Positions 1-64,000 of a stretch of DNA of 64,000 nucleotides are shown piece by piece; positions within the stretch are counted from its first letter, which is position 1, and each line of letters opens with the position of its first letter. This stretch comes from Pokkaliibacter plantistimulans (GTDB lineage Bacteria > Pseudomonadota > Gammaproteobacteria > Pseudomonadales > Balneatricaceae). The DNA lies in NCBI RefSeq assembly GCF_003194385.1, contig NZ_LAPT01000001.1, positions 1 through 64,000 on the forward strand, read 5' to 3'. The notes under the pieces were generated by a model, which did no database searches, was not told where the DNA came from, and saw only the letters and a program-made list of their open reading frames with translations. The translations under genes were made by a program, and so were the position numbers.

Positions 1-37
1 TCGGCGGCCTCGATAACGTTTATCAACAGCCTGCTAA
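1..37. repeat. right end of a MITE-like repeat (partial at window edge)
   Basis: The first 20 bases are identical to bases 8863-8882, and bases 21-37 (TATCAACAGCCTGCTAA) match the right terminus of the complete copy at 8735-8899 with a few changes. The reverse complement TTAGCAGGCTGTTGATAA is nearly the same as the left terminus of that copy. This is therefore the right end of a second copy whose left part lies outside the window. It sits downstream of rmf. Confidence 0.7.
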
Positions 38-81
38 GGCTAAGATCGATTTAAATAGTGGAGTGTCTTTGGGCTGCAGGG

Positions 82-105
82 CACCAGAGCACTGCGGCTC
101 TGGTG
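82..105 (-). terminator. hairpin downstream of rmf
   Basis: CACCAGAGC (82-90) and GCTCTGGTG (97-105) form a perfect 9-bp stem with a 6-base loop, 64 bases beyond the rmf stop codon. There is no T-run on either side, so it may be a 3' stabilising hairpin rather than an intrinsic terminator. Confidence 0.35.
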
Positions 106-168
106 GTTGCGGTTAATGAAGTTACTACCGTGGGAAATGTTGTTTACAAATCTGATATGCCTGAGGGG

Positions 169-375
169 TTAAACGATCATCGGATTGCGGTGAATTGCGG
201 ATACGCCTTCCATACCGTTCCAATAGTCTTCCCTGCCTGCGCGCCACCCGGTCATCCAGTTAGCCCTTTGGTCTAACTTGGTAAACTGGCATATATCTCT
301 GGATTTGCCAGCAAGACCGGCCTGATAACCGCGTGAAAACATACGGTTGGACGTGTCGCGTTTCTGTCTTTTCAT
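169..375 (-). CDS. rmf: ribosome modulation factor Rmf
   Basis: Small basic protein of 68 residues that binds 70S ribosomes and drives formation of inactive 100S dimers in stationary phase. The N-terminus MKRQKRD and the following RGYQAGLAGKSRD block match the Rmf family, as does the LDQRANWMTGWRAGRED block further on. E. coli Rmf is 55 residues; the extra length here is a C-terminal tail after about residue 54. The ATG at 375 is preceded by GAGGT nine bases upstream. It is divergent from rlmKL, the arrangement I recall from Pseudomonas, which supports the call. Known family role: growth-phase and stress induction; nothing in the upstream sequence proves this here. Confidence 0.93.
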   Translation of the reverse strand: MKRQKRDTSNRMFSRGYQAGLAGKSRDICQFTKLDQRANWMTGWRAGREDYWNGMEGVSAIHRNPMIV

Positions 376-829
376 ATCCGTGTGACCTCATTTTCAGGTT
401 GACAGCAGGGCGATATGAACATCGCGATGCACAGCGCTTGAACAGCGGTAAAAAGCGCTGTCATCGTTTTTTAGCAGCTTTGTAAAATCGTTGTCGAATA
501 AATATGCGTTATAAAAAGCCTGTCCGTTATGATTTCAGTCGTTGTTTGACCCTGATTGTTCAATAATATCAATCGCTTGAGATGGTTTTTTCAAATTGCT
601 GCCAGATATGTCAGATCACGATTTTTTTTCATAATTGCGCTGCTCAGGCTCTGAGTTGATCAGCCGAAGGGAATATCAAACGGTTTCTTGGTGACGACGC
701 CTTCGTCCAGTATCATTGTCAGTCCGGCGTGAACCGCCGAAGTGGGTCGCGATAATCCGCTGTAGAAGCCAGTTTGCCAATCTGCGATCCGCATCTGTTT
801 TCATCTGTACTCTGGATACGAGTCTTTAC
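376..829. other. rmf-rlmKL divergent intergenic region
   Basis: About 450 bases, AT-rich around 540-640, with no convincing coding frame. It must hold the promoters of rmf (leftward) and rlmKL (rightward). I could not choose a clear -35/-10 pair. The one clear structure is the hairpin at 431-461. Confidence 0.5.
431..472 (+). terminator. terminator-like hairpin between rmf and rlmKL
   Basis: ACAGCGCTT (431-439) and AAGCGCTGT (453-461) form a perfect 9-bp stem with a 13-base loop, followed after five bases by six Ts (467-472) on the plus strand. No plus-strand gene lies upstream. It either ends an antisense or small RNA running against rmf, or it is a hairpin in the rmf 5' leader read in the other direction. 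Confidence 0.35.
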
Positions 830-3004
830 ATGTCAGAACACAAATACCTTGTTACCTGTCCGAAAGGGCTGGAGTTGCTGCTTGAGAATGAGTTATTGGA
901 GCTGGGCGGCACCTCAGTCAAACAGACCGTCGCCGGGGTGTTCTGTCACGGAGAGATTGAGCTGGGATATCGCATCTGCCTGTGGTCTCGTCTGGCCAAC
1001 CGTGTGCTGTTGATTCTTAATGAATGGGATGCAAGCAGTGCCGATGAACTGTATCAGGGTGTCAAATCTGTCAACTGGATGGAGCATATGGCAGCTGATG
1101 GGACGCTGGCCGTTGATTTCAACGGTCGTGCAGAAGATATCCGTCATAGCCATTTTGGTGCACTAAAAGTGAAGGATGCCATTGTCGATCAGTTACGTGA
1201 TCTGACAGGCAAGCGCCCTAGCGTTGATGCGCAGGCACCTGATCTGCGTGTGTCCGCCAGTTTGTTCAAACATCGTGCAACAGTATCTATCGACCTTTCC
1301 GGAGATAGCCTCCATCGCCGTGGCTATCGGCAGGAAAGTGGCGCTGCGCCGTTAAAAGAGAACCTTGCCGCTGCCATCCTGATGCGTTCCGGATGGTCTG
1401 AGCTGGGTCAGAAAGGCAGTCGTTTAATCGATCCGATGTGTGGCTCTGGCACCCTATTGGTAGAAGCGGCATTGATGGCTCTGGACATTGCCCCCGGCCT
1501 CGCACGCTGGCGATATGGCTTCAATAACTGGAAGCAACATCAGGCCGCGTTGTGGCAGCAGCTGCGGAAAGAGGCTACCGAGCGTAAGGAAGCAGGACTG
1601 CTGCGGGGCTGTGCAGAAATTCGTGGTTACGATGAGGACCCGCGAGTGATTAACGTGGCCGAGGCCAATATTGCCCGTGCTGGTTTGGAGAAGTGGGTAC
1701 GTGTCTCCGTGCGTGAAGTGGGGCAACTGGTCAAGCCTAGCCATGTCAGTGACGATCTTCCTGGGCTGTTAGTCTGCAACCCCCCGTACGGTGAGCGTCT
1801 CAGTGATGTTCCTGTGCTGGTACATCTCTATCGTTCACTTGGCGACCGCCTGATCGATCAGTTTAAAGGGTGGTATGCGGGCGTATTCACCGGCAATCCC
1901 GATCTCTGCAAACAGATGCGGTTGCGTTCAACCAAGCAATACAAGTTTTTCAATGGTGCGATTCCTTGTGAACTCGTGCTGTTTGACATATCTGAACCTT
2001 ATATTTTTACCTCCCCATCTAAAGCCAAAGTAGAGACGTCAGCTGCAGCGGTCGAGGACCTTTCCGAAGGCGCAGCGATGTTTGCTAACCGGGTTCGCAA
2101 GAACCTCAAGGCGATGAGCAAATGGGTTGAGCGCAACAAGATTGATGCGTATCGCCTCTATGATGCCGATATGCCCGAGTATGCGGTGGCGGTGGATGTG
2201 TATCGTGACTGGTTACACGTGCAGGAATATGCGCCGCCCAAGTCAGTAGATGCGAAAAAGGCACAACGACGCCTGGAGGAGGTGATAACGGCGCTGCCTG
2301 TGGTTACCGGTGTTGCTCCGGAGCGGATTGTTCTCAAGCAGCGTCAGCGCCAGTCTGGTACGAATCAATATCAGCGCCTTGGGCAACAAGGTGAGTTGCT
2401 GGAGGTGATTGAATCAGGCTGCAAGTTGTTGGTGAACTTGCACGATTATCTGGATACCGGGCTGTTTCTTGACCACCGGCCAACGCGTACGCAGCTGCAG
2501 TCGATCAGTAAAGGTAAGCGATTCCTGAATCTGTTCTGCTATACCGCCACTGCCACTGTGCATGCTGCGAAGGGCGGTGCGCGCTCCACGACCAGTGTGG
2601 ACATGTCCAAAACCTATCTGGAGTGGGGCAGAAAAAACATGGCACTGAATGGTTTTGGTGAGCGCTTCCATCACTTTATTCAGGATGACTGTTTTAACTG
2701 GCTGAAGCAGTGCAAGGATCAGTTTGATGTCATCTTCATGGATCCACCGTCCTTTTCTAACTCCAAGCGTATGCTCGATGTGCTGGATGTCCAGCGTGAT
2801 CATGTACGGCTGATTCGTGAAGCTGTGCGATTGCTGTCTGATGATGGGGTGTTGCTGTTCTCCAATAATCTGCGGACTTTCAAGATGGATTATGAGTCAC
2901 TGGCGAATCTGCAGATCAAAGATGTTACCAAGGCGTCACTGGACCCGGATTTTGCTCGCAATGAGAAAATTCACCAGTGTTTTGAAATCAGAAAAGCGCA
3001 CTAG
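830..3004 (+). CDS. rlmL: bifunctional 23S rRNA (guanine-N2/N7) methyltransferase RlmKL
   Basis: Fused enzyme that makes m2G2445 and m7G2069 in 23S rRNA during large-subunit assembly. From the ATG at 830 it is 724 residues, close to E. coli RlmKL (702). The N-terminal THUMP region and RlmL methyltransferase domain carry the catalytic NPPYGERL motif near residue 318; the C-terminal RlmK domain carries the SAM-binding block FLNLFCYTATATVHAAKGGA and a DPPSF motif near residue 637. The frame stays open to 716, but MSEHKYLVTC at 830 is where homology to the family begins, so 830 is preferred. It stands alone, divergent from rmf; both genes act on the ribosome. Confidence 0.95.
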   Translation: MSEHKYLVTCPKGLELLLENELLELGGTSVKQTVAGVFCHGEIELGYRICLWSRLANRVLLILNEWDASSADELYQGVKSVNWMEHMAADGTLAVDFNGRAEDIRHSHFGALKVKDAIVDQLRDLTGKRPSVDAQAPDLRVSASLFKHRATVSIDLSGDSLHRRGYRQESGAAPLKENLAAAILMRSGWSELGQKGSRLIDPMCGSGTLLVEAALMALDIAPGLARWRYGFNNWKQHQAALWQQLRKEATERKEAGLLRGCAEIRGYDEDPRVINVAEANIARAGLEKWVRVSVREVGQLVKPSHVSDDLPGLLVCNPPYGERLSDVPVLVHLYRSLGDRLIDQFKGWYAGVFTGNPDLCKQMRLRSTKQYKFFNGAIPCELVLFDISEPYIFTSPSKAKVETSAAAVEDLSEGAAMFANRVRKNLKAMSKWVERNKIDAYRLYDADMPEYAVAVDVYRDWLHVQEYAPPKSVDAKKAQRRLEEVITALPVVTGVAPERIVLKQRQRQSGTNQYQRLGQQGELLEVIESGCKLLVNLHDYLDTGLFLDHRPTRTQLQSISKGKRFLNLFCYTATATVHAAKGGARSTTSVDMSKTYLEWGRKNMALNGFGERFHHFIQDDCFNWLKQCKDQFDVIFMDPPSFSNSKRMLDVLDVQRDHVRLIREAVRLLSDDGVLLFSNNLRTFKMDYESLANLQIKDVTKASLDPDFARNEKIHQCFEIRKAH

Positions 3005-3052
3005 TTGGGCGCTCCTGGCATCCAGCCATTGAATTATCCTCTTACATGATTT

Positions 3053-3080
3053 GATAGCATCTGCAGTAGCAGATGCTATC
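3053..3080 (+). terminator. perfect 12-bp hairpin after rlmKL
   Basis: GATAGCATCTGC (3053-3064), loop AGTA, GCAGATGCTATC (3069-3080): a perfect 12-bp stem with a tetraloop, 49 bases after the rlmKL stop. The downstream flank is GCAAATATAT, without a T-run, so intrinsic termination is not certain. Confidence 0.45.
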
Positions 3081-3233
3081 GCAAATATATCTCCTGCCTA
3101 TGTCTTCTATACCTGTACGCTCAGAGCGTTCAGATACCTGCCTGATTATTCTAGCCACGTTTTGAGCGTCATCTTGCCGTCTTGGCTGAAACTGTCTGAT
3201 TCACAGACGCTTTTACCGTATCACAGCAGAAAG

Positions 3234-3241
3234 TGTCGACA
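3234..3241. promoter_or_regulatory. candidate GntR operator 1 (TGTCGACA)
   Basis: Palindrome GTGTCGACAC at 3233-3242 with an exact TGTCGACA core, the first of four such cores in about 510 bases around the start of the prp regulator gene. Assignment as an operator is inference from clustering. Confidence 0.4.
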
Positions 3242-3396
3242 CATTTGCTGTCTGCTATCTCTTTAATCGCTCCGATTACCATCTTGGCTCAGCCTAAAAA
3301 ATCTATAGGCTATTAGCAGACTTCAGGTTTTATAGGGTTTTGGCTTAACTTTGATCCTGCTGACGCGCAAAGTGTAAGCAGATGCTACTTTCGTTT

Positions 3397-3409
3397 AATG
3401 TCGACAATT
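3397..3409. promoter_or_regulatory. candidate GntR operator 2 (AATGTCGACAATT)
   Basis: TGTCGACA core at 3399-3406 in an AT-flanked palindrome, about 90 bases before the preferred start of the GntR gene. It is placed where a repressor could block the prp promoter. Confidence 0.5.
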
Positions 3410-3466
3410 TGACCTTTTCAGCAGTTGACCCCAAAAATTCAGGAGTATAGAGTTGCCGGACTGAAC

Positions 3467-3478
3467 ATTGTCGACAAT
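3467..3478. promoter_or_regulatory. candidate GntR operator 3 (ATTGTCGACAAT)
   Basis: A perfect 12-base palindrome ending 12 bases before the ATG at 3491. The two-fold symmetry and its position over the leader fit autoregulation by the FCD-type GntR protein encoded next to it. Inference only. Confidence 0.55.
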
Positions 3479-3490
3479 CTGAGAATGTGT

Positions 3491-4195
3491 ATGGCGAAGA
3501 TTATCGAGCTTGAGCCTATAAAGATTGAAGCCCGCACCCTGGCAGATCGCGTATCTGAACAAATTGCGACGGCTATCGTCAAAGGTGAGCTACCACCGGG
3601 ATACAAGATTAGCGAGCCTGAGCTGGCCCGGCAGTACGGTATCAGTCGTGGTCCGTTACGAGAGGCCATTCGCCGTCTTGAAGGTTTGCGCTTGTTGGTG
3701 CGTATACCGCATATCGGTGCCAGAGTGGTGTCATTGTCGACAAAAGAGTTGCTGGAAATCTATTACATCCGTGAAGCAATGGAAGGAATGGCGGCTCGCC
3801 TTGCTGCCGAGAACATGACGGACGCTGAAATCGCCAGCCTGAGGCAGCTGATTGAGCATCACGAGACCAGCCCCGATCTGCTGGAGAATCGGTCCTACTT
3901 TCAGAAGGAAGGCGATCTGGACTTCCATTATCGTATCGTTCAGGGCAGTAAAAACACCAAGCTGATTGAGTTGCTCGGTGGTGAGCTTTATCACCTGGTG
4001 CGTATGTATCGCTATCAGTTCAGTGCCGCCAGTAACCGGCCACGGCAGGCCTTGTTTGAGCATCGCAACATTGTTGAAGCCATAGCTCAGCGTGATGGTG
4101 AGCTGGCTGAGATTCTGATGCGTCGTCATGTCAGCAATTCAAGAAAGAATGTTGAGCAGCGCTTGCAAGAGCAGCAGCTGCAAGAGTCCCAGTAA
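3491..4195 (+). CDS. GntR/FadR-family (FCD) regulator of the prp genes
   Basis: Predicted cytoplasmic DNA-binding regulator of 234 residues. The N-terminal winged helix shows SEPELARQYGISRGPLREAI, the usual GntR recognition block; the rest is an all-helical FCD ligand domain with the metal/ligand pattern region around DLDFHYRIVQGSKN. It precedes prpB on the same strand by 58 bases, so it probably senses a methylcitrate-cycle intermediate such as 2-methylcitrate. The frame is open upstream to a TTG at 3425, but that would put the palindrome at 3467-3478 inside the gene; ATG 3491 has GAGA six bases upstream and gives a typical N-terminus (ATG 3485 is the alternative). A fourth TGTCGACA lies inside the gene at 3735-3742. 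Confidence 0.85.
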   Translation: MAKIIELEPIKIEARTLADRVSEQIATAIVKGELPPGYKISEPELARQYGISRGPLREAIRRLEGLRLLVRIPHIGARVVSLSTKELLEIYYIREAMEGMAARLAAENMTDAEIASLRQLIEHHETSPDLLENRSYFQKEGDLDFHYRIVQGSKNTKLIELLGGELYHLVRMYRYQFSAASNRPRQALFEHRNIVEAIAQRDGELAEILMRRHVSNSRKNVEQRLQEQQLQESQ

Positions 4196-4253
4196 TAACA
4201 ATGATCTTCAGTAACTACCCACAGCGGGAAGGTCAACAACAGGTAGGACAAAG

Positions 4254-5159
4254 ATGAGCAATTCCAGTACATCCAGATTGTCTGCCGGTCAGCGTTTTCG
4301 TGCTGCACTGGAGAACAACAAGCCTTTACAAATTGTCGGCACCATCAATGCCTATTGCGCCATGATGGCTGAGCGCGTAGGCCATCAGGCGGTCTATTTG
4401 TCTGGTGGTGGTGTGGCAAATGCTTCTTACGGTCTGCCTGATCTGGGTATGACATCCATGAATGATGTGCTGGAAGACGTCAGGCGTATTACTGCTGCTG
4501 TGCAGACACCGCTAATGGTCGACATCGATACCGGTTGGGGGGGGGCGTTCAATATTTCCCGCACCATCAAGGAAATGGAACGTGCCGGTGCCGCCGCCGT
4601 TCATATCGAGGATCAGGTAGCACAAAAACGCTGTGGTCATCGTCCTAACAAGGAAATTGTCAGCCAGGAAGAGATGGTAGACCGGATCAAGGCAGCGGTG
4701 GATGCTCGCCAGGATGACAGCTTCTTTATCATGGCGAGAACGGATGCCTTCCAGAAAGATGGCTTGAATGCTGCGATCGACAGGGCACGAGCCTGTCTGG
4801 AGGCCGGTGCTGATGGCATTTTCGCTGAGGCGGTACACACGCTGGAAGACTATCGAGCCTTCTCCGATGGATTAGGTGGTGCCCACTTGCTCGCCAACAT
4901 TACTGAGTTTGGCGCAACGCCTCTGTTCAACAAGGACGAGCTGGCAGCGCATGGTGCCACCATGGTGCTCTATCCGTTATCCGCATTCCGGGCAATGAAT
5001 CTGGCGGCGCTGAAGGTGTATCAGAATCTTCTGGAGAAAGGGGATCAGAAGGATGTCGTTGATCTGATGCAGACCCGGATGGAACTGTACGACTTTCTCA
5101 ACTATCACAGTTTCGAGCAGAAGCTCGATGCGCTCTTTGCCCAGGGTAAAAATAAGTAG
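4254..5159 (+). CDS. prpB: 2-methylisocitrate lyase PrpB
   Basis: Cleaves 2-methylisocitrate to pyruvate and succinate, the last step of the methylcitrate route for propionyl-CoA. The 301-residue protein is of family length and belongs to the isocitrate lyase/PEP mutase superfamily: VDIDTGWGG carries metal-binding aspartates, and the active-site cysteine lies in KRCGHRPNK (Cys127). Start ATG 4254 follows AGGA. It lies between the GntR gene and prpC, clearly one transcription unit. Confidence 0.95.
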
Positions 5160-5260
5160 ATCGATATAACAACAACTAATGCATCTGCGGGGCTGCTCTG
5201 CAGCAGCCCGGATGTCCTCACAGCCGGCCGAGACCGGACATGATGATAAGGAGAAACTCC

Positions 5261-6391
5261 ATGGCTGAAGCGAAACAACTGAGTGGGGCTGGCTTGCGTG
5301 GTCAGGTGGCGGGTGATACTGCCTTGTGCACCGTCGGCAAGACGGGGGCGGGCTTGACCTATCGTGGTTACGACATGGCTGAGCTGGCTGATAAGGCAGA
5401 GTTTGAAGAGGTCGCCTACTTACTGTTGTACGGCAAACTGCCCAACCGGGCCGAGTTATCCGCGTATAAAAGTAAGCTGAAAAGCCTGCGTGCATTGCCC
5501 GCAGCATTAAAGTCGGTGCTTGAGTTGATTCCCGCTGATGCACATCCTATGGATGTCATGCGTACAGGCTGCTCGATGCTGGGCAACCTGGAGACAGAAC
5601 ATGACTTCTCCGGACAGCATGATAGTGTTGATCGCATGCTGGCCGTATTTCCCTCGATAATCAATTACTGGTACCGCTTCAGTCATGAGGGTATCCGTAT
5701 CGAAACAGCGACCGACGATGACTCTATTGCCGCTCACTTCCTGCACTTGTTACATGGTAAGAAGCCTTCGGAGCTGCATGTCAAAGTCATGCACGCATCG
5801 CTGATTCTTTATGCAGAGCATGAATTCAATGCCTCTACCTTTGCAGCGAGAGTCTGTGCGTCGACCCTGTCCGATATACATTCCTGTATCACTGCGGCTA
5901 TTGGCACGTTGCGTGGCCCATTGCATGGTGGTGCCAACGAAGCTGCGATGGAAATGATTCAGGACTGGGCCTCCCCAGATCAGGCGGAACAGGCGCTGCT
6001 CGGTAAACTGGAACGAAAAGAGAAGGTGATGGGTTTTGGTCATGCCATCTATCGTGAGAGTGATCCACGCAACGCAATCATCAAAAAATGGTCCGGGCAA
6101 TTGGCAGAAGAGGTGGGGGACAAGGTGTTGTATCCAGTCTCTGTGCGCTGCGAAGAAGTGATGTGGCGTGAGAAAAAGCTATTCTGTAATGCCGATTTTT
6201 TCCATGCTTCGGCTTACCACTTCATGGGTATTCCAACCAAGCTCTTCACTCCTATTTTCGTATGTTCGCGTCTGACGGGGTGGGCTGCACATGTGATGGA
6301 ACAGCGTGCCAACAATCGTATTATTCGGCCCAGTGCAAACTATACGGGCCCAGAAGCAGAAGCATGGGTAGATATTGATAAGCGCGATTAA
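5261..6391 (+). CDS. prpC: 2-methylcitrate synthase PrpC
   Basis: Condenses propionyl-CoA with oxaloacetate to 2-methylcitrate. 376 residues from ATG 5261, chosen because AAGGAG sits eight bases upstream; the frame is open to 5240. Citrate-synthase fold motifs are visible: LHGGANEAAMEMI with the catalytic His and GFGHAIYRESDPRN. The size and the N-terminus GAGLRGQVAGDTALCTV fit the short methylcitrate synthases rather than the 427-residue GltA encoded at 53 kb. It is the last gene of the unit; no acnD, prpF or prpD follows. Confidence 0.93.
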   Translation: MAEAKQLSGAGLRGQVAGDTALCTVGKTGAGLTYRGYDMAELADKAEFEEVAYLLLYGKLPNRAELSAYKSKLKSLRALPAALKSVLELIPADAHPMDVMRTGCSMLGNLETEHDFSGQHDSVDRMLAVFPSIINYWYRFSHEGIRIETATDDDSIAAHFLHLLHGKKPSELHVKVMHASLILYAEHEFNASTFAARVCASTLSDIHSCITAAIGTLRGPLHGGANEAAMEMIQDWASPDQAEQALLGKLERKEKVMGFGHAIYRESDPRNAIIKKWSGQLAEEVGDKVLYPVSVRCEEVMWREKKLFCNADFFHASAYHFMGIPTKLFTPIFVCSRLTGWAAHVMEQRANNRIIRPSANYTGPEAEAWVDIDKRD

Positions 6392-6419
6392 CGCGCTGAA
6401 CCTCAGGTTTACTACAGAA

Positions 6420-6441
6420 TGGCAGGCATAGAATCCTGCCA
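6420..6441 (+). terminator. hairpin after prpC
   Basis: TGGCAGG (6420-6426) and CCTGCCA (6435-6441) form a 7-bp stem with an 8-base loop, 29 bases after prpC, followed by a T-rich but interrupted TATTTACATTT. Confidence 0.5.
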
Positions 6442-6566
6442 TATTTACATTTGTCAGGTGCGCTCGTGCATCTGGTGTGCAGTTAGCCGTATGCGGACGC
6501 TTTGAACCTCATAGGCATACACGGAGAGTAGCTATAGGGGAGACAGGGATATACAGAAAGAGACAA

Positions 6567-6590
6567 GAAAACCCGCATGCGGCGGGCTTT
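6567..6590 (-). terminator. intrinsic terminator of tRNA-Pro
   Basis: Read on the minus strand: CCCGC, loop CGCAT, GCGGG followed by TTTTC, 46 bases beyond the tRNA 3' end. The A/T flank extends the stem. Confidence 0.75.
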
Positions 6591-6635
6591 ACAAGGGATT
6601 TTGTAGACAGATATAGACAGGGATAAACAGTAGTC

Positions 6636-6712
6636 TGGTCGGAGAAACAGGATTCGAACCTGCGACCCCTGCCTCCCGAAGGCAGTGCTCTACCAAGCTG
6701 AGCTACTCTCCG
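6636..6712 (-). tRNA. tRNA-Pro (anticodon CGG)
   Basis: 77-base cloverleaf on the minus strand. Acceptor CGGAGAG pairs with TTCTCCG, discriminator A, and CCA is encoded. The anticodon arm is CTGCC-TTCGGGA-GGCAG, giving anticodon CGG (codon CCG); the T arm has TTCGAAT. A C1:G72 pair is the usual proline identity feature. It stands alone, with its own terminator, convergent with prpC. Confidence 0.97.
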
Positions 6713-7149
6713 ATCTGATACCAAGAAGTGATGATCTGCCCAAGTATATTCATCCGCTCTTGCATTGCAAGATAACCTGTTGTTTGAAAAAGTGTTTGTT
6801 TGACTTTTTCCGTTACTTGAAGGATAGCCATAAGTCTGGTCATTTTAAGGGGTAGGGTTACCTAAGGTGATCCGGGATATTACCGTCAAAAGGCGTCGCA
6901 GGATGCATTACGCCAATGGCTCTTATTGCCTGAGTGTCCATCAGGTTCCTATAAGAGTTGGGTCAGAATACGGGATGTTCTGTCACTCTGACGTCATTCT
7001 TCCAATCAACTCTTCCTAAGCGCGATCTGAAGGTGGTTGTCCCTACTTTGTTGTGTCTAATATGGTTTTAACGGTTTTCTGAGTAGTTTTTCAATTAGTG
7101 AACAGCTGTTCTGAGCCGCTTCCGAAACTAGAAAGAAAAGGTGGTTAGT
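6713..7149. other. gene-free stretch upstream of the winged-helix gene
   Basis: About 440 bases. The right part of the tRNA promoter should lie at 6715-6760. The rest shows no coding frame, RNA or strong repeat that I can support. Confidence 0.4.
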
Positions 7150-7482
7150 GTGCGACGTAACAAGAAGATTCAGCATTTTGTAGAAATCGCTACCATGCTA
7201 ACTGAAGAAGGTGTACTGACTCTCCATGCGTCTCTGGTTATTGCTTATCTGATGGAGCATGAACAGGCGCTGATGAGGGAAATGATCGCTCATACAGACT
7301 TGTCCCGTCGCGGACTGGAGAAGATTCTGGCCAACCTCGCCAGTAAAGGACTCGCTGAAAAAGTTCAGATAGAGGAAACCATTCCCGAGGGTAATACTTC
7401 AGGAAGGGGAGACAGGATTGCTTGGCGTTTGAGCAGTACTTTCAAAGGTCAGCTGGGATATCGAATAAATCTGATGAAGTAG
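7150..7482 (+). CDS. small winged-helix protein, function unknown
   Basis: About 110 residues, basic at the N-terminus (RRNKKIQ). The middle (LHASLVIAYLMEHEQALMREMIAHTDLSRRGLEKILANLASKGLAEK) reads as the helix-turn-helix and wing of a MarR/ArsR-like fold, where TDLSRRGLEKILANL would be the recognition region. I do not recognise a named family. Two GTG codons are possible: 7141 and 7150; AAGGTGG ends five bases before 7150, so 7150 is preferred. No partner gene is directly coupled. Confidence 0.6.
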   Translation: MRRNKKIQHFVEIATMLTEEGVLTLHASLVIAYLMEHEQALMREMIAHTDLSRRGLEKILANLASKGLAEKVQIEETIPEGNTSGRGDRIAWRLSSTFKGQLGYRINLMK

Positions 7483-7529
7483 TCAGTCACATCATGGCTC
7501 GGTGTGAGTCACCACGGGGCGTACCGGGG

Positions 7530-7557
7530 TTTACAGGCACGGGACAGGCTGTATAGT
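7530..7557 (+). promoter_or_regulatory. sigma70-type promoter of the DUF2185-like gene
   Basis: TTTACA (7530-7535), 16-base spacer, TATAGT (7552-7557), 38 bases before the GTG at 7596. Confidence 0.55.
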
Positions 7558-7595
7558 AGCCCCGGCAAACGACGCTACCGGAGAGGTTTGAAGAC

Positions 7596-8018
7596 GTGAC
7601 GGCGAGAGGCGACGAAACAGAAAAAGGCCAGACTAAGCAAGGTTTTCTGGCACTGGTATCCAGGCTTTGCTTTGGTGATGAAGCATGTCCTGTACGCTTT
7701 ATGTACAAGACGGTTCCCGCGCATTTGAATGACACCGGCTGGCGCATGTACTCGGGTTACGAGGACGAAGAAATGCTGCATGACGCCGATGCTATGGTGG
7801 TCTACCCCATTGATGCCCTGTGTTCTCGGGATGAGTCACTTGCCGATCTGCTGGAATATAACGCAGGAACAGTCTGGGAGCGGGCTCCTGGCAGTGACTG
7901 GCAGCGTGTGCATGACTACAAAATTCCCAGCGATCATGTCGAAGTTTGGATTTCTAACGATATCGTCGAGGCTGCCAGTAAGCTTGCAGATGAAGATGAA
8001 TCGAAGCCTGTTGCCTGA
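7596..8018 (+). CDS. DUF2185-like protein
   Basis: 140-residue soluble acidic protein. The segment from about residue 30 to 100, with CPVRFMYKTVP, DTGWRMYSGYEDEEML and VVYPIDALCSRDESL, resembles the DUF2185 domain, found alone and in some immunity-type proteins (SMI1/SUKH-like and Imm33-related groups). No toxin gene is visible beside it, so an immunity role is not supported. GTG 7596 is the start, with a GAGAGG stretch upstream. A typical terminator follows. Confidence 0.6.
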   Translation: MTARGDETEKGQTKQGFLALVSRLCFGDEACPVRFMYKTVPAHLNDTGWRMYSGYEDEEMLHDADAMVVYPIDALCSRDESLADLLEYNAGTVWERAPGSDWQRVHDYKIPSDHVEVWISNDIVEAASKLADEDESKPVA

Positions 8019-8093
8019 CTTGACTGTAAAGAGCATGAAGGTGCTTCCTGACAGTTTCTAGCCTGCGCTGAATGAATGTGTCAGCGAAATGTG

Positions 8094-8123
8094 AACCCAG
8101 CTCCTGCTGGGTTTGCTGTTTTT
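8094..8123 (+). terminator. intrinsic terminator after the DUF2185-like gene
   Basis: AACCCAGC (8094-8101), loop TCCT, GCTGGGTT (8106-8113), then TGCTGTTTTTA: perfect 8-bp stem with a T tail. Confidence 0.8.
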
Positions 8124-8188
8124 ATATCCAGTAAAATTTGTGATTTACTAAAAGATGTGTATATTTGTCCAGTAGTTGGAGGTCAGAT

Positions 8189-8671
8189 ATGCAACAGACT
8201 CAATTGCCATCAATGGAAGTCCCTCAAGGTCTGGTCATGGTAAAACGTGCCAGAAAGTCATCAATGCGCCCAGCTGGTATCTGGAGCCTTAAGCCAGCCC
8301 AGTTGATGTTGCCTGTTTTTAGCAGCGTGGGTGTGGACGAAGAGTCAGGGGAAGAGGAGCAGAGCTTCGACTTGTCTGGCTATCTGAAAAGAGACCGCCA
8401 TGATTTCGTCTATGAAGCCTTTGAGCGTTGCTTGCCATCTGGCATCGGCTACGGTGATGTACTGATACTGAACGGCCGCATGCAGGCTCAGAGAGGGGAT
8501 CTCGTGCTAGTTCACTTTGAGGATGACGTCAGCCTCAAACGACTGGAGTATGAAGAGGGGCGACCCTGGCTGTGGGTAGATGATCCGGAATCTGTGGGGA
8601 CGCCGATTGAGGATGGTCAGTCATTCCAGATTCTGGGTGTCGTGACGCGCGTGATACATGCTCTTAAGTAG
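8189..8671 (+). CDS. UmuD/LexA C-terminal-like protein without the catalytic serine
   Basis: 160 residues from ATG 8189, chosen for the GGAGG six bases upstream. From about residue 70 it aligns with E. coli UmuD: GIGYGDVLILN matches GISDGDLLIVD, QRGDLVLVHFEDDVSLKRLEY matches [21 protein letters not shown], and GVVTRVIHALK matches GVVIHVVKAMR. In that alignment the lysine corresponding to UmuD Lys97 is kept, but the GDSM motif with Ser60 is replaced by FERCL. Self-cleavage is therefore not expected (inference). No umuC is adjacent, and no helix-turn-helix is seen in the first 60 residues. It may be a regulatory or UmuD'-like partner of a polymerase encoded elsewhere. Confidence 0.75.
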   Translation: MQQTQLPSMEVPQGLVMVKRARKSSMRPAGIWSLKPAQLMLPVFSSVGVDEESGEEEQSFDLSGYLKRDRHDFVYEAFERCLPSGIGYGDVLILNGRMQAQRGDLVLVHFEDDVSLKRLEYEEGRPWLWVDDPESVGTPIEDGQSFQILGVVTRVIHALK

Positions 8672-8697
8672 TTGCTGGTTGTGTTGTCAGTGATAGT

Positions 8698-8723
8698 GCG
8701 AACCCTGGCTGAACAGGGCTCGC
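8698..8723 (+). terminator. hairpin after the UmuD-like gene
   Basis: GCGAACCCTG (8698-8707) and CAGGGCTCGC (8714-8723) pair at nine of ten positions around a 6-base loop, 26 bases after the stop. No T-run follows. Confidence 0.4.
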
Positions 8724-8734
8724 AACCGTTAGCC

Positions 8735-8899
8735 TTAGCAGGCTGTTGAAAATCTATCTGCGTTGCCGAATACCGCGTCAAAAACAGGCTCAAAATGCTC
8801 ATTTAGCTCACTAAACTCCGCTTTTTCGCCTGTTTCTTGTGCCCTCGGGGTATTTCCTTGTCTCGGCGGCCTCGATAACGTTTTTCAACAACCTGTTAG
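8735..8899. repeat. 165-bp MITE-like repeat, complete copy
   Basis: The ends are inverted: TTAGCAGGCTGTTGAAAA (8735-8752) and, on the other strand, CTAACAGGTTGTTGAAAAA (8881-8899). The interior also folds back on itself: AAAAACAGGCTCAAAATGC on the left side corresponds to GAAACAGGCGAAAAAGCG read from the right, with a centre near CATTTAGCTCACTAAAC. The whole could form one long imperfect hairpin. It encodes no protein. The right end of another copy is at 1-37. It lies just downstream of the UmuD-like gene and of the convergent ETF-QO gene. Confidence 0.75.
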
Positions 8900-8923
8900 A
8901 ACGATGAGCTAACGACTACTGCG

Positions 8924-10576
8924 TCACATATTTGGATAGTTGGGGCCGCCTGAACCTTCTGGTGGCACCCAGTCGATGTTCTGCGATGGATCCTTGATGT
9001 CACACGTCTTGCAGTGCACGCAGTTCTGAGCGTTGATCTGCAGGCGCTTCCCTCCATCATCTTGCTCAACGACCTCATACACCCCTGCAGGGCAGTATCG
9101 CTGTGCTGGTTCTGCAAAACGCGGCAGGTTGATGCTGATGGGGATGGCTGGGTCTTTCAGGCGCAAGTGGCAAGGCTGATCTTCTTCGTGATTGGTATTG
9201 GACAGAAAGACCGATGACAATTTGTCGAAACTCAGTTTGCCGTCAGGCTTGGGGTAGCTGATGGGAGTGAATTCGGCAGCTGGCTTTAGCTGGGCGTAGT
9301 CTTCGGTTTCATCTTTCAGTGTCAGCGGGATTTTTCCGTTGAAAATGTTCTGATCGATAAAGTTGAAAGCGCCACCCAGATAGGTGCCGAATTTATGCAG
9401 TGCGGGTCCGAAGTTGCGTGCGCGATAGAGTTCATCGTAAACCCAGCTGGCCTTGAAGTTCTCGGTATATTCGGTCAGCTCGCGGCTTCCTTCATCACCC
9501 TGTGCCAGTGCTGTAAATAACGTCTCAGCGGCGACCATGCCGGATTTCATGGCTGTATGTACGCCCTTGATTTTGGCGAAGTTCAACGTGCCTGCATCAC
9601 AGCCTACCAGCAGCCCACCCGGGAAGGTCATTTTCGGCAAACTATTGAAGCCACCTTTGGTAATGGCACGGGCACCATAGGCTACCCGCTTACCACCTTC
9701 CAGATGCTTACTCAGGATAGGGTGATGCTTGCAGCGCTGAAACTCATCAAAGGGGCTCAGGTAGGGGTTGCTGTAGCTGAGGTCCGTAATCAGACCGACA
9801 ACCACCTGATTGTTTTCCAGGTGATAGAGGAAGGAGCCTCCTGCTGCTCCATTTTCCTCCAGTGGCCAGCCTGCTGTGTGGACAACCAGGCCTGGCCGGC
9901 TCTTGGCAGGGTCGATATCCCATAATTCTTTGATACCGATGCCATAGTGTTGAGGCGTTGCGTCACGATCCAGAGCGAACTGCTTGATCAAGCGTTTGCC
10001 CAGATGCCCTCGACAGCCTTCGGCAAAGACGGTGTATTTGGCGCGTAGCTCCATGCCAGGCATGTAGCCATCTTTCTCCGTGCCGTCAGCAGCGATGCCC
10101 ATATCACCTGTAATGATGCCTTTGACGACGCCGTCTTCAATGATGAGCTCCTGCGCAGCAAAGCCCGGGAAGATTTCCACGCCCAGTTCTTCCGCCTGGG
10201 TCGCCAGCCAACGGGTGAGGTTGCCAAGGCTGATGATGTAATTGCCATGGTTGGTCATGGTGCTGGGTATGACGGCATGTGGTGTCTTTACCGATTTCTC
10301 TGCATCGCGGAGAAAGTAGACTTCATCATCACTAACGGGGGTGGTAAGTGGAGCGCCTTTGGCTTGCCAGTCGGGGAAGAGTTCATTCAGTGCTCTGGGT
10401 TCAAGCACTGCGCCAGAGAGAATATGGGCACCGACTTCTGAGCCTTTCTCTACCAGACATACACTCAGAGTCTGCTCTTTCTCATTGGCTAACTGCATCA
10501 GGCGGCATGCAGTTGAGAGCCCAGAGGGCCCAGCACCAATGATGACAACATCAAACTCCATTGATTCACGTTCCAC
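8924..10576 (-). CDS. electron transfer flavoprotein-ubiquinone oxidoreductase
   Basis: Inner-membrane-associated flavoprotein that passes electrons from ETF (fed by acyl-CoA and related dehydrogenases) to ubiquinone. 550 residues, family length. The N-terminal dinucleotide-binding motif is VVIIGAGPSGLSTA; the C-terminus carries the [4Fe-4S] cysteines (YCPAGVYE, NCVHCKTCDIKDPSQ). GTG 10576 has GGAGGG six bases upstream; the ATG five codons in (10561) is less well placed. The ETF subunit genes are not next to it in this window. Confidence 0.95.
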   Translation of the reverse strand: MERESMEFDVVIIGAGPSGLSTACRLMQLANEKEQTLSVCLVEKGSEVGAHILSGAVLEPRALNELFPDWQAKGAPLTTPVSDDEVYFLRDAEKSVKTPHAVIPSTMTNHGNYIISLGNLTRWLATQAEELGVEIFPGFAAQELIIEDGVVKGIITGDMGIAADGTEKDGYMPGMELRAKYTVFAEGCRGHLGKRLIKQFALDRDATPQHYGIGIKELWDIDPAKSRPGLVVHTAGWPLEENGAAGGSFLYHLENNQVVVGLITDLSYSNPYLSPFDEFQRCKHHPILSKHLEGGKRVAYGARAITKGGFNSLPKMTFPGGLLVGCDAGTLNFAKIKGVHTAMKSGMVAAETLFTALAQGDEGSRELTEYTENFKASWVYDELYRARNFGPALHKFGTYLGGAFNFIDQNIFNGKIPLTLKDETEDYAQLKPAAEFTPISYPKPDGKLSFDKLSSVFLSNTNHEEDQPCHLRLKDPAIPISINLPRFAEPAQRYCPAGVYEVVEQDDGGKRLQINAQNCVHCKTCDIKDPSQNIDWVPPEGSGGPNYPNM

Positions 10577-11016
10577 GGTTCACCCTCCGGTTCTTTTTAT
10601 TCATTGCTCGTGACTGATGTAGCTTGTGCAGCTTATGCGCCGCACACTTTTAAAGTTTGCCCGAGACTACCTTCCGCACCCTGAGCAGGCAATAACATAA
10701 TGGTGCGAGGCTTCTGACAAAATCGTTTAAAAAACAGTGCTTAGATGCTCTGGACAGCGCTGTAGCTGGTATCGCTGTATTTCTCATACAGACTAGTACT
10801 CGCCATCTATAGCTGACGTTATGCGTCAGATCGGCATGCGCTGCTGTTTGCCTTAGCCAGCAGCATTGGTTCAGTTGCCTCTCAGCAGTCAGGCAAGTCT
10901 GTCGCAATAGCGCCGTATCGCTGTCAAGTAATCTTTTAGGCTGCCTTGCTATAATAAAAAGCAGGGTCACCTTTCCAGGTATTCCGCTCTTACGGAGGCT
11001 TCAACGGGTCGTAAGG

Positions 11017-11058
11017 TCAAGTACTTTTACATCAATTTTATTCAAGAAAAGTGCTTGA
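11017..11058. repeat. 12-bp inverted repeat
   Basis: TCAAGTACTTTT (11017-11028) and AAAAGTGCTTGA (11047-11058) are reverse complements except for one position; the 18-base centre is AT-rich. Purpose unknown. Confidence 0.5.
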
Positions 11059-11202
11059 CTTCTGTATTTATCCACCACAAAAGCGGGTGTGTTAATTTCT
11101 GATCACTTTGAAGAGTATATTCAACTCTCAGTCGCCAAGTGTTGCAAGAAATTGCTGTCTAAGCTATTTGGTTTTCTAAATATCTGATTTATATAGGCTT
11201 AA

Positions 11203-11227
11203 AAACTGATCAAAAAATGATCAGTTT
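11203..11227. repeat. perfect 10-bp hairpin with TGATCA arms
   Basis: AAACTGATCA (11203-11212), five As, TGATCAGTTT (11218-11227). The stem is perfect and contains two of the four TGATCA sites of this region. Confidence 0.5.
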
Positions 11228-11283
11228 GTTGGTGCTGCCATGAACTCGGGCTTTAAATGACGTATTCATAACTCTTTCCACAA

Positions 11284-11310
11284 GGTTATCCACATTATCT
11301 TTGGATAACC
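11284..11310. promoter_or_regulatory. inverted pair of DnaA-box-like motifs
   Basis: TTATCCACA at 11286-11294 matches the DnaA-box consensus exactly. TTATCCAAA, with one change, lies in the opposite orientation at 11300-11308. They form the arms of a 9-bp inverted repeat GGTTATCCA/TGGATAACC. A third near match, TTATCCACC, is at 11068-11076. Binding by DnaA is inference; no dnaA, mnmG or rpmH neighbour is present. Confidence 0.45.
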
Positions 11311-11424
11311 TGCTGCAGCCTAGAGTTCATGGGCCTTGAGCCTGGGTCAGGTTAGTTTCTGCTTTTCTTTGTCTAGTCCTGAAATAGGTCTACACCTGAT
11401 CAGATAGGTCGGTCGACCATGCAG

Positions 11425-11456
11425 CGCCCGATGCACCACATTGGGCGTTTTGTTTT
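11425..11456 (+). terminator. orphan intrinsic terminator
   Basis: CGCCCGATG (11425-11433), loop CACCA, CATTGGGCG (11439-11447), then TTTTGTTTT. The stem pairs at nine positions with one G-T. No open frame ends before it on the plus strand, so it may end a small RNA transcribed from within 11100-11400. Confidence 0.65.
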
Positions 11457-11570
11457 CAGGGCCATATGCAGCCGTTCCATATAGTAAATCTGCACAGCCT
11501 CATCAATCATATTCCTCGCCTGCTACAGATGGTCAGGGCTATGCAGCAAGAGCTCGGACTTGAGAATGCC

Positions 11571-11678
11571 TTACCGCTCCTTGCTTATAGGTGAGTTCGC
11601 CTTTTCGATCTGATCAACGAGCGCTAATTTAAAAGCCAGTGAGTAGTCTCGTTGACTGCGCTTCACACCCTGTACCAT
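11571..11678 (-). pseudogene. remnant of an IS3-family transposase OrfA
   Basis: From an ATG at 11678 the minus strand reads MVQGVKRSQRDYSLAFKLAL and then VDQIEK, the start of an IS3-family OrfA helix-turn-helix protein. At about 11601 a single missing G shifts the frame: restoring it gives GELTYKQ, the expected continuation. Homology ends a few codons later. So this is a 5' fragment with a frameshift; no OrfB or intact element ends remain nearby. Confidence 0.65.
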
Positions 11679-11737
11679 CGAATTCTCCGTCAAGGCGGGA
11701 TGGAAGGTGTAAGCCTTATTCAGGACGGGATACGGAA

Positions 11738-11765
11738 ATAAAAAAGGCCGATGACAGGACCGGCC
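11738..11765 (-). terminator. intrinsic terminator of the E1-E2 operon
   Basis: On the minus strand GGCCG (11765-11761), loop, CGGCC (11750-11746), then TTTTTTA. It lies about 95 bases beyond the E2 stop codon. Confidence 0.7.
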
Positions 11766-11860
11766 AAAGGGAATCACACGCAGACATGCCAAACCTGTTT
11801 GCGAGTGAAGTCGTTCATTGATGGCGTGAGGCGTGAGTTGCTCACGTCGTGAGCTGCGAG

Positions 11861-13153
11861 TTAACGCCAGTTCTCCAGAATATCGACCAGCACACTGAGG
11901 AAGGTGTTGGTCTGATAGCCATCCAGCGCGCGGTGATCTATGGTCAGAGTTACGTAACACATAGGGCGGATCACCATGGTGTCGACACCGTCCACTTCTT
12001 TGACCACCACCCGTTTCTGCATCTTGCCAATACCGAGAATCGCCGTTTGTGGCTGATTGATGATGATCGGCGTGGCGACCAGCGAACCGCTGACACCATG
12101 GTTGGAAATGGTAAAGGTGCCACCTTTCATGTCTGCCGGTTTCAGGCTGCCCTCGTAGGCGGCCTGGGTCAGCTGCTGCAGACGCCGGGCAATCCCCAGC
12201 AGGTTCAGATCCTGTGCCTGCCGGATAACCGGCACCACCAGACCGTCATTACCCAGTGCCGTACCGACGCCGATATTACAGTCATGGAACAGTTCCAGCC
12301 CGTGAGGGTGAAACTGGCTGTTGACCTCGGGCACCTGCTGCAACGCCTTGACGGCCGCGGCGACAAAGTAGGGGGTGAAGCTCAGCTTGACGTCCTGTCG
12401 GGCAAACTCGTCTTTATTGGCGGCGCGGTGACGCTGAATCGCTGTCATGTCCAGCTCGAAAATACTGGTGACGTGCGGTGCGGTATGTAACAGGCTGTCG
12501 ACCATATGTTCCGCGATGCGTTTGCGCATTGGTGTATGCGGGCGCAGGCTGGAGGCATTGCCGGTCGCGGCAGGCTGCTCCAGCGCAGCATGGGTTGCCG
12601 TGCTCTGTGGTGCCGTTTGCTGAACGGGCTGAGTCAGGGCAGGCATGGTCTGCTGCGGTGTGCTGGCGGCTGCAGACGGCTTAGTCTGTGCGCTGCTCAG
12701 GTAGTTCAGTACGTCACTCTTGGTGATCCGCCCCCCTTTGCCGGAACCGGACAGCTGATGCAGATCGAGCTGGTGCTGCTTGGCCAGCCTGCGCACGGCC
12801 GGGCTGAGCAGCGGGGGGCGGGTCGACGGCTCCACTGCGCTGGCGGCCAGCGTATCTGCCGCAGCGGGTTGTGCTGTCGTCGGCGCTTGTGCAGCGAAGT
12901 CGTCCGCGTGCTGATCACTGAGAATGGCCAGAATGCTTTCCATGGTGACTTCTGCACCGGCATCCAGCAGTAGCTGATCCACAAAACCGTCAGCGGGTGA
13001 AGCGACTTCCATGGTGACCTTGTCGGTCTCCAGCTCCACCAGTGGCTGATCTTTCTGCACTTTTTCACCGGGACGCACCAGCCAGTTGAGCAGGGTGGCC
13101 GCGGTGCCTTCCAGCTGACCGGCAGGCAGCCTGACGTTAATCATCGAGCCCAT
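11861..13153 (-). CDS. dihydrolipoamide acyltransferase (E2) of a 2-oxoacid dehydrogenase
   Basis: Core subunit that transfers the acyl group from the lipoyl arm to CoA. 430 residues: one lipoyl domain with ETDKVTM (lipoyl Lys45), an Ala/Pro/Gln-rich linker, a peripheral-subunit-binding domain (LLSPAVRRLAKQHQLD to [15 protein letters not shown]), and a catalytic domain ending with DHRALDG. It follows the fused E1 gene by one base, so the two are translationally coupled. ATG 13153 is used; ATG 13144 (MINVRLP) is an alternative. The branched-chain (bkd) type is most likely from the Lrp neighbour, but the substrate cannot be fixed from sequence alone. No dedicated E3 is here; Lpd at 62.6 kb could serve. 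Confidence 0.85.
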   Translation of the reverse strand: MGSMINVRLPAGQLEGTAATLLNWLVRPGEKVQKDQPLVELETDKVTMEVASPADGFVDQLLLDAGAEVTMESILAILSDQHADDFAAQAPTTAQPAAADTLAASAVEPSTRPPLLSPAVRRLAKQHQLDLHQLSGSGKGGRITKSDVLNYLSSAQTKPSAAASTPQQTMPALTQPVQQTAPQSTATHAALEQPAATGNASSLRPHTPMRKRIAEHMVDSLLHTAPHVTSIFELDMTAIQRHRAANKDEFARQDVKLSFTPYFVAAAVKALQQVPEVNSQFHPHGLELFHDCNIGVGTALGNDGLVVPVIRQAQDLNLLGIARRLQQLTQAAYEGSLKPADMKGGTFTISNHGVSGSLVATPIIINQPQTAILGIGKMQKRVVVKEVDGVDTMVIRPMCYVTLTIDHRALDGYQTNTFLSVLVDILENWR

Positions 13154-13154
13154 C

Positions 13155-15263
13155 TCACACCTCCACCAGCTGCTGGATGGCAGCGCAAATCATTTCGGGA
13201 GTTGGCACCACGGCATTGAGCAACGCCGGATGATGGGGGCTGGGAATGTCTGGCATGGTCAGGCGTCTGACCGGCGCATCCAGATCGAAGAAACAGTCGT
13301 TGGCCAGCGTCGCGGCGATTTCAGCGCCGAACCCGGCGGTGAAGTTGTCTTCATGGACGATCAGGCAGCGGCCGGTCTTTTTCACCGATGTCAGCACGGC
13401 TTCTTTATCCCAGGGGGACAGGGTGCGCAGGTCCAGTACCTCGACGCTGACGCCACTCATTTCGGCGGCTTTCAGGCAGCGAGGCACCATGCCACCCCAG
13501 GTGACCAGTGTCAGCCGCTCGCCCTGCAGCAGGGTGGCGGCCTTGCCAAAGGGAATGACGTACTGATCGCCGGGGTAAGGGCGACGGGCGGAAACATCGT
13601 CGAGCAGGTTGCGATGCTCGAAGAAAATGGTCGGGTTGTTATCACGCAGGGCAAAGCGCAGCAGGCCCACCGCATCCGCCGCGTTAGATGGCATGGCCAC
13701 CTGCCAGCCGATGGCATGGGTCCACTTCACTTCCGCCGTCTGGCTGTGCCAGGGGTCGCCGCACTTGAAGAAGCCGCCGGGAATGCGCACCACCATGGGG
13801 GCGGCAAAGCGGTTGTTGGTCCGCCAGCGCAGGGTGCCGCAATCGTTCAGTTGTTCTTCAGCCGGGTCGGCGTATTTGCGGAACTGGATTTCCGGCACCG
13901 GCAGCAGTCCCGCCTGAGCCATGCCGAGCGCACGACCGATGATGCCTTCTTCCGACAGGCTGGTATCAAACACCCGATCCTTGCCGTACTTGTCCTGCAG
14001 GCCGAGTGTGACTGCATGCACGCCGCCTTTGGGGCCGACATCTTCACCAAACACCACCATGCGTGGATTGACGGACAGCTCGCTGTCCAGTGTGCGGCGA
14101 ATGGCGGTCACCATATTGATGCGCTGACCTTCTACCGCTGCAATGGTGCTGGCGGCCGGATAACTCAGCTGGAATGGCGCAACACCTCCCTGACGTTGCA
14201 CTTCGGGGATGCCCTGACTGTCGACTTCAGCGAAGACGTGACGGGTAATCTGGGCAGCCGATGGTTGCGGACGAGCACGCGCAGCGCTCAGGGCTGCCGC
14301 CACGTCGGCCTGAGCCTGCTGTTCCAGCTTCTGCCAGTCAGCCTCGGAGAGTGTGTCCGGCACCAGAAAATGTTTGAGTTTGGGCAGGGGGTCGCGGGCC
14401 TGTTCAGCTTCGATGCGGGCTTCGCTTTTATAGCTCTGGGTATCCTGCGCAGAGTGCCCGCACAGACGAGGCACGGTCAGGCGGATCAGCGCCGGGGAAT
14501 GGCCTTCACGTACCCAGTTGACGGCTGACTCAATCAGCTCAGCGGCGCCTTGGGGGTCAGTGCCATCGCCGGAGAAAATACGCAGCTGTTTGAAGGATGC
14601 CAGATTGGCTGCGATGTCGGCACCGGGAGTCTGATAGTCGGAGGTAGTGGAGATGCCATAGCCGTTGTCTTCGATGTAGAACAGCATTGGCAGTTTCTGC
14701 GTGGTGGCGATGGTCAGGGCTGACCAGAAACCGTTGGTGGCGCAGGAGGCTTCTCCGCCGTGCGCTACGCCAATGCTGCCCTTATAGCGTGAGTCCTTGA
14801 GCACAGCCACATGGTAGCGCAGCGCCTGAGCCCAGCCAGCAATGGGCGTGTACTGGGCGCCAACGCCACCGCTCATGGGCAGTCCGCAGGGGCCATCGAG
14901 ATTGGGGAAGTTATGTACCACGCCAATATCACGACCATCGCTGTAGCCACCGGCTTTCATCAGCGGACCACCAAGGGCGTCTTCTAGGCTCAGGCCCAGC
15001 GACAGCATCAGCGGGCGGGAACGGTAATAGCCGCTGACCGCATCGCGGGGGTGTTTGAGCAGCTGGCCAAGAATGATCTGGCTGAGGTCGTGACCACGGG
15101 CGGAGAACTGGTACAGCACTTCTTTGGCCGGTACCAGCGTCCCTTCTTCAAGATCATCCAGTGCCCGGGATACCAGTAGCTGATAAGCCACCTGATACCA
15201 GTCGATGTGGGCCTGCGGGTGGAGGTCGGACGCAGCCACGCGGGCAGCATTGGATCGCGACAT
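13155..15263 (-). CDS. fused alpha-beta E1 of a 2-oxoacid dehydrogenase (branched-chain-like)
   Basis: Thiamine-diphosphate decarboxylase component, 702 residues. The first half is the alpha subunit: GGEASCATNGFWSALTIATT through EDNGYGIS forms the TPP site. From about residue 390 it is the beta subunit: INMVTAIRRTLDSELS, VVFGEDVGPKGGVHAVTLGL and FDTSLSEEGIIGRALGMAQA. In most bacteria these are two genes; here no stop separates them. ATG 15263 has AGGAG seven bases upstream and is preferred over ATG 15281 and TTG 15284. Upstream of E2 in one operon, divergent from an Lrp-type gene, as in the Pseudomonas bkd locus. Acetoin or other 2-oxoacids remain possible substrates. Confidence 0.85.
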   Translation of the reverse strand: MSRSNAARVAASDLHPQAHIDWYQVAYQLLVSRALDDLEEGTLVPAKEVLYQFSARGHDLSQIILGQLLKHPRDAVSGYYRSRPLMLSLGLSLEDALGGPLMKAGGYSDGRDIGVVHNFPNLDGPCGLPMSGGVGAQYTPIAGWAQALRYHVAVLKDSRYKGSIGVAHGGEASCATNGFWSALTIATTQKLPMLFYIEDNGYGISTTSDYQTPGADIAANLASFKQLRIFSGDGTDPQGAAELIESAVNWVREGHSPALIRLTVPRLCGHSAQDTQSYKSEARIEAEQARDPLPKLKHFLVPDTLSEADWQKLEQQAQADVAAALSAARARPQPSAAQITRHVFAEVDSQGIPEVQRQGGVAPFQLSYPAASTIAAVEGQRINMVTAIRRTLDSELSVNPRMVVFGEDVGPKGGVHAVTLGLQDKYGKDRVFDTSLSEEGIIGRALGMAQAGLLPVPEIQFRKYADPAEEQLNDCGTLRWRTNNRFAAPMVVRIPGGFFKCGDPWHSQTAEVKWTHAIGWQVAMPSNAADAVGLLRFALRDNNPTIFFEHRNLLDDVSARRPYPGDQYVIPFGKAATLLQGERLTLVTWGGMVPRCLKAAEMSGVSVEVLDLRTLSPWDKEAVLTSVKKTGRCLIVHEDNFTAGFGAEIAATLANDCFFDLDAPVRRLTMPDIPSPHHPALLNAVVPTPEMICAAIQQLVEV

Positions 15264-15516
15264 GGGATAACTCCTGCTCATCAAGCACCTCGTGGGCCGG
15301 GGTGCTGCTGTTGTTCTTATAAAGGCGTCGTCTATCCAGGCAGGGCGAGGGTGAACGCTAAAGTGTTACGTAAATCCTGCCTTATGTGCGAAAAATTGTA
15401 TTATGTTGCGGTAGAAATGTGCTTGCTTTTGTAGAGCCGTTGGCGGATAAAACGAAAGGATTTTTGACCGGTCCGTCATTTAAAGAAAAATAATTTAGCG
15501 TTGTTGGAATCTCGTC

Positions 15517-15999
15517 ATGTTTGATTCGTATGACCGCCATATTCTGAATCTGTTACAGGAAGATGGCCGTATTACCAACCTGGAGTTAGCTGAACGTGTC
15601 GGCTTGTCTTCCGCTGCTGCCTGGCGCAGGGTAAAAGCGCTCGAAGAGGCAGGCGTCATCCGCAAATACACGGCCTTACTGGATGCCAACAAGATTGCTC
15701 GTGGTTTGCGGGCGATGCTCTCCGTGTCTCTGGTGCGTCACATGCCTGAGTGTAAACAGGCCTTTGAGGATGCCGTCCGTTCCTATCCTGAAGTGCTGCA
15801 GTGCTTTGCGGTGACCGGCAGTGCGGACTTCATGCTGCTGGTCGCGGTGGAAGACATGACGGTCTACGACGCCTTCCTCAACGAAAAGATTTTTACACTG
15901 GAAGGGGTGGGGCAGGCACATACCCATTTCGCCCTGCGTGAGATCAAGAACGATACGGTGTTCGCGCTGGACGCCCGTCGGCAGGCGGGTGAGAAGTGA
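15517..15999 (+). CDS. Lrp/AsnC-family regulator
   Basis: 160 residues: N-terminal helix-turn-helix (LELAERVGLSSAAAWRRVKALEEAGVIRKY) and an AsnC-type ligand domain (VTGSADFMLLVAVEDM). It is divergent from the E1-E2 operon with 250 bases between, so it probably controls that operon, as BkdR does in Pseudomonas; its likely effector is a branched-chain amino acid (inference). The shared intergenic region has no palindrome that I could single out. Confidence 0.88.
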   Translation: MFDSYDRHILNLLQEDGRITNLELAERVGLSSAAAWRRVKALEEAGVIRKYTALLDANKIARGLRAMLSVSLVRHMPECKQAFEDAVRSYPEVLQCFAVTGSADFMLLVAVEDMTVYDAFLNEKIFTLEGVGQAHTHFALREIKNDTVFALDARRQAGEK

Positions 16000-16023
16000 T
16001 GCTGGCTGCCAGCAGGGGGGACT

Positions 16024-16422
16024 ATGGGCATCAAACAGATAGGTGAAACGATCATTGCGCCACGGCACAGGGCAAGCTGCCATTGTGGCGCCGTGGTGCT
16101 TGAGCTGGAACTGCCGGACGGCATCGAGCGGCCGATACGCTGCGATTGCTCCCTCTGCCGCCGCAAAGGCGCCATCATGGGGGCTATCCCCGTCAGTCGG
16201 CTGCATGTGCTGCAGGGGCAGGAGGTATTGCGCCTGTATCAGTTCCACAGTCACACCGCGAAGCACTATTTCTGCTCTGTCTGCGGTGTGTATACCCATC
16301 ATCAGCGACGTTCTGATCCGAACGAGTGTGGTTTCAATATTGGCTGTCTGGAAGGTGTTAACCCTTTCGAGCTGGGAGAGGTACCGGTCGCCAACGGGAC
16401 TCATCATCCTTCCGACCGTTAA
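16024..16422 (+). CDS. GFA/CENP-V-type zinc-binding protein
   Basis: 132-residue protein of the glutathione-dependent formaldehyde-activating-enzyme fold. Zinc ligands are visible as CHCGAVVLEL, RCDCSLCRRKGAIMG and YFCSVCGVYTHH. Many members have no tested activity, so formaldehyde handling is not claimed. It begins 24 bases after the Lrp-type gene and may be co-transcribed with it. Confidence 0.85.
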   Translation: MGIKQIGETIIAPRHRASCHCGAVVLELELPDGIERPIRCDCSLCRRKGAIMGAIPVSRLHVLQGQEVLRLYQFHSHTAKHYFCSVCGVYTHHQRRSDPNECGFNIGCLEGVNPFELGEVPVANGTHHPSDR

Positions 16423-16554
16423 GGGTTGACAGAGTGCGCTCACAACGCCATGGGCGACAGGGATGATGTCGCAAATGGCGATTTAACTCGCCAGCAGGCG
16501 TGTTACTCTGCTGCACTGTTTCCCTCTGAATACCACGGATCCATGGAGCCCATC

Positions 16555-17139
16555 ATGAGCCTCAAGGTGTTTTACAGCGCCCTGGCGATTGCCCTGACCT
16601 TTATTGCATACCTGCCTTATATCCGCTCCATCCACGATGGCCGCACCAAACCCCATGTATTCAGCTGGATCATCTGGGGGGTGACCACACTGGTGGTGGG
16701 GGTGGCGCAGTGGGTCGATAACGGTGGTGCGGGCTCATGGCCGATTGTGATTTCCGGCCTGTTGACCCTTTATGTCGCTGTTCTGGCCTTTACCAAACGC
16801 GGTGATTTTTCGGTCAGCCGCAGTGACTGGGTGTATTTCTGGCTGGCGATGTCATCGCTGCCGCTGTGGTATCTCACCGCTGACCCGTTAATTGCGGTCA
16901 TCATCCTGACGGTGGTGGAGATCTTTGGCTTCATGCCTTCCTTCCGCAAGGCCTACCTGCTGCCCCATGAAGAACGCCTGAGCTTTTTCATGATTCTGGC
17001 GATTCGCAACGGCATCTCGTTACTGGCTCTGGAACATTACTCACTGGTGACGATCCTGTTCCCGCTGGTGTCTGGCGGGCTCTGTGTGGCATTTTTTGCG
17101 CTGGTGGTAATGCGACGGCGCGAGCTTTCCATGCCGTAG
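16555..17139 (+). CDS. polytopic inner-membrane protein, function unknown
   Basis: 194 residues with about six or seven hydrophobic segments, starting MSLKVFYSALAIALTFIAYL. The pattern YLPYIRSIHDGRTKPHVFSWIIWG recalls small PQ-loop-like proteins, with a proline and glutamine-poor version of the motif, but I do not recognise a named family. The frame is open upstream to 16426; ATG 16555 has GGAG six bases before it. It shares a bidirectional terminator with malate synthase G. Confidence 0.75.
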   Translation: MSLKVFYSALAIALTFIAYLPYIRSIHDGRTKPHVFSWIIWGVTTLVVGVAQWVDNGGAGSWPIVISGLLTLYVAVLAFTKRGDFSVSRSDWVYFWLAMSSLPLWYLTADPLIAVIILTVVEIFGFMPSFRKAYLLPHEERLSFFMILAIRNGISLLALEHYSLVTILFPLVSGGLCVAFFALVVMRRRELSMP

Positions 17140-17152
17140 GCACATACAAAAC

Positions 17153-17171
17153 AGCCCGGATAATCCGGGCT
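17153..17171. terminator. bidirectional terminator
   Basis: AGCCCGGA, TAA, TCCGGGCT: perfect 8-bp stem between convergent genes, with GATTTGTTTC on the right and TGTTTTG on the minus-strand exit. Confidence 0.85.
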
Positions 17172-17196
17172 GATTTGTTTCTGTCAATCGCCGAAC

Positions 17197-19362
17197 TCAG
17201 GCATTGCCTTTGAGCTGTTTGCGATAGGCATGCAGTAAAGGCTCGGTGTAACCATTGGGCTGTGTGCATCCTTTGAACACCAGATCAGACGCTGCCTTGA
17301 AGGCAATGCCGTCATAGCCCGGTGCCATGGGCACATAGGCGCTGTCGTCTGCATTCTGCTGATCCACAATGGTGGCCATACGCTGCAGGGTTTCGACCAC
17401 CTGCGCTTCACTGCAGATACCGTGGCGCAGCCAGTTAGCCATGTGCTGGCTGGAAATACGCAGGGTGGCGCGGTCTTCCATCAGGCCGACATTGTTGATG
17501 TCAGGCACTTTCGAGCAGCCTACGCCCTGATCCACCCAGCGCACCACATAACCGAGCAAGCCCTGCGCGTTGTTGTCCAGCTCGGCCTGAATGATGTCGG
17601 CACTAAGCTGATAATTGCCCAGCAGGGGTGGGGTGAGGATGTCATCCAGACTGGCCATCGGCCGGCTTTTCAGCTGCTCCTGACGGGCCGCAACAGAGAC
17701 CTGATGATAATGCGTGGCGTGCAGTGTAGCGGCTGTGGGAGAAGGCACCCAGGCACAGCTGGCGCCTGCTTCAGGATGCGCCTGCTTGCTGGCCAGCATA
17801 TCTGCCATGCTGTCAGGTTTGGCCCACATGCCTTTGCCGATCTGGGCTTTGCCCTGCAGGCCGCAGGCCAGGCCGACATCGACGTTGCGATTTTCGTAAG
17901 CCTTGATCCAGGGTTCAGCCTTGATCAGCTCCTTGGGCAGGAAGGGGCCTGCTTCCATGCTGGTATGAATTTCATCGCCGGTGCGATCAAGGAAGCCGGT
18001 ATTGATAAACACCAGACGCTCTTTGACGGCGCGGATACATTCCGCCAGATTGGCTGTGGTACGGCGCTCCTCGTCCATCACCCCGACCTTGACGGTATAG
18101 GCGGGCAGGCCCAGCGCGTCTTCGACCAGCGAGAACAGATCATTGGTCAGGGCGGCTTCGGCAGGGCCATGCATCTTGGGTTTCACCACGTAGATGCTGC
18201 CACTGCGGCTGTTACTCACCCGGCCCAGACCTTTGAGGTCATGCATGGCGCTGGCAACCGTGACCATGGCATCGAGCATGCCTTCGAAAATGTCATTGCC
18301 GTCAGCGTCCAGCACGGCATCGGTGGTCATCAGGTGGCCCACATTACGCACCAGCAGCAGGCTGCGACCGTGCAGGGTGAGGGTGGAGCCATCGACGGCG
18401 GTGAAGTGACGGTCGCTGTTCATGCGTCGTGTCATGTCCTTGCCACCCTTGCTGAAGGTTTCCTCAAGGTCACCCTTCATCAGTCCCAGCCAGTTGCGGT
18501 AGACCAGCACCTTGTCTGCTGCATCGACAGCGGCAACGGAGTCTTCGCAGTCCTGAATGGTGGAGATGGCTGACTCCAGCACGATGTCCTTGATGCCAGC
18601 ATCACTGAGACGACCAACAGGATTGAGCGGGTCAATCTTCAGCTCGATGTGCAGGCCGTTGTTCTGGAACAGGAAGCTGTTGTCTCCGTAACCGACCCAT
18701 TGAGTAGGCGTGGCGAGCTGTGTCTGCTGGCCATTCTTCAGGGTGATCAGTAGCTGAGCGGTTCCGCCCGTATCAGTGCGGCTGTAGCTTTTGACATCCG
18801 CATGGCTGCCTTCTGCCAGTGGCAGGGCGGTATCAAGGAAGGTGTGGGTCCACTCAATCACGCGGCGGGCGCGGACGGGGTTGAAACCCTGATTACGTTC
18901 GCAGCCCTGGCCCTCACCGATAACGTCGGTGCCGTACAGGGCATCGTACAGGCTACCCCAGCGGGCGTTGGCTGCATTGAGGGAAAAGCGGGCATTGCTG
19001 AGGGGGACCACCAGTTGCGGGCCAGCAATAGTGGCGATTTCCGCATCTACCTGAGTGGTGCTGATACTGAACGGAGCACCAGCTTCGACCAGATAACCGA
19101 TGTCCTGCAGAAAGCGGCGGTAGGCTGCCAGATCAAATGGCTGGCCTGAACGAGCCTGCCACCAGGCATCAAGCCTGGCCTGAATATCATCACGCTGTTG
19201 CAGCAGATGGCGATTGACCGGACCCAGCGTGGTCACAATGCGCTCCAGCCCTGCCCAGAATTGCTCCTCGCTGACCCCGGTGCCTGGCAGTACTTCTGTG
19301 GCGATCAGGTCATCCAAAATAGCAGCGACCTGCAGGCCGCCCCGCTGAACCCGGTTATTCAT
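17197..19362 (-). CDS. glcB: malate synthase G
   Basis: Condenses glyoxylate with acetyl-CoA to malate in the cytoplasm. 721 residues from ATG 19362, as in E. coli GlcB (723). The frame is open to 19497, but [14 protein letters not shown] at 19362 is preceded by GAGGTGAG and matches family N-termini. Type-G features include the long insert domain and blocks such as [21 protein letters not shown] and [20 protein letters not shown]. It is monocistronic. Its neighbours suggest a use in C2/C3 acid metabolism, together with the DMSP and LrgAB genes on the other side. Confidence 0.95.
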
Positions 19363-19656
19363 ACTCACCTCATGCTGATTGCCCGGAACCGCTGTCTCGC
19401 TACTGCCAGGTCGCGACAGTGAACGACTGGCAAAACAGGGTTTGTGGGCGATGGTTAGAGTCTGTCTGGATAAAATTTGTGCAGGTGCACCATGCATATC
19501 TAGACCATGATCTACTTATCGTGCGAGGTGTAAATACGACATTATTGTGAGTTGTGGCGGACTATGGGGGGCAGCACAGAACGATACTGGGCTTCACCTG
19601 CCGCTAATCAGTGAAGTGAACAAAGAACGTTCCGGGAAGTGAAGGGAGAGATCAAG

Positions 19657-20022
19657 GTGCTGGGTGGATTTGTAATTCTGCTGGGATGTCAGCTGATCGG
19701 TGAGCTACTGGTGCGCTCACTGGATCTGCCTTTTCCCAGTCCGGTAGTAGGGATGATCCTGCTGCTGATCGGTCTGATGATCTATGGTGAGGTGCCGGAG
19801 GGGCTGCGTGTGGTAGCCGAAGGTCTGCTCAGGCATCTGTCGCTGCTGTTTGTGCCGGCTGGGGTAGGTCTGATGGTGCATTTCAAGCTGATTCAGGCGG
19901 ACTGGCTGAGCATCGCACTGGCTTTGCTGATCAGCTCGGTGCTGACCATTGTGATTGCGGCACTGGTCATGGGGCGGATGATGAGCAAAGACGGGGAGGG
20001 CAAGCATGGATCGGCTGACTGA
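19657..20022 (+). CDS. LrgA/CidA-family membrane protein
   Basis: About 121 residues with four hydrophobic helices; the block PSPVVGMILLLIGLMI and the later LFVPAGVGLMVHF are hallmarks of LrgA/CidA. GTG 19657 has AAGGGAG seven bases upstream; GTG 19639 is in frame but overlaps that site. It overlaps lrgB by 17 bases. These pairs were first described as holin-like, but bacterial and plant relatives (PLGG1, the plastid glycolate/glycerate carrier) act in small organic acid transport, which fits malate synthase G next door. Confidence 0.88.
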   Translation: MLGGFVILLGCQLIGELLVRSLDLPFPSPVVGMILLLIGLMIYGEVPEGLRVVAEGLLRHLSLLFVPAGVGLMVHFKLIQADWLSIALALLISSVLTIVIAALVMGRMMSKDGEGKHGSAD

Positions 20023-20722
20023 TCTCTGGCTGTATCTGGCGGCTAGCCCCCTGTTATGGCTGACGCTAACCCTGATCGTGTTCATGTTTGCTCTGTGGCT
20101 GAACCGGCTGGCCAAGGGGTCGCCCTTACTGCACCCAGTGCTGGTTTCCATGGCGATCATCATCAGCATTCTGACCCTGACCGGCATCAGCTATAACCAG
20201 TATTTCGAGGGAGCTCAGTTCGTGCACTTCCTGCTTGGGCCGGCGACTGTGGCTCTGGCAGTGCCTCTCTATGATCATCTGGCTAAGGTGCGGGAAATCA
20301 TGGCCCTGTTGCTGGTCACCTGTGTCAGCGGTGCTCTGGTGGCGGCCATGAGTGCGGCTGGCGTGGCTCTGCTGATGGGCAGCATGCCGGAGACGGTGAT
20401 GTCGATCATGCCCAAATCCGTGACGTCACCGATAGCCATGGGGATATCGGAAAAGATCGGAGGTTATCCGTCGTTGACCTCTGGTCTGGTGCTGATTACC
20501 GGAACGTTAGGGTGCTTTGTTGCTCCTCCTTTGTTCAGGTTGATGAACATTGAAGACCACAAGATAAGAGGCTTTGTACTAGGCGTCTCGTCCCATGGCA
20601 TTGGCACGGCCCTGGCTTTTGAAATCAGTGCTCTGGCAGGGGCTTTTGCGGGGCTGGCCATCGGCATGACGGGTGTAGTGAGTGCGATTCTTATCCCTCT
20701 GATGGCCAGAATGCTGTCGTGA
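20006..20722 (+). CDS. LrgB/CidB-family membrane protein
   Basis: 238 residues with about seven hydrophobic segments. The central blocks LLGPATVALAVPLY and KSVTSPIAMGISEKIGG, and the later GVSSHGIGTALAF, are typical of LrgB. ATG 20006 lies inside the end of the LrgA gene, so the two are translationally coupled. Likely works with the LrgA partner in the inner membrane; substrate unknown. Confidence 0.92.
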   Translation: MDRLTDLWLYLAASPLLWLTLTLIVFMFALWLNRLAKGSPLLHPVLVSMAIIISILTLTGISYNQYFEGAQFVHFLLGPATVALAVPLYDHLAKVREIMALLLVTCVSGALVAAMSAAGVALLMGSMPETVMSIMPKSVTSPIAMGISEKIGGYPSLTSGLVLITGTLGCFVAPPLFRLMNIEDHKIRGFVLGVSSHGIGTALAFEISALAGAFAGLAIGMTGVVSAILIPLMARMLS

Positions 20723-20745
20723 CCCTGGCGGGATAAGTGGCCATC

Positions 20746-20774
20746 GAACTGCAGAGTGCATCGATCTGCAGTTC
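20746..20774. terminator. hairpin between convergent lrgB and dddR
   Basis: GAACTGCAGA (20746-20755) and TCTGCAGTTC (20765-20774) form a perfect 10-bp stem, 9-base loop, placed between two convergent stop codons. No T-run on either side. Confidence 0.45.
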
Positions 20775-20803
20775 TGTCCGCTCCTTCTTGCCGTGGTGGC
20801 TGA

Positions 20804-21703
20804 TCAGCTGTTCAGGTGAGCATCCATGGCTTCCTGTACTAGCCAGGCTCTGAACTTCTCCGCATTGTGGGAAATACTGTGCTGTGAGGGATAAACCAGA
20901 TAAAACGCCTCTTGCGTTGCAAATTGTTCTGCAAAGGGAGCAATCAGAAGCTGGCTCTGTAGCAGGTTGCTGATAAGTGATGTCCTGCCGAGAGCAATTC
21001 CATGGCCGAGCGAGGCCATCTGCAGTGCCGAAATGAGAGTGTCAAAATGGACATGGCTGGCAATAACGAGGTCGTCATTGCCAGTCTGACTCAGCCAGTA
21101 TCCCCAGCCTTCCTTGTACCCCGCAACATGCAGCAATGTGTACTCTGCTAACTGCCCGATGTGTGCAGGTGGTGCCTTGCCGTTGACGTTGTGGCCACAG
21201 ACCGGGACCAGATGATCCCACGTCAGGCGCTCTGATGTCAGTCCTTGCCAGTTACCAAGGCCATGACGGATATCCAGATCAGAGTCCCATTTCCGTTCTT
21301 CAATCCAGATACTGCTGGGAAAGTTCAACCGCACATCCGGGTGCAACGCATAAAAGCGATGCAGACGGGGTGCCAGCCAGTGCGTAAAGAACACCAGATT
21401 GACTTTGACCGTGACCGCCTTGGCAACGCCCTGCCCGAATATTTCATCGGTGACTGCGGCCAGGCGTTCGATGGCGTCTCGTACAGGTGGGAGATAGGAC
21501 TTTCCTGCATCCGTTAGCTCGAGCCCACGCGGCAAGCGTTTGAATAAGGTCGCGCCAAGTTGTGTTTCCAGCCCCTTCACTTGCTGGCTGATGGCGGCCT
21601 GCGTCAGGTTAAGCTCTGTGGCGGCGAGGGTGAAGTTGAGGTGGCGTGCGGAAGCTTCAAAAGAGCGTAGCCAATTAAGCGGCGGGAGGCGTTTTTTACT
21701 CAC
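20804..21703 (-). CDS. dddR: LysR-type regulator DddR of the DMSP genes
   Basis: 299 residues, GcvA-like: the N-terminus MSKKRLPPLNWLRSFEASAR leads into a helix-turn-helix with TLAATELNLTQAAISQQVKGLE, followed by a substrate-binding domain. GTG 21703 is preferred because family N-termini start here and a GAG lies seven bases upstream; TTG 21715 is in frame without a ribosome site. It follows dddC on the same strand, the position of dddR in Marinomonas sp. MWYL1. There DddR activates dddD in response to DMSP; the same role is inferred here. Confidence 0.82.
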   Translation of the reverse strand: MSKKRLPPLNWLRSFEASARHLNFTLAATELNLTQAAISQQVKGLETQLGATLFKRLPRGLELTDAGKSYLPPVRDAIERLAAVTDEIFGQGVAKAVTVKVNLVFFTHWLAPRLHRFYALHPDVRLNFPSSIWIEERKWDSDLDIRHGLGNWQGLTSERLTWDHLVPVCGHNVNGKAPPAHIGQLAEYTLLHVAGYKEGWGYWLSQTGNDDLVIASHVHFDTLISALQMASLGHGIALGRTSLISNLLQSQLLIAPFAEQFATQEAFYLVYPSQHSISHNAEKFRAWLVQEAMDAHLNS

Positions 21704-21875
21704 TTGAATACTCAACTGCTATGGCGGGTGCTGAAAAAATCAAGCGCCATATATCGCAATATGGCTGTGCTCAGGCGTGATTGTGACTGTCATTGACTGG
21801 TGCGCAAGGGCTGGATGAAACGAACGGCCGAGAAGCTGCTCATCCTGACACCACTGAGCCGTGTAAGGCCGATCT

Positions 21876-21928
21876 GACTGCCAGCCAGACTCACTCTCGC
21901 GAGTGAGTTTTCTATCTGTCTGGCAGTC
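21876..21928. terminator. nested hairpin between dddC and dddR
   Basis: The outer arms GACTGCCAG (21876-21884) and CTGGCAGTC (21920-21928) enclose inner arms ACTCACTC (21889-21896) and GAGTGAGT (21901-21908). It begins 15 bases beyond the dddC stop. A short T-run lies on the plus-strand side only. It could separate or attenuate dddR from the upstream genes. Confidence 0.5.
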
Positions 21929-21942
21929 AAACTTCAATCTGC

Positions 21943-23439
21943 TTATTTCATGGTCGGCATGGAGAACTCAACACCCTCGCGAACGCCTGCACTGGGCCAA
22001 CGCTGTGTAATGGTTTTACGTCGGGTATAGAAACGAACGGCATCGGGTCCATAAGCTGACAGGTCACCAAACAGTGAGCGTTTCCAACCGCCAAAACTGT
22101 GGTAAGCCACAGGGACAGGTAGAGGCACGTTGATGCCAACCATACCCACCAGAATATGATCAGAGAAATAACGGGCCGCTTCACCATCACGGGTGAAAAT
22201 ACAGGTGCCGTTACCGTACTCATGGGCATTGATCAGATCCATTGCTTCCTGCATGGTCTTGACCCGAACGACCTGCAACACAGGGCCGAAAATTTCGTTT
22301 TTGTAGCTGTGCATTTCTGGAGAAACATGGTCGATCAGGGTGCCGCCGACAAAGAATCCCTGCTCATGACCACAGACCTCAATGTGCCGTCCATCGACGA
22401 CAACATGGGCTCCCTGCTGCTCGGCGCTATCGATAAATCCCAGTACTTTTTGTTGATGCTCACGGGTTATTACCGGGCCAAAGTCATTGTGGCTGTCAGT
22501 ATAGGCGCCGACCTTCAGGCTGCTCATAGCCGCCTGCATCCCGGCAATGAGCCTGTCGGCAGTGGCATCGCCCACGGCAACCGCCACAGACAAGGCCATG
22601 CAGCGCTCACCCGAGGAACCAAAAGCAGCACCAATCAGCTGATTGACGGTGTTGTCCATGTCGGCATCAGGCATGACGATAGCGTGGTTTTTAGCACCGC
22701 CTAATGCCTGGCAACGCTTACCATTGGCAGTGGCCGTTGCGTAGATGTATTCAGCGATCGGGGTTGAGCCAACGAAGCTCACAGCCTGTACTCGTTTGTC
22801 GTGCAGCAAGGTGTCCACGGCTTCTTTATCACCGTTGACAACGTTCATGACGCCGTCCGGCAGCCCGGCTTCTTGCAGCAACTGCGCAATAAACAGTGTA
22901 GAAGAAGGGTCGCGCTCTGATGGCTTGAGAACAAAGGTGTTACCGCATACCAGTGCCATGGGGAACATCCACAGCGGCACCATCACAGGGAAATTGAAAG
23001 GTGTAATCCCTGCCACGACGCCCAGTGGCTGAAACTCGCTCCAGGAGTCAATGTTGGGGCCGACATGACGGCTGTGCTCGCCTTTGAGCAGTTCAGGGGC
23101 ACCGCAGGCGTATTCCACATTCTCGATACCACGTTGTAACTCACCCATCGCGTCGTGGCTGATCTTGCCATGCTCTTCGCCGATCAGTTCAGCAATCCTG
23201 GTGGCGTTCTGCTCGAGCAGTTCCTTGAAGCGAAACATGATACGAGCGCGTTTGATTGCAGGGGTATTGCGCCAGGCGGGATAGGCCTGATGGGCGGCTG
23301 CGATAGCGCTCTCGACGGTCGCGACGGAGGCCAGACTTACCTGTCGCGCGACTGCGCCGGTTGCTGGATTGTAGATGCTTTGCTGGCGCTGGCCTTCGTG
23401 CACCATGTGTCCATTGATCAAATGACCCAAGGTTTCCAT
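21943..23439 (-). CDS. dddC: malonate/methylmalonate-semialdehyde dehydrogenase-type DddC
   Basis: CoA-acylating aldehyde dehydrogenase, 498 residues from ATG 23439 (GAGGA eight bases upstream; a TTG at 23454 lacks support). It belongs to the MmsA group: GVVAGITPFNFPVMVPLWMF, FVGSTPIAEYIY and the catalytic cysteine in FGSSGERCMALSVAV. In the DMSP pathway it converts malonate semialdehyde to acetyl-CoA and CO2. Outside this context it would be called mmsA, and valine or inositol catabolism would be the alternative; the dddB, dddT and dddD neighbours decide the assignment. Confidence 0.88.
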   Translation of the reverse strand: METLGHLINGHMVHEGQRQQSIYNPATGAVARQVSLASVATVESAIAAAHQAYPAWRNTPAIKRARIMFRFKELLEQNATRIAELIGEEHGKISHDAMGELQRGIENVEYACGAPELLKGEHSRHVGPNIDSWSEFQPLGVVAGITPFNFPVMVPLWMFPMALVCGNTFVLKPSERDPSSTLFIAQLLQEAGLPDGVMNVVNGDKEAVDTLLHDKRVQAVSFVGSTPIAEYIYATATANGKRCQALGGAKNHAIVMPDADMDNTVNQLIGAAFGSSGERCMALSVAVAVGDATADRLIAGMQAAMSSLKVGAYTDSHNDFGPVITREHQQKVLGFIDSAEQQGAHVVVDGRHIEVCGHEQGFFVGGTLIDHVSPEMHSYKNEIFGPVLQVVRVKTMQEAMDLINAHEYGNGTCIFTRDGEAARYFSDHILVGMVGINVPLPVPVAYHSFGGWKRSLFGDLSAYGPDAVRFYTRRKTITQRWPSAGVREGVEFSMPTMK

Positions 23440-23513
23440 TGTTATTTTCCTCAAGAGGGGTTGTTGTGCTGATTAATGCGCAGTGAACAGGTACTAACTG
23501 CTTCGCTTGTGAC

Positions 23514-24671
23514 TCACCAAAGTTCGCTATAGAGAGCAATGATTTCTTCTGCACTCGGTACACGAGGGTTGTTGCCCGGAGAGCCAGATGCCAGAGCCTG
23601 CTCCGCCATGGTGGGCATCAGTTCAAAGAACTTATGCCGATCGATACCGAAGGCTTCGGGGCTTGGCACATGCAACTCACGATTCAGGGCGACCAGTTCA
23701 TCAAGGAGCTTTTGATTGGCGGTACTGTCATCGTCATTGCTATCAGCAACGCCAATGGCGCGAGCACAGTCAGCGTAGCGATCAGCCGCGGCGGGTATGG
23801 AATAGGCGGTCACACGGGGCAGCAGCATGGCGTTGGACAGGCCATGGGGTACATGGAAGAAAGCCCCAATGGGACGGCTCATGCCATGCACGAGCGCTAC
23901 AGAGGCATTGGAGAAGGCGACACCAGCCAGTGTAGAGCCAAGCATCATCGCCTCACGTGCTGCTGCATTCTTACCGTCGTGATAAGCCTGACGAAGATTA
24001 GGGCCGATCAGGCGCATTGCTGCCAGGGCCTGAGCATCGCTGAAGGGATTGGCCTTTTTGCTCACGTAGGCTTCCATGGCATGGGTCAGTGCATCAATAC
24101 CTGTATCCGCCGTGATTCTGGGTGGCAGGCTCAGAGTGAGCTCGTAGTCCACAAGTGCTGCCATTGGCATAAAGCCAAGACCGACACAGAGCATTTTTTC
24201 ATCTCTGGTTTCATCGGTAATGATGGTGAACCGGGTGACCTCTGAGCCCGTTCCTGCTGTTGTTGGAATAGCTATGACTGGCAATCCTGCTTCATTGACA
24301 ATACGGGGGAATTTGTAGTCCCGCATTTCTCCACCAAATTTGGCGAGAATGGCAATTGCTTTGGCACTATCAATAGGACTGCCACCACCTAAAGCAATGA
24401 TGCTGTCGTAATTACCTGATTTGGCTTTTTCTACACCAGCAAGAATAGATGCCATCGTAGGTTCGGGGACGGTATCTGAAAATACATCAGCTGTAATATC
24501 GTGCTCTGCGAGTAGCCTCTCGATATGTGCTGCATATTCAAGTTTAACCATCATATTGTCAGTCACAATAAGAGGTCTGGAACAGTTTAATGAGTGGAGT
24601 GTGGATGTTATTTGCTGAATCGCTCCACCACCGATCTGCATAAGGCGCGGAAGAACTATTTGTGATGACAT
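23514..24671 (-). CDS. dddB: iron-type alcohol dehydrogenase DddB
   Basis: 385-residue group III alcohol dehydrogenase. The NAD site GGGSPIDSAKA, TTAGTGSE and metal ligands in DALTHAMEAYVS and HGMSRPIGAFFHVPHG are present. Expected role: oxidation of 3-hydroxypropionate (from DMSP) to malonate semialdehyde, the substrate of DddC. ATG 24671 has AAGGA six bases upstream and is preferred over ATG 24677. It is 74 bases upstream of dddC and downstream of dddT on one transcript. Confidence 0.88.
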   Translation of the reverse strand: MSSQIVLPRLMQIGGGAIQQITSTLHSLNCSRPLIVTDNMMVKLEYAAHIERLLAEHDITADVFSDTVPEPTMASILAGVEKAKSGNYDSIIALGGGSPIDSAKAIAILAKFGGEMRDYKFPRIVNEAGLPVIAIPTTAGTGSEVTRFTIITDETRDEKMLCVGLGFMPMAALVDYELTLSLPPRITADTGIDALTHAMEAYVSKKANPFSDAQALAAMRLIGPNLRQAYHDGKNAAAREAMMLGSTLAGVAFSNASVALVHGMSRPIGAFFHVPHGLSNAMLLPRVTAYSIPAAADRYADCARAIGVADSNDDDSTANQKLLDELVALNRELHVPSPEAFGIDRHKFFELMPTMAEQALASGSPGNNPRVPSAEEIIALYSELW

Positions 24672-24768
24672 GACCATTCCTTATAAGTGGATACGGCTAG
24701 TAGGTATAAGGTGCTGAAAAAGTGCTGGTATTGTCAGGATGGATAAAACCATCCTGACACAACGTTCT

Positions 24769-26382
24769 TTATGCCGATGTCGTATTGATAGATTCGATTG
24801 ATACGTCCTGGCTATCGCGTTCAGCTCTTCCGTTTTGAATACTTTCTTTCCTGGTCTGACTGGTTTCTTCGTGTAGCGATTTCAACAAGCCATAGATAGC
24901 CAGAAGTAGCACCACTGAGAACGGTAATGCAGCAACAATAGAAGCCGTCTGCAAGGCGCTTAATCCTCCCGCCGCCAACAATACAGCTGCGACGGCACCG
25001 ACCAGCGCACCCCAGATAATCCGGTAGTGAGAGGGAGGATTTTCATCACCCATACAAACCAGGGTGCAGATAACCAGCGTTGCCGAGTCAGCAGAGGTAA
25101 CAAAGTAAGTCACTAGCAATACGGTGCAGATACTGGCCATTACAACGGTCATGACATGGCCGATATTCATCAGCTCGATAGTCTTGAATAGCGACATGGT
25201 GACATCGCTGTTGACGGCTTCGACGATGCCTCCAGCCCCAAACAGCTGAATATGCATGGCGGTATTGCCAAAAATGGTGATCCAGAAAGCGGCGAGCAGA
25301 GTAGGGGCAATCAGCACGCCAATGACAAACTCTCTGATTGTTCTTCCTTTGGAAATTCTGGCGATAAAAATGCCACAGAAGGGTGCCCAGGCAATCCACC
25401 AGCCCCAGTAGAAAATGGTCCAGTCACCTTGCCATGCGTCTTTAGGATTGGGATTGACCCAGAAGCCGAGATTGACTGCATGGGTAATGTAATCGCCCAG
25501 ATTGGTGAAGAAAGCACCGAGCAGATATACCGTAGGGCCAAAAACAATGAAGAGCGCCAGAATAACCACCGTCAGGTGCATATTCCATTCGCTGAGAAGA
25601 CGAATGCCTTTGTTGACACCTGATAATACTGAGGCCGTTGCAATAGCGGATATCACAACAATCAGAACAATCTGGACTGGAGTAGATACTTCCAGGCCGA
25701 AAAGGTAATGCAGTCCGGTGTTCATTTGTTTGGCGCCCAGTCCTAGTGACGTGGCAATTCCAAATACAGTACCAAATACCGAAAGCAAGTCGGCTGCATG
25801 GCCAATCGGGCCGTAGATACGCTCACCGAAAATGGGATAGAGACTGGAGCGAATAGAGAGGGGCAATCCTTTACGGTAGGAAAAATAAGCAAGAAGCATC
25901 CCGATGACTGCAAATAGTCCCCAGCCATGCAGACCCCAGTGGAAGATGGCAATACGCATCGCAACCTGAGCAGCCTCAACGGTTCCTTTCTGCGCATCAG
26001 TAATAAATGGATTTCCCTGAAGATGATAGATTGGCTCGGCAATACTCCAGAATAGGATACCTATTCCAATTCCGGCGCCGAATAACATGGAAAACCAGGA
26101 AAAATTACTGAACTCAGGACGGTCCTCATCTTTACCAAGACGAATGCTGCCATAGGGGCTAATGATTAGCCAAAGAGAAAGTATAAGGCAAAAACATATT
26201 ACACCGATGTAGTACCAGGATAGCTCATTGGCAATGAATGCCTTCATTGAATTGAACAACGATGAGGCATAGGTAGTGTTGATTATGGTAAATAGCACAA
26301 ATGCCACTATTAGTGCTACCGACCCGTATATCATTGTAGCAGAGTTGTTTTTTGGACTATGACGGCTGATATGAGAGCTCAT
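24769..26382 (-). CDS. dddT: BCCT-family transporter DddT (DMSP/betaine)
   Basis: 537-residue secondary transporter with about twelve membrane segments. Family marks are the glycine-rich stretch FGAGIGIGILFWSIAEP in the third helix and the tryptophan-rich box WGWWIAWAPFCGIFIARISKG. BCCT proteins import betaine, carnitine, choline or DMSP; the genes around it indicate DMSP. ATG 26382 follows GGAGG by seven bases. It is the first gene of the leftward dddT-B-C(-R) unit, head to head with dddD across 785 bases. Confidence 0.88.
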   Translation of the reverse strand: MSSHISRHSPKNNSATMIYGSVALIVAFVLFTIINTTYASSLFNSMKAFIANELSWYYIGVICFCLILSLWLIISPYGSIRLGKDEDRPEFSNFSWFSMLFGAGIGIGILFWSIAEPIYHLQGNPFITDAQKGTVEAAQVAMRIAIFHWGLHGWGLFAVIGMLLAYFSYRKGLPLSIRSSLYPIFGERIYGPIGHAADLLSVFGTVFGIATSLGLGAKQMNTGLHYLFGLEVSTPVQIVLIVVISAIATASVLSGVNKGIRLLSEWNMHLTVVILALFIVFGPTVYLLGAFFTNLGDYITHAVNLGFWVNPNPKDAWQGDWTIFYWGWWIAWAPFCGIFIARISKGRTIREFVIGVLIAPTLLAAFWITIFGNTAMHIQLFGAGGIVEAVNSDVTMSLFKTIELMNIGHVMTVVMASICTVLLVTYFVTSADSATLVICTLVCMGDENPPSHYRIIWGALVGAVAAVLLAAGGLSALQTASIVAALPFSVVLLLAIYGLLKSLHEETSQTRKESIQNGRAERDSQDVSIESINTTSA

Positions 26383-27167
26383 TTATAGGCCTCCATCAAC
26401 AAGATATGCGATTGTCTTTGCGCACATAGTGGGTTAGCCGGTAAGTCAGTATAAAAACAGCGCTGGTGAGGATTGCAGCCTCGATTGCTTTTCATGATGT
26501 AGGCCTTTTGCTTTCATTTGACCTGGGAGTGGTCAAACGGGTTTGTTTTTATAGGAGGACCTTGTGGCGGAATGGTGGTAGTGCTTTCGCCCTATCTAGT
26601 GACCCACCCTCCGTACCAAAGCCATTGTTGGTAGATATCATCCGTTTGGAAAGCAATAAAAAAGTGGTCTTAGGGTTGAAAATAATTATGGCTAGCTTGT
26701 CTCTGGGTATGACGATGGCGAGTTTCAGGTGAGTATTGCAATGCCTGAACCGGCTCATTCTGATTACCCTGAGCCCTTTCAATACCGGTTTTTCTACGCT
26801 TGCATGCAGTTGAAAAGGACTGCTGTGACCTATCTGTAGCGACAAGTCAGCACGACCTCCCCGGGACTATTATTTTTCTTTGCTTCAGCATACTAGGTAA
26901 TGAGCTATTTCTTGGTATTTGGTAATAAGCATAGCTATAAAAAAAATGAGGCCTCAGGCGTGTTTTAAATTGCTGGTCAATTTTCTGGTGAGGCTTACTA
27001 TTGAGCTAAATGTAGGGCTGTATGATTTTTATTTAATCTTTATTAGAAATGCACAATTCGTGGCTTCTTATTTAGGCGGCGTCTTATGAGCCTTCCGAAA
27101 AGAAAATAAGAATACAATGCTGCCTATTGAATCGTTGGCAGTATTAATTTGGAAAGGATGAGTCTAT
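26383..27167. promoter_or_regulatory. long dddT-dddD divergent control region
   Basis: 785 bases, with no credible gene (an 88-codon frame at 26466-26732 has no support). AT-rich towards dddD. Possible -10 elements are TACAAT at 27113-27118 for dddD, without a good -35, as is common at LysR-activated promoters, and TATACT on the minus strand (26453-26448) for dddT. A 10-base palindrome TGAGGCCTCA lies at 26947-26956. I could not pick a certain LysR site. Confidence 0.45.
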
Positions 27168-29681
27168 ATGATTACTCGTAATCATTTACCCTTGGCTGGC
27201 GTAAGAGTTGTTGACTTTGGCCAGCAGATCGCGGGTCCGGCTGTGGCAATGGCAATGGCTGATCAGGGCGCTACTGTTATTCATATTGATCCGCCGGAAG
27301 GTCCATTCTGGAATGACCCTGCGAATGCGGTATTAAATAGAAATAAGATTTGTATCCGTCTGGATTTGAAGCAGGAAGAAGGATTGACTCAGGCACTGGC
27401 ATTGATTGCACAGGCTGATGTGGTCATCGAGAGCTTTCGCCCCGGAGTCATGCAGCGACTGGGGATTGATTTCACTGCTCTACGTCAGGAGCGCCCTGAA
27501 CTGATTACGCTGTCCATGCCAGGTTTTGCCAGCAATGACGCGTTGCGTCGTGACTGGAAAGCTACGGAGGCGGTGGTGGCCGCAACCTCTGGAGTCTTCA
27601 CCGATATGGGATTCAATCGTGTGCTGATGGGGCTGAATCCCAGCTTTTCACCATTACCTTTGGGTTCTTCTTACGCTATCTCTTTGGGGGCAGCCGCCGT
27701 CGCTCTGGCACTATACAGTCGTGAGAAGTCCGGCCGTGGCGACGCCATAGAAGTGCCCATTTCCAGTTCCTTGATGGAAGGGCTCTGCTATAACTCGATA
27801 GTTATTGATGAGATGCCCGAGCGATACAGGACAATGCGTGAACAGGAAATCGCCTACCGTAAGGCCAGTAACCTGCCTCTGGATATGTCCTACAGTGATT
27901 TGCAGGAGTTTCTCGATCCTTTCTACCGTACTTATGAGTGTGCTGATGGACGCATGTTCTATTGCGTTTGTCCTTCCCATCGCAACCACGCTCGACGTTG
28001 TCTGCAGGTGCTTGGCATCTACGATGAGCTGGTGGCAGAAGGCTTGCCTGATGTTAAGAATCTGTACCTGCCAGTGGATCAGTGGGATGGAGAAACGTCC
28101 ATTGGGGTCTACCCGCTGCCCAAAGGGTGGGCGGATAAGATCGCCGCAAAGATGAAAAAGGCGTTTTTGCTCAAAACGTCTGATGAGTGGGGGCGTATTT
28201 TCGGTGAAGGGCAGATTCCGGGTGCACCTCACAAAACGACCGAGGAATGGGTTCAGCTGGAGCACACTAATAGCAGTGGTCTGATCGTCGAAGTGAATGA
28301 TCCGGAGTATGGCCTCATGAAGCAGCCGGGACCATTGGCCTGGTTAGAGGGGGTAACAGACCCACTGCTGCACCCGCAAGCCCGTACGCTGGCGAGCGTA
28401 GATGAGGCGTTCGATGCGTTCAGTGCAGTGGATCGCAGTCTGACGTCAGACTTTGCTGCATTGCGGATGGCAGCTCCAGAGGGAACAAAAGGATGGCTTG
28501 ACGGGCTTAAAGTACTGGATTTGACCAATGTCATCGCGGGCCCACATTCTGCCGCCTTCCTGACTCGCTTTGGTGCAGAGGTGATCAAACTGGATCCGGT
28601 GACACCGCTGTATGATCCATTGATAGGTACCATGTATACCTTCCAATGTGGCATGGGCAAGAAAAGTGCTCTGGTCGACATCACCACGGCACAGGGCAGA
28701 GAAGTATTTAACCGGCTTGTCCGTAGTGTTGATCTGGTGGTCATCAACGCGCCAGAGCGGCAAATCAGACAGCTGAAGCTGGACCATGAAACTTTACAGG
28801 CTATTAACCCTGGCGTGTTGTTCTGCCGACTCGATTGCCTGGGCGGGCCTGATCGGGGGCCGATGAGCGATTACATTGGCTATGACGACATTATTCAGGC
28901 AGTCAGTGGCATCATGAGTCGATTTGGCGGCATAGCCACTCCTGAAGAACATGCCCATATCGGCACGCTTGATGTGAATTGTGGCTTTGCTGCGGGATTT
29001 TCTATCGCGTTGGCGCTGTATCTGAAACATAAGACAGGGCAGGTAACCCGTGCCCGTACTTCACTCTCTGCGGTAACGAATATGGCACAGTTGCCCTATG
29101 CCTACGATTTCAACGGGCGCGCACCTTTCAATGAACCATCCGGCCGCAATGCATTGGGTAATCACCCACTGTCGCATTTTTATCCGACACAGGATGGTTG
29201 GATCTTTATTGATGCTTCGCCTGCTGAACTGGACAAGCTGGAAAGTATTGAAGGAATGAAGGGCATTTCCCTGGCTTCAGACCGGCATGCGTTTTTACAG
29301 GCCAGCTTTAAAGCAGCGACGACGAACTATTGGGTGGACGTTTTGCACTCGGCTGATATCGCTGCGGCTGAGCCACTCTCCATGCAGCAGCTGCGTGACA
29401 AGTACAGCCGTGTTGCAGACGGTGCGGTAGGTATCGACAAAGGAAGCTACGCCTTCTCTATTTATCCTGATCATCCCAGCGGTCACCGGGTAACTCAGAT
29501 TGACCATTTTGCTATCCGCCCCAGTGAGGCAAAGATCAGAGCGGTGACTCCGGTTGAACGCTTCGGGCACTCAACTAGAGACGTACTTCTGAGTGTTGGC
29601 TACAGCACTGCAGACATTGAGGAAATGGAAGCGTCGGGTATAGCAAGTATGGGATGGTGTGACCGACTACTGCCCAACTAA
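27168..29681 (+). CDS. dddD: DMSP CoA-transferase/lyase DddD
   Basis: Releases dimethyl sulfide from DMSP while forming 3-hydroxypropionyl-CoA, using acetyl-CoA as donor. 837 residues built of two class III CoA-transferase (CaiB/BaiF) domains, about 1-420 and 440-837. The first begins LAGVRVVDFGQQIAGP, the second LDGLKVLDLTNVIAGP. The catalytic aspartate of the second domain lies in HIGTLDVNCG and is residue 602, the number I recall for the active-site Asp of Marinomonas DddD. The first domain has no matching Asp at the equivalent place that I can identify. ATG 27168 follows AAGGATGAG. Fused length, D602 and the dddTBCR neighbours together distinguish it from a carnitine CoA-transferase. Confidence 0.95.
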   Translation: MITRNHLPLAGVRVVDFGQQIAGPAVAMAMADQGATVIHIDPPEGPFWNDPANAVLNRNKICIRLDLKQEEGLTQALALIAQADVVIESFRPGVMQRLGIDFTALRQERPELITLSMPGFASNDALRRDWKATEAVVAATSGVFTDMGFNRVLMGLNPSFSPLPLGSSYAISLGAAAVALALYSREKSGRGDAIEVPISSSLMEGLCYNSIVIDEMPERYRTMREQEIAYRKASNLPLDMSYSDLQEFLDPFYRTYECADGRMFYCVCPSHRNHARRCLQVLGIYDELVAEGLPDVKNLYLPVDQWDGETSIGVYPLPKGWADKIAAKMKKAFLLKTSDEWGRIFGEGQIPGAPHKTTEEWVQLEHTNSSGLIVEVNDPEYGLMKQPGPLAWLEGVTDPLLHPQARTLASVDEAFDAFSAVDRSLTSDFAALRMAAPEGTKGWLDGLKVLDLTNVIAGPHSAAFLTRFGAEVIKLDPVTPLYDPLIGTMYTFQCGMGKKSALVDITTAQGREVFNRLVRSVDLVVINAPERQIRQLKLDHETLQAINPGVLFCRLDCLGGPDRGPMSDYIGYDDIIQAVSGIMSRFGGIATPEEHAHIGTLDVNCGFAAGFSIALALYLKHKTGQVTRARTSLSAVTNMAQLPYAYDFNGRAPFNEPSGRNALGNHPLSHFYPTQDGWIFIDASPAELDKLESIEGMKGISLASDRHAFLQASFKAATTNYWVDVLHSADIAAAEPLSMQQLRDKYSRVADGAVGIDKGSYAFSIYPDHPSGHRVTQIDHFAIRPSEAKIRAVTPVERFGHSTRDVLLSVGYSTADIEEMEASGIASMGWCDRLLPN

Positions 29682-29803
29682 TGATGGATGTCTGATGCTA
29701 GCTGCCTGTTGGAACTGATACTGGGATGCAGATGCCGTTCAGGCTGTGTCCTGAATTAATGCCCCGCATTGAGCAAATCACTCCAGACGGCTGCTAGATC
29801 TTT

Positions 29804-29836
29804 GGGCGCTCTCGAATTGAGATGCGCCCTTTTTTA
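29804..29836 (+). terminator. intrinsic terminator of dddD
   Basis: GGGCGCTCTC, loop GAATT, GAGATGCGCCC with one bulged T, followed by six or seven Ts. It lies about 120 bases after the dddD stop. Confidence 0.8.
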
Positions 29837-29849
29837 TGCTGCAGGATGA

Positions 29850-30461
29850 TCAGCGAACAATAATGATGGGGTTATCACCACCCACTTCATGCAGCTCGCC
29901 TGAGCCGGTATAGCCGGGCAGCCCCTGCGGTGCGCCATGGAAGGCCGTGCCGCGGCTGGCGACGAACTGGCCGCGGCAGCCAACATTTTCATCTACCGGA
30001 GTGGTCTTCACATAGCCGCTGACGTTGTTGGATGCGCTATTGAAGAAGCCACTGATGACCAGATGACGCTTGCTGGTGAAAATCGGCAGGCTGCCATCGA
30101 CAAACCACTTGCCCCCTGTGACATTCACTGCACCGTAGAACTCGCCGGTTGTGCTGACGGGGACCTTGAAAGTGAGTGGCTGGGCACTGCGCATAGTAGC
30201 TGTTACCCAGCCGTTGCTGACGTTCAGACTTAGGTCATCGGTGAAGCGATCACAGTACGTTCTGACCGTTGAGCCCATGTTCATATGCTGGATATCGGAG
30301 CTGATCGTTGACCATGCCTGGCCTTGCCACTGGCCATCGAACTGGCCGGAGCTGTCGCGCATGTCTTCAGCTACCGGTCTGGTCAGCTGTTGCTGGCAAC
30401 CTGTCAGGGCCAGCACGCTGCCAAAAAGGCAGGCTGTGAGGAGTGAGTGGTGGTAACGCAT
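29850..30461 (-). CDS. lipoprotein, paralogue of the next gene upstream
   Basis: 203 residues. The N-terminus MRYHHSLLTACLFGSVLALT followed by GC is a lipoprotein signal (LTGC lipobox), so the mature protein is membrane-anchored at Cys22. No known domain is recognised. It shares blocks with the protein at 30705-31274: SGQFDGQWQGQAW, FTDDLSLNVSNGW, and a final beta-rich half with LPIF and VISGF. The repeated aromatic and glycine pattern suggests a beta-sandwich fold. ATG 30461 has AGGGA seven bases upstream; the frame is open to 30569 but that part is not signal-like. Confidence 0.75.
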   Translation of the reverse strand: MRYHHSLLTACLFGSVLALTGCQQQLTRPVAEDMRDSSGQFDGQWQGQAWSTISSDIQHMNMGSTVRTYCDRFTDDLSLNVSNGWVTATMRSAQPLTFKVPVSTTGEFYGAVNVTGGKWFVDGSLPIFTSKRHLVISGFFNSASNNVSGYVKTTPVDENVGCRGQFVASRGTAFHGAPQGLPGYTGSGELHEVGGDNPIIIVR

Positions 30462-30653
30462 AGCTATGTCCCTGAAAGGAGTAAGGTCACCCATCGTAAA
30501 TGCGGTTGCATTACTGTGCGGGTTGAGTGTGGCCATGGTAAATGTCTGGGGATGGTGATGTGTAGTCACAACAACCGATTGCAGAAAGTTTATGGCTTTC
30601 TGCCGGAGGCAGGGCTTGATTCACGTCATAAGGTGAGTGTGCATCGCGATGCG

Positions 30654-30683
30654 AAAACGGCCGGTGAAGTTACCGGCCGTTTT
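30654..30683. terminator. terminator between the two lipoprotein genes
   Basis: AAAACGGCCGGT, loop GAAGTT, ACCGGCCGTTTT: a perfect 12-bp stem with its own A/T flanks, so active in both directions. It ends the gene at 30705 and shows the two lipoproteins are separate transcripts. Confidence 0.85.
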
Positions 30684-30704
30684 ACTCTGATTCTGGGGGA
30701 AGTG

Positions 30705-31274
30705 TCAGTAGGGCGACATGGCGCTGTCACCGGAATAGGGAGGCAGGTCGGGGTATCCGGTGATGGTGCCGTCTTTGGCCATCGCAAAATCTCCTTCGCA
30801 TCCGGCCTTGTCATTCATCGGCGCGGTGCGGATGGAGCCGTGGGCCATGCTGGTTTTCGGATCAAGAATACCGCTGATGATCACGCGCTTCTGGTAGTCA
30901 AAAATGGGCAGGTGGCGGCTTACTCCCAGACTGCCCTGCACAGGTACTGAGGCATAGAAACGGCCTTCGCTGTCCACGGGGACACGGAAGGTGACCGGTT
31001 CATTGGCTTTGAAGCTGCCATCGGCCCAGCCTTTGATCACGGATAACTTGAGATCATCGGTAAAGGGAGCGCAGTTGGAGATGGCGCGGTCGTTGAGGCT
31101 GGTAGGCGTGACCTGAGGTGTCTTGGTCAACCAGGCTTTACCTTCCCAGTTGCCATCGAATTGTCCGCTGGTATCCCGTTCGGTTGGATTCAATGGGTCG
31201 GTCAACGGTGTCGTACAACCGGTCAGACCCGCCGCTGCTAACACTCCAACCAACAGAATAACGTGACGCTGCAT
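30705..31274 (-). CDS. lipoprotein, paralogue of the 29.9-kb gene
   Basis: 189 residues. MQRHVILLVGVLAAAGLT followed by GC is a lipoprotein signal peptide. The mature part shares SGQFDGNWEGKAW, CAPFTDDLKLSVIKGWA and HLPIFDYQKRVIISGIL with the neighbouring paralogue; cysteines at equivalent places may form disulfides. No family name known to me. ATG 31274 has AGGGA upstream. The frame is open to 31322 without a signal-like start. Confidence 0.75.
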   Translation of the reverse strand: MQRHVILLVGVLAAAGLTGCTTPLTDPLNPTERDTSGQFDGNWEGKAWLTKTPQVTPTSLNDRAISNCAPFTDDLKLSVIKGWADGSFKANEPVTFRVPVDSEGRFYASVPVQGSLGVSRHLPIFDYQKRVIISGILDPKTSMAHGSIRTAPMNDKAGCEGDFAMAKDGTITGYPDLPPYSGDSAMSPY

Positions 31275-31583
31275 GTGTAATCCCTCTATCAACTTGATCA
31301 TTCCACCCACATGGCGATGCATGGGCTTTCCTGTATCTACCAGTCCTACTCTGTAATTTGAAACGCAAACCCTGCATAGCGTAACAGTGTGCTTACAAGC
31401 AAAGCCTATCGTTTCAAAGTGTAGTCAATGACATGCTGAATCGGCACCGAAGATTTGCAACTTTTAGTAAAGCGTGTTTTGCGCTGTGTATATCCGAGGG
31501 GTATCCGCAGTGTCACGAACAGGCAGGGGATAGCGGATGGGCAATGAGGTGTGAGGCGTGAGGTGTACCGATTGTCAGACAGC

Positions 31584-31610
31584 ACAACGCCGGCACAGGG
31601 CCGGCGTTGT
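31584..31610 (-). terminator. hairpin ending the cydABX operon
   Basis: ACAACGCCGGC (31584-31594), loop ACAGG, GCCGGCGTTGT (31600-31610): perfect 11-bp GC-rich stem, 21 bases beyond the cydX stop. There is no clear T-run after it on the minus strand. Confidence 0.6.
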
Positions 31611-31631
31611 CTATGGATCAACGGAAACTAA

Positions 31632-31736
31632 TCAGTCTTCTTCGTTGCCGTTGAAGTGACTTTCCAGCCACATGGCATTGATGATGCCGAAGCTGCAGGC
31701 AAGCAACACGCCGAGGATCCAGGCGAAGTACCACAT
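31632..31736 (-). CDS. cydX: cytochrome bd oxidase small subunit CydX
   Basis: A 34-residue membrane protein, easily missed because of its size. It begins MWYFAWILGVLLACSFGI, nearly identical to the start of E. coli CydX (37 residues), and has one transmembrane helix and an acidic C-terminus. AAGGAG lies six bases before the ATG. It starts 60 bases after the cydB stop, as the last gene of the operon. It stabilises the haem-containing oxidase. Confidence 0.92.
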   Translation of the reverse strand: MWYFAWILGVLLACSFGIINAMWLESHFNGNEED

Positions 31737-31796
31737 TTCTAGCTCCTTCTGTCTTATGACAGGGTTGGGATGTCAGTCTCTGGTGTTCAGCACAAC

Positions 31797-32924
31797 TCAG
31801 TAGCGGCTGTGGCTGTAGGCCTGAATATCCTTGACGGTGACGGTTCCCCACATTTTCCAGTAACACCACAGGGTGTAGCACAGGATGATCGGTACGAAGA
31901 TCAGTGCAGCGATCAGCATGATGCCGAGGGTTTTCTCACTGGAGGTGGCATCCCATACGGTCAGGCTGTGGCTGGGCGCCAGGCTGGACGGCATGATGAA
32001 GGGGAACAGGGCCAGACCGACCGTCAGCAGTACGCCGATGATAGCCAGGCTGCTGCCCAGGAAGCCGGTCCAGCGACCGCCACGGCTGGCAAAGAAGCTC
32101 AGCACCAAGCCTGCGTAGGCAACGATAGGCGCTAACCAGGCCATGGGATTGGCTTTGTAGAAGTCCTGCCAGCCCAGATTGTTCATGGCAACGGTCTTGA
32201 TCAGCGGGTTACCTGCCTGAGGAGAGCTGGTGATGCTCATGCCCATGATACCCATGGTCAGCCACAGGCCAGCCAGGGTGAAGCAGACGATAACCACCAC
32301 AGACAGGATGCTTTGTACCTTGCGGCAACGAGCCAGAATGTCACCTTCAGTACGCATGACCAGCCAGCTGGCACCGTGCAGGGTCAGCATGGACAGGCTG
32401 ATCACACCACACAGCAGGGCGAAGGGGTTCAGCAGCGCCCAGAAACTACCGTGGTAGGACACCCGCAGAAACTCATCCAGATCAAAAGGCACGCCTTGCA
32501 GCAGGTTACCGAAGGCTACGCCGAATACCAGTGCAGGCACCAGACTGCCGACGAACAGGCCCCAGTCCCAGGCGTTCCGCCATTGCGGGTTATCCAGCTT
32601 GCTGCGGTAGTCGAAGCCGACAGGACGCAGGAACAGGGCGAACAGTACCAGCAGCATGGCCCAGTAGAAGCCAGAGAAAGCAGCTGCGTAGACGGGAGGC
32701 CAGGCAGCAAACAAGGCCCCCCCGGCGGTGATCAGCCACACCTGGTTACCGTCCCAGTGCGGGCCAAGGGTATTGATAACCACGCGGCGCTCGCCGTCTG
32801 TTCTGCCAACCCAGGGCAGCAGAATGGCGGCACCCATGTCGAAACCGTCAGTCAGGGCAAAGCCGATCAGCAGGACGGCAACCAGTACCCACCAGATCAG
32901 TTGTAATTCTTCATAACTTGGCAT
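31797..32924 (-). CDS. cydB: cytochrome bd ubiquinol oxidase subunit II
   Basis: 375 residues, near E. coli CydB (379), with eight or nine hydrophobic helices. The N-terminal block LIWWVLVAVLLIGFALTDGFDMGAA-like pattern is typical of the subunit, as is GNQVWLITAGGALFAAWP. It stabilises the haem-bearing CydA in the quinol oxidase. The ATG at 32924 has AGGAG seven bases upstream, and the gene begins 11 bases after cydA. Confidence 0.96.
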   Translation of the reverse strand: MPSYEELQLIWWVLVAVLLIGFALTDGFDMGAAILLPWVGRTDGERRVVINTLGPHWDGNQVWLITAGGALFAAWPPVYAAAFSGFYWAMLLVLFALFLRPVGFDYRSKLDNPQWRNAWDWGLFVGSLVPALVFGVAFGNLLQGVPFDLDEFLRVSYHGSFWALLNPFALLCGVISLSMLTLHGASWLVMRTEGDILARCRKVQSILSVVVIVCFTLAGLWLTMGIMGMSITSSPQAGNPLIKTVAMNNLGWQDFYKANPMAWLAPIVAYAGLVLSFFASRGGRWTGFLGSSLAIIGVLLTVGLALFPFIMPSSLAPSHSLTVWDATSSEKTLGIMLIAALIFVPIILCYTLWCYWKMWGTVTVKDIQAYSHSRY

Positions 32925-32935
32925 GGTGTCTCTCC

Positions 32936-34519
32936 TTACTTAGCGACAGCGCCATGTTGATGTTCGATGCCAGACAGCTCGTGATGATAGCGGCCGGTGT
33001 GCAGGCTGCTTGGGCCCTGTTTGGCGAAGCGGATCATCAGGTACATCTCGATAACCAGCAGCACGGTGTAGATGGCGATCATGGTGATCAGGCTGCCAGC
33101 TACGTCTGCTGCGGTCAGGCTGGAAGCGGCCAGATGGGTTGGCAGGATTTCACCGATGGCCCAGGGCTGACGACCGTACTCCGCGACAAACCAGCCGGTT
33201 TCAGCGGCAATCCAGGGCAGAGGCAGACTGAACACAGCAAATTTGAGCAGCCATTTTTTCTGGTATTCCTGGCGTTTGGCGCAGTAGTAGAAGCTGCACA
33301 GGAACAGCACCAGCATCAGGAAGCCGCATGCCACCATGATGCGGAAGCTAAAGAACAGCGGCGCGACTTTGGGGATGGAGTCGATGGCAGCCTGTTTGAT
33401 CTGGGCATCGGTAGCGTTGACGATATTGTCGGTGTATTGCTGCAGCAGCAGACCGTAGCCGAGGTCAATCTTGACATCATTGAAGGCCGCCACGGTTTCA
33501 GCGCTCTTGTCACCGCCACGCAGTTGCTGCAGCAGGGCATAGGCTTTGATGCCGTTACGGATACGCACTTCATGGTCGGCACGCAGTTCGCTGATGCCTT
33601 TGATCTGCTCATCCAGCGAGCGGGTAGCGATCAGACCCAAAGCGTAGGGGATCTTGATGGCGTAGTCGGTACGCATTTCCTCTTCGTTGGGGATACCGAT
33701 CAGGGTGAAGGCTGCCGGGGCTTCATCGGTGTGCCATTCGGCCTCGATAGCCGCCAGTTTGGCTTTCTGAACGTCACCAATTTCGTAACCTGATTCGTCA
33801 CCCAGAATAATGACAGACAGGGTGGCGGCGGTACCGAAAGCGGCCGCGATGGCGAATGAACGGCGGGCGAAGGCCAGATCACGACCCTTCAGGATGTACC
33901 AGGCGCTGATGGCCAGGACGAAAATGGAGCCAGTGACATAACCGGCAGACACGGTGTGGACGAACTTGACCTGGGCAACCGGGTTGAAGATCAGGGCGCC
34001 GAAGCTTTCCATCTCCATACGCATGGATTCGAAGTTGAACTCCGCACCCACCGGGTTCTGCATCCAGCCGTTGGCTACCAGAATCCACAGTGCAGACATG
34101 TTGGAGCCAATGGCCACCAGCCAGGTTACCAGCAGGTGAGCACGCTTGCTCAGACGTTCCCAGCCAAGGAAGAACATGCCAACGAAGGTGGATTCAAGGA
34201 AGAACGCCATCAGGCCTTCAATCGCCAGTGGCGCGCCGAAGATGTCTCCGACGTAGTGAGAGTAGTAGGACCAGTTGGTACCGAACTGAAACTCCATGGT
34301 CAGACCGGTAGTTACCCCAAGGGCAAAGTTGATACCAAACAGCTTGCCCCAGAATTTGACCATGTCTTTGTACACTTCCTTGCCGGTCATGACATAGACA
34401 GATTCCATGATGGCCAGCAGGAAGGACATACCCAGGGTCAGGGGCACGAACAGGAAGTGATAGAGCGCCGTCATGGCGAACTGTAGTCGTGATAACTCAA
34501 CGACTGACTCACTGATCAT
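32936..34519 (-). CDS. cydA: cytochrome bd ubiquinol oxidase subunit I
   Basis: 527 residues, like E. coli CydA (522), the long Q-loop type. It holds haems b558, b595 and d and oxidises ubiquinol with oxygen at high affinity. Seen: [21 protein letters not shown] with the N-terminal His ligand, [12 protein letters not shown], and the quinol-binding block [16 protein letters not shown] 34519 follows GAGGAG by eight bases; the frame is open to 34534. A candidate FNR/ANR site lies far upstream at 35030-35043, which would mean a leader of several hundred bases. Confidence 0.96.
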
Positions 34520-34590
34520 GGTTGGACTCCTCAAGAAGAGTAAGTTGAGATGAAAGGAAAAGCGAAATCGTCATAAGCCGCGGATGGCCT

Positions 34591-34758
34591 TCAGCTGATA
34601 GGGCTGGTTAGTGTCGGCGATGCTGGCGTTCGTTGGCCGGGAGCATGGTGAGGCGATGAACAGACTCCGGGCACGGTTGGTATGGCGAGAGGCCAGCTTT
34701 GTTCACGCGGCACAGTCCATGCTGCGCAGCGTGGCAGGGTAAGTTGTCTGGTTATCAT
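34591..34758 (-). CDS. possible 55-residue leader peptide upstream of cydA (uncertain)
   Basis: An open frame whose start region AGGAGCCAACCATGAT is almost the same as the cydA start region AGGAGTCCAACCATGAT, differing by one base. The product is proline-rich and resembles no family known to me. It ends 72 bases before the cydA start. It could be a regulatory leader frame or the trace of a small duplication. Coding potential is unproven. Confidence 0.25.
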   Translation of the reverse strand: MITRQLTLPRCAAWTVPREQSWPLAIPTVPGVCSSPHHAPGQRTPASPTLTSPIS

Positions 34759-35029
34759 GGTTGGCTCCTGATAAACCCGATAGACCTGAGCGAGGAACTG
34801 GATAGGCTCTGCGGCAGTGAAAGAGAGCAGTTGCCTGTCAGCTCCGGTTCGTAATGTGGCTTGGTGTCAGGCGGTTTCTCCCAGTCGTCGTCCTGAAGTG
34901 TGCTTTCATTCCCGTCAGTTCCGTTTATGCGAACTGCAGCAGGGAAGTCGTCCATCTGAGCTTAGGAAAGCAACGTAATGCTCGCTACATTAGATGATGC
35001 TCATTTTGCACTGCTCTCATGGAAGCGCC

Positions 35030-35043
35030 TTGACGGACATCAA
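35030..35043. promoter_or_regulatory. candidate FNR/ANR box
   Basis: TTGACGGACATCAA matches TTGAT-N4-ATCAA at nine of ten positions. It lies between cydA (510 bases away) and the AIM24-like gene (300 bases away). Oxygen control of cyd operons is common, but this distance is unusual and no matching -10 was found. Confidence 0.35.
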
Positions 35044-35345
35044 CAGAAACAAAGACAACCTGCTGTTTCCGTTCACGAGAGTGGCGAAATTCATTATTCA
35101 GGCACCGGCTTGCATATTTATTGAACAATTTGAGGGTGCGTGATGGTGGATCGCCCTGAAAACGCGTTCTGAACACAAGGACAAATCTGAGGCGGGCCGG
35201 GGTAGTGCGCCGGGTGGCGATGACTAAAGCGATCTGTTGCTTGTCAGGCAGGCGCAATGGCTGCACCCTTGCTGCTAACTGTTTGTATGGACTCCAGCTG
35301 ATGATCAGTCTGGAAGAGGCTTTTTAGTGCTGAAGGAGAATGCCC

Positions 35346-36095
35346 ATGCGATCCCACGATATTGACTACCGTATTCTTGGTAACGCCATGCAGTTGCTGG
35401 AGATTGAGCTGGATTCGGGTGAAACGGTGATTGCCGAGGCGGGCAATATGACCTTTATGGAAGAAGGTATCCGCTTTGAGACCCGTATGGGGGATGGCTC
35501 AGACCCTGATCAGGGATTGTTCGGCAAGTTGTTTTCTGCAGGCAAGCGCTGGATGACCGGTGAGTCGATCTTCATGACCCATTTCACCCATGAAGGCAAA
35601 GGCAAGGCTCAGGTGGCCTTCGCTGCCCCTTATCCCGGTTCTATCGAAGCCGTGCATCTGGGAGAGATTGGCGGCGGCTTGATCTGCCAGAAGGATGCCT
35701 TCCTTGCTGCAGCACTGGGTACCAGCATTGATGTGGTGTTCAGTCGCCGGCTCGGCGCCGGGTTCTTTGGTGGCGAAGGCTTTATTTTGCAGAAGCTGAA
35801 AGGGGATGGTCTGGCATTTATCCACGCGGGTGGCACTCTGGTCCGGCGTCGCCTCAATAATCAGACGCTGCGTGTTGACACCGGCTGTCTGGTGGCGTTC
35901 ACACCGGGGCTGGACTACGACATTGAGCTGTCTCGCGGATTAAAAACCATGCTGTTTGGTGGTGAAGGGCTATTTTTGACGACCTTGAGCGGAACCGGTG
36001 AGGTGTGGCTGCAAAGCCTGCCGTTCTCCCGTCTGGCAGATCGCATCATTGCTCATGCACCCGCGCTGGGTGGTAAAGAGCAGGGTGAAGACTGA
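35346..36095 (+). CDS. AIM24/TIGR00266-family protein
   Basis: 249-residue protein built of beta-helical repeats, of the family related to mitochondrial AIM24; the bacterial function is unknown. Recognisable blocks are [52 protein letters not shown] and the glycine-rich [33 protein letters not shown] 35346 has AAGGAG eight bases upstream and is preferred over the ATG at 35340, which lies too close to that site. Stand-alone gene. Confidence 0.88.
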
Positions 36096-36119
36096 TCGCT
36101 GAGTCAGTGCACCGGGTAC

Positions 36120-36146
36120 TGTTGCCACGTTGAAGGCATGGCAACA
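36120..36146. terminator. hairpin between convergent genes
   Basis: TGTTGCCA (36120-36127) and TGGCAACA (36139-36146) form a perfect 8-bp stem with an 11-base loop between two convergent stops. No strong T-run. Confidence 0.45.
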
Positions 36147-36156
36147 GTCCAGCACT

Positions 36157-37143
36157 TTATTTATCGGTGAATTGCCGGCGGTATTCGCTGGGGGAAACCT
36201 GACAGGTTTTCTTGAACAGTTTCCGCAGGGCGCTTTCATCGCTGTAACCACAGCGGTCCACAATCTGTGAGAACTTGAGGCTGGTGGTGGACAGCAGCAA
36301 TTTGCATTTCTCAATGCGTAGCTGCTGGATATAGCCCTGAGGCGTCTGATTGATCTGCTCCTGAAAGTGACGAATCAGCGTGCGCGTGCTGACCGCCATT
36401 TGTTGAGCCACATCTTCCACTTTTACTTCCCGTGAAAGGTTGGCCTGAATCCAGGCTTCAGCGCGGCTGACCAGTGAGTTGGCATTGCCGACCAGACTGC
36501 TACCCAGAATATTACGGCTGAGAAAACCATCTGCCGGCGACAGGGGGTAGTCCACGGCCATCTCGCGGGCCACATTGCGGGCGAAGTTGCTGCCGCTAAA
36601 GCGTGCGACAACGGACATGCACAAATCCACGAAGCTGGTATTCAACGGTACACAGAGCACGTTGTCGGCCTGAATCCCCATCACTGAGCTGCTGCTGTTG
36701 TCCTTGAACATATCCATCAGACGCTGGCGAATGCTGGGCGGCGATGCTTGCCACAACCCCTGCTCACCCAGCAGCTGGCTGCCGCTGTAATTACAGGCGA
36801 ACAGGCGGAGTTGTGGCAGATTGGCCTGCAACCAGCTGGTCAGACTAGGCCAGCGGCGTAAGGCCTGCCGGGTTTGTTCCTCGTCAGACAGAGGCGTGCC
36901 ATGAAAGAGTGCGATATCACCGGGTTGGATCAGGCTAAGATCACCGTCAACAGGCAAGGGATAGCCGTTACTACTGTGCACCGAGGCGCCATCCTGAGTG
37001 ACCAGCTGGACATGGAAGGGCTTTTCCATCTGTGGATCAAGGGACTGGGCCAGCAGATTGGCATGGCTGAAAACGTCGGCAGCGCTCATCAGCACGCCTG
37101 CTGAACAACCTTCGTAAGCGATAATGGCGACTCTGCATGTCAT
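36157..37143 (-). CDS. AraC-family regulator with an N-terminal DJ-1/PfpI domain
   Basis: 328 residues of GlxA-like layout. The first 190 form a class I glutamine-amidotransferase-like domain (VAIIAYEGCSAGVLMSAADVFSHAN); the elbow reads FACNYSGSQLLGEQGLW, with a cysteine but not the usual form of the family motif. The last 100 carry two helix-turn-helix units of AraC type (VEDVAQQMAVSTRTLIRHFQE and FSQIVDRCGYSDESALRKLFKK). Relatives control amine, betaine or sugar-acid catabolism; the target here is unknown. It is divergent from fabF. Confidence 0.88.
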   Translation of the reverse strand: MTCRVAIIAYEGCSAGVLMSAADVFSHANLLAQSLDPQMEKPFHVQLVTQDGASVHSSNGYPLPVDGDLSLIQPGDIALFHGTPLSDEEQTRQALRRWPSLTSWLQANLPQLRLFACNYSGSQLLGEQGLWQASPPSIRQRLMDMFKDNSSSSVMGIQADNVLCVPLNTSFVDLCMSVVARFSGSNFARNVAREMAVDYPLSPADGFLSRNILGSSLVGNANSLVSRAEAWIQANLSREVKVEDVAQQMAVSTRTLIRHFQEQINQTPQGYIQQLRIEKCKLLLSTTSLKFSQIVDRCGYSDESALRKLFKKTCQVSPSEYRRQFTDK

Positions 37144-37486
37144 GGTCTTTTTATCTCGCGCATATCTGGCTCAGGTTTCTGATGACGGTGCCAACAGTAG
37201 CAAAGGACGTTGTCACTGCCATGACACGGAAGTGTAAATGGACGATCAGTTGTGTTGAGTGCCCGCATTCTGACCTGACCTGTCTCTTTCTTTATCACTG
37301 CCTGTCGCATTTTGCCCTTTTTTCGTCAGGAATGCCGCTCTCAATTCTACGCATATCAGCGCATAGTGATCATTCTGAAGAGTACGTCGCGTGTAATGCG
37401 CTTCGATAACTCGTTGATATGTCAGGAGTGATGGCGTGTTCACTACGCTATCGGGCAGCAAGATTGGAAAGTTACGGAGTTTTTCT
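37144..37486. other. AraC-type gene to fabF divergent region
   Basis: About 340 bases. No credible gene or strong structure; promoters of both flanking genes should lie here. Confidence 0.4.
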
Positions 37487-38725
37487 ATGCGCAAGCGCGT
37501 TGTGGTGACAGGTCTGGGTGTTGTCTCTCCCCTTGGTAATGACCTGGAAACTGCCTGGACAGCCTGTCGCAGCGGTCGTTCCGGCATCGGTCTTATCACT
37601 CGCTTTGATGCTTCAGACCTTAAAACCCATATCGCCGGAGAAGTGCGGAACTTTGAAATTCCCAGCGTTATTCCGGCTAAAGATGCCAAGAAGATGGATG
37701 TGCTGGATCTCTATGCCATCGCTGCAACCCAGCAGGCACTGGATGATGCCGGGCTGAAGATCACTGATGACATCGCCGACGATGTGGGTGTCTCCCTCGG
37801 GGTGGGCATCGGTGGCGAAGTAACTCTGGAAAAAAATGTGCTGCTGATGGAAGAGAAAGGGCCAGGGCGCATTTCACCTTTCTTTGTGCCGATGATTCTG
37901 CCCAATATGGCGGCAGGCTATGTCTCTCTTACCTTCGGTACGCGTAATTACAATGCGGTGACTCTGTCGGCCTGTGCCTCTTCAAGTCACGCCATCGGCG
38001 ATGCTTTCCGCCATATTGAGCGCGGTGATGCCAAGGCGATGATTGTCGGTGGATCGGAAGGTGCATTGACCAAACTGTGTATGGGGGGCTTTGCTGCCAT
38101 GAAAGCGCTGAGTACCCGCAACGATGCACCGGAAAAAGCCAGCCGCCCCTATGATCGTGATCGCGACGGTTTTGTTTTTTCAGAGGGTGCCGCTATCCTG
38201 ATTCTGGAAGAGCTGGAGTTCGCGCAGGCACGTGGTGCGCGTATCTATTGTGAGCTTGCGGGGTATGGTGTCAGCTCTGATGCTCACCATATCAGTGCGC
38301 CGACAGTGGAAGGGCCAGCCCGCTCAATTCGACTGGCGATCAAGGATGCTGGCGCGACGCCTGATCAGCTGGACTACATTAATGCTCATGCGACCTCAAC
38401 GCCGGTGGGTGACATCAATGAGCTGCGCGCCATTCAGACGGTGCTGCAAGACCACGCCAGCAAGATATCAGTCAGCGCTACCAAGTCCATGACGGGTCAC
38501 ATGTTGGGAGCGGCTGGCGCGATTGAGGCGGTGCTGACGGTGATGGCGATGCAGGACAACTTCGTACCCCCGAGCATCAACATCGATAACCTCGACCCTG
38601 ATTGTGAGCTGGATGTCACACCTAATGAGGGCCGTGAGCGCTCGATTGATCTGGCACTGTCCAACTCATTTGGCTTCGGCGGCACCAATGCGTCATTGGT
38701 GTTCCGTCGCCTCAAAGACGTGTAA
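37487..38725 (+). CDS. fabF: beta-ketoacyl-ACP synthase II
   Basis: Elongates acyl-ACP with malonyl-ACP in fatty acid synthesis. 412 residues from ATG 37487 (CGGAG seven bases upstream); frame open to 37436 without support. The Cys-His-His triad is complete: Cys163 in SACASSSHAIGDA, His in NAHATSTPVGD, and His in KSMTGHMLGAAGA. The numbering of Cys163 equals that of E. coli FabF. It is alone, not in a fabD-fabG-acpP cluster, so it may be a second or specialised copy. Confidence 0.93.
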   Translation: MRKRVVVTGLGVVSPLGNDLETAWTACRSGRSGIGLITRFDASDLKTHIAGEVRNFEIPSVIPAKDAKKMDVLDLYAIAATQQALDDAGLKITDDIADDVGVSLGVGIGGEVTLEKNVLLMEEKGPGRISPFFVPMILPNMAAGYVSLTFGTRNYNAVTLSACASSSHAIGDAFRHIERGDAKAMIVGGSEGALTKLCMGGFAAMKALSTRNDAPEKASRPYDRDRDGFVFSEGAAILILEELEFAQARGARIYCELAGYGVSSDAHHISAPTVEGPARSIRLAIKDAGATPDQLDYINAHATSTPVGDINELRAIQTVLQDHASKISVSATKSMTGHMLGAAGAIEAVLTVMAMQDNFVPPSINIDNLDPDCELDVTPNEGRERSIDLALSNSFGFGGTNASLVFRRLKDV

Positions 38726-38837
38726 GCCTGTCTTCGGTAAACACCACTGTGCCATCGCTGATTCCAGCCAGAACAGCGATGGTGCTCTCAGATTGTGTCT
38801 GCGCAGATTGTGTCCGCGCGCTTACAGACGGCAGGCG

Positions 38838-39980
38838 TTATAACGGTGAAAGACGTATAAGCTGCGCATTGGCGCCATCGGTCAGCAGATAGATCAATCC
38901 GTCAGGCCCGACACGTACATCACGCACCCGTTGATGCAGGTTTTGCTGCTGATAGCGATCCTCCTGAATCACCTGATCTTCATTCATCTCCAGTTGCACC
39001 AGCAATTGCCCGGCCAGACCGCCGAGCAGCAGGTCGCCTTGCCAGTCATGAAAGGCCTTGCCGCGATAAACCGCCAGACCTGAAGGGGCAATCGACGGCA
39101 CCCATACCCAGCGCGGAGGTTCGATACCGGGCCGGGAGGTTTCGCTGGTAATGCTCAGGCCGGAATATTCACGCCCGAAAGTCACCAGAGGCCAGCCGTA
39201 GTTGGCTCCTTTGACCAGCAGGTTGACTTCGTCACCACCTCGTGGGCCATGCTCATGGGACCACATGCGATCCGTTTTGGGGTCATAAGCCAGCCCCTGA
39301 GGGTTGCGATGCCCGTAGGAGTATATTTCCGGTAAGGCGTCTGCCCGGCCAGCAAACGGGTTGTCAGGAGGCACGCTGCCATCGTCGCGCAGGCGTAGTA
39401 TCTTGCCGGCGTGGTTAGTCAGCAGCTGTGCATTGTGCCGGTCGCCGCGTTCGCCCACGCTCATATAGAGATAGCCATGTTTGTCGAACGCCAGCCGGGA
39501 GCCGAAATGGTGGCCGGTGTCTGAGGCCGCTTTGCTGATCAGCAGTTCTGTGACATCGGTGAGGGTATTACCACTCAGGCGACCTCTGGCCAGTGCCGTA
39601 GTGAACTGCTTGCCAACCTGTCGGGTGTAGGTGAGATAGAGCCAGTGGTTTGTATTGAAGTCAGGGTGCAGCGCGACATCCAGTAACCCACCCTGACCAT
39701 GTACTGTACTTGTGGGCAGTCCGCTGATGTGCTGACGCTGACGGGGTTGCAAGTTGACTCGCAGTAAGGCGCCGCCTTTCTCGGTAATCAGCACTTCCTG
39801 CCCAGACAGAAAGGCCAAAGACCAGGGCTGGTTGAGCCTTTCCAGCAGAACCTGCTGGGAGAACGAGGTGTTGGCCGTTGCCTTGCAGGACAGCAATAGC
39901 AGTAAAGCGGCAGTGAGGACGATGCCTGCAGTCACAGGGTGGCGCAGTGACGCCATCAAAACAGTCGGCTTTCTGATCAT
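38838..39980 (-). CDS. PQQ-dependent sugar dehydrogenase-type protein (YliI/Asd family)
   Basis: 380 residues with a six-bladed beta-propeller of the soluble glucose/aldose dehydrogenase type. It carries QPWSLAFLSGQEVLITEKGG, GGLLDVALHPDF, HHFGSRLAFDKHGYLYMSVGERGD and the YSYGHRNPQGLAYDP block. The N-terminus has a hydrophobic run ending in LLLLLSC, a possible lipobox, so it is exported and perhaps lipid-anchored. Likely oxidises aldoses in the periplasm with PQQ. ATG 39980 is used. Convergent with fabF. Confidence 0.88.
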   Translation of the reverse strand: MIRKPTVLMASLRHPVTAGIVLTAALLLLLSCKATANTSFSQQVLLERLNQPWSLAFLSGQEVLITEKGGALLRVNLQPRQRQHISGLPTSTVHGQGGLLDVALHPDFNTNHWLYLTYTRQVGKQFTTALARGRLSGNTLTDVTELLISKAASDTGHHFGSRLAFDKHGYLYMSVGERGDRHNAQLLTNHAGKILRLRDDGSVPPDNPFAGRADALPEIYSYGHRNPQGLAYDPKTDRMWSHEHGPRGGDEVNLLVKGANYGWPLVTFGREYSGLSITSETSRPGIEPPRWVWVPSIAPSGLAVYRGKAFHDWQGDLLLGGLAGQLLVQLEMNEDQVIQEDRYQQQNLHQRVRDVRVGPDGLIYLLTDGANAQLIRLSPL

Positions 39981-40080
39981 TCCCTTTCTCTCTGGTCAAT
40001 GACGGTGAATCAATGAGTCATGGCACCTAGAGTTCTTGGGAGAGATGTCTCCGATATCAACTGATCAGGTGGAGTAGGGG

Positions 40081-41145
40081 CTAGCTGTATATCTCTTCGT
40101 CGAAGAAGGGGTCGTCCTGAATATCCTGATGGAAAATCGTAATAGCTTCGCCTGTCTCCTCCGACTCACCCCCCGGCAGGATAGCGAGGTTGAACAGGGC
40201 TTCCCCTTCATGCACCAGGGGTAGATGGCAGCGGCCTATGATCACGCCGGAACGATGACAGCGAATCTCATGCTCATCTTCACCATAGGGGCTGGAAATC
40301 ACCCCCAATATATCTCCTTTGCGAACTTCCTTGCCGAGTGGTACCAGCGCACGAAAGATGCCGCTGTCTGCCGCCCGCACCCAGCTGGTGTTTTTGGCTA
40401 TTAGCGGGGGTACACGGGGTGTGACCATCTTGCCTCTGATCATCTTCAGTGCGCGCATCACATTGAGAATGCCTCGTACTCCGGCACGTATGGCAATTTC
40501 ATCAAAACGCAGTGCCTCGCCCCCTTCATAAAGCAGCACGGGGACGCCCAGCTCTGATGCCGCATGACGCAGCGAACCATCGCGCACATTGGCATTGAGC
40601 ATAATAGGAACGCCAAAGGCATTGGCGAGGTGCAGTGTCTGAGCGTCATCCAGATCAGCGCGAATTTGCGGCAGGTTGGAGCGATATCGGGCGCCGGTAT
40701 GGAGGTCGATACCATGAGTGCAGTGGCTGACGATTTCACTGAGAAAGAGATTGGCCAGGCGGCCTGCCAGAGAGCTCTTTTCGCTTCCCGGAAAGCTGCG
40801 GTTCAGATCGCGTCGGTCGGGAAGGTAACGTGAACGGTTAACCAGACCATGGACATTGACGATGGGAATCGCGATGAGAGTGCCGGCAATGTTGTTCAGT
40901 GCAGGTTGTTTCAGCAGACGGCGAATGATCTCCACACCGTTCAGCTCATCGCCATGAATGGCTGCGCTGACAAACAGACACGGCCCTGTCCGGCGGCCGT
41001 GTACTACCTGAATGGGCATGGCAATCTCTTCGCGGGTGTAGAGCCTTGCCACAGGCAGCGCAATGCTGCTGCGGGTGCCGGGTCTGACTTGCTGACCCCC
41101 TAGGGTCAGGATGCTCTGCCTGTCGGTCGAAGAATGCGTTGCCAT
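40081..41145 (-). CDS. succinylglutamate desuccinylase/aspartoacylase-family metalloenzyme
   Basis: 354 residues of the zinc carboxypeptidase-like AstE/AspA fold. Zinc ligands and active-site residues lie in SAAIHGDELNGVEIIR and GIDLHTGARY; the NIVNVHGL-like stretch is PIVNVHGLVNRSRYLPD, with RRDLNRSFPG. The last 80 residues form a small barrel. In many gammaproteobacteria this type sits with a RimK-like ligase and a RimB-like protease; neither is here. Substrate unknown; arginine-route AstE is less likely because no ast genes are near. GGAGG precedes ATG 41145. Confidence 0.85.
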   Translation of the reverse strand: MATHSSTDRQSILTLGGQQVRPGTRSSIALPVARLYTREEIAMPIQVVHGRRTGPCLFVSAAIHGDELNGVEIIRRLLKQPALNNIAGTLIAIPIVNVHGLVNRSRYLPDRRDLNRSFPGSEKSSLAGRLANLFLSEIVSHCTHGIDLHTGARYRSNLPQIRADLDDAQTLHLANAFGVPIMLNANVRDGSLRHAASELGVPVLLYEGGEALRFDEIAIRAGVRGILNVMRALKMIRGKMVTPRVPPLIAKNTSWVRAADSGIFRALVPLGKEVRKGDILGVISSPYGEDEHEIRCHRSGVIIGRCHLPLVHEGEALFNLAILPGGESEETGEAITIFHQDIQDDPFFDEEIYS

Positions 41146-41259
41146 GTCGCCTCCTGGCGTTGAAGACCCTCATACGTGGCCGTGGTTTGAGGGCACATCA
41201 GTGCAACGTGCTGGTCAATACCGCTGTGACGCGGTCAGTCCATGGTGAAAGCAGCCTGC

Positions 41260-42267
<1,008 letters not shown>

Positions 42268-42507
42268 TCATGGGGAAATCGAAGAATATCAACAGTCTAC
42301 ATCGATGCTTATGCAGCTGTTGTGCCATGGTAACAAGTAATACAAAACGCGCCACGTGGTTTTTATGGCTGTCATACAACCGACGCAGAGCCGTCATAAT
42401 TTCGCCCATGACTTCCTGTTAATCTCCGGTGGATGGTGGCTATAATGCGCGATTCAAAGCGAAACATGGGTTTTATAGTTCCCTGAACGGGTGGGAGGTG
42501 ACAAAAA

Positions 42508-43440
42508 TTGTTTTTTGAAGGGTCTGAAAAGAAGGTTGAAGTGGTCGTTAAAGCAGGGGGGCGCTCTCTGCGTGATCTGGGCAAGCCCTTTTGGGAGGTG
42601 ATTGTCGCGGAGTCACAGGCAACCATTTTGTCCACGCTTTCAAACGAGGTTTGTGATGCGTATCTGTTGTCTGAATCCAGCCTCTTTGTATGGGAAGATC
42701 GATTCCTGATGCTGACCTGTGGCACCACTACTCTGGTGAATGCCATTACCAAATTCCTTGAATCCTATGGCCGCGATAACGTGACCATGGTGGTTTTCCA
42801 GCGTAAGAACGAATACCAGTCACACTTGCAGAAGACCTGTGTCGAGGATGATATCGAGGCGCTGGAGCAGTTCATTTCAGGTACAGCCTATCGGCTTGGT
42901 CATCTCGATGCCCATCACAACTATGTTTACCATCTGAATAATCATTTTGAACCAGATGCTGACGATTTCACCGCTGAGCTGTTGATGTATCACATCAGTG
43001 GTCCTGTTGCCGACTATCTGCGGTCGGAAGGACAAACCGCTGAGGGTATTCGTTCACGTTTGCAGCTGTCTGAGTTATTGCCCGGCTTTACCATTGATGA
43101 CTTCGTGTTTGAGCCTTACGGCTACTCGCTGAATGCCATCAAGGATGGCTACTATGCGACCTTTCACATTACGCCACAGGAGCGCAGCTCCTATGTCAGT
43201 TTTGAGACTAATCTGGATGTTGAGCATGAACATGCAGAGCTGTTTGATCGCATACTGGCCATTTTCCAGCCCAAGAGTTATGACGTCATCAGCTTTGATA
43301 TAACACCAGCACTGACTGTGCCTGATAAGGTGGTGTGTATCAGTCACTATGAACAGCCTCTGGCCTGTGGTTATCAGATGACATTCCGTCATTTTCTGGA
43401 AGTGGTAACGGAACCTGCCGTGGCCGAGCGTATCATTTAG
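42508..43440 (+). CDS. speD: S-adenosylmethionine decarboxylase of the eukaryotic type
   Basis: 310 residues, which would self-cleave and form a pyruvoyl group, then decarboxylate AdoMet for aminopropyl transfer. It looks like human AMD1 rather than E. coli SpeD: FFEGSEKKVEV at the start, YLLSESSLFV with cleavage between Glu56 and Ser57, the catalytic CGTTT (Cys71), and PYGYSLNAIKDGYYATFHIT carrying Ser207 and His220, then SYVSFETNL. All processing and catalytic residues are kept. TTG 42508 is the start, with GGAGGTGA seven to eight bases upstream, and homology begins at residue 2. No speE is near. Bacterial copies of this class are uncommon as far as I know. Confidence 0.93.
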   Translation: MFFEGSEKKVEVVVKAGGRSLRDLGKPFWEVIVAESQATILSTLSNEVCDAYLLSESSLFVWEDRFLMLTCGTTTLVNAITKFLESYGRDNVTMVVFQRKNEYQSHLQKTCVEDDIEALEQFISGTAYRLGHLDAHHNYVYHLNNHFEPDADDFTAELLMYHISGPVADYLRSEGQTAEGIRSRLQLSELLPGFTIDDFVFEPYGYSLNAIKDGYYATFHITPQERSSYVSFETNLDVEHEHAELFDRILAIFQPKSYDVISFDITPALTVPDKVVCISHYEQPLACGYQMTFRHFLEVVTEPAVAERII

Positions 43441-43497
43441 TACCCGTTGAATATGGTCGCGGTACATCACAATTAATAAGGCATTAGTTCAAGTTAT

Positions 43498-43532
43498 GCT
43501 CCTGAGCTTTTTGTGAGTATCGGGAGCGTTTT
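43498..43532 (+). terminator. terminator after the AdoMet decarboxylase gene
   Basis: GCTCCTGA (43498-43505) and TCGGGAGC (43520-43527) pair with one G-T, followed by GTTTTG. Confidence 0.6.
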
Positions 43533-43550
43533 GCCTATGGGAGTCTTTCC

Positions 43551-43865
43551 ATGAATGTAGCCAGTAAACTTGAGTCTCTGTTGATTGAGGAGTTTGCTCC
43601 CCAGTTTCTGACTATCGACAATGAAAGCCACATGCATAGTGGCCCAGCCACCGAATCTCACTTTAAGGTCACTCTTGTTAGTGCCCGATTTGAGGGGATG
43701 CGCGCCGTCGCCCGGCATCAGGCGGTCTATCGTAGCGTCGCTGAGCTTATGCAGAATCCTATCCATGCTCTGGCGCTGCATTTGTTTACCGAGCAGGAGT
43801 GGCAGGAAAAAGGGCAGGTCAGTCCCGCATCGCCCACCTGCCGCGGTGGTAGTAAAGCAAGTTGA
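43551..43865 (+). CDS. bolA: BolA-family protein
   Basis: 104 residues. BolA binds monothiol glutaredoxin and a shared Fe-S cluster, and affects cell shape and stress responses. The core ESHMHSG to ESHFKVTLVSARFEG, and the following RHQAVYRSVAE, are typical, and the C-terminus (IHALALHLFTEQEW to SPTCRGG) resembles E. coli BolA itself rather than IbaG. A GGAG-like stretch (GGGAGTC) lies upstream of ATG 43551. Confidence 0.93.
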   Translation: MNVASKLESLLIEEFAPQFLTIDNESHMHSGPATESHFKVTLVSARFEGMRAVARHQAVYRSVAELMQNPIHALALHLFTEQEWQEKGQVSPASPTCRGGSKAS

Positions 43866-43965
43866 TTCAGGTACTTATGACAAGGTCTTGACGGGTGTCA
43901 ATTCGTTAACTGCATGGCTGAGGATAATGGTGGTCGAACAATGATACGACCTCAGGAGTCATAAC

Positions 43966-44196
43966 ATGCAACAACACGACCTGGTACATGAGTTCCCCGA
44001 ACTGCGCGAAAAGATCCATGAGCTGAAAACATCGGATGCTCATTTCCTGCGGTTATTCGATGAGTACCACGAAGTGAACCGTCAGGTTGGCAATATGGAA
44101 GGAGAGGTGACTCCGGTTGCGACAGCAACTGAAGAGGAGTTCAAACTGAAACGCCTGCGTCTGAAAGATGAGCTGTACGCAATGCTCACTGCTTAA
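43966..44196 (+). CDS. DUF465/YdcH-family protein
   Basis: 76 residues, all helical and highly charged. It begins MQQHDLVHEFPELREKIHEL and ends KLKRLRLKDELYAML, the pattern of the short coiled-coil DUF465 family whose function is unknown. AGGAG precedes ATG 43966 by about 8 bases. It is followed by its own terminator. Confidence 0.9.
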   Translation: MQQHDLVHEFPELREKIHELKTSDAHFLRLFDEYHEVNRQVGNMEGEVTPVATATEEEFKLKRLRLKDELYAMLTA

Positions 44197-44647
44197 GGCA
44201 AAAGCCAGAGAGCATCTGAGTTGGTGCTCTCTGCTTGTTTCTCAAGAGTCATCCCTTTTCAACTTCACATCTTCCTGTCAGAAAACCTCTGTCTGTTACG
44301 TTCTGCCTTCTATCCGGTATTGCTACGTAAATACTTCCTGGGCTATTTACCTTGCCCTGAAATTTTCTGCGCTTATTGAAACTGTGCCGAGCTTGTGTGG
44401 CTGCAAATAGTGCTTATAAATTCACTATGCTGAAACAAGCTGTTCAAAACTGGCGGTTATATCCTGCTAGAATCTGCGTGCCCTTCAGTACAGACATGAC
44501 GTGTCTGTAGGAAATGCGAAGTGAGTCCGTCCCTTATCTGATTTACCTGACTTCAAGACAACAGTGAGGCAAGGGGGGAGCAGGGCGGTGGAAGGTCAGC
44601 CTGATTTTTCTGTCGGCTTAAATGCTGTCAACCAAGGGATACGTGTT
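44197..44647. other. gap between the DUF465 gene and the slyB-like gene
   Basis: About 450 bases. It has a terminator (44206-44240), a weak promoter candidate (TTCAAA at 44443, TAGAAT at 44468, 19-base spacer) and a leader hairpin ACAGACA/TGTCTGT at 44490-44508. Nothing else seen. Confidence 0.45.
44206..44240 (+). terminator. intrinsic terminator after the DUF465 gene
   Basis: CAGAGAGCA (44206-44214), 10-base loop, TGCTCTCTG (44225-44233), then CTTGTTTC. Confidence 0.75.
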
Positions 44648-45115
44648 ATGGGAAAGATTTTTTTTGTTAGCGCGCTCGTGGCTTCCACGTTGATCATGTC
44701 TGGTTGCGCTTCAACGTTGACCGGCGATACCTACAGCCGTAATGAGGCGCGTCAGGTACAGAACGTACAATATGGCACGATCACCAACATGCGGTTTGTG
44801 AAAATTGAAGGCAATCAGTCAGGACTGGGTGCTGTTCCCGGTGCGGTAGTCGGTGGTATTGCGGGTAGCGCCATTGGCGGCGGTCGTGGTCAGAGCCTTG
44901 CTACTGTTATTGGTGCGGTTGGTGGTGCGATTGCGGGTTCAGCGATCGAGAAGCAGGCAACCACGGCGCAAGGCATCAACATGACCATTCGTATGGACAA
45001 TGGCCAGTCTATCGCCATCGTTCAGGAAGTAGATCCGAATACACCTCTGAACGTAGGCGATCGTGTGCAGGTACTGACGGGTCAGGACGGTTCTGCTCGC
45101 GCGACTCGTATCTGA
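44648..45115 (+). CDS. slyB: SlyB-like outer-membrane lipoprotein (glycine zipper)
   Basis: 155 residues. The signal MGKIFFVSALVASTLIMSGC has an MSGC lipobox (Cys20). The middle is a glycine-zipper region (GAVPGAVVGGIAGSAIGGGRG and GAVGGAIAGSAIEK), and the C-terminus is a small beta domain. This is the Pcp/SlyB envelope lipoprotein family, which helps keep the outer membrane stable under stress. ATG 44648 has AGGGA upstream; the frame is open to 44564 without a signal. Followed by a strong terminator. Confidence 0.9.
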   Translation: MGKIFFVSALVASTLIMSGCASTLTGDTYSRNEARQVQNVQYGTITNMRFVKIEGNQSGLGAVPGAVVGGIAGSAIGGGRGQSLATVIGAVGGAIAGSAIEKQATTAQGINMTIRMDNGQSIAIVQEVDPNTPLNVGDRVQVLTGQDGSARATRI

Positions 45116-45138
45116 TCAATGCCCTGAGGGGCTGGCAA

Positions 45139-45172
45139 ACAAAAAAGCGAGGAAGATGCCTCGCTTTTTTGT
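45139..45172. terminator. bidirectional terminator
   Basis: ACAAAAAAGCGAGG, loop AAGATG, CCTCGCTTTTTTGT: long stem with T-runs both ways, between convergent genes. Confidence 0.9.
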
Positions 45173-45186
45173 TAGTGCGTTAGCGC

Positions 45187-45780
45187 TCAGTGACGCTTAC
45201 CTTTGCCACCTTCGGCCGGTGCGCGGAACAGCAGATAGATGTCTGTGAGGATGTCAGGGATTTCGCTGCAGAACTGTTCGGTCAGTTGTTTGTTCTTGCG
45301 GATGGCCTGCATATCGGGATCGTCAAACAGATCGGAGGCAACCATGATGGGGAGCATCAGCTCTGCCACTTCTGCTTCGTGATCGTTGAACCAGGCCGCT
45401 TCTTCCAGATAAACGCCTTCAATAAATGCCTGGCACCAGCTGGTCAGCAGGCCATCTTCGTCTTCCAGAGTGAGGTCGCAAGGCAGTTCAACAGGCTCTT
45501 CACCTTCCAGCTCCTCCAGAATGCAGGCCAGTTCGCGGTCAAGCAGGCCTTCAACAAATGTTTGCTGTTCTGCACTTTCCCACTTGGGGGCTTCAACGAA
45601 AATGCTTTCCATCCATGTGCTTTTGCTGATGGGCTTGGGGCAGATTGCAACGGCAGTTAACAAGGCATGGATACCGATATAGTCCATGGCTTCTTCACTG
45701 ACAGCAGGTGAAAACAGGAAGTCCTCCAGCTTTTCAAACTCTTCATCGGTCAGGGGGCGGGCATTAAAAGATTGAGTCAT
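45187..45780 (-). CDS. YecA/UPF0149-family protein
   Basis: 197 residues, acidic and helical. DEEFEKLEDFLFSP, YIGIHALLTAVAI and QAFIEGVYL are typical of the UPF0149 family. Function unknown; some members have a C-terminal SEC-C zinc motif, which is absent here. ATG 45780 has GAGGA eight bases upstream; the frame is open to 45873, but that would overlap the start of recQ. Divergent from recQ. Confidence 0.85.
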   Translation of the reverse strand: MTQSFNARPLTDEEFEKLEDFLFSPAVSEEAMDYIGIHALLTAVAICPKPISKSTWMESIFVEAPKWESAEQQTFVEGLLDRELACILEELEGEEPVELPCDLTLEDEDGLLTSWCQAFIEGVYLEEAAWFNDHEAEVAELMLPIMVASDLFDDPDMQAIRKNKQLTEQFCSEIPDILTDIYLLFRAPAEGGKGKRH

Positions 45781-45871
45781 TGATATATCCTCAAGAAGAC
45801 GATCCCATTCTACTCTCTCGAACCCGAATGAGCGATGACAGAGCATTTGGTTTGCAGCATAATGCGCCCCC

Positions 45872-48028
45872 ATGATCGCACAGGCTCGACAGCTATTAAA
45901 ACGCCTTTACGGCTACGATGATTTCATTGGTTTACAGGAACAGGTGGTGTCATCTGTGCTGTCCGGCCAATCTGCACTGGTATTGATGCCCACTGGTGGT
46001 GGTAAGTCGATGTGCTACCAGTTGCCCGCCATGGTGCGTGAAGGTGTGGGGATTGTTATTTCGCCGCTGATTGCCCTGATGCAGGATCAGGTGGAAGGGC
46101 TGAAACAGGTAGGGGTTCGCGCAGCCTGTTTTCACAACGGGCTTGATCCCAGTGCCAACAGCGAGATTATCCGGCAGCTGCTCAATAACGAACTCGATCT
46201 GCTTTACGTGTCGCCAGAGCGTCTGGTTCTTGGGGGCATGATTGAATTATTTTCCCGCCTCACCATCTCTCTTTTTGCCATTGATGAAGCGCACTGCGTT
46301 TCGCAGTGGGGGCATGATTTTCGCCCTGAATATATGCAGCTGGGGCAGCTGGCCAGCCGTTTTCCGACGGTACCGAGACTGGCGCTGACTGCGACCGCCG
46401 ATGAACAGACCCGAAACGAAATCCGGCAGCAGTTGGGGTTGCTGGATGCGCCGGTATTCCTGAGTAGCTTCGATCGTCCGAATATTCGTTATCGGGTGCT
46501 GCCTAAGCAAGGCGCCAAAGAACAGTTGTTGAATTTCATCAAGCGTGAACATCGGCACAATAGTGGCGTGGTTTATTGCCTTTCGCGTAAGCGGGTGGAG
46601 GATGTGGCAGCATTTCTGCGGGAAAAAGGGCTGCCTGCCTTGCCTTATCATGCCGGGTTACCTGCCGATATCCGTGAGCAGCATCAGCGCACTTTTATTC
46701 AGGCGTCACACTCCATCATCGTTGCCACTGTCGCTTTTGGCATGGGTATCAATAAGCCGGATGTGCGGTTTGTTGCGCATCTCGACCTGCCAAAAAATCT
46801 TGAGGCCTATTATCAGGAAACCGGGCGTGCTGGACGCGACGGTCTGCCCGCTGATGCATGGATGGTATACGGGCTGCAGGACGTACTGATGCAGCGCATG
46901 CGCATTCAGGAGGCCAATGTGCCTGCCGATGTGCGTCAACGGGACTGGGCTCGTTTAGAGGCGTTGCTGGCGTTTACTGAAGCGTCTGGCTGCCGTCGCC
47001 AACTGTTACTGTCGTATTTTGCTGAGACTTCTGAACCTTGTGGCAATTGCGATAATTGCCTTCATCCCCCGCGAACCTGGGATGCCACCGAGGCTGCACG
47101 TAAGGCACTCTCTTGTGTCTATCGCACTGGGGGTTATGGAGTGAGCCATCAGATTGATGTGCTGCTTGGCAAGGTGACGGAGAAGGTGCGGAGTGCAAAC
47201 CATCAGCAACTGTCCACTTTCGGTATTGGTAAAGAGCTGTCGCTCAATCAATGGCGGGCGGTGTATCGGCAGCTATTGGCTGCTGGCTATTTGGAATGGC
47301 ATGGTGAGGAAGGTGAGGGCTTGCGCTTGCATGAGCGCTGCCGACCTCTACTGAAAGGCGAGCAGTCCATTGCACTGAAACAGGATCAGCCTGCTGCCCA
47401 GTGGAAGGAAGAGCGAGAGCGCGGGCAGACAAGACTTCAGGGTGGACAGAAACAGCTCTGGGAGGCATTGCGTCAGGAGCGCAGGCGCCTTGCGGGGGAG
47501 AAGGGCATTGCTGCCTTTATGATTTTCCACGATGTCACCCTGATGGAGATGATCGAGCGACTGCCGGCAAGCCTGGATGAAATGGCTAAGCTGCCCGGCG
47601 TTGGCAGAGAAAAGTTGAGTGCCTACGGTAAGCTTTTCCTGGATATCATTGATCTTCACCGTAGCGAAGCGGGTGCTACCCGTCTGATTGACGACGACGC
47701 TCACGAGACCCTCGCTCTGTTCAGAGTTGGTATGGAACCCAGAATGATTGCACGTCAACGCAATCGCCCGGAAAACCGGATCTACGCGGATCTGGCTGAA
47801 GCAATAAGAGCAGGGCAGCTGGCGTTGACGGAGGTGGTTAGCCTGCCCGGATGGCAGGTCAGGGATGTTCAGCGCGAGTTTGTTCGCCTCGAAGCGGATG
47901 GGCAGGGCGCCGTATTGAAGCGCGCGTTTGACGCTTTCGGCGGTGCAATTGCCTGGGGCGACTTACGCTGTATCAGAGCATCTGTCGGCAGCCCTGCTGC
48001 AACAGAAGATACTTCATTGGCTGGATAG
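45872..48028 (+). CDS. recQ: ATP-dependent DNA helicase RecQ
   Basis: 718 residues; 3'-5' helicase of recombination and repair. Walker A MPTGGGKSMCYQLPA, DEAH box (FAIDEAHCVSQWGHDFRPEY), the second helicase domain (GMGINKPDVRFVAHLDLPKNLEAYYQETGRAGRDG), zinc-binding cysteines (CRRQLLLSYF to CGNCDNC), a winged helix and HRDC (AAFMIFHDVTLMEMIERLPAS). It is about 100 residues longer than E. coli RecQ: after HRDC comes a helix-turn-helix-like tail (MIARQRNRPENRIYADLAEA). ATG 45872 is used, six bases before a possible shared region with the divergent gene. Confidence 0.95.
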   Translation: MIAQARQLLKRLYGYDDFIGLQEQVVSSVLSGQSALVLMPTGGGKSMCYQLPAMVREGVGIVISPLIALMQDQVEGLKQVGVRAACFHNGLDPSANSEIIRQLLNNELDLLYVSPERLVLGGMIELFSRLTISLFAIDEAHCVSQWGHDFRPEYMQLGQLASRFPTVPRLALTATADEQTRNEIRQQLGLLDAPVFLSSFDRPNIRYRVLPKQGAKEQLLNFIKREHRHNSGVVYCLSRKRVEDVAAFLREKGLPALPYHAGLPADIREQHQRTFIQASHSIIVATVAFGMGINKPDVRFVAHLDLPKNLEAYYQETGRAGRDGLPADAWMVYGLQDVLMQRMRIQEANVPADVRQRDWARLEALLAFTEASGCRRQLLLSYFAETSEPCGNCDNCLHPPRTWDATEAARKALSCVYRTGGYGVSHQIDVLLGKVTEKVRSANHQQLSTFGIGKELSLNQWRAVYRQLLAAGYLEWHGEEGEGLRLHERCRPLLKGEQSIALKQDQPAAQWKEERERGQTRLQGGQKQLWEALRQERRRLAGEKGIAAFMIFHDVTLMEMIERLPASLDEMAKLPGVGREKLSAYGKLFLDIIDLHRSEAGATRLIDDDAHETLALFRVGMEPRMIARQRNRPENRIYADLAEAIRAGQLALTEVVSLPGWQVRDVQREFVRLEADGQGAVLKRAFDAFGGAIAWGDLRCIRASVGSPAATEDTSLAG

Positions 48029-48034
48029 CCCGTC

Positions 48035-48451
48035 TTGCTTGGTACGGCATTGTTTGGTCTGTTCTGGGGTGGTTTATTGTCAGCGACTTTGCTGCCCGGT
48101 GGTTCCGAGCTGGCGTTTGTCGCCTTTCTCAAAACGTTCCCCGAATCTGCTTTTTCTGCCTGGGTGCTGGTGTCTGTAGGTAACAGCATCGGTGGCATCA
48201 TTACTATGCTGATGGGACGTGGAATAGCACACTGGCACCAAGCCCAGTCATCGATAAGTTATAAATGGTTAAAACGTTTAGAGCGTTATGGCGCGCCATT
48301 GCTGTTGCTATCCTGGGCGCCAGTTATTGGGGACGGTCTTTGTCTGGCTGCCGGCTGGTTGCGGCTGCCATGGGCCGCTTCAGTGACCATGATCTGCCTG
48401 GGGAAGGCTGCCAGATATGCCCTGCTATGGTGGCTGCTCAGTCAGGTATAG
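48035..48451 (+). CDS. YqaA/DedA-like small membrane protein
   Basis: 138 residues with about four hydrophobic segments. The pattern LLPGGSELAFVAFLK, VGNSIGGIITMLMGRGIA and LLLLSWAPVIGDGLCLAAGW places it in the YqaA branch of the SNARE-associated/DedA family, which may act in lipid handling or membrane potential. TTG 48035 is the start; the gene begins six bases after recQ, so both are probably read together. Confidence 0.85.
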   Translation: MLGTALFGLFWGGLLSATLLPGGSELAFVAFLKTFPESAFSAWVLVSVGNSIGGIITMLMGRGIAHWHQAQSSISYKWLKRLERYGAPLLLLSWAPVIGDGLCLAAGWLRLPWAASVTMICLGKAARYALLWWLLSQV

Positions 48452-48581
48452 CTTTTGTTACCGGGCGCTTTTCACCTTTCCGCTTATTCGCACACACGTT
48501 AGCTTTGCCATCTTCACTGTAGTGATTGGTTTCACCTCTTTATTTGGTTCGACATCGTAAATGTGCATTAAGGAGTTCTAC

Positions 48582-50240
48582 TTGAGTGACAGCCAGGCTC
48601 TGACGGATGTCAGTATTGATAGCTTGTTGCGGGTGTTTACGGTGCCCGAGAAAGCAGAGGCGACCTTAAATCAGGTAGATCGTGAACTGTCACTCGACAT
48701 TGCTGCTTTTCTTAATGCCCGTGTTGTTGCAACCGAGAAGGATCTTGCAGAGATCGAGGCGGAGTTTGCTTCTGCAGTCATACCTGAGGAGCCAGTGCGA
48801 GTTGCTCATCACATAGATAACCTGATGGAGAAGCTGGTTGCTCATTCCGTCAATACCTATGCACCCGGCTTTATCGGGCATATGACCTCGGCACTACCCT
48901 ATTTCATGCTGCCACTCAGCAAGATCATGGTGGCGTTGAATCAGAACGTGGTGAAAACCGAAACTTCCAAAGCATTTACGCCTATGGAGAGGCAGGTGCT
49001 GGGCATGATGCATCATCTGGTTTTTGCCAGGGCAGAGGCATTCTATCGACACTGGTTGCACCATGCTGACGGTCAGCTAGGTGCCATGTGCTCTGGTGGC
49101 ACGGTAGCCAATATCACTGCGTTGTGGGTGGCACGTAACCGCTGTTATGGCCCCAAGCCCGGTTTCGCCGGGATTGCCAAAGCAGGCTGGAGTCAAGCCC
49201 TGGCAGCTTATGGGGATCGTGATGCCGTTGTATTGGTTTCTGAGCGTGGCCACTACTCCTTGTCTAAAGCCGCAGATGTGCTCGGTATTGGCCGTGACAA
49301 CATACGCAGCGTTCCCTGCACAGACAGCGGATCAATTGATATTCAGCAACTGTCAGACATTATTGCCAGCTGTCACGACAGAGGGGAGAGAGTGATCAGC
49401 CTGGTTGCGGTGGCAGGTTCGACAGAGACGGGCTGTATTGATGCTCTGGATGAGATGGCGGTGATCGCAGAAAGAGAGGGCATCTGGCTACACGTTGATG
49501 CGGCGTGGGGTGGACCGGCGCTGTTTTCTGACAAGCATCGATCACTGCTGAAAGGTATTGAGCGTGCAGACTCCGTCACCATCGATGCGCACAAACAGAT
49601 GTATGTCCCCATGGGGGTGGGTATGGTGCTGTTCAGGGATCCTGAGTCGCAGTCGAGCATTCGGCATCATGCTAATTACATTATCCGTCAGGGCTCGAAA
49701 GACTTGGGTAGCTCAACGCTGGAAGGGTCTCGGCCCGCGATGTCCATGCTGGTTCATGCCGGGTTGCATATCTTTGGGCGTCGTGGATATGGGTTGCTGG
49801 TTGAAAACAATATTCAGCGCTGCAAGTATTTTTCTACTCTGATCGATATGGCAGCAGATTTTGAGCTGGTGTCAGTGCCAGTGCTCAATATCCTGACTTA
49901 TCGTTACGTCCCGGCACCACTGCAGCGCTGGCTAGAGAGCCCTGAAAACGCTGCGTCAGAAGTATCAGTGCGAGTGGAGCTGCTGCTAAATCAGGCTACC
50001 CAGATATTGCAACGAGCTCAGCGTGAAAGAGGCCAATATTTTGTCTCTCGCACGAGCTTGCCACATGCTCGCCAGCAAGGACTACTGAAGACGGTATTTC
50101 GTGTGGTATTAGCGAATCCTTTGACGACCGATGAGATATTAACGGCGATATTGCAGGAGCAGAGAGAGCTTGCTGCTGGTCCTGCAGTTAAGGTGTTGTG
50201 GCAGGAAATTAAACAGCTGAGCGGAGTGGCTCTGATCTAA
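48582..50240 (+). CDS. panP: PLP-dependent aspartate/glutamate decarboxylase, PanP type
   Basis: 552 residues, group II PLP decarboxylase. The PLP lysine lies in TIDAHKQMYVPMGVG and the aspartate in LHVDAAWGGPALF. The large N-terminal region and overall length fit PanP, an aspartate 1-decarboxylase that supplies beta-alanine for pantothenate in Vibrio and other gammaproteobacteria that lack PanD. Glutamate or cysteine-sulfinate decarboxylation are alternatives. Start: TTG 48582, because AAGGAG lies six bases upstream; the ATG at 48561 has no such site. No panB or panC adjacent. Confidence 0.82.
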   Translation: MSDSQALTDVSIDSLLRVFTVPEKAEATLNQVDRELSLDIAAFLNARVVATEKDLAEIEAEFASAVIPEEPVRVAHHIDNLMEKLVAHSVNTYAPGFIGHMTSALPYFMLPLSKIMVALNQNVVKTETSKAFTPMERQVLGMMHHLVFARAEAFYRHWLHHADGQLGAMCSGGTVANITALWVARNRCYGPKPGFAGIAKAGWSQALAAYGDRDAVVLVSERGHYSLSKAADVLGIGRDNIRSVPCTDSGSIDIQQLSDIIASCHDRGERVISLVAVAGSTETGCIDALDEMAVIAEREGIWLHVDAAWGGPALFSDKHRSLLKGIERADSVTIDAHKQMYVPMGVGMVLFRDPESQSSIRHHANYIIRQGSKDLGSSTLEGSRPAMSMLVHAGLHIFGRRGYGLLVENNIQRCKYFSTLIDMAADFELVSVPVLNILTYRYVPAPLQRWLESPENAASEVSVRVELLLNQATQILQRAQRERGQYFVSRTSLPHARQQGLLKTVFRVVLANPLTTDEILTAILQEQRELAAGPAVKVLWQEIKQLSGVALI

Positions 50241-50445
50241 AACAATGCGTTCGGTTTGGTTTGTTGGCATCGTAACCAGTCGCGCCAGATTTAATGGGGC
50301 AATTATCCAAAACCATGGAAAAGAACAGCACAGACAGCCGACAGGTGCGTTAAAATGCTGCCCTGTCGCCACAGTTGCTGTGGTATCCATTCAGCGCACG
50401 GTGTACGCCGTCGCATTCAACCTGATGTGAAGAATACGTAAGCAT

Positions 50446-50940
50446 ATGAAACCCTTGGTAGGCATCATCATGGGCTCTAAGTCCGACTGGGAAACCATGA
50501 GCCATGCAGCAGACATGCTGGAGCAGCTGGGTGTACCTTTCGAGGTGCGCGTCGTATCCGCTCACCGTACACCAGACCTGTTATTCAGCTATGCAGAACA
50601 GGCGCGTGAACGCGGGATCGAAGTGATTATCGCAGGCGCAGGCGGTGCAGCCCACTTGCCGGGAATGGTGGCTGCTAAAACCAGCCTGCCCGTGTTGGGT
50701 GTGCCAGTGCAGTCCAAAGCGCTGAATGGAATGGACTCTTTGCTGTCTATTGTGCAAATGCCAGCAGGTATTCCGGTAGGAACGCTGGCAATTGGTCGTG
50801 CTGGTGCCGCCAACGCAGGACTGATGGCTGCCAGTATTCTGGGTAACAAGTATGAACAGTTCCATCTGGCGCTGGAGGCATTCCGCGCCAAGCAGACTGA
50901 AACCGTTTTGTCTCAGCCTGATCCGCGGGAGGCACTGTGA
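50446..50940 (+). CDS. purE: 5-(carboxyamino)imidazole ribonucleotide mutase PurE
   Basis: 164 residues. Converts N5-CAIR to CAIR in de novo purine synthesis, taking the PurK product. The active-site regions [16 protein letters not shown] and [13 protein letters not shown] are present. ATG 50446. It overlaps purK by four bases (GTGA), so they are coupled. Confidence 0.97.
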
Positions 50941-52019
50941 AACTAGGTATACTCGGTGCCGGGCAACTGGCTCGGATGCTGGCGCTGGCTGGTTATCCGC
51001 TCGGATTGCGCTTTACTGCGTTTGATCCAGCAAAAGAAGCCTGTGCCAGTGATGTATGTCCTGTCGTCTGTGCTGCCTATGAAGATGAAGCGGCTCTCAA
51101 GGCGTTTGCCGAGTCGGTCGATTGCGTCACATTTGAGTTTGAAAATGTGGCGCTCGAAAGCGCACGCTATCTTGAGCAATTCGTGCCGGTATTTCCCTCA
51201 TCCAGAGCGCTCGAGGCGACACAGGACCGTCTGGATGAAAAGAACATGTTCCGCGGGTTAGGTGTGGAAACGCCGGGGTTTGAACCGATCAATACCAAAG
51301 AGGATATCCTGAAGGCGGCGGAGTCCCTGGGCTTGCCGCTGGTTGTGAAAACACGGCGCTTTGGATATGACGGTAAAGGTCAGTTTGTGCTGCGCTCGCT
51401 TGATCAGGCTGAGCAGCTGTGGGCTGAGCTTGGTAGCGTGCCTCTCATTGCTGAGGCGTTTGTCCCCTTTGATCGTGAGGTTTCTATTGTTGCTGTCCGC
51501 TCGCAACAGGGTGACATGCGTTTCTACCCATTGACAGAAAACGAACATCGCAACGGTATTTTGCACAAGTCTGTACCGCTTGTTGATGATCCGATGACGG
51601 CACAGGCTCAGCAGTATGTTGCGACGCTAATGGAGTCGCTGGATTATGTGGGCACGCTGGCGCTTGAACTGTTCCAGGTGGGTGATCGTCTGCTCGCCAA
51701 TGAGTTTGCACCACGCGTGCACAACTCGGGTCACTGGACAATTGAAGGTGCTGAGACCAGTCAGTTTGAAAATCATGTCCGTGCTGTGGCGGGAATTCCA
51801 CTGGGCGATACGCGCGCGGTAGAGTTCAGCACTATGATCAATCTGATTGGCGATTTCCCGGATCGTGGTGTAATCCAGAATGTCGATGGTGCTCATTTTC
51901 ATGACTATGGAAAGTCACCGCGCGCTGGCAGAAAAATTGGCCATATCACTATTACCGCTAATTCCACTGAATTGCTGAGTGAGCGAGTGAGTGCTGTTGT
52001 CGACGTAATGAAAGTCTGA
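50937..52019 (+). CDS. purK: 5-(carboxyamino)imidazole ribonucleotide synthase PurK
   Basis: 360 residues, ATP-grasp enzyme making N5-CAIR from AIR, ATP and bicarbonate. It shows the N-terminal [27 protein letters not shown] for ATP, and [27 protein letters not shown] 50937 overlaps the purE stop. Followed by a strong terminator. Confidence 0.97.
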
Positions 52020-52040
52020 TTGCATAAATAATGATCGAAT

Positions 52041-52069
52041 AAAAAACCAGGATTAATTCCTGGTTTTTT
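52041..52069. terminator. bidirectional terminator
   Basis: AAAAAACCAGGA, loop TTAAT, TCCTGGTTTTTT: perfect 12-bp stem between convergent purK and ttcA. Confidence 0.92.
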
Positions 52070-52077
52070 ATTGGTGA

Positions 52078-52983
52078 TTAAATCGCCACTATATTTAATA
52101 AATCAGCTTCGTTAAATTCATTTCCGCTGGCATCTAATGGCGGAAATTCGGGGGGGTCAAAGGCTTTATCGCCATCTTCACGGGGAGTGCCGTCCGCTTT
52201 AATGTTCTTGAAATCGAACAGATTAATGTCTGTCATGTGTGATGGGACAATGTTGGCCATTGAGCGATAAATGCTCTCAATTCTTCCGGGGAACTGCTTG
52301 TCCCAGTTCTGAAGTATTTCCTTGATGGACTGGCGCTGAAGGTTCTCCTGCGAGCCGCAGAGATTGCAGGGGATGATCGGGAACTCCTTAAGCGTGGCGA
52401 AGCGAGCGATGTCCTTTTCACGGCAATAGGCGAGGGGGCGGATGACGATATTCTCGCCATCATCGCTTACCAGCTTTGGTGGCATGGCCTTCATTTTTCC
52501 GCCGAAGAACATGTTCAGAAACATGGTCTCAATAATGTCGTCTCTATGATGACCTAGGGCCACTTTAGTGCAGTTCAATTCTTTGGCGGTGCGATAAAGA
52601 ATACCGCGACGCAAACGTGAGCAAAGTGCGCACGTGGTTTTGCCTGCCGGGATCTTTTCTTTGACGATGCTATAAGTGTCTTCTTCAACAATGCGGTGCT
52701 CGATACCCAGCCCCTGCAAGTAAGTTGGCAGTACTGTCTCCGGGAAGCCGGGCTGTTTCTGATCAAGATTGACCGCAATCAGCTCATAGTTGACTGAGGA
52801 GTAATTTTGCAGGGTAAGCAGCAGATTAAGCAGTGTGTAGCTGTCTTTACCGCCGGACAGGCAGACCATGATACGGTCGCCTTCTTCGATCATATTGAAG
52901 TCAGTAATAGCCTGGCCCATGGAACGAAGCAGGCGCTTCTGCAGTTTGTTGAAGTTGGTTGTCTGGGATTTACTGAGTTCCAT
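52078..52983 (-). CDS. ttcA: tRNA 2-thiocytidine synthase TtcA
   Basis: 301 residues. Thiolates C32 of some tRNAs using an Fe-S cluster and ATP. The PP-loop SGGKDS lies in [17 protein letters not shown]; the cysteine pairs are [10 protein letters not shown] and CNLCGSQ, which bind the cluster. Convergent with purK. ATG 52983 used. Confidence 0.95.
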
Positions 52984-53070
52984 TAGGAATGTGGCCCGGT
53001 GGCAGCAAAAAAGATGAGGCGCATTATACTCAGCTGTCCCGCCGTGTCAGCTGTGATTGGATGTAAAAAC

Positions 53071-53094
53071 AAAAACCACCCGAAGGTGGTTTTT
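53071..53094 (-). terminator. intrinsic terminator of gltA
   Basis: AAAAACCACC, loop CGAA, GGTGGTTTTT: perfect 10-bp stem 55 bases beyond the gltA stop, with T-runs both ways. Confidence 0.9.
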
Positions 53095-53148
53095 GCTATA
53101 CGTGATAGGCTTGTGCCTGCCTAGGCAAAACAAGCTTCACTGTCGGTA

Positions 53149-54432
53149 TTACCTCTCGGGATAGTCGCGCTTTTTCTCGCCAAGATAGAGTTGGCGTGGG
53201 CGTCCGATACGAGCGATTGGGCTTGAGTGGTGTTCATGCCAGTGAGCAATCCAGCCAATGGTACGTGACAGGGCAAAAATCACTGTAAACATATTGGTAG
53301 GGATGCCAATTGCTTTGAGGATGATGCCTGAGTAGAAGTCGACGTTTGGGTACAATTTGCGCTCAACGAAGTAGGGGTCTTCCAGAGCAATCTGCTCCAG
53401 GCGCTTGGCGATGCGCAGCAGTGGGTCGTTATCAAGGCCCAGCTCGCCCAGCACTTCATCGCAGGTCTGCTTCATGACTTTGGCGCGTGGGTCAAAGTTC
53501 TTATAGACACGGTGACCAAAGCCCATCAGGCGGAACGGATCATCTTTGTCTTTGGCACGTTCGATAAACTCTGGAATGCGTTCTTCGTCACCAATCTGCT
53601 CCAGCATGCTCAGTACGGCTTCGTTGGCACCGCCGTGAGCGGGTCCCCACAGTGCTGCAATGCCTGAGGCTACGCAGGCGAAGGGGTTTGCACCAGAAGA
53701 GCCAGCCAGACGTACAGTGGAGGTAGATGCATTCTGTTCATGGTCGGCATGCAACAAGAAGATGCGATCCATGGCGTTGGCAAGGATTGGGTTAGGCTTG
53801 TATTCCTCGCAAGGAGTGCCAAACATCATATGCAGGAAGTTTTCTGCATAGGTCAGGTCATTACGCGGGAACATGAAAGGCTGGCCAGTGGAGTACTTGT
53901 AGCACATGGCTGCCAGTGTAGGCATCTTGGAGATAAGGCGGAACGCCGCAATTTCACGATGCTGAGAGTCGTTGATGTCCAGTGAATCGTGATAGAAAGC
54001 TGACAGGGCGCCGACTACGCCACACATGATGGCCATAGGGTGTGCATCGCGACGGAAGCCACGATAGAAGAAGCTTAGCTGTTCGTGCACCATCGTGTGC
54101 TTCTTAACGGTGCGAACAAAATGCTCTTTCTCTTCTGCAGAGGGTAGTTCACCGTACATCAGCAGGTAGCAGACTTCCAGATAGTCAGACTTTTCTGCAA
54201 GCTGTTCGATGGGGTAGCCACGGTGCAGCAGAATGCCTTTGTCACCATCGATAAAAGTGATCTGCGAGTCACAAGACGCAGTTGACATGAAGCCGGGGTC
54301 GTAGGTAAACAGCCCTTTGGCGGTCAGGCCACGAATGTCGACCACGTCGGGTCCCATAGTGCCTGAGTAGACGGGAAGTTCAATAGTCTCGTCTATGCCG
54401 TCAACCTTCAGATATGCTTTTTTGTCAGCCAT
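53149..54432 (-). CDS. gltA: citrate synthase (type II)
   Basis: Condenses acetyl-CoA and oxaloacetate. 427 residues, exactly the length of E. coli GltA, hexameric NADH-sensitive type by size and by the N-terminal beta region. Catalytic blocks are [36 protein letters not shown] and [21 protein letters not shown] 54432 has AGGAG seven bases upstream. It is divergent from sdhCDAB, the order found in Pseudomonas. Confidence 0.97.
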
Positions 54433-54539
54433 CGGTGGCTCCTGTGAGTGTTAAATGGAATCTGTCACCGGCAGGCTGGCGTTGTTCCGCCGGGCCGGTA
54501 TGGCTTTGTCTGGACGGCCCTGAGTTGAGGACGGTCCTC

Positions 54540-54567
54540 ACTATATTTGCTAAAACCGCTTTGTCAA
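54540..54567 (-). promoter_or_regulatory. gltA promoter
   Basis: On the minus strand TTGACA (54567-54562), 16-base spacer, TATAGT (54545-54540). The -35 is consensus. The start would be near 54533, about 100 bases before the gltA ATG. Confidence 0.75.
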
Positions 54568-54759
54568 TTCCTCGGGGATAGCAGACAAAAGCACAAAACA
54601 GAGCTCAATGACAAAACGATAACTAGTAATAGCTATTCCTTAACCGATTCTCAATCATGATTTAGTCGCAGTGCGGAATAAAAAATAATAACGGCAATAG
54701 TTCGATGCTATGGGAACAGTCTTTTTACCTTTTGCCTAGGCGCGATGCCTCATGGTTCG

Positions 54760-54788
54760 TTGTCAAGGTTAGGGGTAATGACTATACT
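54760..54788 (+). promoter_or_regulatory. sdhC operon promoter
   Basis: TTGTCA (54760-54765), 17-base spacer, TATACT (54783-54788). It would give a leader of about 155 bases before the sdhC GTG. Confidence 0.7.
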
Positions 54789-54952
54789 GTCGCCCCGAAA
54801 GTTTTTGTTTGCGCTTGCAACATTGGTACTTTTCACCAGGTCGGTGAATTAGTGATCAAGGCGTGGGAGTGCAAATAGGAATTTCCCTAAAAGTGCATTG
54901 CGCTTCCCTTAATAATCCTACCCTTTTGGGTAGTCATAAGGTGTAGAGAGCC

Positions 54953-55330
54953 GTGAATAAAAAACGACCAGTCAACCTAGATCTGACGACTATCAAGCAA
55001 CCCCTTCCGGCTATATCTTCGATACTGCACCGCGTAACAGGCGTAGCCCTGTTTGTCGGCCTGGTATTCATGATGTATGCCTTGGATCAATCGCTGACGT
55101 CTGAAGAGAGCTTTAATTCTATCTCCGCCACCATGCAGCACAGCTTCTTTGCGAAGTTGATTGCCTGGGGGCTTCTGACGGCACTCTTCTATCATCTGTG
55201 TGCGGGTATCAAACACTTGCTGCAGGACTTCGGTTATTGCGAAGAACTTGAATCCGGCCACCTCGCCGCCAAAGTAACCCTGGCTGCTGGTGTTGTGTTC
55301 TCTCTGCTGATGGGGATCTGGGTATGGTAA
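54953..55330 (+). CDS. sdhC: succinate dehydrogenase cytochrome b556 subunit
   Basis: 125 residues, three transmembrane helices; membrane anchor of complex II. SSILHRVTG, with the quinone-site Ser/Arg, and HLCAGIKHLLQDFG, with a haem-ligand His, are typical. GTG 54953 start. It overlaps sdhD by seven bases. Confidence 0.96.
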   Translation: MNKKRPVNLDLTTIKQPLPAISSILHRVTGVALFVGLVFMMYALDQSLTSEESFNSISATMQHSFFAKLIAWGLLTALFYHLCAGIKHLLQDFGYCEELESGHLAAKVTLAAGVVFSLLMGIWVW

Positions 55331-55671
55331 CAGCAGTTACAAGTTTTGGCCGTAGTGGCCTGTACGACTGGATGATGCAGCGCATTACTGCGGTGGTGCT
55401 GGCTGCATATACCCTGTTGATTGTTGGTTATCTGATTACCACTCCTGACCTGACCTATGCTCAATGGAGCGGTTTCTTTGGTCATACCTGGGTGCGAGTC
55501 TTCAGTCTGCTGACCCTTCTGTCTATTGGTGCACATTCGTGGATCGGTTTGTGGCAGGTGTCTACTGACTACATCAAGCAAACTGGTCTGCGCTTTGTGT
55601 TTCAGGCAGTCTGCGGCACCCTGATGTTTGTCTATGTGGTCTGGGGTATTCAGGTAATCTGGGGTCTATAA
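55324..55671 (+). CDS. sdhD: succinate dehydrogenase membrane anchor subunit
   Basis: 115 residues, three transmembrane helices. The block RITAVVLAAYTL and HSWIGLWQVSTDYIK, with His and the quinone-site Asp-Tyr, identify SdhD. ATG 55324 overlaps the sdhC stop; sdhA follows three bases after its own stop. Confidence 0.95.
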   Translation: MVTAVTSFGRSGLYDWMMQRITAVVLAAYTLLIVGYLITTPDLTYAQWSGFFGHTWVRVFSLLTLLSIGAHSWIGLWQVSTDYIKQTGLRFVFQAVCGTLMFVYVVWGIQVIWGL

Positions 55672-55674
55672 ACA

Positions 55675-57447
55675 ATGTCTAATCTGCGAACTATCAGCTT
55701 TGATGCAGTTGTAATCGGTGGCGGTGGTGCAGGTATGCGCGCTGCACTGCAGCTGACCCAATCCGGTCTGAAAACTGCCTGTATCACTAAAGTATTTCCT
55801 ACACGCTCTCACACCGTATCTGCCCAGGGTGGTATTACCTGTGCTATCGCCAGTTCAGATCCTAACGATGACTGGCGCTGGCATATGTATGACACCGTAA
55901 AAGGGTCGGATTATATCGGTGACCAGGATGCCATTGAGTACATGTGCTCAGTAGGACCTCAGGCTGTGTTTGAACTTGATCACATGGGCCTGCCATTTTC
56001 TCGTACCGAAGCGGGTCGTATTTATCAGCGTCCTTTTGGTGGTCAGTCCAAGGACTATGGTCGTGGTGGTCAGGCAGCTCGTACTTGTGCAGCTGCTGAC
56101 CGTACTGGTCACGCTTTGCTGCACACGCTGTATCAGGCCAACCTCAAGGGTGGCACTACCTTCTTCAATGAGTGGTATGCCGTTGATCTGGTGCGTAACT
56201 CAGCTGATGCCGTTGTGGGTGTAATTGCGATCTGCATCGAAACCGGTGAAGTGGTGTTCATCAAGGCCAAGGCATCTGTTCTGGCAACTGGCGGTGCGGG
56301 TCGTATTTATCAGTCCACTACCAATGCTCATATCAATACTGGTGATGGTGTTGGTATGGCGCTGCGCCTTGGCCTGCCAATGCAGGACATGGAAATGTGG
56401 CAGTTCCACCCAACGGGTATCGCTGGCGCAGGTGTGCTGGTCACTGAGGGTTGCCGTGGCGAGGGTGGCTATCTGGTGAACAAGGATGGTGAGCGTTTCA
56501 TGGAGCGCTATGCGCCAAACGCTAAAGATCTTGCTTCTCGTGACGTGGTTGCACGCTCAATGGTCATGGAGATTCTGGAAGGTCGTGGCTGTGGCCCGAA
56601 TGCAGATCACGTATACCTGAAGCTGGATCACCTGGGTGAAGAGGTGTTGCACAGCCGTCTGCCCGGTATCTGTGAGCTTTCCAAGACCTTTGCTCACGCT
56701 GACCCTGTGAAAGAGCCTGTCCCTGTTGTTCCTACCTGTCACTATATGATGGGTGGTGTGCCAACTAACGTGGGTGGTCAAGCAATCACTATTGATGCCA
56801 ATGGTAACGATCACTTTGTTGATGGTTTGTTTGCCTGCGGCGAAGTTGCCTGTGTGTCGGTTCATGGTGCTAACCGTTTGGGTGGAAACTCTTTGCTCGA
56901 CCTGGTTGTATTTGGTCGTGCAGCAGGTCTCCATATTGAAAAACTCATGGCTGACGGCTATGAAACTGCCGAGCCAAGTGATGCTGATATTCAGCGCGCT
57001 ATGGCTCGTCTGAATCGTCTGAACAATTCGAAGAGCGGTGAAAGTGCACCAGCTGTTCGTGCTGAGCTGCAGAAGATTATGCAGCTTTATTTCGGCGTGT
57101 TCCGCGACGGTGAAAACATGAAGAAAGGTCTGCAGTTGCTTGAAGAGCTGCGTCCTCGTGTTGAGAACGTCTATCTGGAAGATAAGAGCAACGCGTTCAA
57201 CACTGCGCGTATCGAAGCTCTGGAACTGGATAACCTGTTCGAGGTTGCCGTGGCTACCGCTTATGCAGCTGAAGCGCGTAAAGAGAGTCGTGGTGCTCAC
57301 GCTCGTTATGACTTCCCTGACCGTGATGATGAAAACTGGCTGAAGCACTCACTGTTCTTCCCGGTTGATAAGCGTGTCGGAAAACGTGAAGTTAACTTTG
57401 CGCCTAAGACTGTAGAAGCCTTCCCGCCCAAGGCAAGAACATATTGA
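55675..57447 (+). CDS. sdhA: succinate dehydrogenase flavoprotein subunit
   Basis: 590 residues, near E. coli SdhA (588). Oxidises succinate with covalent [20 protein letters not shown] starts the FAD fold; the flavinylated His is in [11 protein letters not shown]; the active site includes HPTG and [18 protein letters not shown]. Third gene of the operon. Confidence 0.98.
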
Positions 57448-57457
57448 GGTCTCATCC

Positions 57458-58168
57458 ATGACTATGCTTCAAGTCAGCGTATATCGTTACAATCCTGAGA
57501 CAGATAACGCTCCCTACATGCAGGAAATGCAGGTTGATACTGGCGGCCGTGATCTGATGGTGCTGGACGTTCTGCATCTGTTGAAAGAGCAGGACTCGTC
57601 ACTGGTATTCCGTCGTTCCTGCCGTGAGGGCGTATGCGGCTCTGATGGCATGAACATCAACGGCAAGAACGGTCTGGCTTGTATCAAGCCGTTGTCTGAG
57701 TGTGTTGAGAACAACCGACTGGTACTGCGCCCCCTGCCTGGTCTGCCAGTAATCCGGGACCTGGTTGTCGATATGACTCAGTTCTATCGTCAGTACGAGA
57801 AGATCAAGCCCTTCCTGATCAACGATACACCAGCGCCAGCGATTGAACGTCTGCAGTCTCCTGAGGAGCGTGAAAAGCTGGATGGCCTGTACGAGTGTAT
57901 TCTTTGTGCATGCTGCTCAACGGCTTGTCCTTCCTTCTGGTGGAACCCAGACAAGTTCATCGGTCCGTCTGGTTTGCTGCAGGCATACCGATTCCTGGCC
58001 GACAGCCGTGATACAGCGACTCGTCAGCGTCTGGCAGAACTGGACGATCCGTTCAGTGTGTTCCGTTGCCACGGCATCATGAACTGTGTCAACGTCTGCC
58101 CTAAAGGCCTGAATCCAACCAAGGCCATTGGCAAAATCAGAACAATGCTGTTGCAGCAAGCGACCTGA
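57458..58168 (+). CDS. sdhB: succinate dehydrogenase iron-sulfur subunit
   Basis: 236 residues. Cysteines for the [2Fe-2S] cluster (CREGVCGSDGMNI), [4Fe-4S] (CILCACCSTACPS) and [3Fe-4S] (CHGIMNCVNVCPKGLNP) are all there. It carries electrons from FAD to quinone. Followed by a hairpin that may end part of the transcripts before sucA. Confidence 0.98.
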   Translation: MTMLQVSVYRYNPETDNAPYMQEMQVDTGGRDLMVLDVLHLLKEQDSSLVFRRSCREGVCGSDGMNINGKNGLACIKPLSECVENNRLVLRPLPGLPVIRDLVVDMTQFYRQYEKIKPFLINDTPAPAIERLQSPEEREKLDGLYECILCACCSTACPSFWWNPDKFIGPSGLLQAYRFLADSRDTATRQRLAELDDPFSVFRCHGIMNCVNVCPKGLNPTKAIGKIRTMLLQQAT

Positions 58169-58516
58169 TAAAAGAAACAACAAATCGGCCGGCTTAATCC
58201 GGCCGATTTGCTTATGAAAGTGCTGTATTGTCGGGTGTCACTTCCTGTAGAATGTTGCGTCGTCTAATAATGCAATGTGATTATGGGGTTCTGGTTGATA
58301 GTTAAACGCTATTAAGTGTCGCATGACGGCAGATAGGGTTCGGCTAGAGAAAAGACTCACATTTGACAGACCGCCAGTTAGACACTTTTCAATAAAATCT
58401 AGAACGACTGCTAACCACCAAAAGCAAGGGGAACGGGGAAAGCCCATTATTGCTAACTCGGTTATCGCACACTGACCGGGCTAGCAGTTGAATCCCCGCA
58501 GACAGGGTGATCAAGA
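58169..58516. other. sdhB-sucA gap
   Basis: 348 bases with the sdh terminator at its start. sucA probably has its own promoter here (TTGTCG at 58228 and TAGAAT at 58248 have a 14-base spacer, too short to be convincing). Confidence 0.4.
58181..58210 (+). terminator. terminator after sdhB
   Basis: CAAATCGGCCGG (58181-58192), loop CTTAAT, CCGGCCGATTTG (58199-58210): perfect 12-bp stem, followed by CTTATG only, so read-through to sucA is possible. Confidence 0.7.
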
Positions 58517-61348
58517 ATGCATGAAAGCATAATGGAGCTCATGTGGCGTACATCTCATCTTTCAGGGGGAAATGTTGCCTACGTTGAGCAAATGTACGAA
58601 GACTACCTTCGTGATCCAAATTCAGTACCCGATCAGTGGCGTCAAGAGTTTGACCGTCTTCCAAGAGCCACTGAGCAAGTAATTCAAGATATTCCTCATT
58701 CCGCTATCCGTGATCACTTCCTACTGCTTTCTAAGAATAAAAAGCGCAGCATTCCTGTAGCGACCAGCTCGGTCAGCACAGAGCACGAGCGCAAGCAGGT
58801 TCGCGTACTTAAGCTTATCGAAGCTTACCGTGTACGTGGTCATCAGGCTGCTGTTCTTGACCCGTTGGGTCTGAAACAGCGTGAGCCTGTGCCTGATCTT
58901 GATCTGCGCTATCACGAACTCTCAGAAGCGGATCTGGATACCACTTTCCAGATTGGCTCCTTGTTCTTCGGCAAGGCCGAAGCGCCACTAAAAGATATCA
59001 TCGCAGACCTCAAGCAGACCTACTGTACAACTGTAGGTGCTGAGTATATGCACATTGTTGATACTCAGGAAAAGCTCTGGCTGCAACAGCGTCTGGAGTC
59101 GGTGCGTTGCCATCCTGTCTATGACGCTGCTTTCCGTAAGCATATTCTTGAGCGTCTGAGTGCAGCTGAAGGCCTGGAAAAATACCTTGGCTCGCGTTAC
59201 GCCGGTGCCAAGCGTTTCGGTCTGGAAGGTGGCGAAGCTCTGATTCCCATGATGGACGAGCTGATTCAGCGCGCCGGTAAACTGGGTGTCAAAGAAGTTG
59301 TGATCGGCATGGCTCACCGTGGCCGCCTCAACTGCCTGGTTAACATCCTGGGTAAAAACCCCTCCGATCTGTTCCATGAGTTTGATGGCAAGCGTTCTGT
59401 GGAAGGTTCCGGTGATGTGAAATACCACCAGGGCTTCTCTTCAAACGTAATGACTACCGGTGGCGAAGTTCACCTCGCCATGGCGTTCAACCCCTCTCAC
59501 CTTGAGATTGTTTCTCCGGTGGTTGAAGGTTCTGTGCGTGCTCGCCAGGATCGTCGTGGTGACGTGGATGGTGAGCAGGTTCTGCCTATCAATATTCATG
59601 GTGATGCCGCATTCGCTGGTCAGGGCGTGGTCATGGAGACATTCCAGATGTCTCAGACTCGTGCCTACAAGACCGGTGGTACCGTACATATCATCATCAA
59701 CAATCAGGTAGGTTTTACTACCAGTAACCGCGAAGACTCTCGCTCTACTGAGTATTGCACCGACGTTGCCAAGATGGTCCATGCGCCAATCTTCCACGTT
59801 AATGGTGATGATCCGGAAGCCGTGGCTTTTGTTACCCAGGTTGCAATTGACTACCGTAACGAATTCCATCGTGACGTGGTTATCGATCTGGTTTGCTACC
59901 GTCGTCGTGGTCACAACGAAGCTGATGAGCCAAGCGCGACCCAGCCGTTGATGTATGAAAAAATCCGTAAGCATCCAACTACGCGTGAAATCTACGCTCA
60001 GCGTCTGATCAACGAGTCTGTGGTCTCTGCCGAAGAGTCCAAGCAGATCGAAGACGAATATCGTGATGCACTGGATAACGGTCAGCACGTTGTCAAGTCT
60101 TTGGTACTGGAACCCAACACGGCACTGTTCGTGGACTGGAAACCTTACCTGGGTCACAAGTGGACGGCCAAGTGCGATACCACTGTAGACATTAACCTGC
60201 TGCACGAATTAGGTGAGAAGGTTTGTGATCTGCCTGAAGGCTTCGTCGTTCAGCGTCAGGTCGGCAAGATCATTGAAGACCGTAAGCTGATGAGCCGCGG
60301 TGCAATGCCTCTGAACTGGGGCCATGCAGAACTGCTTGCCTACGCTACGCTGATCAAGCAAGGCCATCCGATTCGTCTGACCGGACAGGATGTGGGTCGT
60401 GGTACGTTCTCACACCGTCATGCGGTATTACACAACCAGAAAGATGGCACCGCCTTCAACTCGCTGCAGCACCTGTACGAAGGTCAGCCTGAGTGCGTCA
60501 TTCGCGACTCTTTGCTGTCTGAGGAAGCCGTGCTGGCGTTTGAGTACGGTTATTCAACAACGACTCCCAATGCCCTTGTTATCTGGGAAGCACAATTTGG
60601 TGACTTCGCTAACGGTGCACAGGTAGTTATCGACCAGTTCATCACCAGTGGTGAAACCAAGTGGGGGCGTCTGTGCGGGCTGACAATGTTGCTGCCTCAC
60701 GGTTATGAAGGTCAGGGCCCTGAGCACTCATCAGCTCGTCTGGAGCGTTATCTGCAGCTGTGTGCTGAGCACAACATTCAGGTGTGCGTGCCGACTACTC
60801 CTGCTCAGGTCTACCATATGCTGCGTCGTCAGGTGATTCGTCCTCTGCGTAAGCCGTTGGTAGTCATGACCCCGAAGAGTCTGCTGCGTCATAAACAGGC
60901 AATCTCCAGCCTGGAAGAGTTAGCTAACGGCTCCTTCCAGACCGTTATTCCTGAAGTCGTTGAACAGAACAAAGCCGAAGTCAAACGACTGGTTATGTGC
61001 TCCGGCAAGGTGTACTACGATCTGTTGAACAAGCGCGATGCTGATAATTGCCCGGATGTAGCGATCATTCGTATCGAGCAGCTCTATCCGTTCCCCGAAG
61101 ACGATCTGGAAGAGGTACTGCGTCAGTATCCCAATCTTCAGTCTGTCGTCTGGTGTCAGGAAGAGCCGATGAACCAGGGCGCCTGGTACTGTTCACAGCA
61201 TCATATGCGCAATGCCATTCGCAAGTGTTTCCCCAACATCGAGTTGGTGGGTGTAGGTCGTCAGCACTCTGCTTCACCGGCAGTAGGCTACACTTCCGTG
61301 CACTTGGAAGAGCAAGAGAAAGTAGTTAACGACGCCATCTATGGGTAA
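58517..61348 (+). CDS. sucA: 2-oxoglutarate dehydrogenase E1
   Basis: 943 residues, as in E. coli (933). Thiamine-diphosphate decarboxylase of the TCA cycle. It has the N-terminal LSGGNVAYVEQMYEDYLRDP (E2-binding tail), GMAHRGRLNCLVNILGK, TPP site IHGDAAFAGQGVVMETF with NNQVGFTT, and late VFEYGYSTT-like block LAFEYGYSTTTPNALVIWEAQFGDFANGAQ. ATG 58517. Heads sucA-sucB-lpd. Confidence 0.98.
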   Translation: MHESIMELMWRTSHLSGGNVAYVEQMYEDYLRDPNSVPDQWRQEFDRLPRATEQVIQDIPHSAIRDHFLLLSKNKKRSIPVATSSVSTEHERKQVRVLKLIEAYRVRGHQAAVLDPLGLKQREPVPDLDLRYHELSEADLDTTFQIGSLFFGKAEAPLKDIIADLKQTYCTTVGAEYMHIVDTQEKLWLQQRLESVRCHPVYDAAFRKHILERLSAAEGLEKYLGSRYAGAKRFGLEGGEALIPMMDELIQRAGKLGVKEVVIGMAHRGRLNCLVNILGKNPSDLFHEFDGKRSVEGSGDVKYHQGFSSNVMTTGGEVHLAMAFNPSHLEIVSPVVEGSVRARQDRRGDVDGEQVLPINIHGDAAFAGQGVVMETFQMSQTRAYKTGGTVHIIINNQVGFTTSNREDSRSTEYCTDVAKMVHAPIFHVNGDDPEAVAFVTQVAIDYRNEFHRDVVIDLVCYRRRGHNEADEPSATQPLMYEKIRKHPTTREIYAQRLINESVVSAEESKQIEDEYRDALDNGQHVVKSLVLEPNTALFVDWKPYLGHKWTAKCDTTVDINLLHELGEKVCDLPEGFVVQRQVGKIIEDRKLMSRGAMPLNWGHAELLAYATLIKQGHPIRLTGQDVGRGTFSHRHAVLHNQKDGTAFNSLQHLYEGQPECVIRDSLLSEEAVLAFEYGYSTTTPNALVIWEAQFGDFANGAQVVIDQFITSGETKWGRLCGLTMLLPHGYEGQGPEHSSARLERYLQLCAEHNIQVCVPTTPAQVYHMLRRQVIRPLRKPLVVMTPKSLLRHKQAISSLEELANGSFQTVIPEVVEQNKAEVKRLVMCSGKVYYDLLNKRDADNCPDVAIIRIEQLYPFPEDDLEEVLRQYPNLQSVVWCQEEPMNQGAWYCSQHHMRNAIRKCFPNIELVGVGRQHSASPAVGYTSVHLEEQEKVVNDAIYG

Positions 61349-61407
61349 CAGGCTTAAGCCTGTCAATTAGACTTAAGCTTGTATAAAAAGAGCAGAAAGG
61401 AATAGCC

Positions 61408-62610
61408 ATGACTATTGAAATCAAGGCACCTACGTTTCCAGAATCCGTAGCTGACGGCACCGTCGCTACTTGGCACAAACAACCAGGTCAGGCGGTTGCC
61501 CGCGATGAACTGATTGTAGATATCGAGACTGATAAAGTGGTTCTTGAAGTGGTTGCGCCTGCTGATGGCGTAATCAAGGAAATTATCAAAGGCGAGGGCG
61601 ACACCGTCCTCAGCGCTGAAGTGATTGCGATTTTTGAAGAGGGCGCCGCTGCGTCCGCCGCACCTGCAGCTACTCCTGCTGAAGCATCTGCACCTGCTGC
61701 CGCTGAAGAAGTCAGTGACGAATCAGGTTTCGGTCCTGCAGTACGCAAGCTGCTGGATGAGAACAACCTGAAAGCTGCTGATATCAAGGGCACCGGCAAG
61801 GGTGGTCGCATCACCAAGGAAGATGTACTGAACCATCTTAAGAACAAGCCAGCTGCACCTGCTGCGGCCGCTGCACCTGCCGCTGTTGTTGAAGTCGCTG
61901 CCGGTCCTCGTGTTGAGAAACGTGTTCCGATGACCCGCCTGCGTGCCACCATCGCCAAGCGTCTGGTGGAAGCACAACAGAGCGCGGCCATGCTGACTAC
62001 CTATAACGAAGTCAACATGAAGCCGGTCATGGAGTTGCGTAGCCGCTACAAAGACCTGTTCGAGAAAACCCACAATGGCGTACGCCTGGGCTTCATGTCC
62101 TTCTTCGTCAAAGCGGCCACTGAAGCGCTGAAGCGTTTCCCAGCCGTTAACGCCTCTCTGGATGGCAATGACATCGTGTACCACGGTTATCAGGACATCG
62201 GCGTTGCCGTATCGACTGAGCGTGGTCTGGTCGTACCTGTACTGCGTGATACTGATGACATGAGCCTGGCTGATGTTGAACGTACCATCAATGACTTCGC
62301 CAAGCGCGGCCGCGAAGGCAAGCTGGGTATGGAAGACATGCAGGGCGGCACCTTCACTATTACCAACGGCGGTGTGTTCGGTTCATTGATGTCTACCCCC
62401 ATCCTGAACCCGCCACAAACCGCAATCCTGGGTATGCACAAGATCCAGGAACGCCCAATGGCCGTTAATGGTCAGGTCGTTATTCTGCCGATGATGTATC
62501 TGGCACTGTCTTACGATCACCGTCTGATCGATGGTAAAGAAGCAGTACAGTTCCTGGTGACCATCAAAGACCTGCTGGAAGATCCCGCTCGTCTGCTGCT
62601 GGACATCTGA
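61408..62610 (+). CDS. sucB: dihydrolipoamide succinyltransferase (E2)
   Basis: 400 residues: lipoyl domain with ETDKVVLEV, an Ala-Pro-rich linker, subunit-binding domain ([17 protein letters not shown]) and a catalytic domain ending in [12 protein letters not shown]. One lipoyl domain and the SucB type of active site distinguish it from the E2 at 12 kb. ATG 61408 after AAAGGA. Confidence 0.97.
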
Positions 62611-62631
62611 TCCGTTACACACATTGACTAA

Positions 62632-64000
<1,369 letters not shown>

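Follow-up and report, generated by a model that had tools for sequence, protein, structure and literature searches.

Within the window (the whole 64,000-nucleotide stretch of Pokkaliibacter plantistimulans DNA analyzed here), five genes between positions 20804 and 29681 lie as the first-pass annotation had placed them, four on the minus strand and a CoA-transferase gene diverging from them on the plus strand. The minus-strand genes encode a LysR-type regulator (lysR or dddR, 20804–21715; 303 aa, TTG start, with the Pfam LysR HTH and substrate domains), a CoA-acylating (methyl)malonate-semialdehyde dehydrogenase of the MmsA type (dddC, 21943–23439; the ORF is listed to 23454, with a likely ATG start at 23439), an iron-containing alcohol dehydrogenase (dddB, 23514–24677; PF00465/PF25137) predicted to be a 3-hydroxypropionate (3-HP) dehydrogenase, and a BCCT transporter (dddT, 24769–26382; PF02028, 624 bits) predicted to import DMSP. 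On the plus strand, dddD (27168–29681) encodes a putative tandem class III CoA-transferase/DMSP lyase. The 785-base gap between dddT and dddD holds a conserved, near-palindromic 45-base element that faces dddD (26932–26976, plus strand), followed by TACTAT (26996–27001, plus strand), which resembles a -10 box and would serve the predicted promoter of dddD. A weaker copy of the element faces dddT (26650–26694, minus strand), with a -10-like ACAATG at 26628–26623 on the same strand.

The dddD product is a single frame of 837 residues, the length claimed for it earlier, in which PF02515 matches two stretches, i.e., two fused class III CoA-transferase domains. Residue 602 is Asp, also as claimed, and going by the residue number we take it to be the catalytic Asp of the DddD C-terminal domain. 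It is present in 91/91 aligned DddD rows (one of 92 rows, L104, was dropped for in-frame stops) and shares its alignment column with an Asp in CaiB, Frc, YfdE, and four proteins encoded in the same genome; the matching N-domain site is Ser167, again in all 91 rows. Full-length relatives share 58–72% identity in the comparison set of 80 named loci, which were fetched by dddD, and 46–75% in 9 of 35 same-family genomes. In a quick tree of C-terminal domains (33 of the 91 DddD rows, with long outgroup branches), DddD proteins grouped apart from the single-domain CoA-transferases CaiB, Frc, and YfdE, and the window DddD fell within a 25-row clade (support 100) that includes DddD of SAR92 strain H921. 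According to PMC10746254, DddD of four SAR92 strains including H921 was expressed, assayed with DMSP and acetyl-CoA, and termed ratified. Comparison with characterized DddD and carnitine CoA-transferases, the check suggested in the first-pass annotation, hence places the window protein with ratified DddD and not with CaiB, Frc, or YfdE. The expectation that automatic annotation would give these genes generic names was also borne out. For each of the seven NCBIfam models listed, DddD falls far short of the cut-off (at best 175.9 of 442 bits), whereas the subfamily models for MMSDH and BCCT are passed (the dddC product scores 664.4 bits with TIGR01722, cut-off 448.5). Of the 30 plasmid records listed, 19 name the homolog "CoA transferase" and one "carnitine dehydratase", and ten have no feature or annotation.

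Exactly the order found here (LysR-, DddC-, DddB-, DddT-, DddD+) recurs in 27 of the 80 named loci, and is therefore not a product of chance; the identical five-gene order also occurs in the same-family genomes G017, G002, G030, and G064. All five genes are closer to same-order ddd loci than to paralogs in their own genome, dddC being the least clear-cut. The window LysR and its counterparts in the 27 same-order loci are 54–63% identical (next best in its own genome, 35%), and DddB is 70–78% identical to its counterparts (own paralog, 39%). For DddC, the values are 79–85% versus 71% for the own-genome paralog, which suggests that MMSDH activity is not unique to the ddd locus. DddT and BCCTs from other ddd loci form a clade of 42 rows (support 100) that leaves the own-genome paralogs of DddT outside (FastTree, 62 rows). 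Cys280 and Asn251 of DddC are present in 63/63 rows, and Asp195, His199, and His278 of DddB, presumably the metal ligands as in the family generally, in 65 of 66 rows with one gap. A solved trimethylamine transporter scores higher with the window BCCT than does the solved DddT of Psychrobacter D2. The window protein keeps 10 of the 12 residues of the D2 DddT pocket or entry (A99 and Y324 differ), but most of these are found in other BCCTs as well, so that DMSP as the substrate of DddT is suggested by genomic context.

The first-pass annotation had likened this arrangement to that of Marinomonas sp. MWYL1, whose exact order we take to be dddTBCR. Compared by description, both have dddD divergent from dddTBC...lysR, and PMC10746254 draws the same likeness between MWYL1 and clusters with divergent dddD versus dddTBC and lysR; the host genus differs, with no functional difference seen. 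In SAR92 strains H921 and H231, dddD is likewise divergent from dddTBC and lysR (same source), but an iclR gene lies between dddC and lysR (gap of 829 in locus L076, compared with 227 bases in the window). The window cluster belongs to an already published kind, with its enzyme activities predicted.

As proposed in the first-pass annotation, all the steps from uptake and cleavage to the oxidation of 3-HP and the formation of acetyl-CoA appear to be encoded in one block. DddT would import DMSP, and DddD would move CoA from acetyl-CoA onto DMSP via Asp602, with DMS released and 3-HP-CoA or 3-HP left. DddB would then convert 3-HP to malonate semialdehyde, and DddC would convert malonate semialdehyde to acetyl-CoA and CO2. 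We are highly confident that positions 20804–29681 comprise a complete dddD-dddTBCR DMSP catabolic cluster, judged by sequence. Carnitine or betaine catabolism by a CaiB-like CoA-transferase and a carnitine or betaine BCCT carrier is very improbable: Pfam assigns the CoA-transferase to the general family only and the BCCT is near choline, trimethylamine, and betaine carriers by sequence, but DddD is a tandem fusion that branches apart from CaiB/Frc/YfdE in the tree and is far under the cut-offs of the listed CoA-transferase models, and its partners dddBC and the conserved gene order suit 3-HP and not carnitine. There is likewise only a slight chance that the main substrate of this DddD-type enzyme is a different sulfonium or betaine compound that feeds the same downstream route. 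Substrate specificity is unreadable from sequence, and rhizobial and agrobacterial plasmids often carry dddD-like genes at about 56–57%. Nonetheless, the clade of the window protein contains DddD ratified in print (PMC10746254), and Endozoicomonas acroporae, which carries a dddD cluster, released DMS from DMSP (PMC7174347).

The GC content of the cluster is on the whole below that of its neighbors (0.43–0.56 versus 0.53–0.60 per kb), and is lowest across the gap between dddT and dddD. Among the flanking ORFs, eight (lrgA, lrgB, two lipoprotein-like ORFs, malate synthase, cydA, cydB, and a fused E1) had no match over half their length in 19.9-kb stretches of G017, G002, and G030, and the cluster therefore has other neighbors there. 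A horizontal island was considered alongside the lower GC and the different neighbors, and set aside. The two lipoprotein-like ORFs had no PHROGs match, and the window holds one tRNA (Rfam). Outside the cluster, the genome encodes an AcuI/YhdH-type reductase (431.4 bits, cut-off 297.25), and a genome search for the cupin-type DMSP lyase (PF16867) gave no match.

A model of the 45-base element, built from four copies, matches 55 of 85 other sequences, with flanks at chance identity. The two best matches in the 5.79-Mb genome are the two copies in the dddT-dddD gap: the dddD-facing copy scores best (E 2e-11, as a member of the training set), and the dddT-facing copy, which is outside the training set, was matched by model R1 at 26651–26680 (E 0.03). 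Of 63 copies of the element, 46 have TAnnAT downstream at offset 20 (offset 19 in the window), and the dddT-facing copy has A.AAT at offset 21, as do 21 of 43 opposite-facing matches. A sigma-70 consensus scan returned two sites, fewer than in shuffles and none in the dddT-dddD gap, and a dyad, CCACG-N6-CGTGG, found in 5 of 51 gaps is absent from that of the window. The element is kept across nine named gammaproteobacterial families, three of which are represented by one locus each. The model loses specificity when its threshold is relaxed: 63 of 96 relatives contain at least one match with E no higher than 0.01, many without a known ddd gene, and matches weaker than about 1e-6 in relatives are mixed with terminators.

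It is improbable that the element is an intrinsic terminator or RNA hairpin instead of an operator. Its arms are an A-tract and a T-tract, two non-ddd matches in relatives (G073:C64 and G028:C149) are terminator-like hairpins followed by T runs, and 78.4% of arm cells pair compared with 45–63% in slid versions, as expected of any palindrome. However, RNAalifold predicts no pair on 63 copies, and pairing and covariation are no higher than in shuffles; on these two comparisons, the RNA reading was disfavored. Moreover, a -10-like box follows the element at a fixed distance, and the element occurs in both divergent directions. That the element is bound not by the clustered LysR but by another regulator, such as an IclR or a global factor, is unlikely, although some observations point that way. 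SAR92 clusters also have an iclR gene (PMC10746254), and the element occurs in 12 of 26 loci where LysR lies directly upstream of dddD, compared with 46 of 49 where it sits at another place in the cluster and 6 of 13 whose stretch lacks a LysR. Yet the lysR-dddC gap of the window is too short for an iclR gene and the element is present, and with 150 of 1187 first-look candidates scored, the third-best own-genome match reaches only E 0.86, which argues against a global factor.

We propose the 45-base element as the operator of the clustered LysR, which would most likely bind it; the element ends at the expected -35 region of each predicted promoter. LysR would turn on both divergent transcripts upon a pathway product, putatively 3-HP by analogy with AcuZ, MmsR, and HpdR. 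In Halomonas sp. D47/HTNK1, the LysR regulator AcuZ (DddZ) controls dddT/dddD and responds to 3-HP as its effector (PMC13104084, sections 2.1, 2.3, 2.4, and 2.8), a role that the window LysR may share, but the gene set there is dddTD and dddCA-acuNK and the AcuZ motifs (AATTGATT and TATA-N8-GATA) are unlike the window element. DNase I footprinting of the Halomonas ddd LysR was inconclusive (section 2.4). A pattern with the published AcuZ site-1 effector-residue spacing matches neither the window LysR nor the LysRs from the loci. MmsR and HpdR are 3-HP-responsive LysR regulators of Pseudomonas, and at mmsA and hpdH, as proposed here, a dyad operator closely precedes the -35 region of a promoter for 3-HP catabolism, but the operators (AATGTGCAA-N15-TTGCACATC; GCCCCTGTGC-N6-GCACAGCGGC) are unlike the window element (PMC6441110 and PMC5431877).

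On balance, we favor the element as a DddR-type LysR operator found across the nine families, with one copy per divergent promoter and confined to the locus at this strength, which may define a DMSP regulon reaching non-homologous genes. For example, G034, a genome of the same family, has a matching element 169 bases upstream of a gene of the acyl-CoA-synthetase type. The best solved match of its product is the DMSP lyase DddX, and the protein keeps DddX His292, Trp391, Glu432, and Phe435 in that alignment; alternatively, it may be a 3-HP- or 4-hydroxybutyrate-CoA ligase. The cluster itself adds one likely DMS producer from a family already linked to DMSP, which is useful as annotation but is no discovery. 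The conserved element is of greater importance, as the place where LysR binds in dddD clusters is apparently unsettled in the literature, and, with care about terminators, the element could be used to look for further DMSP genes.

The first-pass annotation read positions 20804 to 29681 of the window as a complete dddD-dddTBCR-type dimethylsulfoniopropionate (DMSP) catabolic locus, and this overall reading was found to be correct. The five ORFs lie exactly where it had placed them, with lysR, dddC, dddB and dddT on the reverse strand (20804 to 26382) and dddD on the forward strand (27168 to 29681), and translation of dddD gives the expected 837 residues with Asp at 602. The Pfam families at the locus are a double CoA-transferase III, BCCT, iron alcohol dehydrogenase (ADH), aldehyde dehydrogenase and LysR. 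Generic automatic annotation is to be expected, as had been anticipated, because DddD falls far under the cut-off of each of the seven NCBIfam models listed. Other proteins of the locus do pass subfamily models, those for MMSDH and BCCT. Window positions 29850-31322 also hold two adjoining lipoprotein-like ORFs, alike by eye and with no match in Pfam, NCBIfam or PHROGs.

Full-length DddD relatives (46-75% identity) were found in nine others of 57 genomes (host genome included), all nine belonging to the 35 same-family genomes. A pattern search of named genomes matched at least 594 stretches, at least 479 of them encoding a DddD relative; the best 80 loci were kept (DddD identity 58-72%). Residue 602, which we take to be the catalytic Asp, is Asp in all 91 rows used of a 92-row alignment (L104 was dropped for in-frame stops), and its N-terminal-domain counterpart, residue 167, is Ser in all 91. 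Asp602 aligned with the Asp of Escherichia coli CaiB, Frc and YfdE, as well as with that of four host-genome class III proteins. In a quickly built tree, whose 47 rows comprised the C-domains of 33 DddD proteins out of the 91, seven N-domains and seven single-domain or host-genome proteins, the window C-domain joined that of SAR92 strain H921 in a 25-row clade (support 100). CaiB/Frc/YfdE-type and other CoA-transferases fell outside, their own placement unsure because of long branches. DddD proteins of four SAR92 strains, including H921, were expressed and assayed, and the abstract terms the enzymes ratified (PMC10746254); the CoA donor of DddD is described as acetyl-CoA (PMC8163506). Elsewhere in the host genome (L137, G000:C201:10000-22000), ORF 5120-6553 encodes 477 residues with a class III CoA-transferase domain behind a ~210-residue N-terminal stretch.

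The claimed five-gene arrangement (LysR- DddC- DddB- DddT- DddD+) recurs exactly in 27 of the 80 named loci (best 80 of at least 479) and in four relatives (G017, G002, G030 and G064); two further named loci share the ddd order with no LysR in the stretch examined. Across the 27 loci, identity to the window was 62-72% for DddD, 63-76% for DddT, 70-78% for DddB, 79-85% for DddC and 54-63% for LysR, and the nearest host-genome paralogs stand at 52% (DddT), 39% (DddB), 71% (DddC) and 35% (LysR), with orthology least clear-cut for DddC. The DddC paralog (L133, G000:C189:1-14000, region 396-7442) lies between aminotransferase-like and amidohydrolase-like ORFs, with a BetT-like BCCT (neighbors named by eye), and its cluster looks like one for beta-alanine or pyrimidine breakdown. 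The lysR-dddC gap is 804-925 bases in 13 of the 27 loci, enough room for iclR, and under 400 in the other 14. An iclR gene is described in SAR92 ddd clusters (PMC10746254), whereas the 227-base gap of the window matches the short-gap loci.

The window BCCT fell inside a 42-row clade of ddd-locus BCCTs (support 100; FastTree, 62 rows, long branches among outsiders), with the 52% host-genome paralog just outside. In sequence the window BCCT is nearer to a solved TMA transporter than to the solved DddT of Psychrobacter strain D2. It keeps 10 of the 12 pocket or entry residues named for D2 DddT (PMC13270143), with Ala99 replaced by Gly and Tyr324 by Trp; most of these are common also to host-genome BCCT paralogs and CaiT, and are no proof of DMSP specificity for the predicted DddT. 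At least three BCCT types adjoin dddD in ddd loci (e.g., L066 and L105): that of the window, one at 39-46% and one of Psychrobacter D2 type at 32%. DddB and DddC keep the iron-ADH ligands and the active Cys and Asn of CoA-acylating MMSDH, respectively. The host genome encodes an AcuI/YhdH-type reductase elsewhere, and no cupin-type DMSP lyase was found in it.

Alignment of the dddT-dddD gaps of the window, G017, G002 and G030 revealed a conserved island at about 26932-26976 (forward strand, facing dddD), a 45-base near-palindrome whose consensus, CAGCcATAAAAAAAAtnangcCTnAGGgnnnTTTTTTATTGCTGG, is an outer inverted repeat; a weaker copy (26650-26694, reverse strand) faces dddT. When 89 sequences (1.82 Mb) were searched with a seed profile of the four copies, 70 matches appeared at E up to 0.01 (56 facing dddD, eight dddT, four dddB and two no gene of the set), of which 66 lay outside the seed sequences, in 55 of 85. 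The families represented are Porticoccaceae, Oceanospirillaceae, Pseudomonadaceae, Marinobacteraceae, Endozoicomonadaceae, Colwelliaceae, Halomonadaceae, Alteromonadaceae and Aeromonadaceae. Each of the last three is represented by a single locus, and some loci in the set are near-identical. A refined profile, partly circular in being built on 53 of these matches, gave 87 matches in 65 of the 89 sequences, all <1 kb from a ddd gene and none within one, and no match in three block-shuffled sets. It had no match in the other 24, including all alpha- and betaproteobacterial sequences and the three Vibrionaceae; searched singly, some of these showed weak matches 5′ of dddD. On Pseudomonas aeruginosa plasmid pF045_1 (L124, cystic-fibrosis lung isolate), with dddD, dddB-like and lysR-like genes at 65%, 71% and 59% to the window, IS66 genes separate dddB and dddD, choline-type genes lie downstream and the element faces dddB.

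Two checks were independent of the model's own columns. Identity between copies was 27-28% in the flanks, i.e., chance level, versus 70% inside the element (a figure inflated by selection). Moreover, TAnnAT starts exactly 20 bases past the element in 46 of 63 dddD-facing copies (19 in the window), and at any other offset from 8 to 39 in never more than four. In the 43 opposite-facing matches (E up to 0.1, palindrome echoes included), A.AAT stood at offset 21 in 21 cases and at 22 in five. We read the element as probably acting as DNA rather than RNA, because RNAalifold found no structure in its copies and arm covariation was not above shuffles.

Genome-wide, the two best host matches were both copies in the dddT-dddD gap (E 2e-11 for the training copy, 0.03 for the non-training copy), followed by one at E 0.86 (150 of 1187 first-look candidates scored). 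In 96 relatives, matches down to 4e-6 were all at dddD (G002, G030, G021, G017, G071, G069, G058 and G064), G064 being the sole independent case and the other seven in the training set; relaxing the threshold to E 0.01 gave some match in 63 of the 96 genomes. Among non-ddd matches examined, two were terminator-like and one, in G034, was not. This last (L180, G034:C1:147000-166500, 9795-9836, E 5e-6) lies 169 bases upstream of a reverse-strand DddX-type gene (ORF 7454-9925, likely start ATG 9625). Among solved structures its product matches DddX best (E 3.6e-93), then a 4-hydroxybutyrate-CoA ligase (6.4e-87) and then a 3-hydroxypropionate-CoA ligase. DddX residues His292, Trp391, Glu432 and Phe435 are kept, the last two beside an alignment gap, and ~8 kb away lie a LysR gene (60% identical to that of the window) and an AcuI-like reductase gene (named by eye).

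The position of the element, ending at the expected -35 box, fits a LysR-type activator, and experiments on MmsR (PMC6441110) and HpdR (PMC5431877) describe sites of such placement; the clustered LysR is the proposed binding protein. For AcuZ, footprinting is described as inconclusive and other short motifs are named (PMC13104084). No description of an operator of a dddD-linked LysR was found in the literature searched, which took in few subscription papers and does cover the unrelated AcuR/dddL operon. The locus itself is an unremarkable representative of a well-studied type, and the element is the part of it that merits a bench test.
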